Assembly (NCBI RefSeq): GCF_004001245.1
Contig: NZ_AP018724.1
Location: 1,480,501 to 1,544,500 of the forward strand
Length of the DNA stretch: 64,000 nucleotides
DNA from: Sulfurivermis fontis
GTDB taxonomy: Bacteria > Pseudomonadota > Gammaproteobacteria > Thiohalomonadales > Thiohalomonadaceae
Direction: 5' to 3'
Below are positions 1-64,000 of the stretch, one piece after another; positions within the stretch are counted from its first letter, which is position 1; every line of letters begins with the position of its first letter. The notes beneath the pieces were generated by a model. That model saw nothing but the letters and a program-made list of their open reading frames with translations. It made no database searches and was not told the origin of the DNA. The position numbers were made by a program, and so were the translations under genes.

Positions 1-679
1 GGCGGATGATGCCATCGGGGTCCGGTTCCAGACTGAAGAAACCGCCATGACGTGCCGCCTGCTGCAGCACATCGATGTTGCCGGTGTAACTGGCCGCAGT
101 CGACATGGCCAGGCGCGCCACAATCTCGTGCGGCATGATGTTGAGTGGTTGAGGCAGTGTGCCGACGGCCTCCTCGCCGCGATTGTGGAAGATATAACCG
201 AGTACCACCTCCCGGTCGGCCAGTTTCTCGGCGAAGGCAAGATTGTTGTCGAACAGCGGCAGGTAATCGCGCAACCCGCGCACCAGGGCATCGCCCTGTC
301 CCCGCACCTCACCCAGGCGCTGCAGGACCACCTCGCCGCTGTTGCGTTCCGGTTCGGCGAAGATGATGTCGAAGCCAACCACCGCCACACCCTGTGCATA
401 CAAGTTGTCGAGCAGTTGTCCCAGCTTGCTGCGTGGCCAGGGCCACTGCCCTTCCTGCTGCAGGCTTTTCTCGTCGATATCGACGATGACGATGCGCGGA
501 TCGACATGGCGTCCGGGCAGCATGGCGCGCAGGCGCAGGTCGTAAACCAGGGAGTCGAGCCGCTGCATGGTCTGTTGCATCAGCGGCATATCGCTGAACT
601 GCAGCCACAGCATGAGAAAAACCAGCAGCAGCCCGGTGACCGTGGGATAGAGTTTCTTGCGGAAGCCGCCCCGGGCCAT
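1..679 (-). CDS. CHASE2-domain membrane sensor protein, N-terminal part (cut by window edge)
   Basis: This is an open frame of 226 codons that leaves the window at position 1, so the C-terminus is missing. It starts at ATG 679 and is followed 6 bp away by tatD. Residues about 8-24 form one hydrophobic helix (VTGLLLVFLMLWLQF). After it comes an extracytoplasmic segment with CHASE2 hallmarks: a YDLRLR motif, IVIVDIDEKSLQQEGQWPWPR, then GVAVVGFDIIFAEPER. CHASE2 domains sit in front of adenylate/guanylate cyclase, kinase or GGDEF outputs. The output domain lies outside the window, so its activity cannot be stated. The CHASE2 call is confident; the class of enzyme is open. Confidence 0.85.
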   Translation of the reverse strand, partial: MARGGFRKKLYPTVTGLLLVFLMLWLQFSDMPLMQQTMQRLDSLVYDLRLRAMLPGRHVDPRIVIVDIDEKSLQQEGQWPWPRSKLGQLLDNLYAQGVAVVGFDIIFAEPERNSGEVVLQRLGEVRGQGDALVRGLRDYLPLFDNNLAFAEKLADREVVLGYIFHNRGEEAVGTLPQPLNIMPHEIVARLAMSTAASYTGNIDVLQQAARHGGFFSLEPDPDGIIR

Positions 680-685
680 GTTGCG

Positions 686-1468
686 TCAGGCCAGCCGGAA
701 CAGGCGCCGGAAATTGGCGCTGGTCAGTTCGGCAATCTCATCCAGCGTGGTGCCACGCACGCTGGCGAGCCGTTCGGCGACATGGCGCACATAGGCCGGA
801 TAATTGGGCTTGCCGCGATGCGGCATCGGTGCCAGATAGGGCGCATCCGTCTCCACCAGCAGGCGGTCGGACGGAACGCGTGCCGCCACCTCGCGCACCT
901 GCACCGCATTGTTGAAGGTGATGATGCCAGAGAAAGAGATGTAAAAGCCCAGCTCCAGGGCCTGTTGTGCAGTACGCCAGTCGTCGACGAAGCAATGCAT
1001 GATGCCGCCCACCATATCCGCTCCCTCTTCCCGCAACAGACGTATGGTGTCGTCCTGGGCATCGCGGCTATGGACGATGAGCGGTTTCCCTACGGCACGG
1101 GCCGCCTGAATATGGCGGCGGAAACGGTCGTGCTGCCAGGTCAGGTCACCCTCGCTGCGGAAATAGTCGAGGCCGGTTTCACCGATACCGAGCACCTTGG
1201 GCTGCTTGGCCGCGGCCACCAACTCCTCGATGGTAGGCTCATGCCCCTCGTGATCGTTGGGATGCACGCCAACTGTGGCATAGACATGTTCGTGCTGTTG
1301 GGCCAGCGCCAGCACGGCGGGAAAGTTTTCCCAATTGATACACACGCACAGCACGTCGCTGACGCCCTGCACCGCTGCCTGCTCCAGCACATCGTTGATA
1401 CCGTCGGCATAGGGCGCGAGATCGAGGCGATCGAGATGGCAATGGGAGTCGATGAGCCGCGTGGACAT
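686..1468 (-). CDS. TatD-family metal-dependent deoxyribonuclease
   Basis: A 260-aa hydrolase of the TatD/YcfH family, cytoplasmic TIM-barrel metallo-enzymes. The metal-binding start DSHCHLDR is at residues 7-14. Further family motifs are GIGETGLDYF, KPLIVHSRDA, GIMHCF and LLVETDAPYLAP. I start it at ATG 1468, immediately before the conserved histidine motif, rather than at the in-frame upstream codon at 1516, which would add 16 unconserved residues. It belongs to the usual gammaproteobacterial tmk-holB-pilZ-tatD gene string. The family has several paralogues with overlapping DNase roles, so I give no specific symbol (ycfH type by context). Confidence 0.93.
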   Translation of the reverse strand: MSTRLIDSHCHLDRLDLAPYADGINDVLEQAAVQGVSDVLCVCINWENFPAVLALAQQHEHVYATVGVHPNDHEGHEPTIEELVAAAKQPKVLGIGETGLDYFRSEGDLTWQHDRFRRHIQAARAVGKPLIVHSRDAQDDTIRLLREEGADMVGGIMHCFVDDWRTAQQALELGFYISFSGIITFNNAVQVREVAARVPSDRLLVETDAPYLAPMPHRGKPNYPAYVRHVAERLASVRGTTLDEIAELTSANFRRLFRLA

Positions 1469-1519
1469 GAAGACGTTATCGTGCTTGTAAACGTACCCCG
1501 CTGTGGCGGGGCACATCGC

Positions 1520-1879
1520 TTACATGGTGTGGGTCTGGCGATCGGATTTGAGGGCGCCGGCCAGATAGGTTTCGATTTTGTTGCGCACGTTGCCGCCGTC
1601 CTGTTCGCTGAATTGAACGCCGATGCCGGCGGCGCGGTTGCCCTGTGCACCCTTGGGGGTGATCCAGACGATCTTGCCGGCGACCGGCAGCTTTTCCTTT
1701 TCTTCCATCAAGGTAAGCAACATGAAAACCTCATCCCCCAGCGCATAATCCTTATTGGTGGGGATGAATAGGCCGCCGTTCTTGACGAACGGCATGTAGG
1801 CGGCGTACAGAGCGCTCTTGTCCTTGATGGTCAGAGACAATATGCCCTGCTTGGCTATCGGGGGTGCCTTCTGCTCCAT
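1520..1879 (-). CDS. pilZ: PilZ-domain protein, type IV pilus assembly
   Basis: A 119-aa single-domain PilZ protein between holB and tatD, the classical position of PilZ itself. In the family this protein supports type IV pilus biogenesis, working with PilB and FimX-like proteins. It resembles c-di-GMP-binding PilZ domains, but the canonical member lacks the RxxxR ligand motif. I see no RxxxR here either (start MEQKAPPIAKQGILSLTIKD). The conserved NRAAGIGVQF segment is present near residue 80. I chose ATG 1879; a longer in-frame reading to 1972 would overlap holB and is implausible. The stop-to-start gap to holB is 7 bp. Confidence 0.9.
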   Translation of the reverse strand: MEQKAPPIAKQGILSLTIKDKSALYAAYMPFVKNGGLFIPTNKDYALGDEVFMLLTLMEEKEKLPVAGKIVWITPKGAQGNRAAGIGVQFSEQDGGNVRNKIETYLAGALKSDRQTHTM

Positions 1880-1886
1880 GGTGACC

Positions 1887-2891
1887 TTATCTCGTTGGTG
1901 CGGCGCGCTGCGCCACCGTTGCGCCCATGCCGCTCCAGCCGAGCAGCATTTCCTCCAGCAGCAACTGCACATTGGGATGGCCGCGCGCCAGACGCATGGC
2001 CTCCAGCAGTTGTCCCTGCCGTTGCAGCAACTGGGCTAAGTCTACCTGCTCGCACAAGGCTTGCAAACGCCGGCGTAAATCCGGGTTGTCCAACCGCACC
2101 GTCGCGGCCCCGGCCTTGAGGCGGGCCATATCCACATGCCAGCCGTGCAGCGTGGCGAGTGTTTCCTGTAGGGGCAGCTCCAGCCACTGCGCCGCCAGGG
2201 CGATGGGTTCCTGTTGGCCGCCAATCAGTGCCTCGAACTCGCCGAACAGGCGCGCGCGCTGCTCCATGCCGCCGGACGCCGCCAGGGCCACGGCCCGCAG
2301 CGGGGCACCACCGCAAATGGCCAAGGCCAGCTCGGCTTGGGCCGCATCGCCCATCTGTCCGATCAGCCAACCGCGGGTTGCCGCATCATTCTGAGCGGCA
2401 AACGACAACTGCTGGCAGCGACTGCGGATGGTGGGCAGCAGCGCCGCGGGCCGTGCCGTAACCAGCAACAGCAGTGCATCGCGCCCGGGCTCTTCCAACG
2501 TTTTCAGCAGGGCATTGGCCGCATTGAGATTCATGCGGTCCGCCGGCTCGATGATCACCACCCGGGCCCGGCCGTACTGTGGCGTCAGCGCCTGCCAGCC
2601 CAGCAGGTCACGGATCTGGCCGATGGTGATCTCCTTGCCCTCCTCCGGCCGCACCGCCTGGAAATCGGGGTGGGTTCCCGCGGTAAAGAGCTGGCAGCCG
2701 CGACACCGGCCGCAGGGCAGCCCCTGCTCTGGGCTGTCACATAGCAGGGAACGCGCCAGCAGGTGGGCGAAATCCAGCTTGCCGAGACCGGCCGCACCGC
2801 TCAACAGCAGGGCATGGGGCAGGCGGCCGGCGGCGATACGCTGCTGCAGCGCCTGCCACGTCGTCTCCTGCCAGGGGTAAGGGTGCTGCAT
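1887..2891 (-). CDS. holB: DNA polymerase III subunit delta prime
   Basis: A 334-aa clamp-loader subunit. The N-terminal AAA+ domain has a P-loop-like SGAAGLGK at residues 31-38. A zinc module follows, with Cys51, Cys60, Cys63 and Cys66, as in HolB proteins. The ALLKTLEEPG motif and the sensor region LLPTIRSRCQQL mark the clamp-loader family. The length agrees with E. coli HolB (334 aa). It lies between tmk (3 bp upstream) and pilZ, as in most gammaproteobacteria. The C-terminal domain is less conserved but in frame. Confidence 0.96.
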   Translation of the reverse strand: MQHPYPWQETTWQALQQRIAAGRLPHALLLSGAAGLGKLDFAHLLARSLLCDSPEQGLPCGRCRGCQLFTAGTHPDFQAVRPEEGKEITIGQIRDLLGWQALTPQYGRARVVIIEPADRMNLNAANALLKTLEEPGRDALLLLVTARPAALLPTIRSRCQQLSFAAQNDAATRGWLIGQMGDAAQAELALAICGGAPLRAVALAASGGMEQRARLFGEFEALIGGQQEPIALAAQWLELPLQETLATLHGWHVDMARLKAGAATVRLDNPDLRRRLQALCEQVDLAQLLQRQGQLLEAMRLARGHPNVQLLLEEMLLGWSGMGATVAQRAAPTR

Positions 2892-2894
2892 GGT

Positions 2895-3527
<633 letters not shown>

Positions 3528-3575
3528 TTATTCCGGTATGACGAATCCGGTAATGCTACCACGACGACCACCCTC

Positions 3576-4145
3576 TCAGGCGGCGGGAGCCTCCTCCCAT
3601 TGTTTGAGTATGTCGTTCAGCCCCTTCTTCAAGTTCTTGATCGCCTCGGGCGCCTCGATATCGACGACCTGCTCGATGACCCACTTGTTTTCCGTCCCGC
3701 CCATCACGCCGTCGACGCACTGTCCCAGATAGCGCAGGGACTGGTAGCTGGGCTGGCCGTCGGCAAAACCGAACTCGGCGTAAGCCTCCATGCGTTCGTT
3801 GAGACGCGCAACCACCGCGGCACGGTGATCGCCGGGACCGGAAACGGTGGTCTTGTTGTCCACCAGCGTGCGCACCAGATGCTGGGCGAGTGCCCCCATC
3901 AGCTGCTGGCGCTGTTCATCGGGCAGACGCTCGTAGCACAGGCGATCGGCCAGTTGCAGCAGAAATACGACGAACTCGCCCACCACATCCAGCAACTGTG
4001 CCTGGGAGGAGAAGTTGAAACCGGCGTTGTACATCTTGTCGGCGCGCTCCTGTGCCGCACGCCAGGTGATGAAACCGAGCACCGAGGCCAATTCTTCCAG
4101 CGACTTCGGCTTGTCTTTCTTGTGCCATTTGCTCTTGATACGCAC
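3576..4145 (-). CDS. Conserved-looking hypothetical protein, 189 aa
   Basis: I do not recognise this family. The protein is soluble and mostly helical, with no signal peptide. It begins with a very basic stretch (MRIKSKWHKKDKPKSLEE) and ends with NLKKGLNDILKQWEEAPAA. It starts at GTG 4145, with GAGG 8 nt upstream on the minus strand. It is divergent from the gene at 4254, with a perfect palindrome at 4205-4223 between them, so the two may be co-regulated. It sits 51 bp upstream of tmk and may be transcribed with it. Codon use and GC resemble its neighbours, so I have no reason to think it is not a real gene. Confidence 0.8.
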   Translation of the reverse strand: MRIKSKWHKKDKPKSLEELASVLGFITWRAAQERADKMYNAGFNFSSQAQLLDVVGEFVVFLLQLADRLCYERLPDEQRQQLMGALAQHLVRTLVDNKTTVSGPGDHRAAVVARLNERMEAYAEFGFADGQPSYQSLRYLGQCVDGVMGGTENKWVIEQVVDIEAPEAIKNLKKGLNDILKQWEEAPAA

Positions 4146-4204
4146 GTTGGATCCTCGTTATTCATGGTTGGCAGACCAGGAAAGCCGTGCTAGCTTTGTC
4201 ATAA

Positions 4205-4223
4205 GTTGAGTATTCTACTCAAC
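4205..4223. promoter_or_regulatory. Perfect palindrome in a divergent promoter, candidate operator
   Basis: GTTGAGTATTCTACTCAAC: two 8-bp arms (4205-4212 and 4216-4223) separated by TTC. It lies in the ~110 bp between the divergent genes at 4145 and 4254. The AT-flanked form with TTGA/TCAA cores is loosely reminiscent of Rrf2-family (IscR/NsrR-type) sites, but arm spacing differs and I cannot assign a regulator. No U-tract follows, so it is unlikely to be a terminator. Confidence 0.55.
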
Positions 4224-4253
4224 ATGAGTCACCAAACCAATCGCAGGCCAGCC

Positions 4254-5297
4254 ATGCGCACCGATCTTCACACCCTCACCGCCCAGGTGCAACACAACTG
4301 CCACATCTCGGACGCCCGTCATGCCCGCAACTATTCCCTGTGCATCTACCTGCTCAAGATGCGCGAATATTTCCGCTGGGAAATGGGCTTCGGCTACGAC
4401 GAGCGCCTGCCGGAGAAGCAACTCGGTGACTGGCTGGTGGATCGTGAGCGGTTCTGGGGCGAGTTGGAGGAGCAGGACTACCGCCCTATCGAGGTGAGCG
4501 CACAGACTTACGCCCCGTTCGAGCCGGAAATCATCAATGATCAGTTGCTGCCCAGCGGACTGGTGTACAGCGGCGGTTATGGTGGTCTGTCCAAACCGCA
4601 TTTTTTCCTTGCCGAACTGCACGCAGTGGAACAGCGCCACGGTCGGCGCATCCTGATCACCGGACGGGAACATGCCCGCGATCTTACCGCCCCACCGGCG
4701 ATGACCCTGCAAGGCGAGGTGTATGTGCGGCGCGAATCCCTGCGGCGCATGCTGTGGGAAAAGATCGAGGAATGGCGCTGGCGCCGTCAGGAAAACGCCA
4801 TGGCGCGCGCCATCGCCTTCTACCCGGTGGAGACCGCACTGGAAAGTGCGCTGGATGCGATGACCGCCACGGAAACCGAGGCTGTGGTGCTGCACGAACT
4901 GGGCGAGGTGGAGGCCGGGCAACTGTTCGGCGCGGCCTGGGAGCAGATGCTGAGTGCCGTATGGCATACACGGGCGGAACTGGTGGCACGTGCCGTGCGC
5001 GACCATCTCGCCGACTGCCTGACGACGCTGCCGGCACTGCTGGAAGAGAAGCGTCTCCCCTCCCTCCATTTCTACATGGCCAATCTCAGCGGCATGCGCC
5101 AGGCGCTGTTTCCCGCCCTGAATGACGCTTATCGGGACTGGCTGGAGCGCGGCAGCCTGACTGCGCTGCACGATTGCGTCGGCCGCGGCCAGGAACACTG
5201 GCTGGCCGCAGGCCGGCGCCTGCTGCAGGCCTATGGCGGGGAAGATGATGCGGCGGCGGAACGTATCGATGCCGCGGCCGCGGGAATCGAGCTGTAG
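4254..5297 (+). CDS. Conserved protein, possibly Sfum_1244 family
   Basis: A 347-aa soluble, helix-rich protein with no obvious catalytic motif. The N-terminus (DARHARNYSLCIYLLKMREYF, residues about 19-39) and a Gly/Tyr-rich stretch (LVYSGGYGGLSKPHFFL) are distinctive. They recall a family annotated as 'Sfum_1244 family protein' in sulfur-metabolising bacteria; that identification is from memory and uncertain. In-frame upstream starts exist at ATG 4224 and TTG 4206. I prefer ATG 4254 because the earlier starts lie inside or directly against the palindrome at 4205-4223 and lack a ribosome binding site. It converges on the cysteine-free dsrC paralogue, with a terminator hairpin between them. 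Confidence 0.8.
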   Translation: MRTDLHTLTAQVQHNCHISDARHARNYSLCIYLLKMREYFRWEMGFGYDERLPEKQLGDWLVDRERFWGELEEQDYRPIEVSAQTYAPFEPEIINDQLLPSGLVYSGGYGGLSKPHFFLAELHAVEQRHGRRILITGREHARDLTAPPAMTLQGEVYVRRESLRRMLWEKIEEWRWRRQENAMARAIAFYPVETALESALDAMTATETEAVVLHELGEVEAGQLFGAAWEQMLSAVWHTRAELVARAVRDHLADCLTTLPALLEEKRLPSLHFYMANLSGMRQALFPALNDAYRDWLERGSLTALHDCVGRGQEHWLAAGRRLLQAYGGEDDAAAERIDAAAAGIEL

Positions 5298-5302
5298 AAA
5301 CG

Positions 5303-5328
5303 ACGACGCCCGCCGAAGCGGGCGTCGT
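5303..5328. terminator. Terminator hairpin between convergent genes
   Basis: Perfect 11-bp arms ACGACGCCCGC (5303-5313) and GCGGGCGTCGT (5318-5328) with a CGAA loop. It lies 6 bp after the stop of the gene ending at 5297 and 17 bp beyond the minus-strand stop at 5345. It has no long T-tract but is well placed to end transcription from both sides. Confidence 0.7.
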
Positions 5329-5344
5329 GCGGAGCACGGCAGGC

Positions 5345-5683
5345 TTAGTAACCGCCCTTGCGGCGGGTCTCCGGCAGACCGGCGATCTTGGTGGCCTGCT
5401 TGGAGGGCTGCATCGGGAACAGTTCGTACAGAGCCTTGGCATCGATCTTCTCGCCCCACTTTTCGGACATCGCCTTGACGATGTTGCGATCGTTGGGCTG
5501 GTTGCCGCCGTTGTTGAGGTATTCATCGCGCAGGTAGTTGATCACGTCCCAGGACTTTTCTGTCAGGGTGACCTTCTCGGCCTCAGCGATGACCTTGGCC
5601 ACGTCCTCGTTCCAGTCTTCCAGATTTTCCAGGTAGCCGTTGGCGGTGGCCGCGATGGTCTTGCCGTTTACTTCGTAGGACAT
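5345..5683 (-). CDS. DsrC/TusE-family protein lacking all cysteines (RspA-like)
   Basis: A 112-aa protein with the complete DsrC fold signature: N-terminal VNGKTI...GYLENLEDWNEDVA, central LRDEYLNNGGNQPNDRN and the C-terminal YELFPMQPSKQATKIAGLP block. True DsrC carries sulfur on two C-terminal cysteines. Here Thr98 replaces the first, and the last residues ETRRKGGY replace the tail that carries the second. There is no Cys anywhere in the protein. It therefore cannot act as a sulfur or trisulfide carrier. Such homologues have been called RspA (regulatory sulfur-related proteins). It is the last gene of the unit 7335-5345, 45 bp after the Cas6-like gene and about 2.2 kb from dsrA. The catalytic dsrC (11468) is separate and intact. 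Confidence 0.93.
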   Translation of the reverse strand: MSYEVNGKTIAATANGYLENLEDWNEDVAKVIAEAEKVTLTEKSWDVINYLRDEYLNNGGNQPNDRNIVKAMSEKWGEKIDAKALYELFPMQPSKQATKIAGLPETRRKGGY

Positions 5684-5728
5684 GCTGCTCTCTCCTTCAA
5701 GTTATTTCTAGGTTTAAATCGCAACTTA

Positions 5729-6406
5729 TTATTCGGAATTGACTTTATTGATTGATTTATGCTCGATGAACAGGCCGCAACCCAGCGTGCGCAAGGGGCC
5801 GAGACCGCGCTCCTGCAAGGTCACGGCATCGGCTGGCGGCAACTCGGCCACCATCAGGCTGCGCACATAGATCGGACCATCCGGTGTATGAAAATGGTGT
5901 TGCCTGCCGGCCAGCACCTTCTTGAAGTGCAGGCCCATGGCGCGCATCTGCTGCACCGCCCCGGCAATAAACTGTTCTTCCTCCTGGCCCTCGGGCACAA
6001 CGATATATCGGGCATACATGGTGGCGGCCGGACTGAGTGGAACAATCTTCGCCTCCCCTACGACCAGGCTATGCCCATCAACATCGAGGGTCTGGCCACA
6101 CAGGGCGCGTGCATTTTCCACTCTATCGCGGGCCAGACGCAAGACAAGACGCGTCCGCTTTGACAGATGCAATAATGCCAGGGCGTGGCTGGGGCGCTCC
6201 CAACCATTGCCTGAGTCGGCCACGTGCACCAGATGCAGGCCATCGGACGGGTCATCACCGAACCACGGCAAGGCACGGCGGATGGCAGTGGAAAGGGCGT
6301 AGGCGTGATCCACCGGCAGGGTACGGCAGTCGATGCGGAATGACATATCGACCACGTTGTCCGGAACGGTGAAAAATTCCTTTTGTACGTCCTCTTGCCA
6401 GAACAT
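5729..6406 (-). CDS. Cas6/Cmx6-like protein without CRISPR context
   Basis: A 225-aa protein resembling type I-MYXAN Cas6/Cmx6. Matching elements are an N-terminal V(D)MSFRIDCRTLPVDHAYAL block (19-38) and an RPSHALALLHLSKRTRLVLRL strand region (71-91), followed by LDVDGHSLVVGEAKIVPL. A His/Arg-rich loop GRQHHFHTPDG (167-177) is followed by the glycine-rich C-terminal motif ERGLGPLRTLGCGLFIEHK (199-217), which is diagnostic of the family. Genuine Cas6 proteins cleave pre-crRNA. Here there is no other cas gene and I see no CRISPR array in 64 kb, so a different RNA-related role is likely. It starts at ATG 6406, only 5 bp after the stop of the 238-aa gene, so it is translationally coupled. It is followed by the cysteine-less DsrC paralogue. 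Confidence 0.75.
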   Translation of the reverse strand: MFWQEDVQKEFFTVPDNVVDMSFRIDCRTLPVDHAYALSTAIRRALPWFGDDPSDGLHLVHVADSGNGWERPSHALALLHLSKRTRLVLRLARDRVENARALCGQTLDVDGHSLVVGEAKIVPLSPAATMYARYIVVPEGQEEEQFIAGAVQQMRAMGLHFKKVLAGRQHHFHTPDGPIYVRSLMVAELPPADAVTLQERGLGPLRTLGCGLFIEHKSINKVNSE

Positions 6407-6411
6407 GGGAT

Positions 6412-7128
6412 TCAGTCCGCAGGCAACCGGCTGCGCAGCAGGTCACGATCGTACCACCAGGCATCGGGTACCAGCACGTCGAGCAGCTTGCCGAGGCGCG
6501 GCAGGAGCTTTGCCGGGTCATTCAATTCCAGGCGCTCCACCCAGAAATCGAAAATCTCCTTGTTGTCCACCACTTCACTGTGTTTCTTGGCCACCTCGGC
6601 CAACATGCCGGCGGTGAAGAACTTCAAGTCTTCGCGCTTCTTGCCCTCGGCGCGCAGTTCCACCAGATAGGCGGCAACCGCTGCCGGAATGGCGGCGGCA
6701 TCGGCCTTGGGCGGGGTCTCCTCCACCAGATGCTTGAGCATCAGCACCGAAAGTTCGGGATCGATGGGATAGGTCACTGCCAGCCAGACGCCATGGGCCA
6801 GGGCCTTGATGGCATCGTTCTTCTCGGATTGATAGACGATGTCACAGCCCTGTACCGCCTGCTCCCACAGCTCGGCCGCAAGGGCCTGGCGGAAGCTGTC
6901 GTGTCCCAGGTGCCAGGCATCCTCATTACGTTCGAGGTCGAGGAGGATATAGCCGATGTCATTGCGCAGGGTCAGGCGTTGCGCCAGCGGGGCATCGGCC
7001 GGCAGGGATGCCAGTTCTGCCTCCAACTGGGCCAGCCGCGCCTCCTCCGCCTGTTTCGGACGGATGGCGTCGGAGGCGCACTCGGCCTCGCCTTGTACAG
7101 ATTCGTTTTCCAGTTGCAGATATTTCAC
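6412..7128 (-). CDS. Hypothetical helical-repeat protein, 238 aa
   Basis: I do not recognise this protein. It is acidic, soluble and almost entirely helical. It begins with a coiled-coil-like segment (residues about 25-45, rich in Glu/Ala/Leu), followed by TPR-like helix pairs (LRNDIGYILLDLERNEDAWHLG, then LAHGVWLAVTYPIDPELSVLML). The C-terminal part, VPDAWWYDRDLL, is aromatic. There are no metal or catalytic motifs. Its position between a 59-aa gene and the Cas6-like gene, with 5-27 bp gaps, shows it is part of the same operon. A scaffold or partner-protein role is only inference. Confidence 0.85.
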   Translation of the reverse strand: MKYLQLENESVQGEAECASDAIRPKQAEEARLAQLEAELASLPADAPLAQRLTLRNDIGYILLDLERNEDAWHLGHDSFRQALAAELWEQAVQGCDIVYQSEKNDAIKALAHGVWLAVTYPIDPELSVLMLKHLVEETPPKADAAAIPAAVAAYLVELRAEGKKREDLKFFTAGMLAEVAKKHSEVVDNKEIFDFWVERLELNDPAKLLPRLGKLLDVLVPDAWWYDRDLLRSRLPAD

Positions 7129-7155
7129 GCGTCAATTCCGTGGTTGGGTCGGGCA

Positions 7156-7335
7156 TCAGGAAGTGAAGGCGGCCTCGAGCCGGTCTTCCCAGTTTTCCGG
7201 TGTATTTTCGTAGGTGGGTTTGACGTCGATGCGGAAGAACATCTCGCCCTTGGCCCGCTGCCTTACCACCTCGATCAGCTCCTCGAAGTCATCCAGTTGC
7301 GGGTTCTGGATCATGATTTCGCTTAAATACAGCAT
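7156..7335 (-). CDS. Small hypothetical protein, 59 aa, first gene of the Cas6-like/RspA operon
   Basis: A small acidic protein (MLYLSEIMIQNPQLDDFEEL at the start; VRQRAKGEMFFRIDVKPTYE in the middle). I prefer ATG 7335 because GAGG lies 6-9 nt upstream on the minus strand. The alternative GTG 7362 has no ribosome binding site. The family is unknown to me. It is the promoter-proximal gene of the unit that faces dsrA across the shared intergenic region, 27 bp before the 238-aa gene. Confidence 0.72.
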   Translation of the reverse strand: MLYLSEIMIQNPQLDDFEELIEVVRQRAKGEMFFRIDVKPTYENTPENWEDRLEAAFTS

Positions 7336-7865
7336 CGCTCGCCTCGTCGTCCCCAAAAACACTCTATATATGTGTGGCGCACGCCCTACCCCTTCAAGGG
7401 AAGGCCGGACAGCCCGCCAAATACTTCAGAGAATCAGTAAGTAATGATATTGAACCCGATGCACAAGGCCCGAACAAGTCTTAGTTTATGTCCCCATTCA
7501 TCGCCGTCCGTAGTCACCGGAACAGCAACGAATCACATAAATGACATAAGATAGTTGTTGTAATATATTGATTAATTTCAACTAATTGTATTTCTTATGA
7601 GCCAATAATCCACATTCCAGAAGTCTTTTGTATATCCCATTCAGGATAGTCCTACCCCTCCCCTCCCCCCCATCGGAAGGATACTTCGCTTCATAATGAA
7701 CTTCTAAACTTCGCGCCATGTTGAAAAGGACCACTCTGTCCAGTCCTCTTCAGACTAGGTAGTCGTGCCCCGCGCCGCGTCGCGTCGCCGGGCCAGATGG
7801 ACGGCCAAGGTACCCTCCTCCGGCCGGCCCGAAACCCAACAGATCTCTGACGGGAGAATGACAAC
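7336..7865. promoter_or_regulatory. Divergent AT-rich control region between the Cas6-like/RspA unit and dsrA
   Basis: About 530 bp with no credible gene and, from about 7440 to 7640, much higher AT content than the rest of the window. Landmarks: TAATATATTGATT at 7561-7573 fits the IHF consensus in reverse (YAANNNNTTGATW). The interrupted palindrome GACTAGGTAGTC is at 7753-7764, 102 bp before dsrA. A C-rich tract lies at about 7652-7670. The dsrA ribosome binding site GGGAGA is just before 7866. I could not place convincing -35/-10 boxes for either direction. The region should contain the main dsr promoter, which in related organisms is induced by reduced sulfur. Confidence 0.6.
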
Positions 7866-9122
7866 ATGGCAACCAAGATGCACAAGACTCCGATGCTGGA
7901 CCAGCTGGAGAGCGGCCCGTGGCCGTCCTTCGTAACCGGCCTGAAGCGCCTGGCCAACGACGAGGGCAAGCCCTATGCCGACATGATGAAAGACCTGCTC
8001 GGTCAGCTGGAAACCTCCTACACCACCCGTAAGGGCTACTGGAAGGGCGGTACCGTTGGCGTGGTCGGTTACGGCGGCGGCGTCATTCCCCGCTTCACCG
8101 AGCTGCACGACGAGAACAAGAAGCCGTTGTTCCCGAAGGCCGCCGAGTTCCACACCCTGCGTATCATGCCGCCTGCCGGCATGCACTATGACACCGCTAC
8201 CATCCGCAAGATGTGCGACGTGTGGGACAAGTACGGTTCCGGCCTCGTGGCTTTCCACGGCCAGTCCGGCGACATCATGTTCCAGGGCTGCACCACCGAG
8301 AACGTCCAGCCGGCCTTCGACGAGTTCAACGAGATGGGCTTCGACCTGGGCGGCGCCGGCCCCGCTGTGCGCACCGGCATGTCCTGCGTGGGTGCCGCTC
8401 GCTGCGAGCACTCCTGCTTCAACGAACAGCGTGCCCACCGTACCCTGGTGAACCGCTTCCTGGACGACATGCACCGTCCGGCCCTGCCGTACAAGTTCAA
8501 GTTCAAGGTGTCCGGCTGCCCGAACGACTGCATGAACTCCATCCAGCGCGCCGACATGGCGACCATCGGCACCTGGCGCGACGACATGAAGGTCGACCAG
8601 GCCGAAGTGAAGAACTTCGTCAACGCCAAGGGCCGCAAGTACGTCATCGACAACGTCATCACCCGTTGCCCGACCGGCGCGCTGTCCCTGAACGACGATG
8701 ACACCCTGGCGGTGGACAACAAGAACTGCGTCCGCTGCATGCACTGCATCAACGTCATGACCAAGGCCCTGTCCCCCGGCGATGACAAGGGCGTCACCAT
8801 CCTGGTGGGTGGCAAGCGCACCCTGAAGATCGGCGACCTGATGGGCACCGTGATCGTTCCGTTCATGAAGCTCGAAACCGACGAAGATTTCGAAGCGCTG
8901 GAAGAACTGGCCGGCAACATCATCGACTTCTTCGCCGAGAACGCCCTGGAACACGAGCGTACCGGCGAGATGATCGAGCGTATCGGCCTGGTGAACTTCC
9001 TGGAAGGTATCGGTCTCGAGATCGACCCGAACATGATCACCAACCCGCGCATGAACCCCTACGTCCGTACCGATGGCTGGGACGAAGAGGCCAAGAAGTG
9101 GTTCGAGCGTAAGGCTGGCTAA
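7866..9122 (+). CDS. dsrA: Reverse dissimilatory sulfite reductase, alpha subunit
   Basis: A 418-aa catalytic subunit of cytoplasmic DsrAB, which in sulfur oxidisers converts DsrC-bound sulfane sulfur to sulfite. The siroheme-[4Fe-4S] motif is complete: Cys174-x5-Cys180 and Cys218-x3-Cys222. The inserted ferredoxin domain has Cys268 plus Cys288, Cys291 and Cys294. The start ATG 7866 follows GGGAGAATGACAAC. The oxidative assignment rests on the dsrEFH and dsrL genes in the same operon. It is separated from dsrB by a 97-bp gap containing a strong hairpin. Confidence 0.98.
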   Translation: MATKMHKTPMLDQLESGPWPSFVTGLKRLANDEGKPYADMMKDLLGQLETSYTTRKGYWKGGTVGVVGYGGGVIPRFTELHDENKKPLFPKAAEFHTLRIMPPAGMHYDTATIRKMCDVWDKYGSGLVAFHGQSGDIMFQGCTTENVQPAFDEFNEMGFDLGGAGPAVRTGMSCVGAARCEHSCFNEQRAHRTLVNRFLDDMHRPALPYKFKFKVSGCPNDCMNSIQRADMATIGTWRDDMKVDQAEVKNFVNAKGRKYVIDNVITRCPTGALSLNDDDTLAVDNKNCVRCMHCINVMTKALSPGDDKGVTILVGGKRTLKIGDLMGTVIVPFMKLETDEDFEALEELAGNIIDFFAENALEHERTGEMIERIGLVNFLEGIGLEIDPNMITNPRMNPYVRTDGWDEEAKKWFERKAG

Positions 9123-9144
9123 ACGGTCGGTCCAACAGGAAAAC

Positions 9145-9176
9145 GCGGGGCGTCCCGGGCAACCGGAACGCCCCGC
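9145..9176 (+). other. Intercistronic hairpin between dsrA and dsrB
   Basis: Perfect 9-bp arms GCGGGGCGT (9145-9153) and ACGCCCCGC (9168-9176) around a 14-nt loop. No T-tract follows and dsrB continues in the same direction, so it more likely protects or processes the mRNA than terminates it. It could tune the dsrA:dsrB ratio. Confidence 0.6.
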
Positions 9177-9219
9177 AAACTAAATAACGACGAATTTCTG
9201 AGTGTAATTGGAGGTAATT

Positions 9220-10290
9220 ATGTCTGCACCTCGCATGCCCATCGAGAGTGGTGTACCGGATCCGTTCCCGTATATGCACCCCGCGCTGAAGAAGAACTTC
9301 GGCCAGTGGAAGTACCATGACCGCCCGCGTCCGGGCGTCCTGCACCACGTCGCCAAGAGCGGCGATGAAGTGTGGACCGTGCGCGCCGGTACCCAGCGCC
9401 AGATGGACACCTACACCATCCGCAAGCTGATGGACATCGCCGACCAGTTCGCTGACGGCTATGTGCGTTTCACCATCCGTTCCAACATCGAGTTCATGGT
9501 CACCGACGAGAAGAAGGTGCAGCCGCTGATCGACAAGCTGCAGGCCGAAGGCTTCCCCGTCGGCGGCACCGGTAACTCCGTATCCATGATCTCCCACACC
9601 CAGGGCTGGCTGCACTGCGACATCCCCGGCACCGACGCCTCCGGCGTGGTGAAGGCCCTGATGGACGAGCTGTACGAAGAGTTCATCAAGGAAGAGATGC
9701 CGAACCGCGTGCGCATCACCACCTCCTGCTGCCAGATCAACTGCGGTGGCCAGGGTGACATCGCCATCAACATCCAGCACACCAAGCCGCCCAAGATCAA
9801 CCACGACCTGGTTGCCAATGTGTGCGAGCGCCCGTCCGTCGTGGCCCGCTGCCCGGTAGCGGCCATTCGTCCGGCCATGGTCAATGGCAAGCCGTCCCTG
9901 GAAGTCGATGAGAAGAAGTGCATCTGCTGCGGCGCCTGCTTCCCGCCCTGCCCGCCGATGCAGATCAACGATCCGGAGCACTCCAAGCTGGCCATCTGGG
10001 TGGGCGGCAAGAACTCCAACGCCCGTTCCAAGCCGACCTTCCATAAGCTGGTTGCCGCCGGTATCCCCAACAATCCGCCGCGCTGGCCCGAGGCCGCCGC
10101 TGTGGTGAAGAACATCCTGGCTGCCTACAAGAAGGACGCCAAGGAGTGGGAGCGTATGAACGAGTGGATCGACCGCATCGGTTGGCCTCGTTTCTTCGAG
10201 CTGACTGGCCTGCCGTTCACCAAGTACCACATCGATAACTGGCGTGGTGGCCGCGTGAACCTCAACGCCTCTGCTCACATCCGCTTCTAA
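9220..10290 (+). CDS. dsrB: Reverse dissimilatory sulfite reductase, beta subunit
   Basis: A 356-aa partner of DsrA. Motifs: SCCQINCGGQGD (Cys170, Cys171, Cys175), Cys211 in the RCPV motif, and a ferredoxin segment with Cys234, Cys237, Cys240 and Cys244 (CICCGACFPPC). I start at ATG 9220, preceded by a GGAGG Shine-Dalgarno at 9210-9214. An in-frame TTG at 9208 lies inside that site and is rejected. The next gene, dsrE, follows after 24 bp. Confidence 0.98.
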   Translation: MSAPRMPIESGVPDPFPYMHPALKKNFGQWKYHDRPRPGVLHHVAKSGDEVWTVRAGTQRQMDTYTIRKLMDIADQFADGYVRFTIRSNIEFMVTDEKKVQPLIDKLQAEGFPVGGTGNSVSMISHTQGWLHCDIPGTDASGVVKALMDELYEEFIKEEMPNRVRITTSCCQINCGGQGDIAINIQHTKPPKINHDLVANVCERPSVVARCPVAAIRPAMVNGKPSLEVDEKKCICCGACFPPCPPMQINDPEHSKLAIWVGGKNSNARSKPTFHKLVAAGIPNNPPRWPEAAAVVKNILAAYKKDAKEWERMNEWIDRIGWPRFFELTGLPFTKYHIDNWRGGRVNLNASAHIRF

Positions 10291-10314
10291 AGATACGGAT
10301 AAAGGAAGAGGTCA

Positions 10315-10707
10315 ATGAAGTTTACGATTCAGGTTAACGAAGGCCCGTACACTCATCAGGCATCTGATACGGCATACAACTTCGTCAAGGCAGCTCTGGA
10401 AGCAGGTCACGAGATTTATCGCGTGTTCTTCTACCATGACGGTGTCAACAACGCGACCCGTCTGACTACTCCGCCGCAGGATGACCGCAACGTGGTCAAC
10501 CGCTGGAGTGAGTTGGCTGCCAAGCACAACCTCGACCTCGTCGTATGCGTTGCCGCGGCCCAGCGCCGCGGCATCGCCGACGCCGATGAGGCCAAGCGTA
10601 ATGGCAAAGACGCTGACAATATCGCTCCTGGCTTCCGGATCTCCGGTCTGGGCCAGCTGATCGAGGGCGGTATCCAGTCCGATCGCCTCGTCGTGTTTGG
10701 CGATTAA
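10315..10707 (+). CDS. dsrE: Sulfurtransferase subunit DsrE
   Basis: A 130-aa cytoplasmic subunit of the DsrE2F2H2 hexamer (TusD-like), which passes sulfur towards DsrC. The active-site cysteine is Cys78 (LDLVVCVAAAQRRG), the same position as in Allochromatium vinosum DsrE. A strong ribosome binding site (AGGAAGAGG) precedes ATG 10315. The dsrEFH trio is a marker for sulfur oxidation rather than sulfate reduction. Confidence 0.97.
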   Translation: MKFTIQVNEGPYTHQASDTAYNFVKAALEAGHEIYRVFFYHDGVNNATRLTTPPQDDRNVVNRWSELAAKHNLDLVVCVAAAQRRGIADADEAKRNGKDADNIAPGFRISGLGQLIEGGIQSDRLVVFGD

Positions 10708-10722
10708 TGCGGAGACAGAGTG

Positions 10723-11112
10723 ATGAGTGACGAAGAAATGATGGAAGGCGGCGTGCAGAAGAAGTTCTGCTACATCAACCGCAAGGCCCCCTACGGCACC
10801 ATATATGCCCTGGAGTCCCTGGAAGTCGTGCTGATCGGTGCTGCTTTCGAGCAGGACGTGTCTCTGATTTTCATGGACGACGGCGTGTTCCAGATCACCA
10901 AGGGGCAGGACACTGCCGGCATCGGCATGAAGAACTTCTCCCCCACCTACCGCGCACTCGAAATGTATGACGTCGAGAAGCTGTATGTGTCGGAGGAGTC
11001 GTTGGCAGAGCGCGGCCTGACGGCGGATGACCTGCTGGTGGACGTCGAAGTGCTGAACGCCGAGCAGATCCGCGACCTTATGGAACAGCAGGACGTGATC
11101 CTGAGCTTCTAA
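10723..11112 (+). CDS. dsrF: Sulfurtransferase subunit DsrF
   Basis: A 129-aa TusC-like subunit of the DsrEFH complex. It has the core (YGTIYALESLEVVLIGAAFE) and the DDGVFQI motif of this fold. Cys16 lies near the N-terminus. I use ATG 10723, 7 nt after GGAGAC; the overlapping GTG at 10720 would add one residue only. The stop is 16 bp before dsrH. Confidence 0.96.
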   Translation: MSDEEMMEGGVQKKFCYINRKAPYGTIYALESLEVVLIGAAFEQDVSLIFMDDGVFQITKGQDTAGIGMKNFSPTYRALEMYDVEKLYVSEESLAERGLTADDLLVDVEVLNAEQIRDLMEQQDVILSF

Positions 11113-11128
11113 TTGGGAGAGAAACGAA

Positions 11129-11428
11129 ATGCTGCATACCGTAAACAAGTCGCCGTATGAAAAGAACACCTTTGAAAGCTGCATCAAGCACGCTGCAAAA
11201 GGCAGCGCCGTCCTGTTGATCGAGGATGGCGTTTACGCTGTGCTGAAGGGGTCCGCTGCGGCCGCCAAGGTACAGCAGGCCATGGGTGATATCACCTTTT
11301 ATGCCCTCGAGCCGGACGTTAACGCCCGTGGTCTAAAGGGTAAAGTGATGGATGGTATCAATCTGGTCGATTACGCCGGGTTTGTTGACCTGACCGTCAA
11401 GTTTGATCGTGTTCAATCCTGGCTGTAA
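11129..11428 (+). CDS. dsrH: Sulfurtransferase subunit DsrH
   Basis: A 99-aa TusB-like subunit. It has the family start MLHTVNKSP and one cysteine, Cys18, in the FESCIKHA motif, corresponding to the functional cysteine of DsrH/TusB. The LLIEDGVYA segment is conserved. GGGAGAG precedes the start. It completes the DsrEFH hexamer, with dsrC 39 bp downstream. Confidence 0.96.
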   Translation: MLHTVNKSPYEKNTFESCIKHAAKGSAVLLIEDGVYAVLKGSAAAAKVQQAMGDITFYALEPDVNARGLKGKVMDGINLVDYAGFVDLTVKFDRVQSWL

Positions 11429-11467
11429 GCCTATTCATTCAATCCAACTGATTGAGGAGATAATGTC

Positions 11468-11803
11468 ATGGGTACTATGACTGCTGGTGGTAAGACTGTA
11501 GAAGTCGATGAGGAAGGTTATCTGGTCAATATCAACGACTGGACCCGCGAAATCGCTGATGAGCTGGCCAAGTCCGAAAACGTGACGATGACCGACGCCC
11601 ACTGGGAAGTGATCGACTTCCTGCGCGAGTACTACAACGAGTACCAGATCGCTCCGGCGGTGCGCGTGCTGACCAAGGCCATCGGCAAGAAGCTCGGCCC
11701 CGAGAAGGGCAATAGCAAGTATCTGTACGAGCTGTTCCCCTACGGTCCCGCCAAGCAGGCCTGTAAGATCGCTGGCCTGCCGAAGCCGACCGGCTGTATC
11801 TAA
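11468..11803 (+). CDS. dsrC: Sulfur carrier protein DsrC
   Basis: A 111-aa soluble carrier that receives sulfur from DsrEFH and, as a persulfide/trisulfide, is the substrate of DsrAB. DsrK is thought to oxidise it. The mobile C-terminal arm is canonical (QACKIAGLPKPTGCI), with both redox cysteines, Cys99 and Cys110. This contrasts with the cysteine-free paralogue at 5345. GAGGAG precedes the start. A GC-rich hairpin follows the stop immediately. Confidence 0.98.
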   Translation: MGTMTAGGKTVEVDEEGYLVNINDWTREIADELAKSENVTMTDAHWEVIDFLREYYNEYQIAPAVRVLTKAIGKKLGPEKGNSKYLYELFPYGPAKQACKIAGLPKPTGCI

Positions 11804-11813
11804 TGCTGTGCCC

Positions 11814-11833
11814 GGGGGGCGTTTACGCCCCCC
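11814..11833 (+). terminator. Hairpin after dsrC (attenuator or mRNA-stabilising stem)
   Basis: GGGGGGCG (11814-11821), loop TTTA, CGCCCCCC (11826-11833): a perfect 8-bp, all-GC stem starting 10 bp after the dsrC stop. The downstream tract is CACCCCCTACTTC, not a run of T, so termination would be partial. It fits the need for much more DsrC than DsrMKJOP. Confidence 0.65.
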
Positions 11834-11870
11834 ACCCCCTACTTCAATTCTCTAGCGAGGGTCGATACGA

Positions 11871-12599
11871 ATGTCGTTCCTGACAGTGCTCTACGCACTC
11901 TTGTTCTATACCGCCACGGCGTTGTTCATCGTCGGCCTGGCCTACAAGATTCGCCAGTACGCCACGACGCCCGCTCCGCTCAAGATTCCGACCACGCCCG
12001 CCCCCACCACCACCGGCGGCGTCGTGTTTCGCATGGCCCGCGAGGTCGTGCTGTTTGAAAGCCTGTTCAAGTCCAACAAGTGGATCTGGCTCTTCGGCTG
12101 GATGTTCCATGTCGCTCTGGCCCTGGTGATTCTGCGTCACTTCCGCTATTTCCAGGAGCCGGTGTGGGGCATCATCAGCTTCATCCAGCCCTTCGGCATG
12201 TATGCCGGCTTCTTCATGGTCCTGGGCCTGCTCGGCCTGTGGGTGCGCCGCCTTTTCGTCGAGCGCATCCGCTATATCACCAATCCGTCCGACCACCTGA
12301 TGTTGGCCCTGCTGGTAGGTATCGGTGTCAGCGGCCTGATGATGAAGTTCGTACGCCACACCGACATCGTGATGGTCAAGGCCTTCTTCCTTGGTCTGAT
12401 GCGTTTCGACCTGCAGCCGCTGCCGAACGACGGCCCGCTGCTGGTTCACCTGGCACTGGTGGCCCTGCTGCTGATCGTCTTCCCGTTCAGCAAGCTGCTA
12501 CATGCGCCGGGCGTGTTTTTCAGCCCGACCCGCAATCAGGTCGACAATCCGCGCGAGCGCCGGCATCTCGCGCCCTGGGCCGCGGAACTCGACAAATAA
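11871..12599 (+). CDS. dsrM: DsrM, NarI-like cytochrome b membrane subunit
   Basis: A 242-aa integral membrane protein of the DsrMKJOP complex that couples DsrC redox chemistry to the quinone pool. Several hydrophobic helices are visible (FLTVLYALLFYTATALFIVGL; WIWLFGWMFHVALALVILRH; LLVHLALVALLLIVFPF). Histidines in helices, for example WMFHVALALVILRHF, are candidate heme b ligands. The start is ATG 11871, just after the dsrC hairpin. Confidence 0.95.
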   Translation: MSFLTVLYALLFYTATALFIVGLAYKIRQYATTPAPLKIPTTPAPTTTGGVVFRMAREVVLFESLFKSNKWIWLFGWMFHVALALVILRHFRYFQEPVWGIISFIQPFGMYAGFFMVLGLLGLWVRRLFVERIRYITNPSDHLMLALLVGIGVSGLMMKFVRHTDIVMVKAFFLGLMRFDLQPLPNDGPLLVHLALVALLLIVFPFSKLLHAPGVFFSPTRNQVDNPRERRHLAPWAAELDK

Positions 12600-12636
12600 C
12601 CGAACTTTAAGCGCTTGAACGTATAAGGAGAAACGC

Positions 12637-14205
12637 GTGGCTGCAGCCAAGTTTGACACGCCGAAAATGCGGGAGTACCCGAGCATTCCTGCCCTCCAGC
12701 CGGATGCGACGGCGCACCTGAAGTCTTTCCTCGCGGCACCGGAACACAATACCTTCCTCGGCTTTCCCGGCGAGTTGGTGGAAAACTGGCAGGAAAAGGC
12801 CATCGAAAAGATGGGCGACCTGCTGGGCAAGTACCGTGGCTTGCGCGTGTTCATGGATGCCTGCGTCAAGTGCGGCTCCTGCACCGACAAGTGCCACTAC
12901 TTCCAGGGCACGAGCGATCCGAAGAACATGCCGGTGGCACGCCAGGACCTGCTGCGCAGTGTCTACCGCCGCTACTTCACCTTCGCAGGTAAATTCTTCC
13001 CCGGTCTGGTCGGCGCCCGTGACCTGACCCGTGAAGTGCTGGACGAATGGTACAACTACTTCCACCAGTGTTCGCAGTGCCGTCGCTGTTCGGTGTTCTG
13101 CCCCTACGGCATCGACACCGCCGAGGTCTCCATGGCCGCCCGCGAGATCATGGACTCCATCGGCTACGGCCAGAAGTACTGCAACGAGATCCTCGGCAAG
13201 GTACAGAAAGTCGGCAACAACCTCGGTCTGCCCGGCCCGGCGCTGGAAGCCACGCTGGAAGAGTTCGCGGAAGAGATTTCCGACGACACCGGCTGCAACG
13301 TCGAGATCCCGCTGGATCGCGAAGGTGTGGATGTGCTGCTAATCACGCCGTCCGCAGACTTCTTTGCCGAACCGCACATCGATGGCTTGATGGGCTATGC
13401 CAAGGTGTTCCATGCCGCCGGCATCAGCTGGACCCTGTCCTCCTATGCCTCCGAGGCGGCCAACTTCTCCATGTTCATCGGCTCCTACTCGAACATGAAG
13501 AAAGTCGCCGAGCGCATCCGCAAGGCGGCGCTGGATCTGGGCGTCAAGCGCATCATTGTCGGCGAATGCGGCCATGCCTGGCGCGTAGCCTATTCGTTCT
13601 GGAACACCCTGGCCGGCATCGGTTCCGGTGGCGACGATCCGTACGCGCAACAACTGCAGAAACAACTGGATCACAGCTACCCGATCCCACAGCACATCTG
13701 CGAGTTCACCTGGGACCTGATCCAGCAGGGCAAGCTCAAGTTCGACAAGTCGCAGAACGATCACCGCGTGGTGACCTTCCACGACTCCTGTAATGTGGCC
13801 CGCGCCACCCGCATGGGCACCGAGCCCGGCGGCCAGTTTGACATCCCGCGCAACGTCATCAAGGCAGTGTGTAACAACTATGTCGACATGGCGCCCGACA
13901 CCATCCGCGAAGTGACTTACTGCTGCGGTGGTGGCGGCGGTCTGCTGACCGACGATTTGATGGAACTCCGTGTCAAGGGCGCCCTGCCCCGCATGGAGGC
14001 TCTGAAGAAGGTGATCGACGAAGACAAGGTCAATGCCATGGCGGCGATCTGCGCCATCTGCAAGGCGCAGTTCACCAAGATTATGCCGTACTACGGCATC
14101 CCCATGGATACCATCGTCAGTCTGCACCAGCTGGTGAAGGACGCGATCATTCTTCCCGGACAGGGAGAAGAAGAGGCGGAGCCGGCAGCAGAGGCCACCG
14201 AGTAA
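12637..14205 (+). CDS. dsrK: DsrK, HdrD-like iron-sulfur subunit
   Basis: A 522-aa membrane-associated cytoplasmic subunit related to heterodisulfide reductase HdrD; it is the likely site of DsrC disulfide/trisulfide chemistry. Two [4Fe-4S] motifs are at Cys76/79/82/86 (CVKCGSCTDKC) and Cys145/148/151/155 (CSQCRRCSVFC). The C-terminal CCG-type region includes GECGHAW, HDSCN and YCCGGGGGLL. The start is GTG 12637, with AAGGAG 8 nt upstream. The C-terminal tail is acidic (EEEAEPAAEATE). Confidence 0.97.
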   Translation: MAAAKFDTPKMREYPSIPALQPDATAHLKSFLAAPEHNTFLGFPGELVENWQEKAIEKMGDLLGKYRGLRVFMDACVKCGSCTDKCHYFQGTSDPKNMPVARQDLLRSVYRRYFTFAGKFFPGLVGARDLTREVLDEWYNYFHQCSQCRRCSVFCPYGIDTAEVSMAAREIMDSIGYGQKYCNEILGKVQKVGNNLGLPGPALEATLEEFAEEISDDTGCNVEIPLDREGVDVLLITPSADFFAEPHIDGLMGYAKVFHAAGISWTLSSYASEAANFSMFIGSYSNMKKVAERIRKAALDLGVKRIIVGECGHAWRVAYSFWNTLAGIGSGGDDPYAQQLQKQLDHSYPIPQHICEFTWDLIQQGKLKFDKSQNDHRVVTFHDSCNVARATRMGTEPGGQFDIPRNVIKAVCNNYVDMAPDTIREVTYCCGGGGGLLTDDLMELRVKGALPRMEALKKVIDEDKVNAMAAICAICKAQFTKIMPYYGIPMDTIVSLHQLVKDAIILPGQGEEEAEPAAEATE

Positions 14206-14277
14206 CACTAAATTTCACATCCCGCGGTGCATACCGTCACCGGGGGGAGACAAGGCTACAGGCATAGGAGAGTGAAA

Positions 14278-16266
14278 ATGGCAACTTCTAGCGACGACAT
14301 GAAGAAGGGTTTTACGTACCGCCGCTACAAGGACGGCGACAGCAAGCATCGTCCGTTCTCCCAGGAAATCTGGCAGGCGGGCTGGACCCACAAGTGCCCG
14401 ACCTACGTGCACCGCACCCCACCCTGCCAGGGTAGCTGCCCCTCCGGCCATGACATCCGCGGCTGGCTGGACATCGTGCGCGGTATCGAGAAGCCGACCG
14501 GCGGCATGACCATGCAGGAATACGCTTTCCGTCGCGCCACCAACGCCAACCCCTTTCCCTCCATCATGGGCCGTGTCTGTCCCGCTCCCTGCGAGGACGG
14601 TTGCAACCGCAATCAGGTCGACGACCACGTCGGCATCAACTCCGTGGAGCAGTACATCGGTGACCAGGCCCTGGCCAACGGTTACAAGTACGAAGCCGGC
14701 GCCGATACCGGCAAGAAGGTTGCCGTGATCGGCGGCGGCCCTGCCGGCCTCGCCGCGGCCTATCAGCTGCGCCGCAAAGGCCACGCCGTGACCATCTTCG
14801 AGCAGAAGGACCAACTGGGCGGCATGATGCGCTATGGCATCCCCGGCTATCGTACTCCGCGCGACGTACTGGACGGCGAAATCAAGCGCATTGTCGACAT
14901 GGGCGTCACCATCAAGACCGGCGTGAAGATTGGCAAGGACATCACCGTCGATCAATTGGCCAAGGACTTCGACGCCGTCCTGTTCGCCATGGGTGCCTGG
15001 TCCGGCCGCAATCTGCCGATCCCCGGCGCGGATGCCGTCAATTGCATCACCGGCGTGGCCTTCCTGGCCGCCTTCAATGAAGGTCGCCTGAAGGGCGTAA
15101 GCGGCAAGGTGGTGGTCGTCGGTGGTGGCGACACCTCCATCGACGTCGCCTCCGTCGCCCGTCGTCTCGGCCACATCACCGTGGAGAACGAGAAAGACCG
15201 TCCGGAGCACATCATCATCAACCAGACCGCCCACGACGTGGCCATGACCGCCAATCGCCAAGGTGCCGACGTCATGCTGATCTCCCGCGCTCCCATCAAC
15301 AAGATGCCGGCCGCGCAGCATGAAATCGAAGACGCCACCCGCGAAGGTGTGGAGATCGTCGGTCAGTTGAGCCCGGTCGAAGTCATCAAGGGTAAGGATG
15401 GCCGTGCCACCGCCCTGCGCGTGGTCAAGCTGGAAGAGGACGGCAAGACCCCCATCGCCGGTTCCGAGTTCGATATTCCCTGCGAGCTGATCGTTGCCGC
15501 CATCGGCCAGACCGGTGACGTCGCCGGTTTCGAAGGTTTCGCCAACGACAAGGGCCTGGTCGCTGCCGACAAGCACTTCCAGGTACCGGGCAAACCCGGC
15601 TTCTTCGCCTGCGGTGACATCGTGCGTCCGCACCTGCTGACCACCGCCATCGGCCAGGCCTCCATTGCCGTGGAAAGCATCGACCACTACCTGAACAATC
15701 AGGAGCAGGTTGCCCGTCCGAAGGTCGACGTGCACCACTGGAACCTGATGGAGAAGCTGATGGAGGCCGGCTTGCAGCCGGAGCACTTCGAAGCGGCCAA
15801 CAAGGACGAGATTGCCAAGGCGGAAGGTTTCGTCAAGGACATCGACCGCGGCCTGCGCGGCACCTCCAGTTCCAAGTTCGCCATCCACAACTACGAAGAC
15901 CGCTCTTTCGCCGAAATCATCCCGGCCGATGAGTTGTTCCTGGGCCACTTCAACTACACCCCGCGCAACAAGCGCCAGCACATCATGGTGAATGCCGACG
16001 AGGTGCTGGGCCACTTCCAGGAACGCCTGATCGCCCTGGACGAGAAGCAGGTTATCGACGAGGCCAAGCGTTGCATGAGCTGCGGCATGTGCTTCGAGTG
16101 CGACAACTGCGTGGTGTTCTGCCCGCAGACCGCGGTGAAGCGCGTTCCGGCCAAGGAGAGGACCACCGGCCGTTACGTTTACACCGACTACTCGATGTGC
16201 ATCGGTTGCCATATCTGCGCCGACGTATGTCCGACCGGCTACATCCAGATGGGTATGGGCGACTAA
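14278..16266 (+). CDS. dsrL: DsrL, NAD(P)H:acceptor iron-sulfur flavoprotein
   Basis: A 662-aa GltD-like flavoprotein that interacts with DsrAB and hands electrons from sulfane-sulfur oxidation to NAD(P)+. The N-terminal Cys-rich segment is CPTYVHRTPPCQGSCPSG, then CPAPCEDGC. The FAD site is GGGPAGLAAA, and the second nucleotide site is VVVGGGDTSIDVA. Two C-terminal [4Fe-4S] motifs are CMSCGMCFECDNC...CP and CIGCHICADVC. I use ATG 14278 with GGAGAG upstream; an in-frame GTG at 14227 would add 17 unconserved residues. DsrL is typical of oxidising dsr loci. Confidence 0.97.
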   Translation: MATSSDDMKKGFTYRRYKDGDSKHRPFSQEIWQAGWTHKCPTYVHRTPPCQGSCPSGHDIRGWLDIVRGIEKPTGGMTMQEYAFRRATNANPFPSIMGRVCPAPCEDGCNRNQVDDHVGINSVEQYIGDQALANGYKYEAGADTGKKVAVIGGGPAGLAAAYQLRRKGHAVTIFEQKDQLGGMMRYGIPGYRTPRDVLDGEIKRIVDMGVTIKTGVKIGKDITVDQLAKDFDAVLFAMGAWSGRNLPIPGADAVNCITGVAFLAAFNEGRLKGVSGKVVVVGGGDTSIDVASVARRLGHITVENEKDRPEHIIINQTAHDVAMTANRQGADVMLISRAPINKMPAAQHEIEDATREGVEIVGQLSPVEVIKGKDGRATALRVVKLEEDGKTPIAGSEFDIPCELIVAAIGQTGDVAGFEGFANDKGLVAADKHFQVPGKPGFFACGDIVRPHLLTTAIGQASIAVESIDHYLNNQEQVARPKVDVHHWNLMEKLMEAGLQPEHFEAANKDEIAKAEGFVKDIDRGLRGTSSSKFAIHNYEDRSFAEIIPADELFLGHFNYTPRNKRQHIMVNADEVLGHFQERLIALDEKQVIDEAKRCMSCGMCFECDNCVVFCPQTAVKRVPAKERTTGRYVYTDYSMCIGCHICADVCPTGYIQMGMGD

Positions 16267-16277
16267 GGGTGATCCCG

Positions 16278-16781
16278 ATGAAGCGTTTACTGCAGCTTCT
16301 CTCCATGGCAGTGCTGGCGCTGACTCTGTCGGCGCCGGCCCTCGCCGGTGACGGCGGGCGGACTCCCCTGCCCTCCATTCCCGCGGCCAAGGGTGACCAG
16401 TGTGTGGAAGATACGGCGGTAATGCGCCGTGACCATATGAAGTTCCTCAAGCAGCACCGTGACGCCACCATGCACCAGGGTATCCGTACCAAAAAGTACA
16501 GCCTGAAGGCCTGCCTGGAATGTCACGCGCCGGCGGAGGGCAGCACGGCATCGGCCGGCAAGACGGAAGGGCACTTCTGCGTCAATTGCCACGTCTATGC
16601 CGGTGTCACCCTGGACTGCTTCGAGTGTCACGCCACCAAGCCGGAAACCACCGCGCAGTTCCATCCGCTGGTGAGCCCGGCCGCTGCGGCGCTGAAGGCA
16701 ACGGAACGTACCGACTCCACCGTGCTGCTCAATCGTCTGGTGGGGATCTCTGAGAACAAGGCAGGTGTTGCCCATGAGTGA
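16278..16781 (+). CDS. dsrJ: DsrJ, periplasmic triheme cytochrome c
   Basis: A 167-aa protein with an N-terminal signal/anchor (MKRLLQLLSMAVLALTLSAP). Three CxxCH heme sites are CLECH (79-83), CVNCH (101-105) and CFECH (114-118). Cys42, ahead of the hemes, corresponds in position to the cysteine that ligates one heme in A. vinosum DsrJ. It starts at ATG 16278; a longer reading from 16071 lies in the wrong frame over dsrL. The last 8 nt overlap dsrO. Confidence 0.97.
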   Translation: MKRLLQLLSMAVLALTLSAPALAGDGGRTPLPSIPAAKGDQCVEDTAVMRRDHMKFLKQHRDATMHQGIRTKKYSLKACLECHAPAEGSTASAGKTEGHFCVNCHVYAGVTLDCFECHATKPETTAQFHPLVSPAAAALKATERTDSTVLLNRLVGISENKAGVAHE

Positions 16782-17523
16782 TCACAAGCAACCGGATCTG
16801 ACGCGTCGTGAATTCCTCGGCCAGGGTGCCGCCGCGGCCGGCGTGCTGCTGGCCCCCGGCGTCATGCTGTACGGCGTGGCCCAGGCCAAGCCGGCGGATG
16901 AGCCGGCAAGCAGCAAGGTGCGCTGGGGCATGCTGGTGGATACCAGCAAGTGCAGCAGCGGTTGCAATGCCTGCGTCGATGCCTGCAACAAGGAGCACGG
17001 CCTGGGTAACGAAACCCACAGCCGCGCCACGCAGCGTACCCAGTACATCCGCAAGGTGGAACTGCGCCATAAGTTCACCGGCGCCACCCACTCGCTGCCG
17101 GTGATGTGCCAGCACTGCGAGACGCCGCCCTGCGTGGATGTCTGCCCCACCGGCGCTTCGTTCAAGCGCGCCGATGGTATTGTGCTGGTCGACCGCCACA
17201 TCTGCATCGGTTGCCGCTATTGCATGATGGCCTGCCCGTACAAGGCGCGCTCCTTCGTGCACGAGACGCTGACCGATCAGCGCCCGCACCAGCCGCGCGG
17301 CAAGGGCTGTGTCGAGGCCTGCACCATGTGCGTACACCGCGTCGACGAAGGCCGTCAGCCTGCTTGTGTCGAGGCCTGCGCGGCCGATGGCAGCAATGCG
17401 ATCATCTTCGGTGACCTGAACGATCCCACTAGCGAAATCGCCCAGCGTGTGAAGACCTACGCCAGCAGCGAAATCCGTGCTGACCTCGGTCTCAACACCG
17501 GTGTGCGCTATCAGGGCCTTTAA
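16774..17523 (+). CDS. dsrO: DsrO, periplasmic iron-sulfur protein with Tat signal
   Basis: A 249-aa subunit of DsrMKJOP. It has a twin-arginine signal (TRREFLGQGAAAAGVLL) within residues 9-25. Four [4Fe-4S] motifs follow: CSSGCNACVDAC, CQHCETPPCVDVC, CIGCRYCMMAC and CTMC...CVEAC. I use ATG 16774, not GTG 16765, because the signal peptide then has normal length and the overlap with dsrJ is the ATGAGTGA type. Confidence 0.97.
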   Translation: MSDHKQPDLTRREFLGQGAAAAGVLLAPGVMLYGVAQAKPADEPASSKVRWGMLVDTSKCSSGCNACVDACNKEHGLGNETHSRATQRTQYIRKVELRHKFTGATHSLPVMCQHCETPPCVDVCPTGASFKRADGIVLVDRHICIGCRYCMMACPYKARSFVHETLTDQRPHQPRGKGCVEACTMCVHRVDEGRQPACVEACAADGSNAIIFGDLNDPTSEIAQRVKTYASSEIRADLGLNTGVRYQGL

Positions 17524-17543
17524 CGGGAAGGTGAGCTTCTAGC

Positions 17544-18752
17544 ATGAAAAATACTAAGTTCCTGGAGATCGGCAGCGGCAAGGGCTATTACGGCCTGCTG
17601 GCGCTGTTGGGGGTGTTCATCCTGGCCGGCCTGAGTTCCTTCTTCTATATGGAGCACAGCGGCCACTGGGTGACGGGGATGGATAACCAGATCGTGTGGG
17701 GCGCCCCGCACGTGTTTGCCATCTTCCTCATCGTGGCGGCCTCCGGCGCACTCAACGTGGCCTCCATCGGCACGGTGTTCGGCAAGCAGATGTATCAGCC
17801 GCTGGGCCGCATGTCCGCCCTGCTGGCCATTGCCCTGCTCATCGGCGGCCTGACCGTGCTGGTGCTGGACCTGGGGCGGCCGGATCGCCTCATCGTCGCG
17901 ATGACTCACTACAACTTCAAGTCCATCTTCGCGTGGAACATCATCCTGTATAACGGCTTCCTCGGTCTGGTTGCCGTGTATATCTGGACCATGATGGACC
18001 CCAACCCGGCGGTGAAGAAGTTCTACAAGGTTGCCGGCTTCGCCTCCTTCGTCTGGCGTCTGATCCTCACCACCGGTACCGGCTCCATCTTCGGCTGGCT
18101 GGTGGCGCGGCAGGCCTATGATGCCGCGATCATGGCCCCGATGTTCATCGTCATGTCCTTCTCCTTCGGTCTGGCGGTGTTCATGTTGGTGATGATGGCC
18201 ACCTACAGCTGGACCGGCCGCCCGCTGGGCGATGCCGTGGTGCGACGTCTGAAGAATCTGCTCGGCGTGTTCATCGGCGGCGTGCTGTACTTCGTCATGG
18301 TCTATCACCTGACCAACCTGTATGCCACGGAGCATCACGGTGTGGAGGCCTTCATCCTGCGTGACGGCGGCGTGTTCACCAAGGTGTTCTGGATCGGTCA
18401 GATCTTCCTCGGCAGCCTGCTGCCGCTGGGCCTGCTGTTCTGCCGTTTCACCCGCGACTCCCGCTTCTGGATCGGTGTCGCCTCCGCCCTCGTGATACTC
18501 GGTGGCTTTGCCCAGCTGTACGTGCTGCTCATCGGCGGCCAGGCCTACCCGCTGGTACTGTTCCCGGGCTATGAAGTCAGCAGCACCTTTGCCGATGGTG
18601 TGGTCAACAGCTACAGTCCGAGCCTGCCCGAACTGGTGCTGGGCTTCTCCGGCATCGCCGTTGCCATGGCCCTGATGGTGGTGGGCATGCGCGTGCTGCG
18701 TCTGACCCCGGCCAGTCTGGCCGACGCGGCCGTCGACCCGCATCACAAGTAA
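17544..18752 (+). CDS. dsrP: DsrP, NrfD-like integral membrane subunit
   Basis: A 402-aa polytopic membrane protein of the NrfD/PsrC type, with about ten hydrophobic helices (first: GLLALLGVFILAGLSSFFYM). In DsrMKJOP it is the second quinone-interacting subunit, partnered by DsrO. It starts 20 bp after dsrO. A perfect terminator-like hairpin 40 bp downstream separates it from the rest of the locus. Confidence 0.96.
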   Translation: MKNTKFLEIGSGKGYYGLLALLGVFILAGLSSFFYMEHSGHWVTGMDNQIVWGAPHVFAIFLIVAASGALNVASIGTVFGKQMYQPLGRMSALLAIALLIGGLTVLVLDLGRPDRLIVAMTHYNFKSIFAWNIILYNGFLGLVAVYIWTMMDPNPAVKKFYKVAGFASFVWRLILTTGTGSIFGWLVARQAYDAAIMAPMFIVMSFSFGLAVFMLVMMATYSWTGRPLGDAVVRRLKNLLGVFIGGVLYFVMVYHLTNLYATEHHGVEAFILRDGGVFTKVFWIGQIFLGSLLPLGLLFCRFTRDSRFWIGVASALVILGGFAQLYVLLIGGQAYPLVLFPGYEVSSTFADGVVNSYSPSLPELVLGFSGIAVAMALMVVGMRVLRLTPASLADAAVDPHHK

Positions 18753-18792
18753 GCCGGGTTCGCGGCGCCTGCGCCTGCAACTCGTGTGATCT

Positions 18793-18820
18793 GCCAATGC
18801 CCCTGCTCAGGGGCATTGGC
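18793..18820 (+). terminator. Terminator after dsrP
   Basis: Perfect 13-bp arms GCCAATGCCCCTG (18793-18805) and CAGGGGCATTGGC (18808-18820) with a 2-nt loop, followed by only GTTT. A second stem, TGCCGGG/CCCGGCA (18826-18850), follows. Transcription probably drops here, so trpD2-dsrN-dsrR may need read-through or their own promoter in 18851-18955; I found no clear -35/-10 pair there. Confidence 0.75.
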
Positions 18821-18955
18821 GTTTATGCCGGGTGAAAACCTTGCCCGGCAACAGTGGTAAAATTCCGCGCCCGCCCCTATAACGGTAGTATCCAGCGCAG
18901 GGCCCGCACCGCCTCCAGCGGGCAATGACCACTCCAACTTCTGAGGTGCCTGGGC

Positions 18956-19957
18956 ATGACCCAAGAACATCCGTTTGCACAGTACGTCCGTATCCTCGGC
19001 AAGGGCCGCAACGGCTCGCGCGCCCTGTCGCCGGAAGAGGCCTACGAGGCCTTCCGCCTGATCATGAACGGCCAGGTGGAGCCGATACAGCTCGGCGCCT
19101 TCCTGATGCTGATGCGTGTGAAGGAGGAAAGCCCTGAGGAAGTGGCCGCCGCCGTGCGCGCCATTCGCGAGTCGCTCCAGGTGCCGGCCAACGCGCCCAG
19201 GGTCGACCTCGACTGGTCCAGCTACGCCGGCAAGAAGCGCCAGCTGCCTTGGTATCTGCTGTCAACCCTGCTGCTGGCGGAAAGCGGCGTGAAGGTATTC
19301 ATGCACGGTGCCAGCGGCCACACCGCCGGCCGCATCTACACCAAGGAGGTATTGCCGCAACTGGGCATACCCGTCGCCCGAAGTTTCGACGAGGCCTGCC
19401 GCCACATCGAGTCCGGCAATTTCGCCTATCTGGACCTGGAGTACCTAAGCCCGAAGCTGCACCAGATTATCGAGATGCGCCCTCTGCTCGGCCTGCGCTC
19501 GCCGGTGCACACCATCGCCCGCATGCTCAATCCCTTAGACGCGCCCTGCGTGATGCAGGGCATCTTCCACCCCGGCTACCGTGATATCCATCAGGAGGCC
19601 GGCAAGCTGCTGGGGCTGCCGCGCATGGCGGTGATCAAGGGCGAAGGCGGCGAAATCGAGCGCAACCCGGACATCGCCTGTCTGGTGCGCCTGGTGCGCG
19701 ACGGCGCGCTGGCCGAGGAGGAGTGGCCGCCGATGTTCGACAAACGCCACATCCGCCAGGACGACCTGGACGTGAACCACCTGATCCAGGTGTGGGACGG
19801 CAGCCGCGAGGACGAGTATGGTGTCGGCGCCGTCGTCGGTACCGTGGCGGTCGCCCTCTACACCATGGGTCGCGCCCAGACCCGGGAAGAGGCCGAGGCC
19901 CAGGCCCTGACCCTGTGGCAGGGGCGCAACAAGACCCGTTTCCGCGCCGCTGCCTGA
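18956..19957 (+). CDS. TrpD2/YbiB-type glycosyl (phosphoribosyl) transferase-like protein
   Basis: A 333-aa protein of the anthranilate phosphoribosyltransferase fold, TrpD2/YbiB branch. Motifs: GKGRNGSRALSPEEAYEAF, MHGASGHTAGRIYTKEVL, ARMLNPLDAP, HPGYRDIHQEAG and the GEGGEIERNPD site. It lacks the KHGNR/SGSAD signature of true TrpD. In E. coli YbiB no phosphoribosyltransferase activity is known; the protein binds nucleic acid. The gene is inserted between dsrP and dsrN, which are adjacent in A. vinosum. It ends 3 bp before dsrN, implying co-expression and perhaps a role linked to siroheme or sulfur metabolism (inference). Confidence 0.9.
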   Translation: MTQEHPFAQYVRILGKGRNGSRALSPEEAYEAFRLIMNGQVEPIQLGAFLMLMRVKEESPEEVAAAVRAIRESLQVPANAPRVDLDWSSYAGKKRQLPWYLLSTLLLAESGVKVFMHGASGHTAGRIYTKEVLPQLGIPVARSFDEACRHIESGNFAYLDLEYLSPKLHQIIEMRPLLGLRSPVHTIARMLNPLDAPCVMQGIFHPGYRDIHQEAGKLLGLPRMAVIKGEGGEIERNPDIACLVRLVRDGALAEEEWPPMFDKRHIRQDDLDVNHLIQVWDGSREDEYGVGAVVGTVAVALYTMGRAQTREEAEAQALTLWQGRNKTRFRAAA

Positions 19958-19960
19958 TCC

Positions 19961-21361
19961 ATGGCCCGCCTGCTCATCAGCGCCGCGCACAAGTCCTCGG
20001 GCAAGACCACCATCACCCTGGGCCTGTGCGCTGCCCTGCGTCGGCGCGGGCTGGCGGTGCAGCCGTTCAAGAAGGGGCCGGACTACATCGACCCCATGTG
20101 GCTGAGCCGCGCGGCAGGCCGCCCCTGCCACAATCTGGACTTCCAGACCCAGGGCGATGGTGAGATACGCGACACCTTCATCCGCTACCCGGCGGACCTG
20201 CGCATCATCGAAGGCAACATGGGGCTGTTCGACAGCATCGACGTCGAGGGCCGGCACAGCAACGCCGCCCTCGCCGCCCTGCTGCAGACACCGGTGATCC
20301 TGGTGGTCAACGTGCTGGGCATGACACGCAGCGTGGTGCCCATCATCCTCGGCTACCAGCGTTTCGACCCGTCGATCCGCATCGCCGGCGTGATCCTCAA
20401 CAGTGTGGCCGGCAAACGCCACGAGGAGCGCCTGCGCGAGGTCTTCGCGCGCTATATCGACATCCCCCTGCTCGGCTGCATCCACCGCGACCCGCAGCTG
20501 GCCATCTCCGAGCGCCACCTCGGCCTGGTGCCCAGCAACGAGGCGGTGGAGGTGGACGACAAGCTGGATTACATCGCCGAGGCTATCGTCCGCCAGGTGG
20601 ACCTGGAGCGATTGATGGACATCGCCCGCAGTGCGCCGCCCCTCCCAGAGCCGGAATCAGCACCTTCATCCCTCCGCCCTGAGGGCGGGGGGGGTAAAGT
20701 GGTGCGCATCGGCATCGCCCGCGACGCCGCCTTCGGTTTTTACTATCCCGGCGACCTCGAACGGCTGGAGGAGGCAGGCGCCGAACTGGTCCCCTTCGAC
20801 GCCCTGCACGATACCCGGCTGCCCATCGTGGACGGCCTGTTCATCGGCGGCGGCTTTCCCGAGACCCATATGGATGCCCTGGCGGCCAACAGCGGCCTGC
20901 GCGAGGCCATCCGTGAGGCCATCGAGGGCGGCATGCCGGCTTATGCCGAGTGCGGCGGCCTGATGTATCTGGCGCGCTCCATCCGCTGGGGCGAGCGTTC
21001 CGCCGCCATGGTCGGTATCATCCCCGGCGACATCGTGATGTACGACAAACCGCAGGGGCGCGGCTACGTGCGCCTGCGCGAAACCGAGGCCAATCCCTGG
21101 CCGCGGGAAGACGCCCCGGCCGAATTCTATGCCCACGAATTTCACTATTCGATGTTGGAAAACCTGAGCAGCGGACTTACCTATGCCTATGATATGGTGC
21201 GCGGTACGGGCATCGACGGCCGCCACGACGGCATCGTGTACCGCAACCTGGTAGCCAACTACGTCCACCTGCGCGATGTCGACGGTTACCACTGGACGCG
21301 GCGCTTCGTGAAGTTCGTGCGCCAGTGCGCGGCCCGTCCCGGTAAAACGGGCACGGCTTAA
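19961..21361 (+). CDS. dsrN: DsrN, cobyrinate a,c-diamide synthase-like siroheme amidase
   Basis: A 466-aa CbiA/CobB-type glutamine amidotransferase. DsrN is thought to amidate siroheme to the siroheme amide found in DsrAB. The P-loop AHKSSGKTT is at residues 9-17, followed by KKGPDYIDP and EGNMGLFD. The class I glutaminase domain has its nucleophile in AYAECGGLMYL and a C-terminal AHEFHYS histidine motif. There is no cobalamin pathway nearby, and its place in the dsr locus supports DsrN over CbiA. The start ATG 19961 is 3 bp after trpD2. Confidence 0.94.
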   Translation: MARLLISAAHKSSGKTTITLGLCAALRRRGLAVQPFKKGPDYIDPMWLSRAAGRPCHNLDFQTQGDGEIRDTFIRYPADLRIIEGNMGLFDSIDVEGRHSNAALAALLQTPVILVVNVLGMTRSVVPIILGYQRFDPSIRIAGVILNSVAGKRHEERLREVFARYIDIPLLGCIHRDPQLAISERHLGLVPSNEAVEVDDKLDYIAEAIVRQVDLERLMDIARSAPPLPEPESAPSSLRPEGGGGKVVRIGIARDAAFGFYYPGDLERLEEAGAELVPFDALHDTRLPIVDGLFIGGGFPETHMDALAANSGLREAIREAIEGGMPAYAECGGLMYLARSIRWGERSAAMVGIIPGDIVMYDKPQGRGYVRLRETEANPWPREDAPAEFYAHEFHYSMLENLSSGLTYAYDMVRGTGIDGRHDGIVYRNLVANYVHLRDVDGYHWTRRFVKFVRQCAARPGKTGTA

Positions 21362-21396
21362 CCCCCTTGTGACACCCAAACCGAAAAGGTCTGCAT

Positions 21397-21759
21397 ATGA
21401 TTACAGTGACTCCGGAAGCCGCCAAACAGATCCTGGCGGCCGCTGCCCAGGGCGGCATGGACAACATGGCCCTGCGCCTGGCCGCCCGTCCCGGTGCCCA
21501 TGGTGGCCTGGAATACGGCATGGGCTTTGATGATGCCCAGGACGACGACCTGAGCTTCGATTGCGAGGGCGTGCATGTGGTACTGGAACCCCAGTACGGC
21601 CCGCTCCTGCAGGGCACCACCATCGACTACGTCGAGTTGGAGCCCGGCCAGTTCCACTTCATCTTCATGAACCCCAACGACACCGGCGGTGGCTGCGGCA
21701 GTGGCTCGGGCGGCGGTTGCAGCTCCGGCGGCTGCGGTTCCGGCGGCGGTTGCAGCTGA
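21397..21759 (+). CDS. dsrR: DsrR, A-type scaffold-like protein with Cys/Gly-rich tail
   Basis: A 120-aa HesB/IscA-like protein with the DsrR features MITVTPEAAKQIL, LRLAARPGAHGGLEYGMGFD and FIFMNPNDTGGGC. DsrR is known to lack the iron-sulfur ligands of IscA and to act in post-transcriptional control of dsr expression. This copy has an unusual C-terminal extension from about residue 95, made almost entirely of Gly, Ser and four Cys (repeats of GGGC, SGGC). That tail could bind metal. No dsrS follows. Confidence 0.9.
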   Translation: MITVTPEAAKQILAAAAQGGMDNMALRLAARPGAHGGLEYGMGFDDAQDDDLSFDCEGVHVVLEPQYGPLLQGTTIDYVELEPGQFHFIFMNPNDTGGGCGSGSGGGCSSGGCGSGGGCS

Positions 21760-21767
21760 TGCCTTCC

Positions 21768-21794
21768 GCGGGAGCCCGTCCTGCGGGTTCCCGC
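21768..21794 (+). terminator. Hairpin after dsrR
   Basis: GCGGGAGCCCG (21768-21778) and CGGGTTCCCGC (21784-21794), pairing over 11 bp with one G-T wobble, 8 bp after the dsrR stop. There is no T-run. It is the likely 3' end or stabiliser of the dsr transcript. Confidence 0.6.
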
Positions 21795-21892
21795 GCCACG
21801 TCTGACACAGGTTCAAGGCCGGCACCCTCTTGGTGTAATATGTCGCGTCTATGACACGATAAACCGGAGTCGGGGCTACACCACCCTATCCT

Positions 21893-23545
21893 ATGCGCAA
21901 AGCCGAAGACCTCCAGGACGCCGAACGACTGCATGGAATTGCAACCTGGATGTTGCCACCCGCCCCGGACTGGCGCCGCAAGCTGGCTGCCTTTCGTCGC
22001 CATCATCTGCTCCCTGCCGTTGTCGGGCTGATTCTCAGCCTCGCCCTGCTCGCCCTGATCAGCTATCTCGCCTGGCAGCGGCAGTCCTATGTTGCCTGGC
22101 TGGTGGTGGTTCAGCTCATCGCCGTACTGGTCGCCGTCCTTTCCGGCGCCGTGCTGCTGCGCGGTGTGCAGCGCCAGCTGGTGGAGCCCTTCGCCCAGTT
22201 ACGCGACTGGGCGACGCGCATGCGCAACGGCAACGTCGCTGCCCGCCTGCCACAGGATGGCAGCGGCGAATTTGCCGCACTGGCCGACGACCTCAACAAC
22301 CTGGGCAGCTCGCTGCAATCCCTGACACAGAATCTGGAGGCCGAGGTACGCCGCCAGACCGAACACATCGCACAAAAGACCCACTCCCTGCAGGTGCTCT
22401 ACGACGTCGCCGCCAGTCTCAACGCCTCACGCGACCTCAAGGATCTGCTCACCCGCTTCCTCTACACCATGCGCGATATCGTCAACGCCAAGGCCGGTAC
22501 CGTGCGTCTGCTCATCGACGACGATCAGATGGAGCTGGTGGCCAGCATCGGCCTGGACGACGAGGTGGTATCCCATGAGCGCGTCGTGCCGGTAAAGCGC
22601 TGTCTGTGCGGCAATGCCGTGGACGAGGGTGAGGTGTTATTCCAGCAGGACCTGTTGCCGTGCCAGCAGTTCGTCGGCCGGCCGCTGCTCAACAACAACA
22701 GCCTGGGCATGATCGCCGTGCCGCTGCAATACCGCGGCAAGAGCCTGGGCGTCTACAACCTGTTCATCGACAAGTCAGAGTTCGAGGCGCGCGACGAAGT
22801 GAAGGCGCTGTTCACCAGTATCGGTCGCCACCTCGGCATGGCGATCGAGAAGGCTCGCCTCGACTCCGAATCCAAGCGGCTGTCCATCATGCAGGAGCGC
22901 AACACCCTGGCGCACGAGCTGCACGACTCCCTGGCACAGACCCTGGCCTCGCTGCGCTTCCAGGTGAGCATGCTGCCCTCCACCTTGAGCGATGAAGGCA
23001 CCGCCGCCGCCAGCCGCGAGATCGAGCAGATCAAGAACGGCCTGGATGAGGCCTACACCGAGCTGCGCGAGCTGCTGGCCCACTTCCGCGCCCCCATCGA
23101 CGCGCGCGGCCTGCTGCCCGCCATCGAGGACATGGTCAGCCAGTTCCGCAAGCAGACCGGCATCCATACCTTCCTGCAGAAGGAGTGGGACTCCACCCGC
23201 CTGCCGGCCAATCTGGAAATGCAGGTGCTGCGCATCGTGCAGGAGGCGCTGGCCAACATCCGCAAGCACAGCCAGGCGCAGAACGTGCGCATCATGCTGC
23301 GCTGCAATGCCGAGGGCCAATACCGCGTACTCATCGAAGACGACGGCGTCGGCATGCGCGAGCCGGCCTTCTCCGGTCATCCCGGCGAACATATCGGTCT
23401 GTCCATCATGCAGGAGCGTGCGCGCTACCTGGGTGGTGAATTGCGCATCGAAAGCGAGGAAGGCGAAGGAACCCGTGTACTGCTCACCTTCCGCTACCCC
23501 GATCCGAAACAGCACAAAGAACAACAGCGCTTTGCCCTGATATAA
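21893..23545 (+). CDS. NarX-like sensor histidine kinase with Cys-containing GAF domain
   Basis: A 550-aa sensor. Two closely spaced transmembrane helices (about 40-60 and 66-90) leave almost no periplasmic loop, so sensing is probably cytoplasmic. Then come HAMP (about 91-145), a GAF domain (about 170-325) and a HisKA_3/HATPase output with phospho-acceptor His344 (LAHELHDSLAQT). The GAF domain contains KRCLCGNAVDEGE and LLPCQQF, i.e. Cys237, Cys239 and Cys257, a cluster suited to redox or metal sensing as in NarX-type central domains. It lies 134 bp after dsrR and 5 bp before its response regulator. Control of dsr is inference from position. Confidence 0.93.
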   Translation: MRKAEDLQDAERLHGIATWMLPPAPDWRRKLAAFRRHHLLPAVVGLILSLALLALISYLAWQRQSYVAWLVVVQLIAVLVAVLSGAVLLRGVQRQLVEPFAQLRDWATRMRNGNVAARLPQDGSGEFAALADDLNNLGSSLQSLTQNLEAEVRRQTEHIAQKTHSLQVLYDVAASLNASRDLKDLLTRFLYTMRDIVNAKAGTVRLLIDDDQMELVASIGLDDEVVSHERVVPVKRCLCGNAVDEGEVLFQQDLLPCQQFVGRPLLNNNSLGMIAVPLQYRGKSLGVYNLFIDKSEFEARDEVKALFTSIGRHLGMAIEKARLDSESKRLSIMQERNTLAHELHDSLAQTLASLRFQVSMLPSTLSDEGTAAASREIEQIKNGLDEAYTELRELLAHFRAPIDARGLLPAIEDMVSQFRKQTGIHTFLQKEWDSTRLPANLEMQVLRIVQEALANIRKHSQAQNVRIMLRCNAEGQYRVLIEDDGVGMREPAFSGHPGEHIGLSIMQERARYLGGELRIESEEGEGTRVLLTFRYPDPKQHKEQQRFALI

Positions 23546-23550
23546 CGACC

Positions 23551-24207
23551 ATGCGCGTATTGCTCGTAGACGATCACACCCTGTTTCGCAGCGGTCTCGA
23601 AACCCTGCTGGAGCGCCACAATATCGAGGTAGTGGCCGCCACCGGCGATGGCCGCGACGGCATGCGCCTGGCGTTGGAGATTCAGCCGGATATCGTGCTG
23701 CTCGACATGCGTATGCCGGACATGAACGGCCTGGAGGTGCTGCGCGCTCTGCGCAATGCCGGCCTGAAGAGTCCCATCGTGATGCTCACCACCAGCAACG
23801 AGGAACGCGATCTGGTGGAATGCCTGCGTAACGGCGCCCAGGGCTATCTGCTCAAGGACATGGAGCCGGGCGAACTGGTCAACGCCCTGCGCGATATCCA
23901 GTCCGGCCGCACCGTGGTGGCGCCGGAACTGGCCGGTGTACTGGCGCGCGTGGTGCAGGGCGGCGAGGCCGTCGAGCCCGAGCGGCAGGACACCCCTTTC
24001 TCCGACCTCACGCCGCGCGAACTGGAAATCCTCTGCCTGCTCGCCGAGGGCCAGAGCAACAAGGTGATTGCGCGCAATCTCGGCATCTCCGACGGCACCG
24101 TGAAGCTGCATGTCAAGGCCGTGCTGCGCAAACTCAATGTCCATTCCCGCGTCGAGGCGGCGGTAATGGCGGTGGAACAGAATCTTTGTCAGAAGGAATT
24201 GGGATGA
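23551..24207 (+). CDS. NarL/DegU-family response regulator
   Basis: A 218-aa regulator: receiver domain with acidic Asp7/Asp8, phospho-acceptor Asp52 (VLLDMRMP), Thr in VMLTTSN and Lys in YLLKDMEPG. It has a C-terminal LuxR-type helix-turn-helix (LTPRELEILCLLAEGQSNKVIA). It pairs with the kinase 5 bp upstream. The stop overlaps the next start (ATGA). The targets are unknown; dsr is the obvious candidate by position. Confidence 0.95.
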   Translation: MRVLLVDDHTLFRSGLETLLERHNIEVVAATGDGRDGMRLALEIQPDIVLLDMRMPDMNGLEVLRALRNAGLKSPIVMLTTSNEERDLVECLRNGAQGYLLKDMEPGELVNALRDIQSGRTVVAPELAGVLARVVQGGEAVEPERQDTPFSDLTPRELEILCLLAEGQSNKVIARNLGISDGTVKLHVKAVLRKLNVHSRVEAAVMAVEQNLCQKELG

Positions 24208-24947
24208 AACTGCATGGACTGTGTGCGGCACTGCTGTGTGCTGCGATCACCCTGCCTGTGGCGGCGGCAGAAACCTGGTACGAGGTCGAGATCATTGTCC
24301 TGGCACAGCGCCAGCCCGATGCCGGCAGCGAGGTCTGGCCCGTCAACGGACTGCCGCCGCTGGCGCAGGAAACAGTGCTGGCGATTCCGCAGGCGGATCA
24401 GCCCGGCATCAGCGGCAAGATCGCTCCGTTGCCGGCGGAAAACCTGCGCCTGCAGGCCGAGGCACAGCGCATCGCGGGGGATGCGCGCTACGAACTGCTG
24501 CTGCACACCGGCTGGCGCCAGCCTGGCCTGCCGAAGGAGCAGGCCCTGCCGGTGCGCATCCAGGCGGTCGAGGCGGAGGCCGGGCTGGACGAAGGGACGA
24601 TGGCTCTGCCGCGTATCGATGGCACCCTGCGCCTGATCCTCGCGCGCTACCTGCACCTGGAGGCCGACCTGCGCTACCGCAGCGCTACTGCAGTCGCGGC
24701 AAACAGCGATACACTGTTCGCCTCATTCAATGACACCGCCGATGAGGAGCCGGTGTATCGACTCAACGAGACCCGGCGCATGCGCAGCCGCGAGATACAT
24801 TATCTCGATCATCCGATGTTCGGCATCATTGCGGTGGTGACACCCTACGAACAACCTGCTGCAGCCCCGGTTCCCACCGCAAGCCCGGTTACCGCCAGAC
24901 CGCCGGCACCGGTTACCGGCACCACGGGGACTATCCGGCGCAATTGA
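24204..24947 (+). CDS. CsiV-like periplasmic protein
   Basis: A 247-aa protein with a signal peptide (MKLHGLCAALLCAAITLPVAAA) followed by ETWYEVEIIVLAQRQP, the characteristic start of the CsiV (PF10972-type) family. It ends in a Pro/Thr/Ala-rich low-complexity tail. CsiV in Shewanella is a predicted peptidoglycan-binding partner of an LpoA-type pathway. I use ATG 24204, overlapping the regulator stop by 4 nt; this gives a normal signal peptide, whereas an in-frame codon at 24186 does not. It is convergent with the gene ending at 24958. Confidence 0.8.
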   Translation: MKLHGLCAALLCAAITLPVAAAETWYEVEIIVLAQRQPDAGSEVWPVNGLPPLAQETVLAIPQADQPGISGKIAPLPAENLRLQAEAQRIAGDARYELLLHTGWRQPGLPKEQALPVRIQAVEAEAGLDEGTMALPRIDGTLRLILARYLHLEADLRYRSATAVAANSDTLFASFNDTADEEPVYRLNETRRMRSREIHYLDHPMFGIIAVVTPYEQPAAAPVPTASPVTARPPAPVTGTTGTIRRN

Positions 24948-24957
24948 TGCTCTGACA

Positions 24958-26279
<1,322 letters not shown>

Positions 26280-26288
26280 GCTGGACCT

Positions 26289-27404
26289 CTAGGATTGCGC
26301 ACTGGCGGACGGCGTCTGCAGATGGATGCCGTCGGGGATGTGCAGGGTGGATGTGGGAAAGGCGATCTCGGCACCATGGCGCGCGATGATCTCCACCACC
26401 TTGAGCAGCACATCCTGTTTTACCGCATGGTAGTGCACCCAGTTGGTGGTTTTGGTGAAGGTGTAGATGAAGAAATCCAGCGAAGACGGCGCAAAGGCGT
26501 TGAAGTTGACGATCAGCGTCTGTGTGGCGTCGATTTCGGGATGCCGCTCCAGCATGGCGCGCACGTCGGCCGTGATTGCCGCCATTTTGCCGGCATCGTC
26601 GTAACGAATGCCGATGGTTTCAAAGATGCGGCGATGACTCATGCGTGACGGATTTTCCACTGCGATGCTGGAGAAGGTGGAATTGGGTACGTACAAAGGC
26701 CGTTTGTCGAAGGTGCGGATCACCGTCAGGCGCCAGCCGATCTGTTCCACCGTCCCCTCGATATTGCGATCGGGCGAGCGTACCCAGTCGCCCACGGCAA
26801 AGGGACGGTCGAGATAGATCATCAAACCACCGAAAAAATTGGCCAGCAGGTCCTTGGCGGCGAAACCGACGGCGATGCCACCGATGCCGCCGAAGGCGAG
26901 GATGCCGGAGATGTTGAAGCCAAGCGTCTGCAGGGCCATCAGCGCGGCGGTGATGCCGACGGACACGCGCAGCAGTTTTCCTACCGCGTCCACCGTGGTG
27001 GCATCGACGTTCCGCCCTTCCGCCGCCGCGCTGGTGAGGATGTCCTGCTCCATGTTGCGGATGAAACGGAACAGGAACCAGGCCAGGGCGATGATCACGC
27101 CCAGGCTGCGCAGCGGCGCCGCCGCCTCGAACACCACGACATCGGCGCGACGACCGAGGATATCCGCGGCAAAGGTGATACCCACCACCCAGATGAGCAG
27201 GGTCAGCGGCTGGCGCAGGGACTCGACGAAGATGTGATCCCAGTGGTGACGGGTCAGCAGCAAGCGGGCATGGAGACGTTTCAGCAGGCGTTTCTGGACG
27301 AAGTCCAGCATCAGGGTGGCGAACACCACCAGAAATACCTGCGCCACGAGAAACCAGGTTCCATCGCGCCCACCCATGCTCTGCCAGATCGATTCGAGAC
27401 TCAC
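26289..27404 (-). CDS. MscS-family mechanosensitive ion channel
   Basis: A 371-aa inner-membrane protein with about four N-terminal transmembrane helices, then the MscS pore/beta signature (GISGILAFGGIGGIAVGFAAKD) and the soluble domain. The latter includes FAVGDWVRSPDRNIEGTVEQIGWR and the family GRAL-type RPLYVPNSTFSSIAVENPSR. The start is GTG 27404, chosen for the GGAGGTGGC immediately upstream; an in-frame start at 27467 overlaps nagZ. It lies 13 bp after nagZ. Confidence 0.93.
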   Translation of the reverse strand: MSLESIWQSMGGRDGTWFLVAQVFLVVFATLMLDFVQKRLLKRLHARLLLTRHHWDHIFVESLRQPLTLLIWVVGITFAADILGRRADVVVFEAAAPLRSLGVIIALAWFLFRFIRNMEQDILTSAAAEGRNVDATTVDAVGKLLRVSVGITAALMALQTLGFNISGILAFGGIGGIAVGFAAKDLLANFFGGLMIYLDRPFAVGDWVRSPDRNIEGTVEQIGWRLTVIRTFDKRPLYVPNSTFSSIAVENPSRMSHRRIFETIGIRYDDAGKMAAITADVRAMLERHPEIDATQTLIVNFNAFAPSSLDFFIYTFTKTTNWVHYHAVKQDVLLKVVEIIARHGAEIAFPTSTLHIPDGIHLQTPSASAQS

Positions 27405-27417
27405 GCCACCTCCAGAT

Positions 27418-28464
27418 TCAGAAATCGAATTCCATGGTCGGATCCTGTGCCAGGCGTTCCACGGCATGCACCGCCTGCTGCCAGTGCGGGTCGCGATGCA
27501 ACGAGTCCCAACTCACCGGATGGCGGCCGTGCATGCGCGCCAGGCGCGTGTGCAGCACCGGATCATGCCGTGGCCTGAAGCCGTCGAGCACGGCCTCGAC
27601 ACCTGCCCGGTTGTTGCATACCAGCACCATATCACAGCCCGCCTCCACCGCCGCCGCGGCACGCCCAGCGTAATCGCCGCCACAGGCAGCGCCTTCCATG
27701 CTGAGATCGTCGGAGAAGATGACACCCTGAAAACCGAGACGACGGCGCAACACCTCGCCGAGCCAGAAGCGGGAAAAGCCTGCGGGTTGCGCATCGACCT
27801 TCGAGTACACCACATGGGCCGGCATGACTGCGGCCAGGCCGTAGCCGATCATGCGTTCGAACGGCACGATGTCCTCGGCATAGATGTCCTCATAACGCCG
27901 CTCGTCCACCGGCAGGGCCAGATGGGAATCCGCCTCCACCGCGCCATGGCCGGGAAAATGCTTGCCGGTGGCCGCCATGCCGGCCTTGCGCATGCCGACC
28001 ATGTAGCTGTGCGCCAGTTCGGCCACCACATCCGGGCTATGATGAAAGGCGCGATCGCCGATCACCCGGCTGACGCCGCGATCCACATCCAGCACCGGGG
28101 CAAAACTGAAGTCCACACCGACCGCGCGCAGCTCGCTGGCCATCACCCATCCCGTCGCCTCGGCCAGGCGGCGTGCCCGGCGCGGGTCGCGGGCATGAAT
28201 GTCGCCGAACACCCGCGCCGGCGGCAGCGGAGTGAAACCGGTGCGGAAGCGCTGCACGCGCCCGCCCTCATGATCCACCGCCACCAGCAGGCGCGGCTCG
28301 CGCAGTGCATGCACCTCGCGCAACAGCGCGCTCAACTGCTCGGGGGACTCATAGTTGCGCGTGAACAGAATCACGCCACCCACCAGCGGATGGCGCAAAA
28401 GCTCGCGCTCCTCCGGCAACAGCGTGGTGCCGTGCAGGTCCAGCATGACCGGGCCTAGCGACAT
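27418..28464 (-). CDS. nagZ: Beta-N-acetylhexosaminidase NagZ
   Basis: A 348-aa glycoside hydrolase family 3 enzyme. In peptidoglycan recycling it removes GlcNAc from anhydromuropeptides in the cytoplasm. Motifs: [24 protein letters not shown], the NagZ-specific [19 protein letters not shown] loop and the nucleophile region [11 protein letters not shown]. No signal peptide is present. I start at ATG 28464; an in-frame start at 28506 adds non-conserved residues. Confidence 0.96.
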
Positions 28465-28529
28465 GGGGCAAACTCCATCGATCGAACCTGGGAAGTGTGG
28501 CGGCACGCAGCCACCACACAGTCGATGAT

Positions 28530-28976
28530 TTACAGCGGCAGATCCTTGACCACATCGACGATGACGCGGGTCTTGCCATTCATCAACACGACATCGGCAC
28601 CGACCTCCACCCGCACATAGCCGGGCGGCACCGGCGACAGCTCACGCTCCAGTTCCGGCGGTAGGGAACGTGTTTGCAGGCCCGGCGGCAGGGTGCCGTT
28701 CTTCTCCACCTGTTTCTGCAGGCCCGGCGGCAACTGCTCGCGCTTGGCCAGTCCCGGAGGCAGGCCGTTCTTGTGCGGTTTGTTACCCGTATGCTGGCGC
28801 TGCCGGGCCTCGTAATACTCGCGAATGCGTCTGCGGTCCTGCTCGTTGAAGGCCACCTCGACGCGCGTGTTCTCGTCCTGCACCACCACACGGCCGGATG
28901 TACGCACCGGCTCCAGCACACAACCCGACAGCGTCAGCGCCGCCAGCGTGGCAGCCACCACCTCAATCCTGCTCAT
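28530..28976 (-). CDS. Small lipoprotein with LPPGL repeats (RcnB/CigR-like)
   Basis: A 148-aa protein with a lipobox, LTLSGCVL (Cys19), after a short signal sequence, so it is probably lipid-anchored. The middle contains repeated LPPG units ([31 protein letters not shown]) about 11-17 residues apart. The C-terminus, [24 protein letters not shown], resembles periplasmic RcnB/CigR-type proteins. Function unknown. The start overlaps the L,D-transpeptidase stop by 4 nt, so they are translationally coupled. Apparent upstream extension in this frame is a shadow of the transpeptidase. Confidence 0.83.
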
Positions 28977-29473
28977 ACCCTCTCTCCCTCGGTAATCAAC
29001 ACACGGGTGCCGGCAGGCACCTGCTCGAACAAAGCCATGATATCGGCATTGCGCATGCGGATACAGCCATGCGAAACCGGCACGCCCAGCATCTCCTCGT
29101 CGGGCGTACCGTGGATGTAGATGTAACGGCGCATGGTATCCACCTGGCCGAGACGGTTTCTGCCGCGCTCCAGGCCGGACAGCCATAGGATGCGCGTCAG
29201 AATCCAGTCGCGCTGCGGTTCCGCAGCACGCAGTTCCGGGGTGAGTATCTCGCCGGTCGGACGCCGGCCGACAAACACCGTATTGGCCGGGCTGTCCGCG
29301 CCGATGCGCGCCCGCACCACATGCCACCCGCGCGGCGTGCAGCCGCTGCCGCTCACCTCGCCGGCCCCGTTGGCCGCGGTGGATACCGGCGCCTCCAGCA
29401 AGAGCTCGTCGCCTTGGTACAGGCGCAGGCGCTGCTCGGCGAGGCTGATTTCAATCCAGCGTTCCGCGTTCAT
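28973..29473 (-). CDS. L,D-transpeptidase (YkuD domain), no obvious signal peptide
   Basis: A 166-aa YkuD-domain protein with the catalytic block YIYIHGTPDEE...VSHGCIRMRNAD. The N-terminus (MNAERWIEISLAEQRLRLYQ) goes straight into the beta-strand repeats of the domain, without a signal peptide or anchor, which is odd for an enzyme that normally acts in the periplasm. The start ATG 29473 lies inside the upstream CYTH gene (23-nt overlap). The coupled lipoprotein may be a functional partner. Confidence 0.92.
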   Translation of the reverse strand: MNAERWIEISLAEQRLRLYQGDELLLEAPVSTAANGAGEVSGSGCTPRGWHVVRARIGADSPANTVFVGRRPTGEILTPELRAAEPQRDWILTRILWLSGLERGRNRLGQVDTMRRYIYIHGTPDEEMLGVPVSHGCIRMRNADIMALFEQVPAGTRVLITEGERV

Positions 29474-29945
29474 CCGCCGTCCAGTCCTTGTAGGGATGCT
29501 TGACCAGGCACACATTGTAATAACGCGGCTCGTGCGACACCTCGCGCCCGGCCCAGGGCGGCAACTGCAACGGCGCGTCCTCCGCCTCCAGCTCCACTTC
29601 GGCCACCACCAGCCCCGCATTGTCGCCGGCAAACACATCCACATCCCACACCCGGCCGCCGAAATGCACATGATGGCGCACCTTCTCGATGAGCGGCTTT
29701 TCGCACAGCGTATCGAGCATGGCAGCAGCATCGGCCAGCGGGATGGCGTATTCGTATTCCTGGCGCGTCACGCCCAGGGTGGCGCTCTTGATGTTGAGGC
29801 GTGCGTGATCACCTTCGATGCGCACACGCACCGAAGCCTGCTTCGACCCCACCAGATAGCCCTGGCGATAGCGCGTGCCGGCATCGGCCACCATCCGCCA
29901 GCCGTCGTCCTTCACCAGAAATTTGCGCTCGATTTCCATCGCCAT
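29451..29945 (-). CDS. CYTH-domain protein (inorganic triphosphatase/adenylate cyclase class IV type)
   Basis: A 164-aa single CYTH domain. The signature EIERKFLV is at the N-terminus, followed by VRVRIEGDHARLNIKSA (alternating basic residues), EYEYAIPLADA, EKVRHHV, WDVDVFAGDNAGLVVAEVELE and a closing SHEPRYYN. Bacterial members mostly hydrolyse tripolyphosphate. Three in-frame ATGs lie close together (29951, 29945, 29939); AAGGA 7 nt upstream favours 29945. It is the first gene of the seven-gene minus-strand unit. Confidence 0.92.
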   Translation of the reverse strand: MAMEIERKFLVKDDGWRMVADAGTRYRQGYLVGSKQASVRVRIEGDHARLNIKSATLGVTRQEYEYAIPLADAAAMLDTLCEKPLIEKVRHHVHFGGRVWDVDVFAGDNAGLVVAEVELEAEDAPLQLPPWAGREVSHEPRYYNVCLVKHPYKDWTADERGTLD

Positions 29946-30114
29946 GGTCATGTCCTTGCACAATGCCACCATGGTAGGCCATAGGGTCCGGTTTGTGTAT
30001 TCTTGACGGGCACGCATTCCCTTGTTTTTCCGGAACGAAGAGCTTGACTACCCACACCATGCCGGCCGGCAGCTGCCACCCCGGCTTGATTATCCACCCC
30101 CGGCCCCATGACCG

Positions 30115-30480
30115 ATGAAACCGATGCGCTCACACTACGCGGCCATAGCACCGTATCGAACCAGGGACGGTTCCGAGATCCGTGAATTGCTGCACCCGGC
30201 CGTGCACGGCAACCGCAATCAGAGCCTGGCCGAGGCCACGGTACAGCCTGGCCAGGCCACCGCCCTGCACCGCCATCGGCAGACCGAAGAGCTGTACCAC
30301 ATCAGCGCCGGCCACGGCGTGATGCAACTGGGTGGCGAGGAGTTTCCCATTGCCCCCGGCGACACCGTCTGCATCCCGCCCGGCACGCCGCACGCCGTAC
30401 GCAACACCGGCGACGAACCGTTGCGTATCCTGTGCTGCTGCGCCCCGGCCTACAGCCACGACGACACCGAACTGCTCTGA
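30115..30480 (+). CDS. Cupin-domain protein
   Basis: A 121-aa single-domain cupin: motif 1 is HRHRQTEELYHISAGHGVMQLGG and motif 2 is PGDTVCIPPGTPHAVRNTG. The His-x-His, Glu and His metal ligands are all present. A substrate cannot be deduced. The C-terminus contains a CCC run. It starts at ATG 30115 (an alternative at 30124 is in frame) and is 5 bp upstream of dusC. Confidence 0.88.
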   Translation: MKPMRSHYAAIAPYRTRDGSEIRELLHPAVHGNRNQSLAEATVQPGQATALHRHRQTEELYHISAGHGVMQLGGEEFPIAPGDTVCIPPGTPHAVRNTGDEPLRILCCCAPAYSHDDTELL

Positions 30481-30485
30481 GCACC

Positions 30486-31478
30486 ATGCGCATCCTGCTC
30501 GCCCCCATGGAAGGCGTCATCGACGCCCCGATGCGCCGACTGCTCACCGGCATCGGTGGCTACGACGCCTGCGTCACCGAGTTCCTGCGTCTCAGCGACG
30601 GCGAACTGCCTGAACGCATCTACCACAAACACTTTCCCGAACTGGCCCAGGGCAGCCGCACTGCCAGCGGCACGCCGGTGATCCTGCAGCTGCTCGGCAG
30701 CGACCCGGAACTGCTGGCCGTCAGCGCCCGGCGCGCCGTACACCTCGGCGCCACGGCCATCGACCTCAACTTCGGCTGCCCCTCCCGCTTCGTCAACCGC
30801 AAGGGAGGCGGCGCGGCACTGCTGCGCGAACCCGAACGCATCCATGACATCGTCCGCGCGGTGCGCCGTGCCTTACCCGGGGAAATCCCGGTCTCGGCCA
30901 AGATGCGCCTCGGCTACGATGCGCCGGACAACGCGGTGGAGATTTCGCTTGGAATTCAGGAGGCCGGCGCCGACTTCCTCACCGTCCATGCCCGCACCCG
31001 GGAGGACGGCTACCGCGCCCCCGTCCGCTGGCAATGGTTGCGCTCCATCAATGACGCACTGAAGATTCCGGTGATAGCCAACGGCGACATCAACAGCGTC
31101 GATGACTGGCGCCGCTGCCACGAGGTCAGCGGCTGCCGACACGCCATGCTCGGCCGCGGCGCCCTGATGCAACCCGATCTCGCCCTGCAACTGCGCGCCT
31201 GGCAGGAAGGCCGGGAGATCGCCGCCATGCAGTGGCCCACGATACGTCTCCTGCTGCCGCGGCTGCTGGAACAGTATGCGCCGGGAACCCGTGGCCTCAG
31301 CGCCCGTCTCAAGCAGTGGCTGGGGATGTTGCGACTGCGGCATACAGGGGCGGACAAGGTGTTTGCTCAGATTCGCTCTTTGCGGGAATTGGGCCGTATC
31401 TTGGAAATCGTAGGAAGAGCGGACGTTCCTGCACATATTTCGGGCCGCCCTACTGGGGACGGACATGCCTGCCAGTGA
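30486..31478 (+). CDS. dusC: tRNA-dihydrouridine synthase C
   Basis: A 330-aa FMN enzyme reducing a tRNA uridine (U16 in the DusC branch). Motifs: LLAPMEGVIDAPMR at the start, LNFGCPSRFVNRKGGGAALL with the catalytic Cys, VSAKMRLGYD, FLTVHARTREDGY and NGDI/LGRGAL. The 'MEGV' form and the 330-aa length favour DusC over DusA or DusB. The last about 15 residues (after VGRADVPA) look unrelated to the family, and the stop is only 17 bp before a MITE remnant, so the end may have been altered by insertion. Confidence 0.93.
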   Translation: MRILLAPMEGVIDAPMRRLLTGIGGYDACVTEFLRLSDGELPERIYHKHFPELAQGSRTASGTPVILQLLGSDPELLAVSARRAVHLGATAIDLNFGCPSRFVNRKGGGAALLREPERIHDIVRAVRRALPGEIPVSAKMRLGYDAPDNAVEISLGIQEAGADFLTVHARTREDGYRAPVRWQWLRSINDALKIPVIANGDINSVDDWRRCHEVSGCRHAMLGRGALMQPDLALQLRAWQEGREIAAMQWPTIRLLLPRLLEQYAPGTRGLSARLKQWLGMLRLRHTGADKVFAQIRSLRELGRILEIVGRADVPAHISGRPTGDGHACQ

Positions 31479-31495
31479 AATAGTGAGTGGATTTT

Positions 31496-31528
31496 GTCCA
31501 TGGACGGACTCATTCAGACATTCCTTAG
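31496..31528 (+). repeat. Remnant of an IS5-type MITE end
   Basis: The bases GGACTCATTCAGACATTCC plus TTAG, and the segment before them, closely match the right end of the MITE copy at 31529-31681 (GGACTTATTCAGACCTTCC plus TTAG), with a few substitutions and one indel. The remnant abuts the intact copy, which used the shared TTAG as its target. It is an older, decayed copy. Confidence 0.7.
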
Positions 31529-31681
31529 GGAAGCTCTGAATAAGTTCAGAGCTTCCGCGGCACAGGGATGTGCCGCCATTTTTCAACGACGACAAGTCGT
31601 TGAAAAATGAAGCCAAGCGAAAATCACACTTTTCGCTTGGCGTGGTCTGAGAAGTCCAGGATGGACTTATTCAGACCTTCC
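31529..31681 (+). mobile_element. MITE copy A (153 bp, IS5-type ends, five hairpins)
   Basis: It is flanked by the 4-bp target duplication TTAG (31525-31528 and 31682-31685), fitting the YTAR target of IS5-group elements. The termini are imperfect inverted repeats: GGAAGCTCTGAATAAG at the left and the complement of CTTATTCAGACCTTCC at the right. The right-end version GGAAGGTCTGAATAAGTCC is close to the IS5 terminal repeat known to me. It contains no ORF. The interior folds into five successive hairpins: GGAAGCTCTGAA/TTCAGAGCTTCC, GCGGCACA/TGTGCCGC, ATTTTTCAACGAC/GTCGTTGAAAAAT, GCCAAGCGAAAA/TTTTCGCTTGGC and GGTCTGA..AGTCC/GGACT..TCAGACC. An inverted second copy lies at 35129-35281. Confidence 0.9.
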
Positions 31682-31792
31682 TTAGCAAGTGCATCAGCAC
31701 ATACAAATACCAGGGTCTCGCCCCCCCTGCGAGCTTGAAAGATCGTATCGTCGGGACGCGCGATGGAGGGAGCCTCGAGAAGGCAGTGCCCT

Positions 31793-33127
31793 CTACTTCT
31801 TCCCCCTCACAAACAGCGCAATCGACTCCACATGCGCCGTGTGCGGGAACATGTCCATCACCCCGGCCTGCACCAGCCGGTAGCCATACTCGTTGACCAG
31901 TATTCCGGCATCACGGGCCAACGTGGCCGGATTGCAGGAAACATAAACGATACGTCCCACCTTCATCCTGGCGATATGTGCCAGCGTCTCCTGTGCGCCG
32001 AGGCGCGGCGGGTCGAGCAACACCTTGTCGAAGCCCTGCTTCCACCACGGCGAGTGTTCCAGATCACCGGCGAGGTCGGCGGCATGGAATTGAACGTTGC
32101 CCAGTTGATTCTCCGTCGCATTGACCCGGGCACGTTCCACCAGCTTGGTCTCGCCCTCCACTCCCACCACCTCGCGGCAGCGGCGCGCCAGTGGCAGGGT
32201 GAAATTACCGAGGCCACAGAACAGATCGAGCACGCGGTCTTCCGGCGTGAGCTCCAGCATTGCGATGGCCCGGTCGATCATCTGGCGGTTGATGTCGGTG
32301 TTCACCTGGGTGAAGTCGCCGGGCTTGAAGCCGAAGCTGACATCGTAGTTGTCCAGCACATAACGCAGCTGGATCTGCTCCGGCCACAGCGGTTGCAGCG
32401 AATCGGCGCCGCCCGGCTGCAGGTAAATATGGATGTTGTGCTCGATGGCGAAGGCCTTGAACCTGGCCTTGTCTTCGTCGCTCAGTTCGACCAGATTGCG
32501 CAGAGCCAGCGCCGTCTGCGTGTCGTCCACCGCCACTTCGATCTGTGCGATCTTGTCGCGCACCGACAGTGTGCCGATCATTGCGCCCAGCGCCTCGATG
32601 CGCTCGCCCACACTCGGGTGCAGCACCTCGCAGCGGGTCAGTTCTGCGAGGAACGGGCTACTGCGCTCGCGGAACCCCACCAGCACCTTGCCCTTCTTCG
32701 GCACGTACTTGACGCCCAGGCGCGCCTTGCGTCGGTAGCCCCAGTGCGGGCCGCGCAGCGGCGGCAGGACCTCCTGCGGCTGTACCTTGCCGATGTGCCT
32801 GAAATCATCCAGCAGCACCTTCTGCTTGTAGGCAATCTGCGCATCCGGGGCGAGATGCTGCATGGCACATCCGCCGCAGACACTGAAGTGCGGGCAGCGC
32901 GGCGCCACGCGCTCGGGCGAGGCGGTGATGATGTTCACCGCATCGCCCTCGTCGAAGTTGCGGTGGATGGCGCTGTAGGTGAACTCCACTTCCTCGCCCG
33001 GCAACGCACCGGCGACGAACACGGTCTTGCCATCGACCCGGCCGACGCCGCGGCCTTCATGGTTGAGGCTTTCGATGGTGACACGCACCGGCGTCGTGGG
33101 CAGAGGTTTCTTTTTGCGTCGGGACAT
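31793..33127 (-). CDS. rlmD: 23S rRNA (uracil-1939-C5)-methyltransferase RlmD
   Basis: A 444-aa enzyme: N-terminal TRAM domain (VTIESLNHEGRGVGRVDGKTVFV); iron-sulfur cysteines in APRCPHFSVCGGCAMQH plus a later ELTRCEVLHP; and a C-terminal SAM methyltransferase domain. The latter has DRVLDLFCGLGNFTLPLA, VLLDPPRLGA and the catalytic VYVSCNPATLARD. Start ATG 33127 (MSRRKKKP), preferred over a longer frame to 33184 that has no conserved residues. Confidence 0.96.
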   Translation of the reverse strand: MSRRKKKPLPTTPVRVTIESLNHEGRGVGRVDGKTVFVAGALPGEEVEFTYSAIHRNFDEGDAVNIITASPERVAPRCPHFSVCGGCAMQHLAPDAQIAYKQKVLLDDFRHIGKVQPQEVLPPLRGPHWGYRRKARLGVKYVPKKGKVLVGFRERSSPFLAELTRCEVLHPSVGERIEALGAMIGTLSVRDKIAQIEVAVDDTQTALALRNLVELSDEDKARFKAFAIEHNIHIYLQPGGADSLQPLWPEQIQLRYVLDNYDVSFGFKPGDFTQVNTDINRQMIDRAIAMLELTPEDRVLDLFCGLGNFTLPLARRCREVVGVEGETKLVERARVNATENQLGNVQFHAADLAGDLEHSPWWKQGFDKVLLDPPRLGAQETLAHIARMKVGRIVYVSCNPATLARDAGILVNEYGYRLVQAGVMDMFPHTAHVESIALFVRGKK

Positions 33128-33256
33128 AGCAGGTTTCGGTACTTTCAGTTCGCAGCCACGGCAGAAGAAAACGGAAAAAACCAATCTGGCGCGGAGCCAC
33201 AGAATATTCGAATCGATATCTCTGCGTCTCTGCGGCAGGGGGTGGAAGTTCTTATG

Positions 33257-34027
33257 TCAGCCTTTCCAGTTGGCGAGGAATTCGCTGAAGTGCGGCTTGT
33301 TCTCCTTGGCCAGATACTCGCGCACGCGCTGGCATTCGGCCTCATATTCGCCCGCCGTGAGGCGGCCGCGCATCAGCTCGAAGCGCAGGTAGACCAGGAA
33401 GGTGTTGAGCACATCGGTTTCGCAGTAGTTGCGGATGCCGGCGAGGTCGCCGGCCTGGAACGCATCCCACACCTTGTCGCCGCTCATGCCCATCTTGCCG
33501 GGAAAACCGAGCATGGTGGCGACTTCGTCCAGCGGCGCGTTGGCGCGCGCCTGGTAGCCGGCCAGCACGTCCATCACGTCGGTATGGCGATAGTGGTAGC
33601 GGTTGATGTAGTTGTTCCAGCGGAAACTCTGGTCCTCGTCACCGGTTTCCCAGTAGCGCGGCGCTTGAATCCCGTGCAGCAGGGCACGGTAATGCAGCAC
33701 CGGCAGGTCGAAGCCGCTGCCATTCCACGATACCAGGGTCGGCGTGAAGCGATCGATGCCGTCGAAGAATCGCTGCACGATCTCCTTTTCATCGGCCACC
33801 TCCTCGCCCAGTGACCACACCTTGAGGTCGTCGCGCGCGCGCAGCACCACCGAAATGGCGACGATGCGTTGCAGGTGCAGACGCAGAAAATCGCTGCCGG
33901 TTTCCTGGCGGCGCTTGTGGAACATCACGTTGGCCACATCGTGATCATCCAGCCCGTCCAGGCCGTACAGACGCCGGCCGCTGGCCACATCGGGTACCGT
34001 CTCGATATCGAACACCAGTACGTTCAT
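33257..34027 (-). CDS. PolB-like 3'-5' exonuclease family protein
   Basis: A 256-aa DnaQ-fold protein of the predicted 3'-5' exonuclease family related to DNA polymerase B. Exo I is VLVFDIETVPD (residues 3-13), Exo II is LVSWNGSGFDLPVL, and Exo III is near IRNYCETDVLNTFLVYLR. It is stand-alone, so its partner is unknown. The gene ends 129 bp before rlmD, and the gap contains a repeated CTCTGCGTCTCTGCGG motif. Confidence 0.9.
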   Translation of the reverse strand: MNVLVFDIETVPDVASGRRLYGLDGLDDHDVANVMFHKRRQETGSDFLRLHLQRIVAISVVLRARDDLKVWSLGEEVADEKEIVQRFFDGIDRFTPTLVSWNGSGFDLPVLHYRALLHGIQAPRYWETGDEDQSFRWNNYINRYHYRHTDVMDVLAGYQARANAPLDEVATMLGFPGKMGMSGDKVWDAFQAGDLAGIRNYCETDVLNTFLVYLRFELMRGRLTAGEYEAECQRVREYLAKENKPHFSEFLANWKG

Positions 34028-34051
34028 AACACCTCAGAATCAAAAGCTTTC

Positions 34052-34134
34052 AACGCAAAGACGCAAAGATCGCCAAGACCGCAACGATATGCATGGCATT
34101 CGTTCACTATCAACTCTTTTGCGCCCTTTGCGTT
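34052..34134. repeat. Imperfect inverted repeat of GCAAAG/CTTTGC units
   Basis: AACGCAAAG (34052-34060), followed by a further ACGCAAAG, is answered by CTTTTGCGCC and CTTTGCGTT (34126-34134). It lies in the 119-bp gap downstream of cysM. The pattern resembles dispersed 'GCAAAGACGCAAAG' intergenic repeats common in proteobacteria; a related one is at 41916-41979. Confidence 0.5.
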
Positions 34135-34146
34135 TAACGCCTTTTT

Positions 34147-35037
34147 TCACGCCGGGAACACGCCGGTGGACAGGTAGCGGTCGCCGCGGTCGCAGATGAT
34201 GCCGACGATGACGGCATTCTCCACTTCCTGCGACAACTGCAACATGGCGGCGACGGCACCGCCGGAAGAGACGCCGGCAAAGATGCCTTCTCGCGCCGCG
34301 AGGGCGCGGGTGGTCTCCTCCGCCTCCTGCTGACCGATGTCGATGGTGCGATCGACGCGGGAGGCCTCGAAGATGGTGGGCAGGTATTCCGGTGTCCAGC
34401 GCCGGATGCCCGGGATGCTGGCGCCTTCCGCCGGCTGCACGCCGACGATCTGAATGGCGGGGTTCTGCTCCTTCAGATAACGCGAGGTGCCCATGATGGT
34501 GCCGGTGGTGCCCATGGCGCTGACGAAATGGGTCACCTTGCCGTGGGTGTCGCGCCAGATCTCCGGGCCGGTGCCTTCATAGTGGGCCTGCGGATTGTCC
34601 GGGTTAGCGAACTGGTTCAGCACGATGCCCTTGCCTTCGCGTTCCATCTGGTCGGCCAGATCGCGGGCACCCTCCATGCTCGCCTCCTTGGACACCAGCA
34701 CCAGTTCGGCGCCGTAGGCGGCCATGGCGGCACGCCGTTCCAGGCTCATGTTCTCCGGCATGATCAGTACCATGCGGTAGCCCTTGATGGCAGCGGCCAT
34801 GGCCAGGGCGATGCCGGTGTTGCCACTGGTGGCCTCGATGATGGTATCGCCGGGCTTGATCCGGCCGCGCGCCTCGGCGCGCTGGATCATGGACAGGGCC
34901 GGCCGGTCTTTCACCGAGCCGGCCGGATTGTTGCCCTCCAGCTTCACCAGCAGGGTGTTGGAGGTGTTGCCGGGCAGGCGTTGCAGGCGCACCAGCGGGG
35001 TGTTGCCGACGAAGGATTCGAGGGTCGGAAAGTCCAT
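34147..35037 (-). CDS. cysM: Cysteine synthase B (O-acetylserine sulfhydrylase)
   Basis: A 296-aa PLP enzyme. The lysine is in the NNPAGSVKDRPA motif (residues about 35-46), the phosphate site is EATSGNTGIALA, and FVSAMGTTGTIMG and AGVSSGGAVAAM are conserved. Features such as the length and the 'IGQQEAEETTRALA' region match CysM rather than CysK. It makes cysteine from O-acetylserine with sulfide or thiosulfate, which is sensible in a sulfur oxidiser. It is divergent from the Hpt gene, with MITE copy B between them. Confidence 0.95.
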   Translation of the reverse strand: MDFPTLESFVGNTPLVRLQRLPGNTSNTLLVKLEGNNPAGSVKDRPALSMIQRAEARGRIKPGDTIIEATSGNTGIALAMAAAIKGYRMVLIMPENMSLERRAAMAAYGAELVLVSKEASMEGARDLADQMEREGKGIVLNQFANPDNPQAHYEGTGPEIWRDTHGKVTHFVSAMGTTGTIMGTSRYLKEQNPAIQIVGVQPAEGASIPGIRRWTPEYLPTIFEASRVDRTIDIGQQEAEETTRALAAREGIFAGVSSGGAVAAMLQLSQEVENAVIVGIICDRGDRYLSTGVFPA

Positions 35038-35128
35038 ATTTTGACTAATCCTGTGCCAGGGGATTGATTTACCGCGGATTATAAATCAATCCTTGCCAGC
35101 ACCGGTGATTTCATTACACTTGAACTAA

Positions 35129-35281
35129 GGAAGGTCTGAATAAGTCCATCCTGGACTTTTCAGACCACGCCAATCGAAAAGCGTGATTTTCGATTGGCTT
35201 CATTTTCCAACGACTTATCGTCGTTGGAAAATGGCGGCACATCCCTGTGCCGCGGAAGCTCTGAACTTATTCAGAGCTTCC
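35129..35281 (-). mobile_element. MITE copy B (153 bp, inverted relative to copy A)
   Basis: Flanked by the target duplication CTAA (35125-35128 and 35282-35285), again YTAR. In reverse complement it aligns end to end with copy A, with the same length. Differences inside the stems are paired: ATTTTCCAACGAC/GTCGTTGGAAAAT here versus ATTTTTCAACGAC/GTCGTTGAAAAAT in copy A; GCCAATCGAAAA/TTTTCGATTGGC versus GCCAAGCGAAAA/TTTTCGCTTGGC. It ends 20 bp before the Shine-Dalgarno of the Hpt gene, so it supplies that gene's upstream region. Confidence 0.9.
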
Positions 35282-35314
35282 CTAAAGGATCATCCTAGGG
35301 AAAGGAGGAAAGGC

Positions 35315-35650
35315 ATGAACGCCATAATGAAGGTAATCGACCAGGACCTGGCCCTGCAACGCGCCGGCGGCAACGCCCAACTGGCGGCCGAACTCTTCGG
35401 CATGTTGTTGCAGGAACTCCCCCAGCAGCGCAGCGCCATCCAGGCGGCCCTGGCCGCGGGTGATTACCCGGCGCTGCAGCATCTCGTCCACAAGCTCAAC
35501 GGCTCGGCCACCTATTGCGGTGTCCCCGCCCTCAAGGCGGCCGCCGACAGCCTGGAGTCCCGCCTCAAGCGCGGCGAAACCGCGCAGGCCGCCGCAGGCG
35601 TCGCCTGCATCGTGGAAGAAATCGATCGGGTGATGCGCCAGGGCGCCTGA
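35315..35650 (+). CDS. Stand-alone histidine phosphotransfer (Hpt) domain protein
   Basis: A 111-aa all-helical Hpt domain. The phospho-acceptor histidine is in LVHKLNGSATYCGV (H-K-L-N-G-S form), followed by LKAAADSLESRLK. It probably relays phosphate between a hybrid kinase and a response regulator elsewhere; the GacA-like regulator at 58226 is one possible partner. ATG 35315 has a strong AAAGGAGG upstream. In-frame sequence back to 35183 is MITE sequence and is not counted. Confidence 0.9.
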   Translation: MNAIMKVIDQDLALQRAGGNAQLAAELFGMLLQELPQQRSAIQAALAAGDYPALQHLVHKLNGSATYCGVPALKAAADSLESRLKRGETAQAAAGVACIVEEIDRVMRQGA

Positions 35651-35678
35651 TCAGGCACGTCCCCTACCGTCGACTTCA

Positions 35679-35704
35679 CGAGAGCCCGGCGAGCCGGGCT
35701 CTCG
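35679..35704. terminator. Bidirectional terminator between Hpt gene and fbaB
   Basis: Perfect 12-bp arms CGAGAGCCCGGC (35679-35690) and GCCGGGCTCTCG (35693-35704), 2-nt loop, between two convergent genes. The T-tract is weak (CGTTTC). Confidence 0.8.
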
Positions 35705-35723
35705 CGTTTCGGGCCCAGAATGC

Positions 35724-36773
<1,050 letters not shown>

Positions 36774-36902
36774 TGCTTCATCTCCTTGCGCGGTTGAATG
36801 GCAATCTGCATAAGCATAGGTGCCGCCGTCGAGTTTGCCTGTGGCTTGACCTCGATCCCCGGTTCGTTAAACTGTCGAACGAATCAGAAAATGCAATAAA
36901 GC

Positions 36903-37685
36903 ATGTCAGATATCCGAACCCTACTCATCACGCTGCTGCTCGTTACCGCCCTGCCCGCCCATGCCGGCCAGAGCGCGGCGGCCGAACCCGCCGCCGCCAA
37001 GACCTGGCGCCTGGCCACCATCTCCGCCATCCGCGACACCCCCGATGGCCGTATCAACGGCATCTGGAATGCCGGCACCCTATTCACCGCCCGCCAGGAG
37101 GGCGAGGACTGGCTGCGCATCAGCGGCCACTTCCCCGACAACACCTGGGCTCCTCTCGACCAACCGCTGTGGGTCTCGCGCCACTACGCCAACGAGGTCG
37201 TACCGCGAACCGAACCACCCCGGCGCAGCGCTCCGGAGCGCTATATCGTGGTGAACAAGAACAGTTTCCTGCTACAGATATTCGAGCGGAAAAGCACAGG
37301 TGACGAGGTGATCTACCAAACCAAGGTGGCCCTCGGCATGGACCGCTGCATGCCCAGGGAACAGGGCGGCCGTTGCTATTACACCGAGCCGGGCGAATAT
37401 GCCGTGCGCTGGAAGGTGCATGACCCGGAGGGCATCGAGTGGTGCATACCCAAGTACATGGAAGGGGAATACGCCGAGGACATTGCCAACGGCCAACGTT
37501 GCTTCCGCGGCGCCATCGGCACCCATGCCCTCAACATCGGCAAGAGCTACGCCATCCATGGCACCAGCCGGCCCGATCTCATCGGGCGCCGTGTCTCCCG
37601 CGGCTGCGTGCGTGCGGCCAATGCCGACATGCGCAAGATATACAACCTGATGCAGGTGGGCGACAAGGTGATCATTACCCAATAG
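36903..37685 (+). CDS. L,D-transpeptidase with SH3-like N-terminal region
   Basis: A 260-aa periplasmic protein with a clear signal peptide (TLLITLLLVTALPAHA). Residues about 35-95 look like a bacterial SH3-type domain. A YkuD domain follows, with YAIHGTSRPDLIG and the catalytic SRGCVRAANAD. The usual SHGC is SRGC here; the Cys is retained. Two further cysteine-containing stretches (DRCMPREQGGRCYY, EWCIPKYM) could form disulfides. The gene precedes the HD-GYP gene by 69 bp. Confidence 0.88.
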   Translation: MSDIRTLLITLLLVTALPAHAGQSAAAEPAAAKTWRLATISAIRDTPDGRINGIWNAGTLFTARQEGEDWLRISGHFPDNTWAPLDQPLWVSRHYANEVVPRTEPPRRSAPERYIVVNKNSFLLQIFERKSTGDEVIYQTKVALGMDRCMPREQGGRCYYTEPGEYAVRWKVHDPEGIEWCIPKYMEGEYAEDIANGQRCFRGAIGTHALNIGKSYAIHGTSRPDLIGRRVSRGCVRAANADMRKIYNLMQVGDKVIITQ

Positions 37686-37754
37686 CCCTTGCTCCACTCC
37701 GCCGGAGGCGGCACCATTTAGCCATCGTGCCCCAGAGAATTCCTTACAGGTCAT

Positions 37755-38990
37755 ATGACCGACGCCATTAAGAAGGTTGCTGTCCGGCAACTGCGCCCCG
37801 GCATGTACATCCACGACCTCAATTGCGGCTGGATGGAGCATCCCTTTCTAACCAACAGTTTCAAGATCAAGGATCTCGAGACCATCCAGCGCATCAGCGC
37901 GATGGGCATTCAGGAGGTCTACATCGATACCGGCAAGGGCGATGATGTCAGTGCGGCCATGACGCGGGAAGAGGTGCTGGCCGATCTGCAACGGCGCCTG
38001 CAGCGCGTCAGTGCCGAACCTTCCACTGGCGAGGCACCGCAGACCTCCGTGCGCGAGGAGCGTATCAATGCGGAGCGGGTCGAGCGCGAGGCCTCACGCC
38101 TGGTCACCAGCATCATGCAGGACGTGCGCCTCGGCAAACAGATCGAAGTGGAACGGGTGACGCATGTGGTTGACGGCATGGTCTCCTCCATCTTCCGCAA
38201 CCCCCACGCCCTGATGAGCCTGGGGCGCATCCGCCAGATGGACAAGTACACCTTCGAACATTCGGTGAGCGTCGGGGTACTGATGTTGGCTTTCGCCAAG
38301 GAACTGGGGCTGGATCGGGACGTGATCCATGAGATTGGTATCGGCGCCCTGCTGCATGACATCGGCAAGATCAAGACACCGGACCACATCCTCAACAAGC
38401 CGGGCAAATTGACCGCAGAGGAGTTCACCATCATGCGCCAGCATGTGGTGTTCAGCCGCGAGGTGCTGGAACAGACCGCCGGCATCAGTCCCACATCCCT
38501 TGCCGTCGCCGCCCAGCATCACGAACGCTACGACGGCACTGGTTATCCGCTCAAGCTGAAGGGTGACGAAATCAGCCCCTACGGCCAGATGGCGGCCATC
38601 GTCGATGTCTACGACGCCATTTCGGCCGACCGCTGCTACCGCAAGGGCGAGGAACCCACCATCGTGCTGCGCAAACTGCTGGAGTGGAGCAAGTTCCATT
38701 TCAACGAACGTCTGGTCCACCAGTTCATCCGCTGCGTCGGCATCTATCCGGTGGGCACCCTGGTACGGCTGGAGAGCGGTCGACTGGCCATCGTGCTGGA
38801 ACCGGGCGAGAAGGGACCGCTTTATCCCACCGTCCGCGTGGTCTACGACACCAACAAGCGCCAGTTCATCACCCCGCGCGACATCGACCTGTCCAACCCC
38901 ACCCCCCGCAGCGGCGACGATCGCATCGTCAATTGTGAATCGGCGGAGAAGTACGGCATCAAGATACCGGTTTTCATGGACTCGCATTGA
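37755..38990 (+). CDS. HD-GYP cyclic-di-GMP phosphodiesterase with DUF3391
   Basis: A 411-aa cytoplasmic protein. The N-terminal DUF3391 is MYIHDLNCGWMEHPFL. The HD-GYP catalytic domain (about 150-330) has GALLHDIGKIKTPDHIL, HHERYDGTGYP and DVYDAI. All family metal ligands appear present, so it is probably an active c-di-GMP hydrolase affecting motility, pili (compare pilZ) or biofilm. Confidence 0.95.
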   Translation: MTDAIKKVAVRQLRPGMYIHDLNCGWMEHPFLTNSFKIKDLETIQRISAMGIQEVYIDTGKGDDVSAAMTREEVLADLQRRLQRVSAEPSTGEAPQTSVREERINAERVEREASRLVTSIMQDVRLGKQIEVERVTHVVDGMVSSIFRNPHALMSLGRIRQMDKYTFEHSVSVGVLMLAFAKELGLDRDVIHEIGIGALLHDIGKIKTPDHILNKPGKLTAEEFTIMRQHVVFSREVLEQTAGISPTSLAVAAQHHERYDGTGYPLKLKGDEISPYGQMAAIVDVYDAISADRCYRKGEEPTIVLRKLLEWSKFHFNERLVHQFIRCVGIYPVGTLVRLESGRLAIVLEPGEKGPLYPTVRVVYDTNKRQFITPRDIDLSNPTPRSGDDRIVNCESAEKYGIKIPVFMDSH

Positions 38991-39003
38991 ATCGGCATCA
39001 TCC

Positions 39004-39065
39004 GTAGGCGAAGCGTATTCGCGCGCTGCGCCTGACGAAACCGGTCGTGAATACGACATGCCTAC
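39004..39065. repeat. Imperfect inverted repeat between convergent genes
   Basis: The outer arms are GTAGGC (39004-39009) and GCCTAC (39060-39065). The inner arms are GCGTATTC and GAATACG. It lies between the HD-GYP gene and rsmJ and may act as a bidirectional terminator. It is similar in style to the GTAGGATGGGC repeat at 54295. Confidence 0.5.
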
Positions 39066-39089
39066 ATCCGGGATTGAATATGCGCGCCC

Positions 39090-39851
39090 CTAACCCGCCA
39101 GCGCCTTGATTACATACACATCGAAACGGTGATTCTTGGTGCTGATGCTCATGGTCGGTGCGCGCCCCGCCATCGGTTCGGCATAATCCGGCCGCTTCAC
39201 CACCACGCGCTGGCGCGCGCAGGCCAGGGCCGCCGGCAGCAAGGCATCGGCATCCGCATCCTCTCCCACCACCGCGCGGAACAGGCGCATCTCCTTTTTC
39301 ACCAACGCCGATTTGCGCCGGTGCGGATACATCGGATCGAGATACACCACATCGGGGCGTGCCGTTTCGTCCAGCAGTTGCATGAGCTGTACCGCATTGC
39401 CGCACAACAACTGCATACGCGAGGCGATCGGCGCGACCTCGGCATCCCGTAGCGCACGCGCCAGCCCGTCCTCCAGCAGGGCCGCCACCACCGGCGCACG
39501 TTCGATGAGCGTCACCGTGCAGCCCAGGCTGGCCAATACAAAGGCATCACGCCCCAGGCCGGCCGTGGCATCCAGCACGCTCGGCGTTGCCCCCTTCTTC
39601 AGTCCCACCGCCCTGGCAATCTCCTGACCGCGGCCGCCGCCGAAACGGCGCCGGTGACCCACGGCACCGCCGACGAAATCCACGTACACCGGGCCTTCAC
39701 TGGGCAGGGCGCGCAGCTCCAGGTGTTCGGTGGTCAGCACCAGCCGCGGCGTCTCGCCCGGCTCCCCTGCGCCGAGGGGAACCCCCCAGCGCGCGGCCAG
39801 TTCGGCGGCGCGCGGCCGCAGCGTGGCATCGGCGCAGTACAGAGCCAGCAT
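39090..39851 (-). CDS. rsmJ: 16S rRNA (guanine-1516-N2)-methyltransferase RsmJ
   Basis: A 253-aa SAM-dependent enzyme. The SAM site is [19 protein letters not shown], followed by [12 protein letters not shown], the [15 protein letters not shown] motif (DPMYP typical of RsmJ) and the C-terminal [12 protein letters not shown]. It lies 11 bp downstream of the LysR gene on the same strand, so the two may be co-transcribed. Confidence 0.94.
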
Positions 39852-39862
39852 CGGGCAGGCGA

Positions 39863-40852
39863 CTAGAGGATATCCGCGGGCATCGACGGGCGATTGGGAT
39901 CCGGCGGTTCGTCGCCCATCACACCGTGCTCGGTGCCGTCGCTGACGAAGACCTGAGCCAGGATGTCGATGAAGCGCTTCGCCTGAGGCGACAGGAAGCG
40001 TCCCTTGCGCTGCACGATGCCGTAGGTGCGGCGCGGGAAATATTGATTGAGCGGGATCTGCGCCAGGCGTTCCTCGCCGGTGAGGCAGACATCGGTGACG
40101 ATGGAAATACCCAATCCCAGCTCGACATATTTCTTGATCACCTCCCAGCCACCGGCCTCCAGCGCCACGTTGTAGGTCAGATTGTGCTGTTGGAACACCA
40201 GGTCGACGATGCGCCAGGTGGAGAGGTGGCGCGGCGGCAGGATCAGGCCGTAGGGACTGATGTCGGCCAGGCGCAGGTTTTCCTTCTTTGCCAGCGGATG
40301 GTCGAGGGCGGTGATCAGCGTCGGGTTGTAGGTCACCACCGGACGGTAGCTGATGTCATCCGGCACCTCCAACATGGAACCGACGGCGAAGTCCGCCTCA
40401 TCGGCGCGCAGCATGGCCAGGCCGTCGCGGCCGGTGACGTTGTGCAGCTTGAGGCGGATGTGCGGATAGGCCTCGGCGAACAACTTCATCGGCTCCGGCA
40501 GGATGTAGAGGATGGTCGATTCCCCGGCGGCGATGTTCAGCTCGCCCGACTCCAGCACCCCGAACTGCTCGGCGAAGGTCTCGTGCAGCTTGTCGATACC
40601 CTCCACCAGCGGCTCCGCCAGCTTGTACAGCGTCTCCCCCTCGGGCGTCAGCTTGATCTGCGGCCCGCGCCGCTCGAACAGGGTGATGCCGAACTCCCGT
40701 TCCAGCGCCTGGATCTGCAGCGACACCGAGGGCTGGCTCAGGAACAGCGACTCCGCCGCCAGGGTGATGCTGCCGGTGCGGGCGGTGTGGCAGAAGGCGC
40801 GCAACTGCTTGAGGCGGTTCTGTTTGTAATAGAGATTGGGCAGCGACGTCAT
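39863..40852 (-). CDS. LysR-family transcriptional regulator, CysB-like
   Basis: A 329-aa LTTR with an N-terminal winged helix-turn-helix ([40 protein letters not shown]). The co-inducer domain begins about residue 95. Length and overall pattern recall the CysB/Cbl/CbbR branch. It is divergent from rnfB, with an inverted repeat at 40874-40896 overlapping its own promoter area, so autoregulation and control of rnfB-PFOR are likely. The effector is unknown. Confidence 0.88.
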
Positions 40853-40873
40853 GGCCGGACCTCATCATTAACT

Positions 40874-40896
40874 ATTTCAATATTGAGCATTGAAAT
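40874..40896. promoter_or_regulatory. Inverted repeat upstream of the LysR gene, candidate LTTR site
   Basis: ATTTCAAT (40874-40881), 7-bp spacer, ATTGAAAT (40889-40896), 21 bp from the LysR start. It contains T-N11-A style symmetry as in LysR operators. Confidence 0.6.
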
Positions 40897-40946
40897 AATT
40901 GCCGCGTCAAATACATGAAACAATTTTAGACTTTGTACGCATAAAG

Positions 40947-40968
40947 GTAATACGGTTATTACTTGACA
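40947..40968 (+). promoter_or_regulatory. Operator-like repeat abutting a -35 box upstream of rnfB
   Basis: GTAATACGGTTATTAC (40947-40962) is a 6-bp inverted repeat around CGGT. It is followed directly by TTGACA (40963-40968), a consensus -35. A matching -10 at ideal spacing is not obvious, which would fit an activator-dependent promoter. The LysR protein encoded divergently is the natural candidate. Confidence 0.5.
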
Positions 40969-41019
40969 GCTTTTCTAAGGATTTCGTCGCAGTATTGACT
41001 GGCTTAGGGGCTAAGTGCG

Positions 41020-41895
41020 TTGAACCCAATTTTACACATCGCAGCAGCCGGTGGCTTCATGGCGGCACTGGGGGTAGCCCTGGCCGTCCTGCTCGCCATC
41101 GCCAGCCGCCGCCTCTATGTGTATGAGGACCCGCGCATCGACGAGGTCGAGGAGATGCTGCCCCACTCCAACTGTGGCGCCTGTGGTACCCCCGGCTGCC
41201 GTCCCTTCGCCGAGTTGCTGATCAAGGGCGAGGTGGAACCCGGCCAGTGCACCGTGAATTCCGCCGAGGCCAACCAGGAGATCGCCGACTACCTGGGCGT
41301 AGACGTGGGCAACATCGAAAAACAGGTGGCGCGCCTGGCCTGTGCCGGCGGCGTCCACGTCGCCCGCACCCGCGCCCGCTATGCAGGCATGAAGTCCTGC
41401 CGGGCCGCCAGCCTGGTGTCCGGCGGCGGCAAGGGCTGCACCTGGGGCTGCCTGGGATTGGGCGACTGCGAGGTGGTGTGCGACTTCGACGCCATCAGCA
41501 TGAACCGCTACAGCCTGCCGGTGGTGGACGCCGCCAAGTGCACCGCCTGCGGTGACTGCGTCGATGTCTGCCCCAAGGACCTGTTCTCCCTGCAGCCGGT
41601 GAGCCGCCGCCTGTGGGTGGCCTGTCAGAACAGGCAACCGGGCGACGAGGCCGAACTGGAGTGCGAGGTGGCCTGCACCGCCTGCGCCCGCTGCGCCGCC
41701 GACGCGCCGGAAGGTCTGATCACCATACAGAACGAGCTGGCCGTCATCGATTACAGCAAGAACGCCCTCGCCTCGCGCATCGCCATCGAGCGCTGTCCGA
41801 CCGGGGCCATCGTCTGGCTGGACGACAAGACCGGACCGCAGCGCGGCCGGGACGCAAAGAAAGTGGTGCGCCAGGAAGCGCTGCCGATCGGATAA
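41020..41895 (+). CDS. rnfB: RnfB, iron-sulfur subunit of the Rnf electron-transport complex
   Basis: A 291-aa protein: N-terminal membrane helix (GGFMAALGVALAVLLAIA), the RnfB-specific cluster HSNCGACGTPGCRPFAE, a GKGCTWGCLGLGDCEVVC segment and a ferredoxin site CTACGDCVDVCPKD. A second site, CEVACTACARC, is followed by a closing CPTGAI. The start is TTG 41020 with AGGGG 9 nt upstream; the next in-frame ATG lies after the membrane helix begins. Here rnfB is split from rnfCDGEA by the PFOR gene. Confidence 0.93.
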   Translation: MNPILHIAAAGGFMAALGVALAVLLAIASRRLYVYEDPRIDEVEEMLPHSNCGACGTPGCRPFAELLIKGEVEPGQCTVNSAEANQEIADYLGVDVGNIEKQVARLACAGGVHVARTRARYAGMKSCRAASLVSGGGKGCTWGCLGLGDCEVVCDFDAISMNRYSLPVVDAAKCTACGDCVDVCPKDLFSLQPVSRRLWVACQNRQPGDEAELECEVACTACARCAADAPEGLITIQNELAVIDYSKNALASRIAIERCPTGAIVWLDDKTGPQRGRDAKKVVRQEALPIG

Positions 41896-41915
41896 GGCAA
41901 AGAATGCAAGGCTAT

Positions 41916-41979
41916 CCGCAAATGAACGCGAAACACGCAAATGAATCTTTTGCAAAACACTATGCGCATTCTTTTGCGG
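41916..41979. repeat. Imperfect inverted repeat between rnfB and PFOR
   Basis: CCGCAAATGAACGCG (41916-41930) and CGCATTCTTTTGCGG (41965-41979) pair at 12 of 15 positions. The 'CGCAAATGAACGC' style resembles the dispersed repeat at 34052-34134. It could attenuate transcription between rnfB and the PFOR gene. Confidence 0.5.
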
Positions 41980-42010
41980 ACTGATTACAGATTCAGTGAG
42001 GGTGACTGAG

Positions 42011-45000
42011 ATGTTCGGAAAGAAAGAGACCAAGACCTTCAAGTATCCGGGTGTACGCATGGCCATGGACGGCAACACCGCCGTCATCATGTGCGAGCGC
42101 GAATCCTCGGATGCAGCCGGTGCCTATCCGATCACCCCGTCCACCCAGATGGGCGAGTACTGGGCCGAGGAAGTGGCCAACGGCCATATCAACGTCTCCG
42201 ACCGCACGCTGATTTTCATCGAGCCCGAATCCGAACACGCCGCGGCGGCCGTCACCGCCGGCATGGCCATGACCGGCCTGCGCGCCACCAACTTCTCCTC
42301 GGCGCAGGGCGTGGCCTTCATGCACGAATCCCTCTACGCCGCCGCCGGCAAACGCCTGCCCTACGTGCTGAACGTCGGCTGCCGTGCCATCACCAAGGCC
42401 TCGCTCAACGTCCACTGCGGCCACGACGACTATCACTGCATCGACGACACCGGTTTCTTCCAAATCTTCGCCAAGAACGCCCAGGGCGCCGCCGACCTGA
42501 ACCTGATTGGCCGCAAGATCGCCGAACTGGCACTGACACCGGCCGTGGTGGCGCAGGACGGCTTCCTCACCACCCACCTCATCGAGCCGCTCAACGTGCC
42601 CGAGCGCGAGTTGATCGAGGAGTTCCTCGGCCGCCCCGATGACATGATCGAGTGTCCCACGCCGGCGCAGAAGATGATCTACGGCGAGAAACGCCGCCGC
42701 GTACCGATGATCTGGGACGTGGACGCGCCGCTGGTCTCCGGTACCGTGCAGAACCAGGACGCCTACATGCAGACCGTGGCGGCGCAGCGACCCTACTTCT
42801 ACGCCCACATCCCGCAGATCGCCGATCAGGTGATGGACGAGTATTACGAACTGACCGGCCGCCGCTACCACCGCATCGGCACCTATAAAGCCGAAGATGC
42901 CGACTATGTCATCATCGGCATGGGCTCGATGATCGTGCAGGCCGAGGCCGTGGCCGACTATCTGCGCGAGACACGCAAGCTGAAGGTCGGTGTCATCGAC
43001 GCCACCATGTTCCGCCCCTTCCCCGGCGACCTGATGGGCAAGGCCCTCAAGGGCAAGAAGGGCGTGGTGGTGCTGGAGCGCACCGACCAGCCGCTGGCCG
43101 AGGACCTGCCGCTGATGCGCGAAGTGCGTGCTTCCATCAACAAGTGCCTGGAAAACGGCATGGTGGCCAAAGGCGAGGCACTGCCCTACCCCAGTTATGA
43201 CAGCTACCAGCAGGGCGACGCCCCGCGCCTGTACTCCGGCGCCTATGGCCTCGGCTCGCGCGACCTGCAGCCCGAGGGCCTCATCGGCGCCATCGAGAAC
43301 ATGCTGCCGAACGGCAAGAAGCAGAAGTTCTTCTACCTCGGCATCGATTTCGTGCGCGACGAGGCGGCCACGCCCAAGCAGGAAATCCACATGCAGCAGC
43401 TGCTGGAGTCCTATCCGCAGGTGAGGGACCTGGCCGTGCACGGTTCGGAGAATCCGAATCTGATGCCGGAAGGATCCATCACCGTGCGCATGCACTCCGT
43501 CGGCGGCTGGGGCGCCATCACCACCGGCAAGAACCTGGCGATGACCCTGTACGAACTGCTGGGCTACGAGATCAAGTCCAATCCCAAGTACGGTTCCGAG
43601 AAGAAGGGCCAGCCCACCACCTATTACCTGGCGGCCGCCCCCACCCCGATTCGCATCAACTGCGAATTCAACTTCGTCGACGTGGTGCTGTCGCCGGACC
43701 CCAACGTGTTCGGCCACTCCAATCCGTTGTTCGGTCTGAAGAAGGGCGGCGTGCTGATCATCCAGTCCTCCTTCGAGGACCCGGATCAGCTGTGGGCCAC
43801 CATTCCGCGCCGCCACCAGCAGTTCATCGTCGACAACGACATCCGCGTGTTCTACGTCGACGGCTTCAAGATCGCCCGTGAAGAGGCCACCAACCCCGAG
43901 CTGCAGCTGCGCATGCAGGGCAACGCCTTCCAGGGCGCCTTCTTCGCCGCCTCGCCGCTGATGGAAATGGCCGGCCTGGACGAGGCCAGGTTGTTCAAGA
44001 CCATCGAGGATCAGCTGATGGCCAAGTTCGGTGCCAAGGGCAAGCGCGTGGTGGAAGACAACATCCGCGTGGTGCGCCGCGGCTTCGACGAGGTGCACGA
44101 GATCAAGAACAAGAAAGTCGGCGTCACCTTGCAGGAACTGCGCACGGCCGAGTCCGCCCTGCCGATCATGCTCAAGCACATGCCTGAGGGTAAGGGCGAG
44201 CTGCACGACATCCACCGCTTCTGGGAGCAGACCGGTTACTTCTACGCCACCGGCCGCGGCGCCGACAATCTGGCCGATCCCTACATGGGTGTATCGCTGA
44301 TGCCCGCCGCCAGCGGTGTGTTCCGCGACATGACCAACATCCGCTTCGAGTATCCGAAGTGGGTGCCGGAAAACTGCACCGCCTGCGGCAACTGCTATAC
44401 CGTCTGCCCGGACTCCTCCATCCCGGGACTGGTGAATTCCATCAGCGAGGTATTCGCCACCGCCATTCACCGCATCGAGAGCAAGGGTGTGCTGACGGTG
44501 CACCTGCGTCGTGAGACACGCAAGGTGGAGAAGAAGCTGCGCGACCTGCTCAACGCCACCGGTGAGACCGCCAAGGTGCGTAACCTGCTGGATCAGGCGA
44601 TCCTGGAAACCGTGGCCGAGTCGGAGCTGGAAGGTGATGCGCGCGCCAAGCTGGAACAGGAATTTGCCCAGCTGATGGATGCCATGGGCAGTTTCGACTT
44701 CGCCGTCACCAAGCCCTACTGGATCAACCGCGAGAAGAAGGAGAAAGGCAGCGGCGGCCTGTTCTCCATCACCATCAATCCGGACACCTGCAAGGGCTGC
44801 ATGGAATGCGTCGAGGTGTGCGAGGACGCGGCCCTGGTCAGAACCAAGCAGACCGACGAGGCGGTGAAGCGCCTGCGCAGCGACTGGGCCTTCTGGCTCG
44901 ACCTGCCCACCACCAACCCGGACTACATCCGCATCGATGATCTGAATGAAAAGATCGGCGCGCTGGATACCCTGCTGCTCGACAAGCGCAACTACGGCGC

Positions 45001-46939
45001 CATGGTGTGCGGCGACGGTTCCTGCCTGGGTTGCGGTGAAAAGACCGCCATTCATCTATTCACCGCCACCGTCACCGCACTGATGCAGCCGCGCGTGAAG
45101 AAGCAGATCGCCAGGCTGGACGATCTGATCCAGAAACTGGAGCAGCATATCCGCCTGAAGCTGGCCGCCGGCGTGGACCTGTCCGACAGCGGCACCATCA
45201 AGCAGGTGGTGGATCGCGTCAACGGCACCGACCTGACCCTGTCCAACCTGTCGGCCAATCTCGATGCCGGCCACGAGAAGACGGTCATCGACAAGCAGTG
45301 GCTGAAGTGGGCCACCAACCTGCTCGATCGCCTGCGTGACCTGAAGTGGCGCTACGAAGCCGGCCCCACCGGCCGCGGCCGCGCCGAAATGGGCATCGTC
45401 AACTCCACCGGCTGTACTTCGGTATGGGGTTCCACCTTCCCGTTCAATCCCTATCCGTTCCCCTGGACCTCCAATCTGTTCCAGGACAGCCCGTCCATGG
45501 CCATGGGCCTGTTCGAGGGTCATATGGTCAAGATGGCCGATGGTTTCAAGGCTATCCGCATGGCCGAGCTGGAACTGGAGGGCAAGTACAATCCGGAGGT
45601 GCACCAGCCCTTCTTCCGCCAGTTCAACTGGAAGGACTTCAGTGAGGAAGAATGGCTGCTGTGTCCGCCGGTGGTCGCCGTCGGCGGCGACGGCGCCATG
45701 TACGACATCGGCTTCCAGAACCTGTCGCGCGCCCTGGCCTCCGAGCTGCCGATCAAGGTGATGGTGGTGGACACCCAGGTGTACTCCAACACCGGTGGCC
45801 AGGCCTGCACCTCCGGCTTCGTCAGCCAGGTGGCCGACATGTCGCCCTATGGCAAGAACTGGAAGGGCAAGAACGAAATCCGCAAGGAGGTCGGCCTGAT
45901 CGGCGTGGCTCACCGCGGTGCGTATATCCTGCAGGGCTCCACCAGCAACGTGACCCATCTGCTGGAAGGCTATATCGACGGACTCAACAGCCGCCGCCCG
46001 GCCATGTTCAACATCTACACCACTTGCCAGCCGGAACATGGTGTGGGTGACGATGCCTCCGATCGCCAGGGCAAGCTGGCAGTGGAATCGCGCGCCTATC
46101 CGCTCTTCCGCTACGACCCCGATCGGGGCACCACCTTCCCCGAGTGCTTCGACCTGGAGGGCAATCCCGCGCTGGACAGCGACTGGCCGATGTACACCCT
46201 CGACTACGTGGATGAAAACGGCAGGAAGGACACGCTGGAAGTGCCGATGACCTTCGCCGACTTCGCCGTGACCGAAGGACGTTTCCGCAAGCACTTCAAG
46301 AAGGCCCCGCGCGAGACCTGGAGCGACGACATGGTGCCGTTCCACGAATTCCTCGAACTGAACGAGGCCGATCGTGAAGGCAAGTTTCCGTTCATCTGGG
46401 CGGTGGACGCCAAGAACCGTCTCACCCGCGTACTCTGCTCGCAGGAGATCGTACTGGCCGCCGAGGAACGCCGCGACTTCTGGCGTCAGCTGAAGTCCAT
46501 CGCCGGACTCGACCGTCAGGTGGACGTGGACGCTATCGTGCAGCAGACCAAGGCAGAGATGGCACAGAAGCTGTCTTCCACCCTGCTTTCGCTAGCCGCT
46601 TCCGGCGACATGGCCGCGTTCGCCGGCGGGGGCACGGTTTCCGCCAACGGCAATGGCAATGGTGCCGGCCATGCTGCGGCTCCCGGCGACTACGAGCCGG
46701 TGTGGATCGAAACGCCGGAATGTACGGCCTGCGACGAGTGCATAAATATCAACCCGAAGATCTTTGCCTACAACGATGATAAGAAGGCCATCATCGTCGA
46801 TGCCAAGGCCGGGCCGTTCAAGGACATCGTCAAGGCAGCGGAGAAGTGCACGGCGGGATGCATACACCCGGGTACACCGTTCAATCCCAACGAGCCGGGC
46901 CTGGACAAGTTGATCCAGCGCGCCGCCAAGTACCAATGA
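42011..46939 (+). CDS. Giant pyruvate:ferredoxin oxidoreductase with C-terminal ferredoxin domain
   Basis: A 1642-aa 2-oxoacid oxidoreductase, well above the roughly 1170-1200 aa of NifJ. Order: pyrimidine-binding domain (AGAYPITPSTQM near residue 35); middle transketolase-like domain; gamma domain (MHSVGGWGAITTGKNLAMT, about 495). Then two [4Fe-4S] motifs, CTACGNCYTVC (about 788) and CKGCMECVEVC (about 926). The TPP domain has GDGSCLGCGEKTA (about 1001) and GGDGAMYDIG...YSNTGGQ (about 1226). After a Gly/Asn/Ala linker comes an extra ferredoxin-like domain (CTACDECININPKIF...CTAGC, about 1572-1620). Start ATG 42011, with GAGGGT 7 nt upstream; an in-frame GTG at 41996 is possible. It converts pyruvate + CoA to acetyl-CoA + CO2, or the reverse. 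Confidence 0.93.
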   Translation: MFGKKETKTFKYPGVRMAMDGNTAVIMCERESSDAAGAYPITPSTQMGEYWAEEVANGHINVSDRTLIFIEPESEHAAAAVTAGMAMTGLRATNFSSAQGVAFMHESLYAAAGKRLPYVLNVGCRAITKASLNVHCGHDDYHCIDDTGFFQIFAKNAQGAADLNLIGRKIAELALTPAVVAQDGFLTTHLIEPLNVPERELIEEFLGRPDDMIECPTPAQKMIYGEKRRRVPMIWDVDAPLVSGTVQNQDAYMQTVAAQRPYFYAHIPQIADQVMDEYYELTGRRYHRIGTYKAEDADYVIIGMGSMIVQAEAVADYLRETRKLKVGVIDATMFRPFPGDLMGKALKGKKGVVVLERTDQPLAEDLPLMREVRASINKCLENGMVAKGEALPYPSYDSYQQGDAPRLYSGAYGLGSRDLQPEGLIGAIENMLPNGKKQKFFYLGIDFVRDEAATPKQEIHMQQLLESYPQVRDLAVHGSENPNLMPEGSITVRMHSVGGWGAITTGKNLAMTLYELLGYEIKSNPKYGSEKKGQPTTYYLAAAPTPIRINCEFNFVDVVLSPDPNVFGHSNPLFGLKKGGVLIIQSSFEDPDQLWATIPRRHQQFIVDNDIRVFYVDGFKIAREEATNPELQLRMQGNAFQGAFFAASPLMEMAGLDEARLFKTIEDQLMAKFGAKGKRVVEDNIRVVRRGFDEVHEIKNKKVGVTLQELRTAESALPIMLKHMPEGKGELHDIHRFWEQTGYFYATGRGADNLADPYMGVSLMPAASGVFRDMTNIRFEYPKWVPENCTACGNCYTVCPDSSIPGLVNSISEVFATAIHRIESKGVLTVHLRRETRKVEKKLRDLLNATGETAKVRNLLDQAILETVAESELEGDARAKLEQEFAQLMDAMGSFDFAVTKPYWINREKKEKGSGGLFSITINPDTCKGCMECVEVCEDAALVRTKQTDEAVKRLRSDWAFWLDLPTTNPDYIRIDDLNEKIGALDTLLLDKRNYGAMVCGDGSCLGCGEKTAIHLFTATVTALMQPRVKKQIARLDDLIQKLEQHIRLKLAAGVDLSDSGTIKQVVDRVNGTDLTLSNLSANLDAGHEKTVIDKQWLKWATNLLDRLRDLKWRYEAGPTGRGRAEMGIVNSTGCTSVWGSTFPFNPYPFPWTSNLFQDSPSMAMGLFEGHMVKMADGFKAIRMAELELEGKYNPEVHQPFFRQFNWKDFSEEEWLLCPPVVAVGGDGAMYDIGFQNLSRALASELPIKVMVVDTQVYSNTGGQACTSGFVSQVADMSPYGKNWKGKNEIRKEVGLIGVAHRGAYILQGSTSNVTHLLEGYIDGLNSRRPAMFNIYTTCQPEHGVGDDASDRQGKLAVESRAYPLFRYDPDRGTTFPECFDLEGNPALDSDWPMYTLDYVDENGRKDTLEVPMTFADFAVTEGRFRKHFKKAPRETWSDDMVPFHEFLELNEADREGKFPFIWAVDAKNRLTRVLCSQEIVLAAEERRDFWRQLKSIAGLDRQVDVDAIVQQTKAEMAQKLSSTLLSLAASGDMAAFAGGGTVSANGNGNGAGHAAAPGDYEPVWIETPECTACDECININPKIFAYNDDKKAIIVDAKAGPFKDIVKAAEKCTAGCIHPGTPFNPNEPGLDKLIQRAAKYQ

Positions 46940-47078
46940 TGTCGTAGGCGCCGGGGCATCTCGGCGAACAGGCGGCCCAGCCGCAAATCGAGGAGTATTG
47001 CAGCAACGGGTGTGCGAAACGCATCCGGCGGAAAAACCGCAAACAACAGTTTCTTTCGGTGCTCCCTCCGAGAAGTTG

Positions 47079-47109
47079 CCTCTCCCCGTTTTGGGGAGAG
47101 GATTTTTTT
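47079..47109 (+). terminator. Intrinsic terminator between PFOR and rnfC
   Basis: CCTCTCCCC (47079-47087), loop GTTTT, GGGGAGAGG (47093-47101), then ATTTTTTT. It is the most classical rho-independent terminator in the window and divides rnfB-PFOR from rnfCDGEA, so at least part of the latter needs its own promoter or read-through. Confidence 0.9.
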
Positions 47110-47154
47110 CGGACCGGGCCGGGGAACAGTAAAGATTTCGACACCGAGGTACAG

Positions 47155-48495
47155 ATGACACTGCTACGCTGGTTCGGACGGAAGACCTTCTCCCATGGGG
47201 TCCATCCGCAGGCCCACAAGGAGGACACGGCGGACAAGCCGATCCGCCGCCTGCCGTTCGCGCCGCGCATGATCGTCCCGCTGGCCCAGCATTTGGGCAA
47301 ACCTTCGCGCGCCACCGTCAAGGTCGGACAGGAGGTGGTGCGCGGCCAGCCCATCGCCGAGGCTGACGGCTTCATGTCGGTACCACAGCATGCACCCGCC
47401 ACCGGCGTGGTGGAAGCCATCAGACTGATGCCGAGCGCCCAGGGCCCCCGCGTCCCCGCCATCGTCATCCGCGTCTACGAGGCCTCCAATCAGGAGGTGC
47501 TGTGGCGCACACCACGCGACATGAATGCACTGACGCCAGAACAGATTATCCAGGCGGTACAGGATACCGGCCTGGTCGGTCTGGGCGGTGCCGCCTTCCC
47601 TTCCCACGTCAAGCTCAAGGTACCGTCAGGCGCCGTCATCGACACCCTGATCGTCAATGGCTGCGAATGCGAGCCCTACCTCACCACCGATCACCGTGTG
47701 ATGCTGGAACAGGGCCCGGACCTGATCCGCGGCACGCAATACGCCATGCGCGTGGTCGGCGCCAGACAGGCGATCATCGGCGTGGAAGACAACAAACCCG
47801 ATGCCATCGCCGCGATCCGCCGGCACCTGCCTGCCGACGGCAGCATCCGTGTGGAAGCGGTGGAAACCAAATACCCGCAGGGTGCGGAGAAGATGCTCAT
47901 CACCTCCCTGCTCGGCCGCGAGGTGCCCTCCGGCGGCCTGCCGGCGCAGATCGGTGTGGTGGTCAACAACGTCGGCACCCTCACTGCCCTGGGCCGGTTG
48001 TTGCCGCGCGGCGAAGGACTCATCGAACGCGTCATCACCGTCGCCGGTCCCGGTGTGAAAAAGCCCGGCAACTATCTGGTGCCCATCGGTACACCGCTGC
48101 GCTTCGTGCTCAACCATGTCGGCTTCAGCGGCAGCGAACAGGAGGTGATCCTGGGTGGGCCGATGATGGGCAATGCGGTCGCCTCGCTGGACGTGCCGAT
48201 CACCAAGGGTTCCTCCGGCGTGCTCGTGTTGTCCAACAGCGAGATTCAGGCCGAGACGCGCCGTATCCACCCCTGCATCAAGTGCGGCAAGTGCGTGGCG
48301 GCCTGCCCCATGCACCTCAACCCCACCCAGCTGGGCCTGCTCGCCGCCAAGCGCGAATATGACGTGATGGCGGAGCGCTTCCATCTCAAGGACTGCATCG
48401 AGTGCGGCTGCTGCAGCTTCGTCTGCCCCTCGTCCATTCCGCTGGTGCAATACTTCCGTATCGCCAAGTCCATCCTGCGTGAGCGTGCTGCCTGA
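47155..48495 (+). CDS. rnfC: RnfC, NADH-binding subunit of the Rnf complex
   Basis: A 446-aa subunit. Motifs: RLPFAPRMIVPLAQHLGKP; the flavin/NADH site GLVGLGGAAFPSHVKL; NGCECEPYLTTD; and two ferredoxin sites, CIKCGKCVAACP and CIECGCCSFVCPSS. It is short compared with the Ala/Lys-rich extended RnfC of E. coli. The start ATG 47155 follows GAGGTACAG. Its stop and the rnfD start overlap as TGATG. Confidence 0.96.
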   Translation: MTLLRWFGRKTFSHGVHPQAHKEDTADKPIRRLPFAPRMIVPLAQHLGKPSRATVKVGQEVVRGQPIAEADGFMSVPQHAPATGVVEAIRLMPSAQGPRVPAIVIRVYEASNQEVLWRTPRDMNALTPEQIIQAVQDTGLVGLGGAAFPSHVKLKVPSGAVIDTLIVNGCECEPYLTTDHRVMLEQGPDLIRGTQYAMRVVGARQAIIGVEDNKPDAIAAIRRHLPADGSIRVEAVETKYPQGAEKMLITSLLGREVPSGGLPAQIGVVVNNVGTLTALGRLLPRGEGLIERVITVAGPGVKKPGNYLVPIGTPLRFVLNHVGFSGSEQEVILGGPMMGNAVASLDVPITKGSSGVLVLSNSEIQAETRRIHPCIKCGKCVAACPMHLNPTQLGLLAAKREYDVMAERFHLKDCIECGCCSFVCPSSIPLVQYFRIAKSILRERAA

Positions 48496-49550
48496 TGAAC
48501 AAGCCGCAACAACCGCATATCGAACTCCGCACCTCGCCGCACGTCAAGGCGGCACCGACGGTGGAGCAGATCATGCGCAACGTGGTCTATGCGCTGCTGC
48601 CCATCGCCGCCTTCGCGGTGTGGCAGTTCGGCATCAGCGCCCTGGCCCTGATCCTCGTCGTCACCGGCAGTTGCCTCGCCACCGAATATGCCTTCTCGCG
48701 CAGCGCCGGCCGCGGCAATACCCTGAGCGACTGGAGCGCCGCCATCACCGGCCTGCTGCTGGCCCTCACCCTGCCGCCGGGCTTTCCGCTGTGGATGGGC
48801 GCGGTTGCCGGCTTCATCGCCATTGCCCTGGGCAAGACCCTGTTCGGCGGCCTCGGCTACAACGTGTTCAATCCCGCCCTGGTGGGCCGCGCCTTCGTGC
48901 AGGCGGCCTTCCCGGTCGCCATCACCACCTGGACGCCGGCCGGCCTGCCCGGCCGCTTCGTGGAGTTCATCCCCACCACCCTGGCCCTGCCCTTCATGAC
49001 GCCGCCGGCGGTGGGCGAATGGAGCAAACAGCAGGTGGACAGTTTCAGCGGCGCCACGCCGCTGGCGCAGTGGAAATTCGAGGGCGTCATTACCAGCACC
49101 AGCGACCTGTTCACCGGCATGGTGGCCGGTTCCGCGGGCGAGACCTCGGCCCTGCTGATCCTGCTGTGCGGTATCTATCTGGCGGCGCGGCGCATGATGG
49201 ACTGGCGTATCCCCAGCGCGGTCCTGCTTGGCGCCTTCGTCACCGCGCTGGTGTTCCATCTGCTCAATGACCAGCACTACCCGACGCCGCTGTTCGTGCT
49301 GTTCTCCGGCGGCCTGATGTTGGGCGCGCTGTTCATGGCCAGCGACATGGTCGCCTCGCCGGTGACGCCGTGGGGCGTGTGGATCTACGGTCTGTTCATC
49401 GGCGTGCTCACCGTCATCATCCGCTACTTCGGCGGCCTGTCCGAGGGCGTGATGTATGCCATCCTACTCGGCAACGCCCTGTCGCCGCTGATCGAACACA
49501 TCACCCAGCCGCGCATCTACGGTGCGCGCAAGAGTGGAGCCAAATCATGA
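48495..49550 (+). CDS. rnfD: RnfD, membrane subunit with covalent FMN site
   Basis: A 351-aa integral membrane protein with multiple helices (IMRNVVYALLPIAAFAVWQF; LIPLCGI-like LLILLCGIYLAARRM). The covalent FMN motif SGATPLA is at about residue 178, with the Thr as attachment residue. It belongs to the rnfCDGEA chain, with overlapping start and stop codons on both sides. Confidence 0.96.
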   Translation: MNKPQQPHIELRTSPHVKAAPTVEQIMRNVVYALLPIAAFAVWQFGISALALILVVTGSCLATEYAFSRSAGRGNTLSDWSAAITGLLLALTLPPGFPLWMGAVAGFIAIALGKTLFGGLGYNVFNPALVGRAFVQAAFPVAITTWTPAGLPGRFVEFIPTTLALPFMTPPAVGEWSKQQVDSFSGATPLAQWKFEGVITSTSDLFTGMVAGSAGETSALLILLCGIYLAARRMMDWRIPSAVLLGAFVTALVFHLLNDQHYPTPLFVLFSGGLMLGALFMASDMVASPVTPWGVWIYGLFIGVLTVIIRYFGGLSEGVMYAILLGNALSPLIEHITQPRIYGARKSGAKS

Positions 49551-50221
49551 GCAGCACGGCACCGCTCCCCGCCGCGCCCGCTTCCAGCAGCCGCATGATC
49601 CAGGTGCTGGGCGGCATCGCCATGCTGTCCGGCTTTCTGGTGGTGCTGACCTACCAGCTCACCCTGCCGCGCATCGAGGAAAACCGTCAGCGTGCCATCG
49701 AGCGCGCCGTATTCCAGGTGTTGCCCGGCGCCACCACGCGACGCGACTTTCTGGTCGACGACAACGGTGTGCGCCCGGCCAGCGAGGGCGGCAGCGGCAC
49801 CAGGGTGTACGCCGCCTATGACGCCGACGGCCGGCTCAAGGGCATCGCCGCCGAGGCCGGTGCGCGCGGCTACCAGGACATCGTGCGCATCCTCTACGGC
49901 TACGACCCGGCCTGTGAGTGCATCACCGGCTTTGCCGTGCTGCAGTCGACGGAAACCCCTGGTTTGGGCGACAAGATCGTCAAGGACGCCAAGTTCCTCG
50001 CCAATTTCCCGCTGGACGCGCGCCTCGCCGCCGACGGCAAACAACTGGCCAACGCCATCGTCACCGTCAAGCACGGCACCAAGACGGGGCCGTGGCAGAT
50101 CGATGCCATCTCCGGCGCCACCATCACCTCCACGGCGGTGGGCAAGGGCCTGAACAACAGCGCGCAGATGCTGCTGCCGCGCCTGCATCCGCATGTCGAC
50201 CAACTGAAGGTACAACCCTGA
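49547..50221 (+). CDS. rnfG: RnfG, periplasmic-facing FMN subunit
   Basis: A 224-aa protein with one N-terminal transmembrane helix (IQVLGGIAMLSGFLVVLTYQL) and an FMN-binding domain. The covalent attachment motif is SGATITST. The start ATG 49547 overlaps the rnfD stop (ATGA); the stop overlaps the rnfE start (TGATG). Confidence 0.96.
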   Translation: MSSTAPLPAAPASSSRMIQVLGGIAMLSGFLVVLTYQLTLPRIEENRQRAIERAVFQVLPGATTRRDFLVDDNGVRPASEGGSGTRVYAAYDADGRLKGIAAEAGARGYQDIVRILYGYDPACECITGFAVLQSTETPGLGDKIVKDAKFLANFPLDARLAADGKQLANAIVTVKHGTKTGPWQIDAISGATITSTAVGKGLNNSAQMLLPRLHPHVDQLKVQP

Positions 50222-50874
50222 TGGCCGGGCGCAAGAGAGACGACAGAATCACCGCCGATACCTTCCTCGAAGGCATCTGGCGCGAGAATCCGGTCTTCGT
50301 GATGCTGCTCGGCATGTGTCCGGTGCTGGCCGTCACCAACTCGGTGATGAACGCCATCGCCATGGGCGTGGCCACCACCTTCGTGCTGATCGGCTCCAGC
50401 ACCCTGGTGTCGCTGCTGCGCAACGTGATCCCCAAGCAGGTGCGCATCGCCACCTACATCGTGATCATCGCCACCTTCGTCACCATCGTCGACTACATCA
50501 TCCAGGCCATCAGCCTGGACCTGTACAACGCGCTGGGCGCCTTCATCCAGCTCATCGTGGTGAACTGCATCATTCTCGGCCGCGCCGAGGCCTTCGCCTC
50601 CAAGAACCGTCCGCTCAAATCCATCGTCAGCGGCCTCGGCATGGGCAGCGGCTTCACCATCGCCCTGCTCTGCCTGGGCAGCGTGCGCGAACTGCTGGGC
50701 AGCGGCACCCTGCTCGGCTTCAACGTGTTCGGGTCCCAGTTCGAGCCCTGGGTGGTGATGATCCTGCCGCCGGGCGGCTTCTTCGTGCTGGGTGCCTGGC
50801 TGCTGCTGTTCAACTGGCTGCGTGAACGCAAGGCCCGTCTGGAGCTGAAGGAGGAGACCGTCCATGCACGCTGA
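50221..50874 (+). CDS. rnfE: RnfE, integral membrane subunit
   Basis: A 217-aa polytopic membrane protein with GIWRENPVFVMLLGMCPVLAV near the N-terminus and VVNCIILGRAEAFASKN. RnfE and RnfA are related to NqrD and NqrE, and pair to hold an intramembrane [2Fe-2S] cluster between conserved cysteines (here in LGMCPVL and VNCIILGRAEAFA). Start ATG 50221; the C-terminus overlaps rnfA by 11 nt. Confidence 0.96.
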   Translation: MAGRKRDDRITADTFLEGIWRENPVFVMLLGMCPVLAVTNSVMNAIAMGVATTFVLIGSSTLVSLLRNVIPKQVRIATYIVIIATFVTIVDYIIQAISLDLYNALGAFIQLIVVNCIILGRAEAFASKNRPLKSIVSGLGMGSGFTIALLCLGSVRELLGSGTLLGFNVFGSQFEPWVVMILPPGGFFVLGAWLLLFNWLRERKARLELKEETVHAR

Positions 50875-51448
50875 TTCCCTCACCTTCATCTTCCTCAACG
50901 CCGCCATCGTCAACAATTTCGTGCTGGCGCTGTTCCTCGGCATCTGCCCGTTCCTCGGCGTCTCCGCCAAGCTGAAGACGGCGGTATCCATGGGCTTCGC
51001 CACCACCCTGGTGATGCTGATCAGCTCCATCTGCGCCTATGCCATCAACAACCTGCTAGTGGCCTATGACCTGGAGTTCCTGCGCCTCATCAGCTACATC
51101 GCGGTGATCGCCTCCGCCGTGCAGCTGGTCGAGATGAGCATGAAGAAGTTCAGCCCGGCGCTGTTCCGCGCCCTCGGCATCTTCCTGCCGCTGATCACCA
51201 CCAACTGCGCCATCCTCGGCCTGGCCCTGTTCCAGACCGCCAAGGAATACAACTTCGTGCAGTCGGTGAGCTACGCCCTGGGTGCCGGCGCCGGCTTCAT
51301 CCTGGCCCTGGTGCTGATGGCCGGGCTGCGCGAGAAGCTGGAGCTGGCCGAAGTGCCGAGCATCAGCCAGGGCGCGGCGCTCAGCCTGATGCTGGCCGGC
51401 ATCCTGTCGCTGGCCTTCATGGGCTTTGCCGGCCTGGGGGCGCACTGA
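50864..51448 (+). CDS. rnfA: RnfA, integral membrane subunit
   Basis: A 194-aa polytopic membrane protein: FLNAAIVNNFVLALFLGICPFLGV and LPLITTNCAILGLALFQ contain the two conserved cysteines of the NqrE/RnfA family. It closes the rnfCDGEA series. The stop codon overlaps the start of a small Cys-rich gene (TGATG). Confidence 0.97.
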   Translation: MHADSLTFIFLNAAIVNNFVLALFLGICPFLGVSAKLKTAVSMGFATTLVMLISSICAYAINNLLVAYDLEFLRLISYIAVIASAVQLVEMSMKKFSPALFRALGIFLPLITTNCAILGLALFQTAKEYNFVQSVSYALGAGAGFILALVLMAGLREKLELAEVPSISQGAALSLMLAGILSLAFMGFAGLGAH

Positions 51449-51651
51449 TGCTGAAGCAATTTCTCATGGCCGGCGGTGCTATCCTGATGTTGTTGCTGGG
51501 ATGGATCGCCGTACAGAAGATGGCGCGGGCCTTTGCCCGCCGTCATCCCGAGTTCGGTGCCTACCGTGAGGCCGGCACCGGATGTGGAACCGGCAAATGC
51601 GCCTGTGCCAGTATTGACCACTGCCGCAAGCGCGATGCCGATCTTCAATAA
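51448..51651 (+). CDS. Small membrane-anchored Cys-rich protein, NqrM-like
   Basis: A 67-aa protein: one N-terminal helix (FLMAGGAILMLLLGWIAVQ), then a short cytoplasmic tail with the cysteine cluster GCGTGKCACASIDHC (four Cys). The architecture (single helix, about 70 aa, C-terminal Cys cluster) matches NqrM, which delivers iron for the NqrD/E cluster. RnfA/E are the homologues of NqrE/D. TGATG coupling to rnfA supports a role in Rnf maturation. The assignment is by analogy; I cannot verify homology. Confidence 0.72.
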   Translation: MLKQFLMAGGAILMLLLGWIAVQKMARAFARRHPEFGAYREAGTGCGTGKCACASIDHCRKRDADLQ

Positions 51652-51687
51652 CGACAGGGGTTCCGGACAACGGACCGGCCTAGGGGA

Positions 51688-54114
51688 ATGGTGATGACCT
51701 CCATGATCCAACCACCAATCGAGCAAAGGGGTGTAACAGTGGACGAACGCGTAATCTGGTTCGAGTCTCTCGGCATGGATGATGTGGCGCGGGTGGGCGG
51801 CAAGAATGCCTCCCTGGGCGAAATGATCCGGGGGCTAACCGCCGCCGGCGTGCGCGTGCCGGAAGGCTTTGCCACCACCTCTGCCGCCTTCCGCGAATTC
51901 CTGCGTCATGGCCACCTGGCCGAGCGCATCAATGCCCGCGTCAGCAAGCTCGACGTCGACGACGTCGAGGAACTGGCCCGCGCCGGCGCCGAGATCCGCC
52001 AGTGGATCATCGACACCCCCTTCCCCGACTCGCTCAACGCCGCCATTACCGCCGCCTGGCGCAAGATGGAGGAGAAGGCCGGCGGCGAACTCGCCGTCGC
52101 CGTGCGCTCCTCCGCCACCGCCGAGGACCTGCCCGACGCCTCCTTCGCCGGTCAGCAGGAGACCTACCTCAACGTGCGCGGCCTGGACAATGTACTGACG
52201 GCGATCCACCACGTATTCGCCTCGCTTTACAACGACCGTGCCATTGCCTACCGTGTACACCACAATTTCGAGCACCATGAAGTCGCGCTGTCCGCCGGCA
52301 TCCAGCGCATGGTCCGCTCCGATATCGGTGCCGCCGGCGTGATGTTCACTCTCGATACCGAGTCCGGCTTCCGCGATGCGGTGTTCATCACCGGCGCCTA
52401 CGGTCTGGGTGAAACCGTGGTACAGGGCGCGGTGAATCCGGACGAGTTCTACGTCTACAAGCCCGCCCTCGCCGCCGGCAGGCACGCCATCCTCAGCCGC
52501 AAACTGGGCAGCAAGGCGATCAAGATGATCTATAGTGACAGCTCCGCCCACGGCAAGACCACCAAGACGGTGGACGTGGCGGAGTCCGAGCGCCAGCGCT
52601 TCTGCCTCAGCGACGAGCAGTTGCTCGACCTGGCGCGTCAGGCGGTGATCATCGAAAAGCACTATGGCCGCCCGATGGACATCGAGTGGGCGCTGGACGG
52701 CACCGACAACAAGGTCTACATCGTGCAGGCCCGTCCCGAGACGGTGAAGAGCCGCAGCAACGGCCAGATGATCGAGCGCTACCGCCTGAAGGAAAAGGGT
52801 GAGGTGCTGTCCCAGGGCCGCGCCATCGGCCAGCGCATCGGCGCCGGTCCGGCGCGCATCATCATGGACATCTCGCAGATGAGCGCGGTGAAGCCCGGCG
52901 ACGTGCTGGTCACCGACATGACCGACCCGGACTGGGAACCGATCATGAAACGCGCCTCCGCCATCGTCACCAACCGTGGCGGCCGCACCTGCCACGCGGC
53001 GATCATCGCCCGTGAACTGGGCATCCCGGCGGTGGTCGGCTGCGGCGACGCCACCAAGCACATCAAAGACGGCCTCGATGTCACCGTCTCCTGCGCCGAA
53101 GGCGACACTGGCCACATCTACAAGGGCAAGCTGGACTTCGAGGTACAGCGCGCCGATGCCGGCAAGATGCCGGACCTGCCGGTGAAGATCATGATGAACA
53201 TCGGCAACCCGGGCCATGCCTTCGAGTTCGCCAACATCCCCAACGCGGGCGTCGGTCTCGCCCGTCTGGAATTCATCATCAACTCCACCATCGGCGTGCA
53301 CCCGAAGGCGCTGCTGGATTTCGACAACCAGAGCGACGACATCAAGCAGGCCATCCACAAGCGCATGGCCGGCTACCGCGATCCGGTCAGCTTCTATGTC
53401 GAGAAGCTCACCGAGGGCATCGCCACTCTCGCTGCCGCCTTCAACCCCAAGCCGGTGATCGTGCGCATGTCGGACTTCAAGTCCAACGAATACGCCAACC
53501 TGCTGGCCGGTGAAGGCTACGAGCCGCACGAGGAAAATCCGATGATCGGTTTCCGCGGCACCTCGCGCTACCTGTCGCCGGATTTCCGCCCCTGCTTCGA
53601 ACTGGAATGCCGCGCCATCCGCAAGGTGCGCGACGAGATGGGCCTGACCAACGTCGAGGTGATGATCCCCTTCTGCCGTACCCTGGAAGAGGCGGATCAG
53701 GTGGTCAAGCTGCTGGCGGAGAATGGCCTGAAGCGCGGCGAGAACGGCCTGCGCGTGATCATGATGTGCGAGATCCCGTCCAACGCGGTGCTGGCCGACG
53801 AGTTCCTCGAATACTTCGACGGCTTCTCCATCGGCTCCAACGACATGACCCAGCTCAGCCTCGGTCTGGACCGCGACTCCGCCCTCATTGCCCATCTGTT
53901 CGACGAGCGCAACCCGGCGGTGAAGAAGCTGCTCAGCATGGCGATCAAGGCAGCTCGTGCCAAGGGCAAGTACGTCGGCATCTGCGGCCAGGGCCCGTCC
54001 GACTATCCCGACCTGGCAGACTGGCTGGTGAAGGAAGGCATCAGCAGCGTGTCGCTCAACCCGGACACCGTGGTCGATACCTGGCTGTACATCGCCAGCC
54101 AACAGGGTAAATAA
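51688..54114 (+). CDS. ppsA: Phosphoenolpyruvate synthase
   Basis: An enzyme of up to 808 aa forming PEP from pyruvate, ATP and water. Motifs: [36 protein letters not shown] (nucleotide domain); the phosphohistidine loop [30 protein letters not shown]; and [16 protein letters not shown] plus the catalytic Cys in [11 protein letters not shown]. Alternative starts are ATG 51694 (AGGGGA at good spacing) and GTG 51739 (AAAGGGG upstream; 791 aa, closest to the E. coli length of 792). It follows rnf and probably uses pyruvate from the PFOR. Confidence 0.95.
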
Positions 54115-54120
54115 AAAACC

Positions 54121-54240
54121 AGATACAAGAGCAAAGAGGCAAGATACAAGGGATGGAGTACGCTGCGCGCACGGTTGTTTGGATCCACAATCAACACGAG
54201 CGCAGCGAGTTCATTCCCTTGTATCTTGTCACTTGTATCT
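54121..54240. repeat. Nested inverted repeat of AGATACAAG units after ppsA
   Basis: The outer arms are AGATACAAG (54121-54129) and CTTGTATCT (54232-54240). The inner perfect 14-bp arms are CAAGATACAAGGGA (54140-54153) and TCCCTTGTATCTTG (54215-54228). It is non-coding, just after the ppsA stop. It looks like a dispersed palindromic repeat and could also end the ppsA transcript. Confidence 0.75.
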
Positions 54241-54294
54241 TTTATGTCTGTTTCTGGTGATTCGATTTGCTAACCTGTCGCTGATAAGCAGTTC

Positions 54295-54375
54295 GTAGGA
54301 TGGGCAAAGCGAAGCGTGCCCATAGGGCCACCGTAACCGAAAACCGATGGGCACGCTTCGCTTTGCCCATCCTAC
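54295..54375. repeat. Perfect 29-bp inverted repeat (GTAGGATGGGC type) upstream of ppsR
   Basis: The arms at 54295-54323 and 54347-54375 are exact reverse complements, beginning GTAGGATGGGCAAAGCG and ending in its complement, with a 23-bp centre. It belongs to the widespread 'GTAGGATGGGCAAAGC' palindromic repeat family. It forms the region immediately before ppsR (12 bp before its start), and so may affect that gene's mRNA. Confidence 0.88.
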
Positions 54376-54386
54376 AGGCACCTCTC

Positions 54387-55229
54387 ATGCCAGAAGCAAA
54401 CCTGCAGCACCGCCCCGTCTTCTTCGTCTCCGACCGTACCGGCATCACCGCCGAGACCCTCGGCCACAGCATGATGACGCAGTTCGACGGCGTGGAGTTC
54501 AGCTACACCCGCCTGCCCTTTCTCGACACCGCCGAGAAGATGGCCGAGGCGGTGCAACGCATCAACGGGGTGATGGAGCAGGATGGCGTGCGTCCCATCG
54601 TGTTCAGTACCCTGGTGGACACCGCTTTGCTGGAACAGATGCGGCGTGACTGCCGCGCCCTGGTGCTCGACTTCTTCGACGCCTTCAATGCGCCGCTGGA
54701 GGCCGAATTGGGCATCAAGGCCGCCCACGTCATGGGCCGCTCCCACGGCATGGGCAATTTCGCCAACTACACCGCGCGCATCGAGGCGCTCAACTTCGCC
54801 CTCGCCAACGACGACGGCGTCAGCACCCGCAACTACGGCTCCGCCGACATCGTCCTCATCGGCGTGTCGCGTTCCGGCAAGACGCCGACCTCGCTGTTCC
54901 TCGCCCTGCAATACGGCGTCTATGCCGCCAACTATCCGCTCACCGAGGAAGACCTGCAGCTACGCGCCCTGCCCGAAGCCCTGCGCCCGCACCGCGACAA
55001 GCTGTTCGGTCTCACCATCGATCCCGATCGCCTGCAACAGATCCGCAGCGAACGCCGCCCCAACAGCCGCTACGCCCAGTCCACCCAGTGCCAGTTGGAG
55101 GTGGATGCGGTGGAGAGCCTGTACCGCAAGGAAGGTATCCGCTTCCTCAACACCACCCACATGTCCATCGAAGAGATTTCCACCACCATCCTGCAGACCG
55201 CAGGCCTGAAGCGCCGGCTTTCCGGCTGA
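54387..55229 (+). CDS. ppsR: PEP synthase regulatory protein (bifunctional kinase/pyrophosphorylase)
   Basis: A 280-aa DUF299 protein: VFFVSDRTGITAETLGHSM at the start, P-loop GVSRSGKTPTSLFLA, and YPLTEEDL. It inactivates PpsA by ADP-dependent phosphorylation and reactivates it by phosphate-dependent removal. It lies next to its substrate gene ppsA. I use ATG 54387; reading back to 54300 would translate one arm of the inverted repeat (MGKAKRAH...), a known annotation trap. Confidence 0.95.
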   Translation: MPEANLQHRPVFFVSDRTGITAETLGHSMMTQFDGVEFSYTRLPFLDTAEKMAEAVQRINGVMEQDGVRPIVFSTLVDTALLEQMRRDCRALVLDFFDAFNAPLEAELGIKAAHVMGRSHGMGNFANYTARIEALNFALANDDGVSTRNYGSADIVLIGVSRSGKTPTSLFLALQYGVYAANYPLTEEDLQLRALPEALRPHRDKLFGLTIDPDRLQQIRSERRPNSRYAQSTQCQLEVDAVESLYRKEGIRFLNTTHMSIEEISTTILQTAGLKRRLSG

Positions 55230-55319
55230 GGCGGCAAGGACAAGGAGAAGCGGATCAGCCATGCCGCGCTGGATTGCACTGCATCACTGAAGCAGACCGG
55301 GGATAGCGAAGGAAGGGGA

Positions 55320-55406
55320 TGGTGCCCGGGACCGGAATCGAACCGGTACGGTGTTGCCACCGAGGGATTTTAAGTCCCTTGCGTCTACCAATTTCGCCAC
55401 CCGGGC
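55320..55406 (-). tRNA. tRNA-Leu (UAA)
   Basis: The minus-strand sequence starts GCCCGGGTGGCGAAATTGG and has a long variable arm as in class II tRNAs. The anticodon stem-loop GGGACTTAAAATCCC gives anticodon TAA. T-arm GGTTCGATTCC. The acceptor pairs GCCCGGG/CCCGGGC, and CCA is encoded (55320-55322). Confidence 0.96.
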
Positions 55407-55466
55407 AGGGGTGTGACGTGCGCAATTCTACCGGGACTGCCGCTACTTCAAGAAAGAGAAATTAAG

Positions 55467-55540
55467 TGGAGGCTGGACCCGGAATCGAACCGAGGTACAC
55501 GGCTTTGCAGGCCGCTGCATAACCACTCTGCCATCCAGCC
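55467..55540 (-). tRNA. tRNA-Cys (GCA)
   Basis: Minus-strand GGCTGGATGGCAGAGTGG start; the anticodon loop CCTGCAAAG gives GCA. T-arm GGTTCGATTCC. Acceptor GGCTGGA/TCCAGCC type, discriminator U and an encoded CCA. Part of the conserved pgsA-tRNA-Gly-Cys-Leu arrangement. Confidence 0.96.
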
Positions 55541-55574
55541 GAAACTGCTGTGGCGCCGCCGGCGCCGAAATGAA

Positions 55575-55604
55575 AAACCCCGGGCAGCTACTTGTCCGGG
55601 GTTT
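55575..55604 (-). terminator. Terminator-like hairpin between tRNA-Gly and tRNA-Cys
   Basis: On the minus strand, AAACCCCGG pairs with CCGGGGTTT around a 12-nt loop and runs into TTTTT. It lies 6 bp after the tRNA-Gly CCA. It may end a pgsA-tRNA-Gly transcript, so tRNA-Cys and tRNA-Leu would need read-through or a separate promoter; it could also be a processing signal. Confidence 0.7.
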
Positions 55605-55610
55605 CGGAAT

Positions 55611-55686
<76 letters not shown>

Positions 55687-55729
55687 GCTGCCAAATGAGC
55701 CGCCTATTTTAGTGATGGCGCGCCTGCTG

Positions 55730-56329
55730 TCAAGCGCCTTTTTGCTCATCTGCCGCTGTTTTTTTGCCATCCAGCAACACCGGCCAGGCGGCCATCAGAT
55801 ACACCGTCATCGACCACAGGGTCAGCACCGCCGCCACATACAACAGCCAGAAACCCAGTTCCGCTGCATCGATACCGTATAGCGGCTTGCGATACAGCAA
55901 CAGCAGCAGGGCCACCATCTGCGCCGTGGTCTTCACTTTGCCGATGTAGTTCACCGCCACCTTGCGCGTGGCCCCCACTTCCGCCATCCACTCACGCAGG
56001 GCGGAGATGGTGATCTCGCGGCCGACGATGATGGCCGCCGGCAGTGCCATGAGGATGCCGTGATAGTCGGTCGGATTGCGATCCACCAGCAGCACCAGCG
56101 CGGTGGCCACCATCAGCTTGTCGGCCACCGGGTCGAGGAAGGCGCCGAAGGCGGAGGTGGCGCCGAGGCGCCGCGCCAGATAGCCGTCCAGCCAGTCGGT
56201 AGCGGCGGCCAGGGCGAAGATGGCGGTGGTGATCAGATGCGACCAGCCGACAGGCAGATAGAAGAACAGTACGAATACCGGGATCAGGGCGATGCGCAGC
56301 AGGGTCAGGCTGTTGGGGATGTTGAGCAT
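55730..56329 (-). CDS. pgsA: CDP-diacylglycerol--glycerol-3-phosphate 3-phosphatidyltransferase
   Basis: A 199-aa membrane enzyme making phosphatidylglycerol phosphate. It starts [19 protein letters not shown] and has the CDP-alcohol phosphotransferase motif [29 protein letters not shown]. Several transmembrane helices are visible. The ATG 56329 is 6 bp after uvrC, in the usual uvrC-pgsA-tRNA order. Confidence 0.96.
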
Positions 56330-56335
56330 CGGACC

Positions 56336-58177
56336 TTATTCCGGGTGCAGGGCGTCGTAAATGCGTTGCGCGAGCTGGCGGCTGATGCCATGGACCTTGG
56401 CCAGGTCTTCTACACCGGCGCGCGCTACCTCCTGTAGTCCCCCGAACTGGCGCAGCAGCTGCTGGCGGCGTTTGGGGCCGAGTCCGGGGATGTCTTCCAG
56501 GCTCGATGTACGCCGCGCCTTGGCCCGGCGCTGGCGGTGTCCGGTGATGGCGAAGCGATGGGCCTCGTCACGTACCTGCTGGATCAGGTGCAGGGCCGGC
56601 GATTCAGGCGGCAGTATAGTGGGCGCCTCCCCCCCGGACAAGACAAGCTGCTCCAGCCCCGCCTTGCGCGTCGGTCCTTTGGCCACACCCACTACCAGGA
56701 TGCCCGCCACCGCCAGTTCCTCCAGCACCTCGTGGGCCTGCTGCACCTGGCCGAGGCCGCCGTCGATAAGCAGGATGTCCGGCGCCCTGCCCTCGCCCTC
56801 CTGCAGACGACGGAAACGGCGCGTCAGTGCCTGGTGCATGGCGGCATAATCATCGCCCGGGGTGATGTCCTCGATGTTGTAGCGGCGGTAGTCGGACTTC
56901 ACCGGACCCTCCGAGTCGAACACCACACAGGAGGCCACGGTGCGCTCGCCCATGGTATGGCTGATGTCGAAGCACTCGATGCGCTGCGGCATGGCCTCCA
57001 GATGCAGCGCCTCCTGCAAGGCCTCGAAACGTCCCATCAGATTGGCCTTGGAGGCCAGATGAGCCGCCAGCGCATGCTCCGCATTGTTGCGCGCCATCTC
57101 CACCCAGCGCGCCCGCTCGCCGCGCAGGCGGCTGCTGAGGAGCACGCGGCGTCCGGCCTGCTGGCTCAATACCTCGGCCAGAGCATCCTCCTCCTCCAGG
57201 GACTGGCCCAGCAGGATCTCCGGCGGGATCGGCCGCTCGCCCGGGGTATCCGCCAGATAATGCTGCGACAGAAAGGCGCCGAGCAGTTCGGCCGGATCGG
57301 CCCCGGCGGCGTTGCGCGGATAGAAGGTCTTGTTGCCGAGATTGTGGCCGCCGCGGATGAAGAACACCTGCACGCAGGCGGCACCCGCCGCGGTGGCCAC
57401 GGCGATGACGTCACAGTCGGCACCGGCATTGCCGCTGACATACTGCCGCTCCTGTACCCGGCGCAGGTTGGCGATCTGGTCGCGGTATACAGCCGCGGTC
57501 TCGAAATCGAGCTCCGCCGCCGCGGCCTCCATGCGCCGCACCAGTTCGTCGATCACCTCGCTGTTCTTGCCCTCCAGGAACATCACCGCATGGCGCACGT
57601 GTTCCTGATAGCGCTCGGCCGTCACCAGGCCGACACAGGGACCGCTGCAGCGCTTGATCTGGTATTGCAGGCAGGCGCGGCTGCGGTTGCTGTAGAAGGT
57701 GTTGTCGCACTGACGTACCGGGAACAGCTTTTGCATCAGGTTGAGGCTTTCGCGCACCGCATTGGAGCTGGGATAGGGGCCGAAGTAGCGGCCGCGGCCA
57801 CCGCGCTTGCCGCGGTAAAAGCTGAGGCGCGGAAACTCATCGTCGGACAGATGGATGTAGGGATACCCCTTGTCGTCACGCAGCAGGATGTTGTAACGCG
57901 GCTGCAGCGCCTTGATCAGGTTGTTTTCCAGCAGCAGTGCCTCACCCTCGGTGTGGGTTACCGTCACTTCGATATGCTGGATCTGCGCCACCAGTGCCTG
58001 GGTCTTGACGCTGTGGTCGCCCCGGGCGAAGTAACTGGAGACGCGTTTCTTGAGGTTGCGCGCCTTGCCGACGTAAAGAATTTCACCGGCAGCGTCGTAC
58101 ATGCGGTACACGCCGGGCCGCGCGGTAAGCGACTTGAGAAAGGCCTTGCTATCGAAGGGAGAAAGCGGTGCGGACAT
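56336..58177 (-). CDS. uvrC: UvrABC excinuclease subunit C
   Basis: A 613-aa nucleotide-excision-repair nuclease: N-terminal GIY-YIG domain (PGVYRMYDAAGEILYVGKARNLKKRV), central UvrB-binding region (about 200-240), RNase H-like C-terminal nuclease (IECFDISHTMGE, LLIDGGLGQ) and terminal helix-hairpin-helix repeats (SLEDIPGLGPKRRQQLL). The length matches E. coli UvrC (610 aa). Confidence 0.97.
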   Translation of the reverse strand: MSAPLSPFDSKAFLKSLTARPGVYRMYDAAGEILYVGKARNLKKRVSSYFARGDHSVKTQALVAQIQHIEVTVTHTEGEALLLENNLIKALQPRYNILLRDDKGYPYIHLSDDEFPRLSFYRGKRGGRGRYFGPYPSSNAVRESLNLMQKLFPVRQCDNTFYSNRSRACLQYQIKRCSGPCVGLVTAERYQEHVRHAVMFLEGKNSEVIDELVRRMEAAAAELDFETAAVYRDQIANLRRVQERQYVSGNAGADCDVIAVATAAGAACVQVFFIRGGHNLGNKTFYPRNAAGADPAELLGAFLSQHYLADTPGERPIPPEILLGQSLEEEDALAEVLSQQAGRRVLLSSRLRGERARWVEMARNNAEHALAAHLASKANLMGRFEALQEALHLEAMPQRIECFDISHTMGERTVASCVVFDSEGPVKSDYRRYNIEDITPGDDYAAMHQALTRRFRRLQEGEGRAPDILLIDGGLGQVQQAHEVLEELAVAGILVVGVAKGPTRKAGLEQLVLSGGEAPTILPPESPALHLIQQVRDEAHRFAITGHRQRRAKARRTSSLEDIPGLGPKRRQQLLRQFGGLQEVARAGVEDLAKVHGISRQLAQRIYDALHPE

Positions 58178-58225
58178 GCACAGACTTTAACAGAAGGAAC
58201 CCGCGACGGAGTCCGGCGGCAGCCG

Positions 58226-58864
58226 TCAGCTGATGTTGTCCAGCATGCCGTGGCGCATGGCCAGGCGTGTCAACTCGGCATCGGTGCGCACGCCGAGTTT
58301 TTCATACAGCCGGTAGCGATAGGTGCTGATGGTCTTCGGGCTTAGGCAAAGCTGGGCGGAAATATCGGCCATCTTGTTGCCCTGCATCAGCATCATCATC
58401 ACCTGCAGCTCACGGCGCGACAAGCGCTGGAAGGGTGATTCGGTACCGGGCAGCAGGGACAGGGCCAGGGACTGGGCAATGGTCGGACTGATATAGCGCT
58501 TGCCATTGGCCACCTGCTGGATGGCCTGGACCATCTCATCCACATTGCAGCCCTTGCTCAGATAACCGACAGCGCCGGCCTTGAGGAGTTGGCTGGGGAA
58601 GGGATCGTCGGTGTGAACGGTGAGTACGATGACCTTGATGTCGGGATAGGCATGCACCAGGCGACGGGTGGCCTCCAGACCGCCGATGCCGGGCATGCTG
58701 ACATCCATCAGCACCACATCGGGCTGGAACTTGCGTACCGAGTCGATGGCGGCCTCGCCGCTATCGACCTCGGCATAGACCTTGATGCCCTTGACGTCAC
58801 CGAGCAGGCGCCGGATCCCGGTGCGCACCAGTTCGTGGTCGTCAACCAGCAGGACATTGATCAT
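58226..58864 (-). CDS. uvrY: GacA/UvrY-type response regulator
   Basis: A 212-aa NarL-family regulator. Receiver: acidic pair in INVLLVDDHELVRTGI, phospho-acceptor in VVLMDVSMPGIGG. C-terminal HTH: LSRRELQVMMMLMQGNKMADISAQLCLSPKTISTYRYRLYEKL. The position directly upstream of uvrC and the sequence match GacA/UvrY, which controls Csr-type small RNAs. I use ATG 58864; upstream frame sequence to 59086 has no similarity to receivers and runs into tRNA-Ser. Confidence 0.93.
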   Translation of the reverse strand: MINVLLVDDHELVRTGIRRLLGDVKGIKVYAEVDSGEAAIDSVRKFQPDVVLMDVSMPGIGGLEATRRLVHAYPDIKVIVLTVHTDDPFPSQLLKAGAVGYLSKGCNVDEMVQAIQQVANGKRYISPTIAQSLALSLLPGTESPFQRLSRRELQVMMMLMQGNKMADISAQLCLSPKTISTYRYRLYEKLGVRTDAELTRLAMRHGMLDNIS

Positions 58865-59002
58865 GGAGGATTCTTGGGTGTCCGGACAATCAACCGCAGA
58901 ACATACAGGATTTGCCGCAATAATCAAGACTGCCCCGGCGGGCATTAGATAAGGGCACCAGAAGACCTGCAGGACTGTGATGGAGATCACATGGCGGCAA
59001 GA

Positions 59003-59092
<90 letters not shown>

Positions 59093-59249
59093 GGAGGAGG
59101 CGGAAGGATACCTTATCCGCCCCGCCCTCTGCCAGCGGGTTGACCTTCCCGTCCGGCCCGCTATCCTGTCGGCAGCTAGTCGGGAACCTGAGCCCCATCG
59201 CTACGGTCACAGATTCCAGTTGCAACCAATAACAAACCGAGGAGTAGCC

Positions 59250-59918
59250 ATGCGTTCCAACGAGTTTGCCGTTGCCCGCCCGACCACGGCGGCGCAGGAA
59301 AGCAACAAGCTGATCCGCAATACCTACACCCTGCTGTCGATGACGCTGTTGTTCAGCGCCTTCACCGCCGGCCTGTCCATGGCCCTGAACCTGCCCCACC
59401 CGGGCCTTCTCATCACCCTGGCAGGTTATTTCGGCCTGCTCTTCCTCACCACCAAGCTGCGCAACAGCGTCTGGGGCCTGGCCGCCGTTTTCGCCCTCAC
59501 CGGCTTCATGGGCCTGACCCTCGGCCCCCTGCTCAACGCCTACCTGCAACTGCCCAACGGCACCGAACTGGTGATGACCGCCATGGGGATGACCGGGGTC
59601 ATCTTTCTCGGCCTATCCGCCTACGCCATCAGCACCCGCAAGGACTTCAGCTTCATGGGTGGATTCCTGATGGCCGGCATCCTGGTGGCCTTCCTGGCCG
59701 GCCTGGCGGCCTTCTTCTTCAGCCTGCCGGGGCTGGCGCTGGGCGTTTCCGCCATGTTCGTGCTGCTGATGTGCGGCCTGATCCTGTACGAAACCAGCAA
59801 CATCGTGCACGGCGGCGAGACCAACTACATCATGGCCACGGTGACCCTGTACGTCAGCATCTACAACCTGTTCACCAGTCTGCTGCATCTGCTCGGCGCC
59901 TTCAGCGGCGACGACTGA
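59250..59918 (+). CDS. Bax inhibitor-1/YccA family membrane protein
   Basis: A 222-aa protein with about seven transmembrane helices (TYTLLSMTLLFSAFTAGLSM to SIYNLFTSLLHLLGAFSGDD) and the YccA/BI-1 C-terminal pattern (LYETSNIVHGGETNYI...LYVSIYNLF). E. coli YccA modulates FtsH. Start ATG 59250, with GAGGAG upstream; the frame back to 58977 lies over tRNA-Ser and is rejected. Confidence 0.94.
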   Translation: MRSNEFAVARPTTAAQESNKLIRNTYTLLSMTLLFSAFTAGLSMALNLPHPGLLITLAGYFGLLFLTTKLRNSVWGLAAVFALTGFMGLTLGPLLNAYLQLPNGTELVMTAMGMTGVIFLGLSAYAISTRKDFSFMGGFLMAGILVAFLAGLAAFFFSLPGLALGVSAMFVLLMCGLILYETSNIVHGGETNYIMATVTLYVSIYNLFTSLLHLLGAFSGDD

Positions 59919-59935
59919 GTCCAGCCCCGACCGGA

Positions 59936-59959
59936 AAAAACCCGCCTCGGCGGGTTTTT
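59936..59959. terminator. Intrinsic terminator after the yccA-like gene
   Basis: AAAAACCCGCC (59936-59946), loop TC, GGCGGGTTTTT (59949-59959). A perfect stem with an A-tract and T-tract, 17 bp after the stop. Confidence 0.92.
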
Positions 59960-59977
59960 TCATTTATTGGCCCAGCC

Positions 59978-61129
59978 ATGACCATTCAAGTGGTGCGAGA
60001 ACTCTCGGCTATCCCCGCCGACGCCTGGAATGCCCTGGAAGGGGGCATCAGCAACCCCTTCCTGCGCCACGAGTTCCTGTCCGGCCTGGAGCAGCACCGC
60101 TGCGTCGGCGACCACTGGGGCTGGCGACCACGCCATCTCGTCCTGCGCGGCGACGACGGCACCCTGCTCGGTGCCGCGCCCCTGTACCTGAAGGACAACT
60201 CCTACGGCGAGCTGGTGTTCGACTGGGCCTGGGCCGAGGCCTACCAGCGCAGCGGCCTGCGCTACTACCCCAAGCTGGTTTCCGCCATCCCCTACTCCCC
60301 CATCCCCGGCCCGCGCCTGCTGGTGATGCCTGGCGTGGAGCGCGACAATGCCGAACAGCAACTCATCGCGGGAGCGCACGAGCTCCTGCGCGAGGAGTCC
60401 GCCTCCTCGCTGCACTGGCTGTTTCCCGACGATGCGCAGATGGACAGCCTGGAGCGACACGGCTTCCTGCGCCGCACCGGCTGCCAGTATCACTGGTTCA
60501 ACCACGGCTATGAGTCGTTCGAACACTATCTGGAGCGATTCACCCGCGACCGGCGCAAGAAGGTGAAACAGGAGCGCCGCCGGGTGCGCGATGCCGGCAT
60601 CGAAATCGAGGTACTGCACGGCGACGAGATCAGCGCCGCGCAATGGGCGGTGTTTCACCGCTTCTATGCGAGTACCTACGACAAGCGCGGCGGCTATCCG
60701 ACGTTGACGCTGGAATTCATGCAGGCCATCGGCCGCGAGCTGCCGGACAACATCGTGCTGGTACTGGCGAAGCATCGCGGCGAATATGTGGCCGGAGCAC
60801 TCAATCTGCGCTCACACGATACCCTGTACGGCCGCCACTGGGGCTGCCGGGAGGAGTTCAACAGCCTGCACTTCGAGGCCTGTTACTATACCGGCATCGA
60901 TTACTGCATCAGCCACGGCCTGCAACGCTTCGAGCCGGGCGCCCAGGGTGAACACAAGGTCTGGCGCGGCTTCGAGCCGACGCCGGTGTGGTCGGCCCAC
61001 CATCTGGTCCATCCGGGGTTTGCCGAGGCGATCAGCCGTTATCTGCAACAGGAACACCAGGCGATGTCCGAACAGATGCGCGAACTGCGCAGCCATCTGC
61101 CGTTCAAGGAATCCGACACGACACCATGA
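59978..61129 (+). CDS. GNAT-superfamily protein of the DUF482/FemAB-like group
   Basis: A 383-aa cytoplasmic protein. Recognisable parts are NPFLRHEFLSGLEQHRCVGDHWGWRP near the N-terminus, FTRDRRKKVKQERRRV in the middle, and NLRSHDTLYGRHWGCREEF...FEACYYTGIDYCISHGL near the C-terminus. These are characteristic of the DUF482 peptidogalycan/GNAT group often found next to aat. The substrate is unknown. Start ATG 59978 (MTIQVVRELS); the stop overlaps the aat start. Confidence 0.9.
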   Translation: MTIQVVRELSAIPADAWNALEGGISNPFLRHEFLSGLEQHRCVGDHWGWRPRHLVLRGDDGTLLGAAPLYLKDNSYGELVFDWAWAEAYQRSGLRYYPKLVSAIPYSPIPGPRLLVMPGVERDNAEQQLIAGAHELLREESASSLHWLFPDDAQMDSLERHGFLRRTGCQYHWFNHGYESFEHYLERFTRDRRKKVKQERRRVRDAGIEIEVLHGDEISAAQWAVFHRFYASTYDKRGGYPTLTLEFMQAIGRELPDNIVLVLAKHRGEYVAGALNLRSHDTLYGRHWGCREEFNSLHFEACYYTGIDYCISHGLQRFEPGAQGEHKVWRGFEPTPVWSAHHLVHPGFAEAISRYLQQEHQAMSEQMRELRSHLPFKESDTTP

Positions 61130-61800
61130 CCGGCCGCGGCCCCTACTGGCTCGACCCCGCAGACCGCAGCCATGCCTTCCCCCCGGTGGAGCATGCCCTG
61201 CACGAACCCGACGGCCTCCTCGCCGTCGGCGGCGACCTGGCGCCGCAGCGCATCCTGAATGCCTATCGTCACGGCATCTTTCCCTGGTTCAGCCCCGGCC
61301 AGCCCATTCTGTGGTGGTCACCGGACCCGCGCGCGGTGCTGTTTCCCGACAAGCTCAAGGTGGCGCGCAGCCTGCGCAAGACCATCAACAAGGGCAGCTA
61401 TCAGGTTCGTTTCGATACGGCCTTTGCCCGCGTGATCCGCGCCTGCGCTGAGACACCGCGTCGCGGCCAGAACGGCACCTGGATCACCGAAGAGATGCAG
61501 CAGGCCTACATCCGTTTGCATGAGATGGGTTACGCCCACTCGGCGGAGAGCTGGCAGGGCGAGGAACTGGTGGGTGGGCTGTACGGCATCCGCCTCGGCC
61601 GCGTGTTCTACGGTGAATCCATGTTCAGCCACAAGACCGACGCCTCGAAGGTGGCCTTCGTACATCTGGTGCGGAAACTACAGGCAGAAGGCGTGGTACT
61701 CATCGACTGCCAGGTCACCACCGACCACCTGCTCAGCCTCGGCGCGGAAGAGATCCCGCGCCGGCGATTTATCGAGCTACTCCGCCAATACGCCGTTTAG
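61126..61800 (+). CDS. aat: Leucyl/phenylalanyl-tRNA--protein transferase
   Basis: A 224-aa enzyme adding Leu or Phe to N-terminal Arg/Lys residues (N-degron pathway with ClpAP). Motifs: YWLDPADRSHAFPPVEHAL, GLLAVGGDLAPQRILNAYRHGIFPWF, WWSPDPRAV and FYGESMFSHKTDASKVAF. The start overlaps the DUF482 stop (ATGA), and the stop overlaps the convergent methyltransferase stop by 4 nt. Confidence 0.96.
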   Translation: MTGRGPYWLDPADRSHAFPPVEHALHEPDGLLAVGGDLAPQRILNAYRHGIFPWFSPGQPILWWSPDPRAVLFPDKLKVARSLRKTINKGSYQVRFDTAFARVIRACAETPRRGQNGTWITEEMQQAYIRLHEMGYAHSAESWQGEELVGGLYGIRLGRVFYGESMFSHKTDASKVAFVHLVRKLQAEGVVLIDCQVTTDHLLSLGAEEIPRRRFIELLRQYAV

Positions 61801-62579
61801 TCTCTGGTGAGTTGCCGCACACGTTCGAACAGGCACACCGCCACTGCGGCGGCGACGTTGAGCGACTCGACCTTGCCGGGCATCGGGATCTTGACCTGCC
61901 GGGTGGCGCAGGCTGACAGTTCGGGTGACAGTCCGGCGCCTTCGTTGCCGAACAGAAAGGCTACCGTGCCGCGCAGATCGATATCGTAGAGGGAATGCGT
62001 GGCATCCAGCCGGGTAGCGAGTACCAGTGAAAAATTCCGCACCACCTCGACCATATCCTGCTGTTCGAAAATGGCGACAGAGAAATGCGCGCCCATACCG
62101 GCACGCAGGGCCTTGGGCGACCAGGCCTCGGCACAGCCCCGGGAGAGAAACACCGCATCGCAGCCGGCGGCCGCCGCCGTGCGGATGATGCTGCCGAGAT
62201 TGCCCGGATCCTGGATGTTCTCCAGCAACACCGCGCAACGATGATCACCGTGAGACGGCGCAACAATGTTCAGCAACGCCAGTACACCGGTCGGTGTCTC
62301 CACCGGCGCGATGGCGTCGAACAGCGCCGGTGTCAGCAGCAACTGCGCAACCTGTGGAAAGCGCGCCAGACAGGCGCCGTTCTCCGCCGCCTCCTGCGCC
62401 CCCTCGCGCACCACCAGCAGTTCGGGGCTGCCGCCGGCATCGGCCAGTGCATGCAGCAGGTGCACGCCGTCGAGCAGCGTCTGCCCGGCCTTGCGCCGCG
62501 CGCGCGCGCTCGTCGCCAGTTTCTTCAGTTGCTTGAACTGCGGATTGTCGGCCGAAGTGATGTGCTTGAAGGCACTCAT
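61797..62579 (-). CDS. SpoU/TrmH-family RNA 2'-O-methyltransferase
   Basis: A 260-aa SPOUT enzyme. The N-terminal substrate-binding region starts ITSADNPQFKQLKKLATSARARRKAG. Motif 1 is AVLLENIQDPGNLGSIIRTAAAAG, then FLFGNEGAGLSPEL and IPMPGKVESLNVAAAVAVCLFE (the knot). Close to the TsnR/RlmB-type group; the exact RNA target is not clear. Start ATG 62579 (4-nt overlap with the upstream gene); a much longer open frame to 63875 is a shadow of the FAD gene. Confidence 0.92.
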   Translation of the reverse strand: MSAFKHITSADNPQFKQLKKLATSARARRKAGQTLLDGVHLLHALADAGGSPELLVVREGAQEAAENGACLARFPQVAQLLLTPALFDAIAPVETPTGVLALLNIVAPSHGDHRCAVLLENIQDPGNLGSIIRTAAAAGCDAVFLSRGCAEAWSPKALRAGMGAHFSVAIFEQQDMVEVVRNFSLVLATRLDATHSLYDIDLRGTVAFLFGNEGAGLSPELSACATRQVKIPMPGKVESLNVAAAVAVCLFERVRQLTRD

Positions 62580-64000
62580 CGCGCCGCCTGCGCCACCATG
62601 TCCAGGGCCAGCGCCTCCGCCACCTTGATGCCGTCCACCGCAGCCGACAGGATGCCGCCGGCATAACCGGCACCCTCGCCGGCCGGATACAGCCCACGCA
62701 CATTGAGACTCTGCAAGGTGACATCGTCGCGCCGGATACGGATCGGTGAGGAGGTGCGCGTCTCCACGCCGGTGAGCACGGCATCGGCGCGGGCAAAACC
62801 GCGGATCTGTTTCTCGAAGGCCAGGAGCGCCTCGCGCAGTGCCGCGATGGCGTAGTCCGGCAGGGCGCTGCTCAGGTCGGTAAGATGCACGCCCGGCGTG
62901 TAGGACGGCTGCACCTCGCCGAAGGCGGTCGACGGCCGCCCGGCGAGGAAATCGCCCACCAGTTGCCCCGGCGCCTGATAGTTGCGCCCGCCCAGCTCGA
63001 AGGCGCGCGCCTCCAGCTGTTCCTGCAGGGCGATACCGGCCAGCGGATCGCCGGGGTAGTCCCGCTCCGGCGTGATACCGACCACGACGGCGCTGTTGGC
63101 GTTGCGCTCGGCGCGCGAATACTGGCTCATGCCATTGGTCACCACATGCCCTTCTTCCGAGGTGGCGGCCACCACCTGGCCGCCGGGGCACATGCAGAAG
63201 CTGTATACCGTGCGACCATTCTTGCAATGATGTACCAGCTTGTAATCGGCGGCCCCCAGCGCCGGATGGCCGGCCTGCGGACCGAAACGGCAACGGTCGA
63301 TCATCGACTGCGGGTGCTCGATGCGAAAGCCGATGGAGAACGGTTTGGCCTCGATATACACGCCACGGCGATGCAGCATACGGAAGGTATCGCGCGCACT
63401 GTGGCCGATGGCGAGGATCACATGGTCGGCAGCAACGCGCTCGCCGGTGGACAATAGCAGCCCCTTGATCGCGCCATCGGTGATTTCCACGTCGTCGACG
63501 CGGCTGTTGAAACGGAACTCGCCACCCAGCGCCTCGATGCTGGCACGGATCTTTTCCACCATGCTCACCAGGCGGAAGGTGCCGATGTGCGGCTTGCTGA
63601 TATAGAGGATTTCCTCCGGCGCACCGGCCGCAACGAACTCGGTGAGCACCTTGCGCCCCAGATGGCGCGGATCCTTGATGCCGCTGTGCAGCTTGCCGTC
63701 GGAGAAGGTGCCCGCCCCGCCCTCGCCGAACTGCACGTTGGACTCGGGGTTGAGCTTCCCTTCGCGCCACAGCGCCCAGGTGTCCTTGGTGCGCTCGCGT
63801 ACCGGTTTGCCGCGCTCGAGGATGATGGGGCGAAACCCCATCTGCGCCAGAAGCAGGCCGGCCATGAAGCCGCACGGCCCGGTACCGACCACCACCGGGC
63901 GGGTGGCAAGGCGTGGCGGAGCCTGCGTGACGAACTGATAGGTGGTGTCAGGTGCTGGATTGACGTGGGGGTCGGCATGAAATTTCTGCAACAACGCCGC
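62576..64000 (-). CDS. FAD-dependent oxidoreductase, 5' end outside window
   Basis: An open frame entering from the right edge; about 474 codons are visible. The FAD-binding motif VVVGTGPCGFMAGLLLAQMG is followed by FRPIILERG, GEGGAGTFSDGKL, a second nucleotide segment HVILAIGHSARDTF and the C-terminal GLYPAGEGAGYAGGILSAAVDGIKVAEA. It belongs to a family of predicted dehydrogenases (YhiN/HI0933-like, about 530 aa) whose N-terminal ~70 residues, here missing, precede the HADPHVNPAPDT segment. The substrate is unknown. The visible TTG at 63994 is not the start. Confidence 0.88.
   Translation of the reverse strand, partial: AALLQKFHADPHVNPAPDTTYQFVTQAPPRLATRPVVVGTGPCGFMAGLLLAQMGFRPIILERGKPVRERTKDTWALWREGKLNPESNVQFGEGGAGTFSDGKLHSGIKDPRHLGRKVLTEFVAAGAPEEILYISKPHIGTFRLVSMVEKIRASIEALGGEFRFNSRVDDVEITDGAIKGLLLSTGERVAADHVILAIGHSARDTFRMLHRRGVYIEAKPFSIGFRIEHPQSMIDRCRFGPQAGHPALGAADYKLVHHCKNGRTVYSFCMCPGGQVVAATSEEGHVVTNGMSQYSRAERNANSAVVVGITPERDYPGDPLAGIALQEQLEARAFELGGRNYQAPGQLVGDFLAGRPSTAFGEVQPSYTPGVHLTDLSSALPDYAIAALREALLAFEKQIRGFARADAVLTGVETRTSSPIRIRRDDVTLQSLNVRGLYPAGEGAGYAGGILSAAVDGIKVAEALALDMVAQAAR

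Follow-up and report, generated by a model that had tools for sequence, protein, structure and literature searches.

What does a Cas6-like protein do when it is encoded opposite the dsr genes, beside a relative of DsrC and with no CRISPR array in sight? Reverse-Dsr sulfur oxidizers and animal symbionts are widespread, and regulation of the pathway is poorly known. We followed up this question for a 64,000-nt stretch of the Sulfurivermis fontis genome (the window, meaning the whole stretch analysed), for which a sequence-only reading had proposed a domesticated Cas6 working with a DsrC-like partner. The four-gene minus-strand unit described there proved correct in its coordinates, strands, lengths and gaps: in the order s59, 238-aa protein, cas6 and rspA, the genes are separated by 27, 5 and 45 bp, and the unit is divergent from dsrA, with 530 bp between s59 and the dsrA start at 7866. 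The features of the locus are as follows.

3576–4145, minus strand: 189-aa protein that probably extends the unit (20 of 73 loci have it no more than 4 kb from cas6)
5345–5683, minus strand: rspA, cysteine-free DsrC/TusE-family protein ending RKGGY (PF04358, alignment with DsrC)
about 5348–5362, minus strand: C-terminal RKGGY tail of RspA, replacing the cysteine arm of DsrC
5729–6406, minus strand: dsr-linked cas6, 225 aa (PF09559, TIGR02807, AF2, Foldseek, invariant H34)
6307–6305, minus strand: codon of the presumed catalytic His34 of Cas6, invariant in 135 of 135 sequences
6412–7128, minus strand: 238-aa all-helical repeat-like protein, GTG start (AF2, Foldseek)
7156–7335, minus strand: s59, conserved 59-aa protein (neighbourhood count, consensus, dN/dS)
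7336–7865, no strand: control region common to s59 and dsrA
7633–7648, no strand: dyad TATCCCATTCAGGATA, candidate dsr operator, kept upstream of dsrA across families
7866–16266, plus strand: dsrABEFHCMKL (dsrA above the TIGR02064 cut-off; it reads away from cas6 in 59 of 73 loci)
9145–9176, plus strand: dsrA-dsrB intercistronic hairpin
11814–11833, plus strand: dsrC-dsrM intercistronic hairpin

The dsr-linked Cas6 protein

Profile, predicted fold and residues make a solid case that the 225-aa protein is a true member of the Cas6 family. It matches PF09559 at 3.8e-59 (200.3 bits, cut-off 26.7) and TIGR02807 with 122.9 bits (cut-off 98.85), and several PADLOC Cas6 models match it as well, as does, at the sequence level, the solved Cas6 of a type I-B CAST. 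The structure prediction is confident (AF2 mean pLDDT 89.8) and, together with Foldseek, assigns the double RRM-like fold of Cas6; the structure comparison that the sequence-only reading had called for returned Cas6 or Cascade entries for all of the best 45 matches, with solved Cas6 structures first. These lines of evidence agree, and the relation to Cas6 that had been read from the letters alone is confirmed by profile search. By alignment, which compares sequences rather than superposed active sites, H34 is invariant in 135 of 135 dsr-type and 6 of 6 CRISPR-type sequences, and this first-helix histidine presumably occupies the position of the catalytic histidine in Cas6 enzymes. For the C-terminal Gly-rich loop (G201–G211), residues G201, G203, G209, G211 and F213 are kept in both types. 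The dsr-type proteins additionally have nearly invariant residues of their own, namely W3, GNGWxRP (66–72), R84, E143, K163 and K217, and a maximum-likelihood tree places the 6 CRISPR-linked sequences apart from 66 dsr-type sequences with support of 99/95. Between congeners, cas6 evolves with a dN/dS of 0.12–0.23, as expected under purifying selection, and catalysis could have been lost in the dsr-type proteins despite their invariant residues.

Co-occurrence with DsrA and separation from CRISPR systems

Across 370 genomes of the class with completeness of at least 90%, where PF09559 matches were taken as Cas6 and strong TIGR02064 matches as DsrA, Cas6 is found in 128 genomes, DsrA in 125 and both in 122 (phi 0.946, Fisher p 5e-86, a value that overstates the independent evidence because the sampled genomes are kin). 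Of 273 sampled genera, 94 include a Cas6 carrier. A dsr-type gene is present in five of the 6 Cas6 genomes that lack DsrA, in most cases at the end of a contig and pointing to where dsrA would be expected. The remaining genome, G374, carries a genuine CRISPR locus with Cas3, Cas7 and nearby cas-type genes; Cas1 is encoded on the same contig. It is the sole CRISPR-linked relative in the class sample, having neither DsrA nor a DsrC-family match. Conversely, among the 3 DsrA genomes without Cas6, two (G116 and G128) have contig breaks at the expected place and the third (G206) may represent a real loss. A second, separate sample of 299 genomes from the phylum Pseudomonadota contains four Cas6 carriers, the present genome and L231–L233, which are probably Betaproteobacteria, and the gene is dsr-linked in all four. 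The cas6 gene is kept even in genomes of 1.0–1.1 Mb (L211–L213). Among its cultured carriers are Thioalkalivibrio denitrificans (L128) and Sedimenticola selenatireducens (L105). Four genomes (G005, G012, G014 and G019) have a second dsrA copy elsewhere.

The gene neighbourhood was counted over 73 non-redundant Cas6 loci that have 4 kb of sequence to either side, in preference to an iterated-profile count that fell to 14 loci and was set aside. Within 4 kb of cas6 we found s59 on the same strand in 61 loci, RspA in 60 and dsrA, always on the opposite strand, in 59, while a TauD-like oxygenase and the 238-aa protein each occur near cas6 in 38. The recurrent order is [TauD oxygenase]-s59-[238-aa protein]-cas6-rspA, with the bracketed genes variable. 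The genes of the unit co-occur with each other and with dsr (s59, RspA and dsrA near cas6 in 59–61 of 73 loci; Cas6 with DsrA in 122 genomes), an association on which the sequence-only reading had depended. In L231–L233, cas6-rspA likewise faces dsrA, DUF6967 precedes cas6 in two of the three, and the 189-aa protein lies downstream, directly after rspA in L231 and L233. A small helical protein that matches no Pfam family occurs in 39 loci (for example L128:11338-11541 and L211:8855-9079, 67–74 aa in these two); where its position was inspected, it is encoded downstream of rspA. In about 10 loci a rhodanese gene closely follows rspA, for example in L232:10211-11062, L238:219-1070, L108, L124, L140 and L146.

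The statement that there is no array and no other cas gene stands for the window, which holds no CRISPR-like repeat array and no cas gene adjoining the dsr-linked cas6, but fails for the rest of the genome. The same 3.25-Mb contig carries, around 712–731 kb, a I-E locus that includes Cas6e and a long array, and a III-D-like locus near 1.35 Mb of the genome encodes Cas10, Cas5_IIId and its own Cas6. Since each system has its own Cas6, the dsr-linked protein is needed by neither, and it is not the sole Cas6 of a complete CRISPR-Cas locus, the situation that the sequence-only reading had named as fatal to its proposal. The I-E array comprises more than 100 repeats (L004:17747 to L005, about 722.7–731 kb of the genome), and a second, small array with a 37-nt-type repeat lies separately from it at L005:6567-6979. 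The dsr-type Cas6 also differs from the Cas6 of type I-MYXAN systems, in that its neighbours are dsr genes in place of adjacent cas3, cas8, cas7, cas5 and an array, and in that its distribution does not track adaptation genes: in the 370 genomes its phi with Cas1 is 0.105, and 67 of the 128 Cas6 carriers have no Cas1. Nearly all dsr-type Cas6 loci are free of a nearby array. In L222 (G346; from 2487 and 6526–7266) only a few kb separate a dsr-type Cas6 from a CRISPR-like repeat array, possibly by chance.

Partner proteins, candidate RNAs and the control region

The cysteine-free DsrC paralogue of the sequence-only reading is upheld. The protein, whose name RspA and supposed regulatory role we adopt from that reading, matches PF04358 at 1.3e-33 and the DsrC/TusE profile TIGR03342 with 101.7 bits (cut-off 53.5), and is alignable with DsrC throughout. 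Both DsrC cysteines are replaced, the tail reads RKGGY, and the protein contains no cysteine at all, so that the two C-terminal cysteines of redox-active DsrC are missing. Cysteine is similarly absent from 66 of 78 cas6-adjacent RspA copies, and the tail is GKGGY in L231–L233. The GG(Y) end is reminiscent of sulfur-carrier proteins that expose GG. Of 10 genomes without a cas6-adjacent RspA, 7 encode an RKGGY-tailed RspA elsewhere.

No Pfam or NCBIfam family was matched by either the 238-aa or the 59-aa protein. The 238-aa protein is predicted to consist entirely of helices (AF2 pLDDT 90.5), and compared with TPR proteins it gave weak TPR-like Foldseek matches only (best E 0.014) and no consistent Pfam match. 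The small protein s59 has the consensus motif DvkPpfxDTPxxWEdrlExaF and a dN/dS of 0.02–0.04. The TauD-like 2OG oxygenase keeps WHtDGYY and NNvLHxR in 52 sequences, preserving the HxD...H iron-binding motif. It is found beside s59/cas6 in, for example, L082, L083, L086, L108, L112 and L211, and is missing from the unit in the window.

The sequence-only reading had further offered the intercistronic hairpins in the dsr transcript as plausible substrates of Cas6. The hairpins at 9145 and 11814 are present in the window and recur in position: stems of at least 8 pairs occur in 79% of the gaps between dsrA and dsrB and in 90% of those between dsrC and dsrM, as compared with 16–20% of dsrB-dsrE and dsrH-dsrC gaps. 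However, neither stems nor flanks share any sequence across loci, and several Cas6 carriers, including genomes of about 1 Mb, lack them. For these two reasons we set the hairpins aside as Cas6 sites and retain them as weak substrate candidates; they may simply be stabilizers or attenuators. Rfam gave no credible match in 3000–22000, and hairpin, Rfam and stem/flank comparisons found no sequence-conserved RNA substrate in the surroundings of the unit. In Allochromatium vinosum, differential dsr transcript levels have been reported (PMC3397948), as have internal promoters (PMC3368242); the former are compatible with RNA processing, and the internal promoter of dsrC could account for the higher level of its transcript.

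We also considered, and rejected, a structured RNA within the dsrA leader, as the sequence is conserved but the folding z-score is only -1.4 and the core resembles a DNA dyad rather than an RNA. This dyad, TATCCC-N4/5-GGGATA, and the blocks that follow it upstream of dsrA (block 7619–7872) are conserved across families, and in the genome the pattern is matched exactly at only two sites, one of them 7633–7648. In L063, which contains a detached unit, the dyad was not found, and in that genome it lies upstream of dsrA instead (L069), from which we conclude that it is a feature of dsrA and not of cas6; its absence from L063 rules it out as an operator common to detached units. Judged from sequence conservation, the dyad and the conserved block are a candidate dsr operator.

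A possible RNA-directed role in sulfur oxidation

Because Cas6 is kept almost only together with DsrAB and adjoins dsr rather than CRISPR genes, it may control sulfur oxidation via RNA. The retention of the active site and the RNA-binding loop, purifying selection and strict dsr linkage point to such an RNA-directed role. We give a probability of about 0.55 to the reading that this is a Cas6-family ribonuclease taken from CRISPR and dedicated to reverse-Dsr sulfur oxidation, where it controls the dsr regulon by cutting RNA. The proposal of a domesticated Cas6 with a DsrC-like partner thus survives in its Cas6 family membership, its independence from CRISPR and its tie to dsr; its further elements, namely RNA cleavage, a reading of sulfur status and the dsr hairpins as substrates, are conjectural. 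In the mechanism that we envisage, the Gly-rich loop of Cas6 would bind a structured cellular RNA and His34 would cut it, so that the dsr regulon is controlled at a post-transcriptional step; RspA, as a non-redox look-alike of DsrC, would recruit the complex either to the Dsr machinery or to the control region of dsr, and the helical 238-aa protein would serve as a scaffold. A dsr transcript is our leading guess for the RNA substrate, with about one chance in three of being right. More tentatively, and at somewhat less than even odds, the exapted endoribonuclease would be a dedicated post-transcriptional controller of energy metabolism that cuts a specific cellular RNA and whose activity or targeting depends on the RKGGY-tailed, cysteine-free DsrC mimic and, in many genomes, on the 2-oxoglutarate oxygenase.

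The strongest rival to RNA cutting, which we consider unlikely though deserving of attention, is a non-catalytic role in which the Cas6 fold regulates without cleavage, either by binding an RNA or by keeping RspA and the helical protein together. Its conserved protein partners and the dsr-specific invariant residues that lie away from the presumed active site (W3 to K217, listed above) would suit such a role, but a pure binder has no need of a catalytic-position histidine that never varies. The membership of RspA in the TusE/DsrC family and the rhodanese genes downstream of rspA suggest instead that Cas6 and a TusE-like partner bind or trim thiouridine-linked tRNA; we find this distinctly improbable, as RspA has none of the cysteines required for sulfur relay and the linkage is to DsrA, not to general tRNA modification. 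Slightly less probable again is a unit that matures or modifies Dsr proteins without any involvement of RNA, built on the TauD-like oxygenase with its intact HTD...H motif and on the conserved GGY-ending tail of RspA, since it leaves the conserved Gly-rich RNA-binding loop and His34 unexplained. That the protein processes pre-crRNA in trans for arrays of its host genome is barely credible: the TIGR02807 match, the arrays elsewhere in the genome and the array in L222 speak for it, but the lack of correlation with Cas1, the other Cas6 proteins of both local CRISPR systems, the retention of cas6 in genomes of about 1 Mb and the scarcity of nearby arrays rule it out for practical purposes.

The analysis identifies a near-universal partner of gammaproteobacterial DsrA, one that is readily overlooked because profile libraries label it a CRISPR protein; PF09559 and TIGR02807 matches in sulfur oxidizers should not be tallied as CRISPR systems. 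It also provides a clean example of a cas gene family outside CRISPR, with a candidate active site in His34, partners and candidate RNAs. If the reading of an exapted endoribonuclease controlled by these partners is true, most gammaproteobacterial reverse-Dsr sulfur oxidizers would have in common a non-CRISPR RNA-processing complex. We found no paper in the open-access literature that ties Cas6 to dsr in a relevant way.

Compared with known systems, the dsr-type protein shares its profile family, histidine position and Gly-rich loop with the Cas6/Cmx6 of type I-MYXAN (for example L204 of G374 and cyanobacterial plasmids), but the latter adjoins cas3, cas8, cas7 and cas5 whereas the former adjoins dsrA and rspA and forms a separate clade with extra invariant residues. 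On a Gloeobacter plasmid (L223), in what is perhaps a type IV-like locus, a gene of the phosphoadenosine phosphosulfate reductase family lies two genes away from a PF09559 Cas6. The closest solved structure is the Cas6 of type I-B CAST (PDB 8fcj/8fcu; 23% identity, TM 0.76–0.80), which works within Cascade with TniQ and has an Asn opposite His34 in a pairwise alignment. RspA shares the TIGR03342 profile and a location near dsr with the DsrC/TusE family, but DsrC ends in GC(V/I) and RspA, devoid of cysteine, in RKGGY. The dev locus of Myxococcus xanthus links a type I CRISPR-Cas system to sporulation. There, as here, a CRISPR-type module has a place in host physiology, but the dev locus is a whole cas operon with arrays, whereas here Cas6 stands alone beside sulfur genes.
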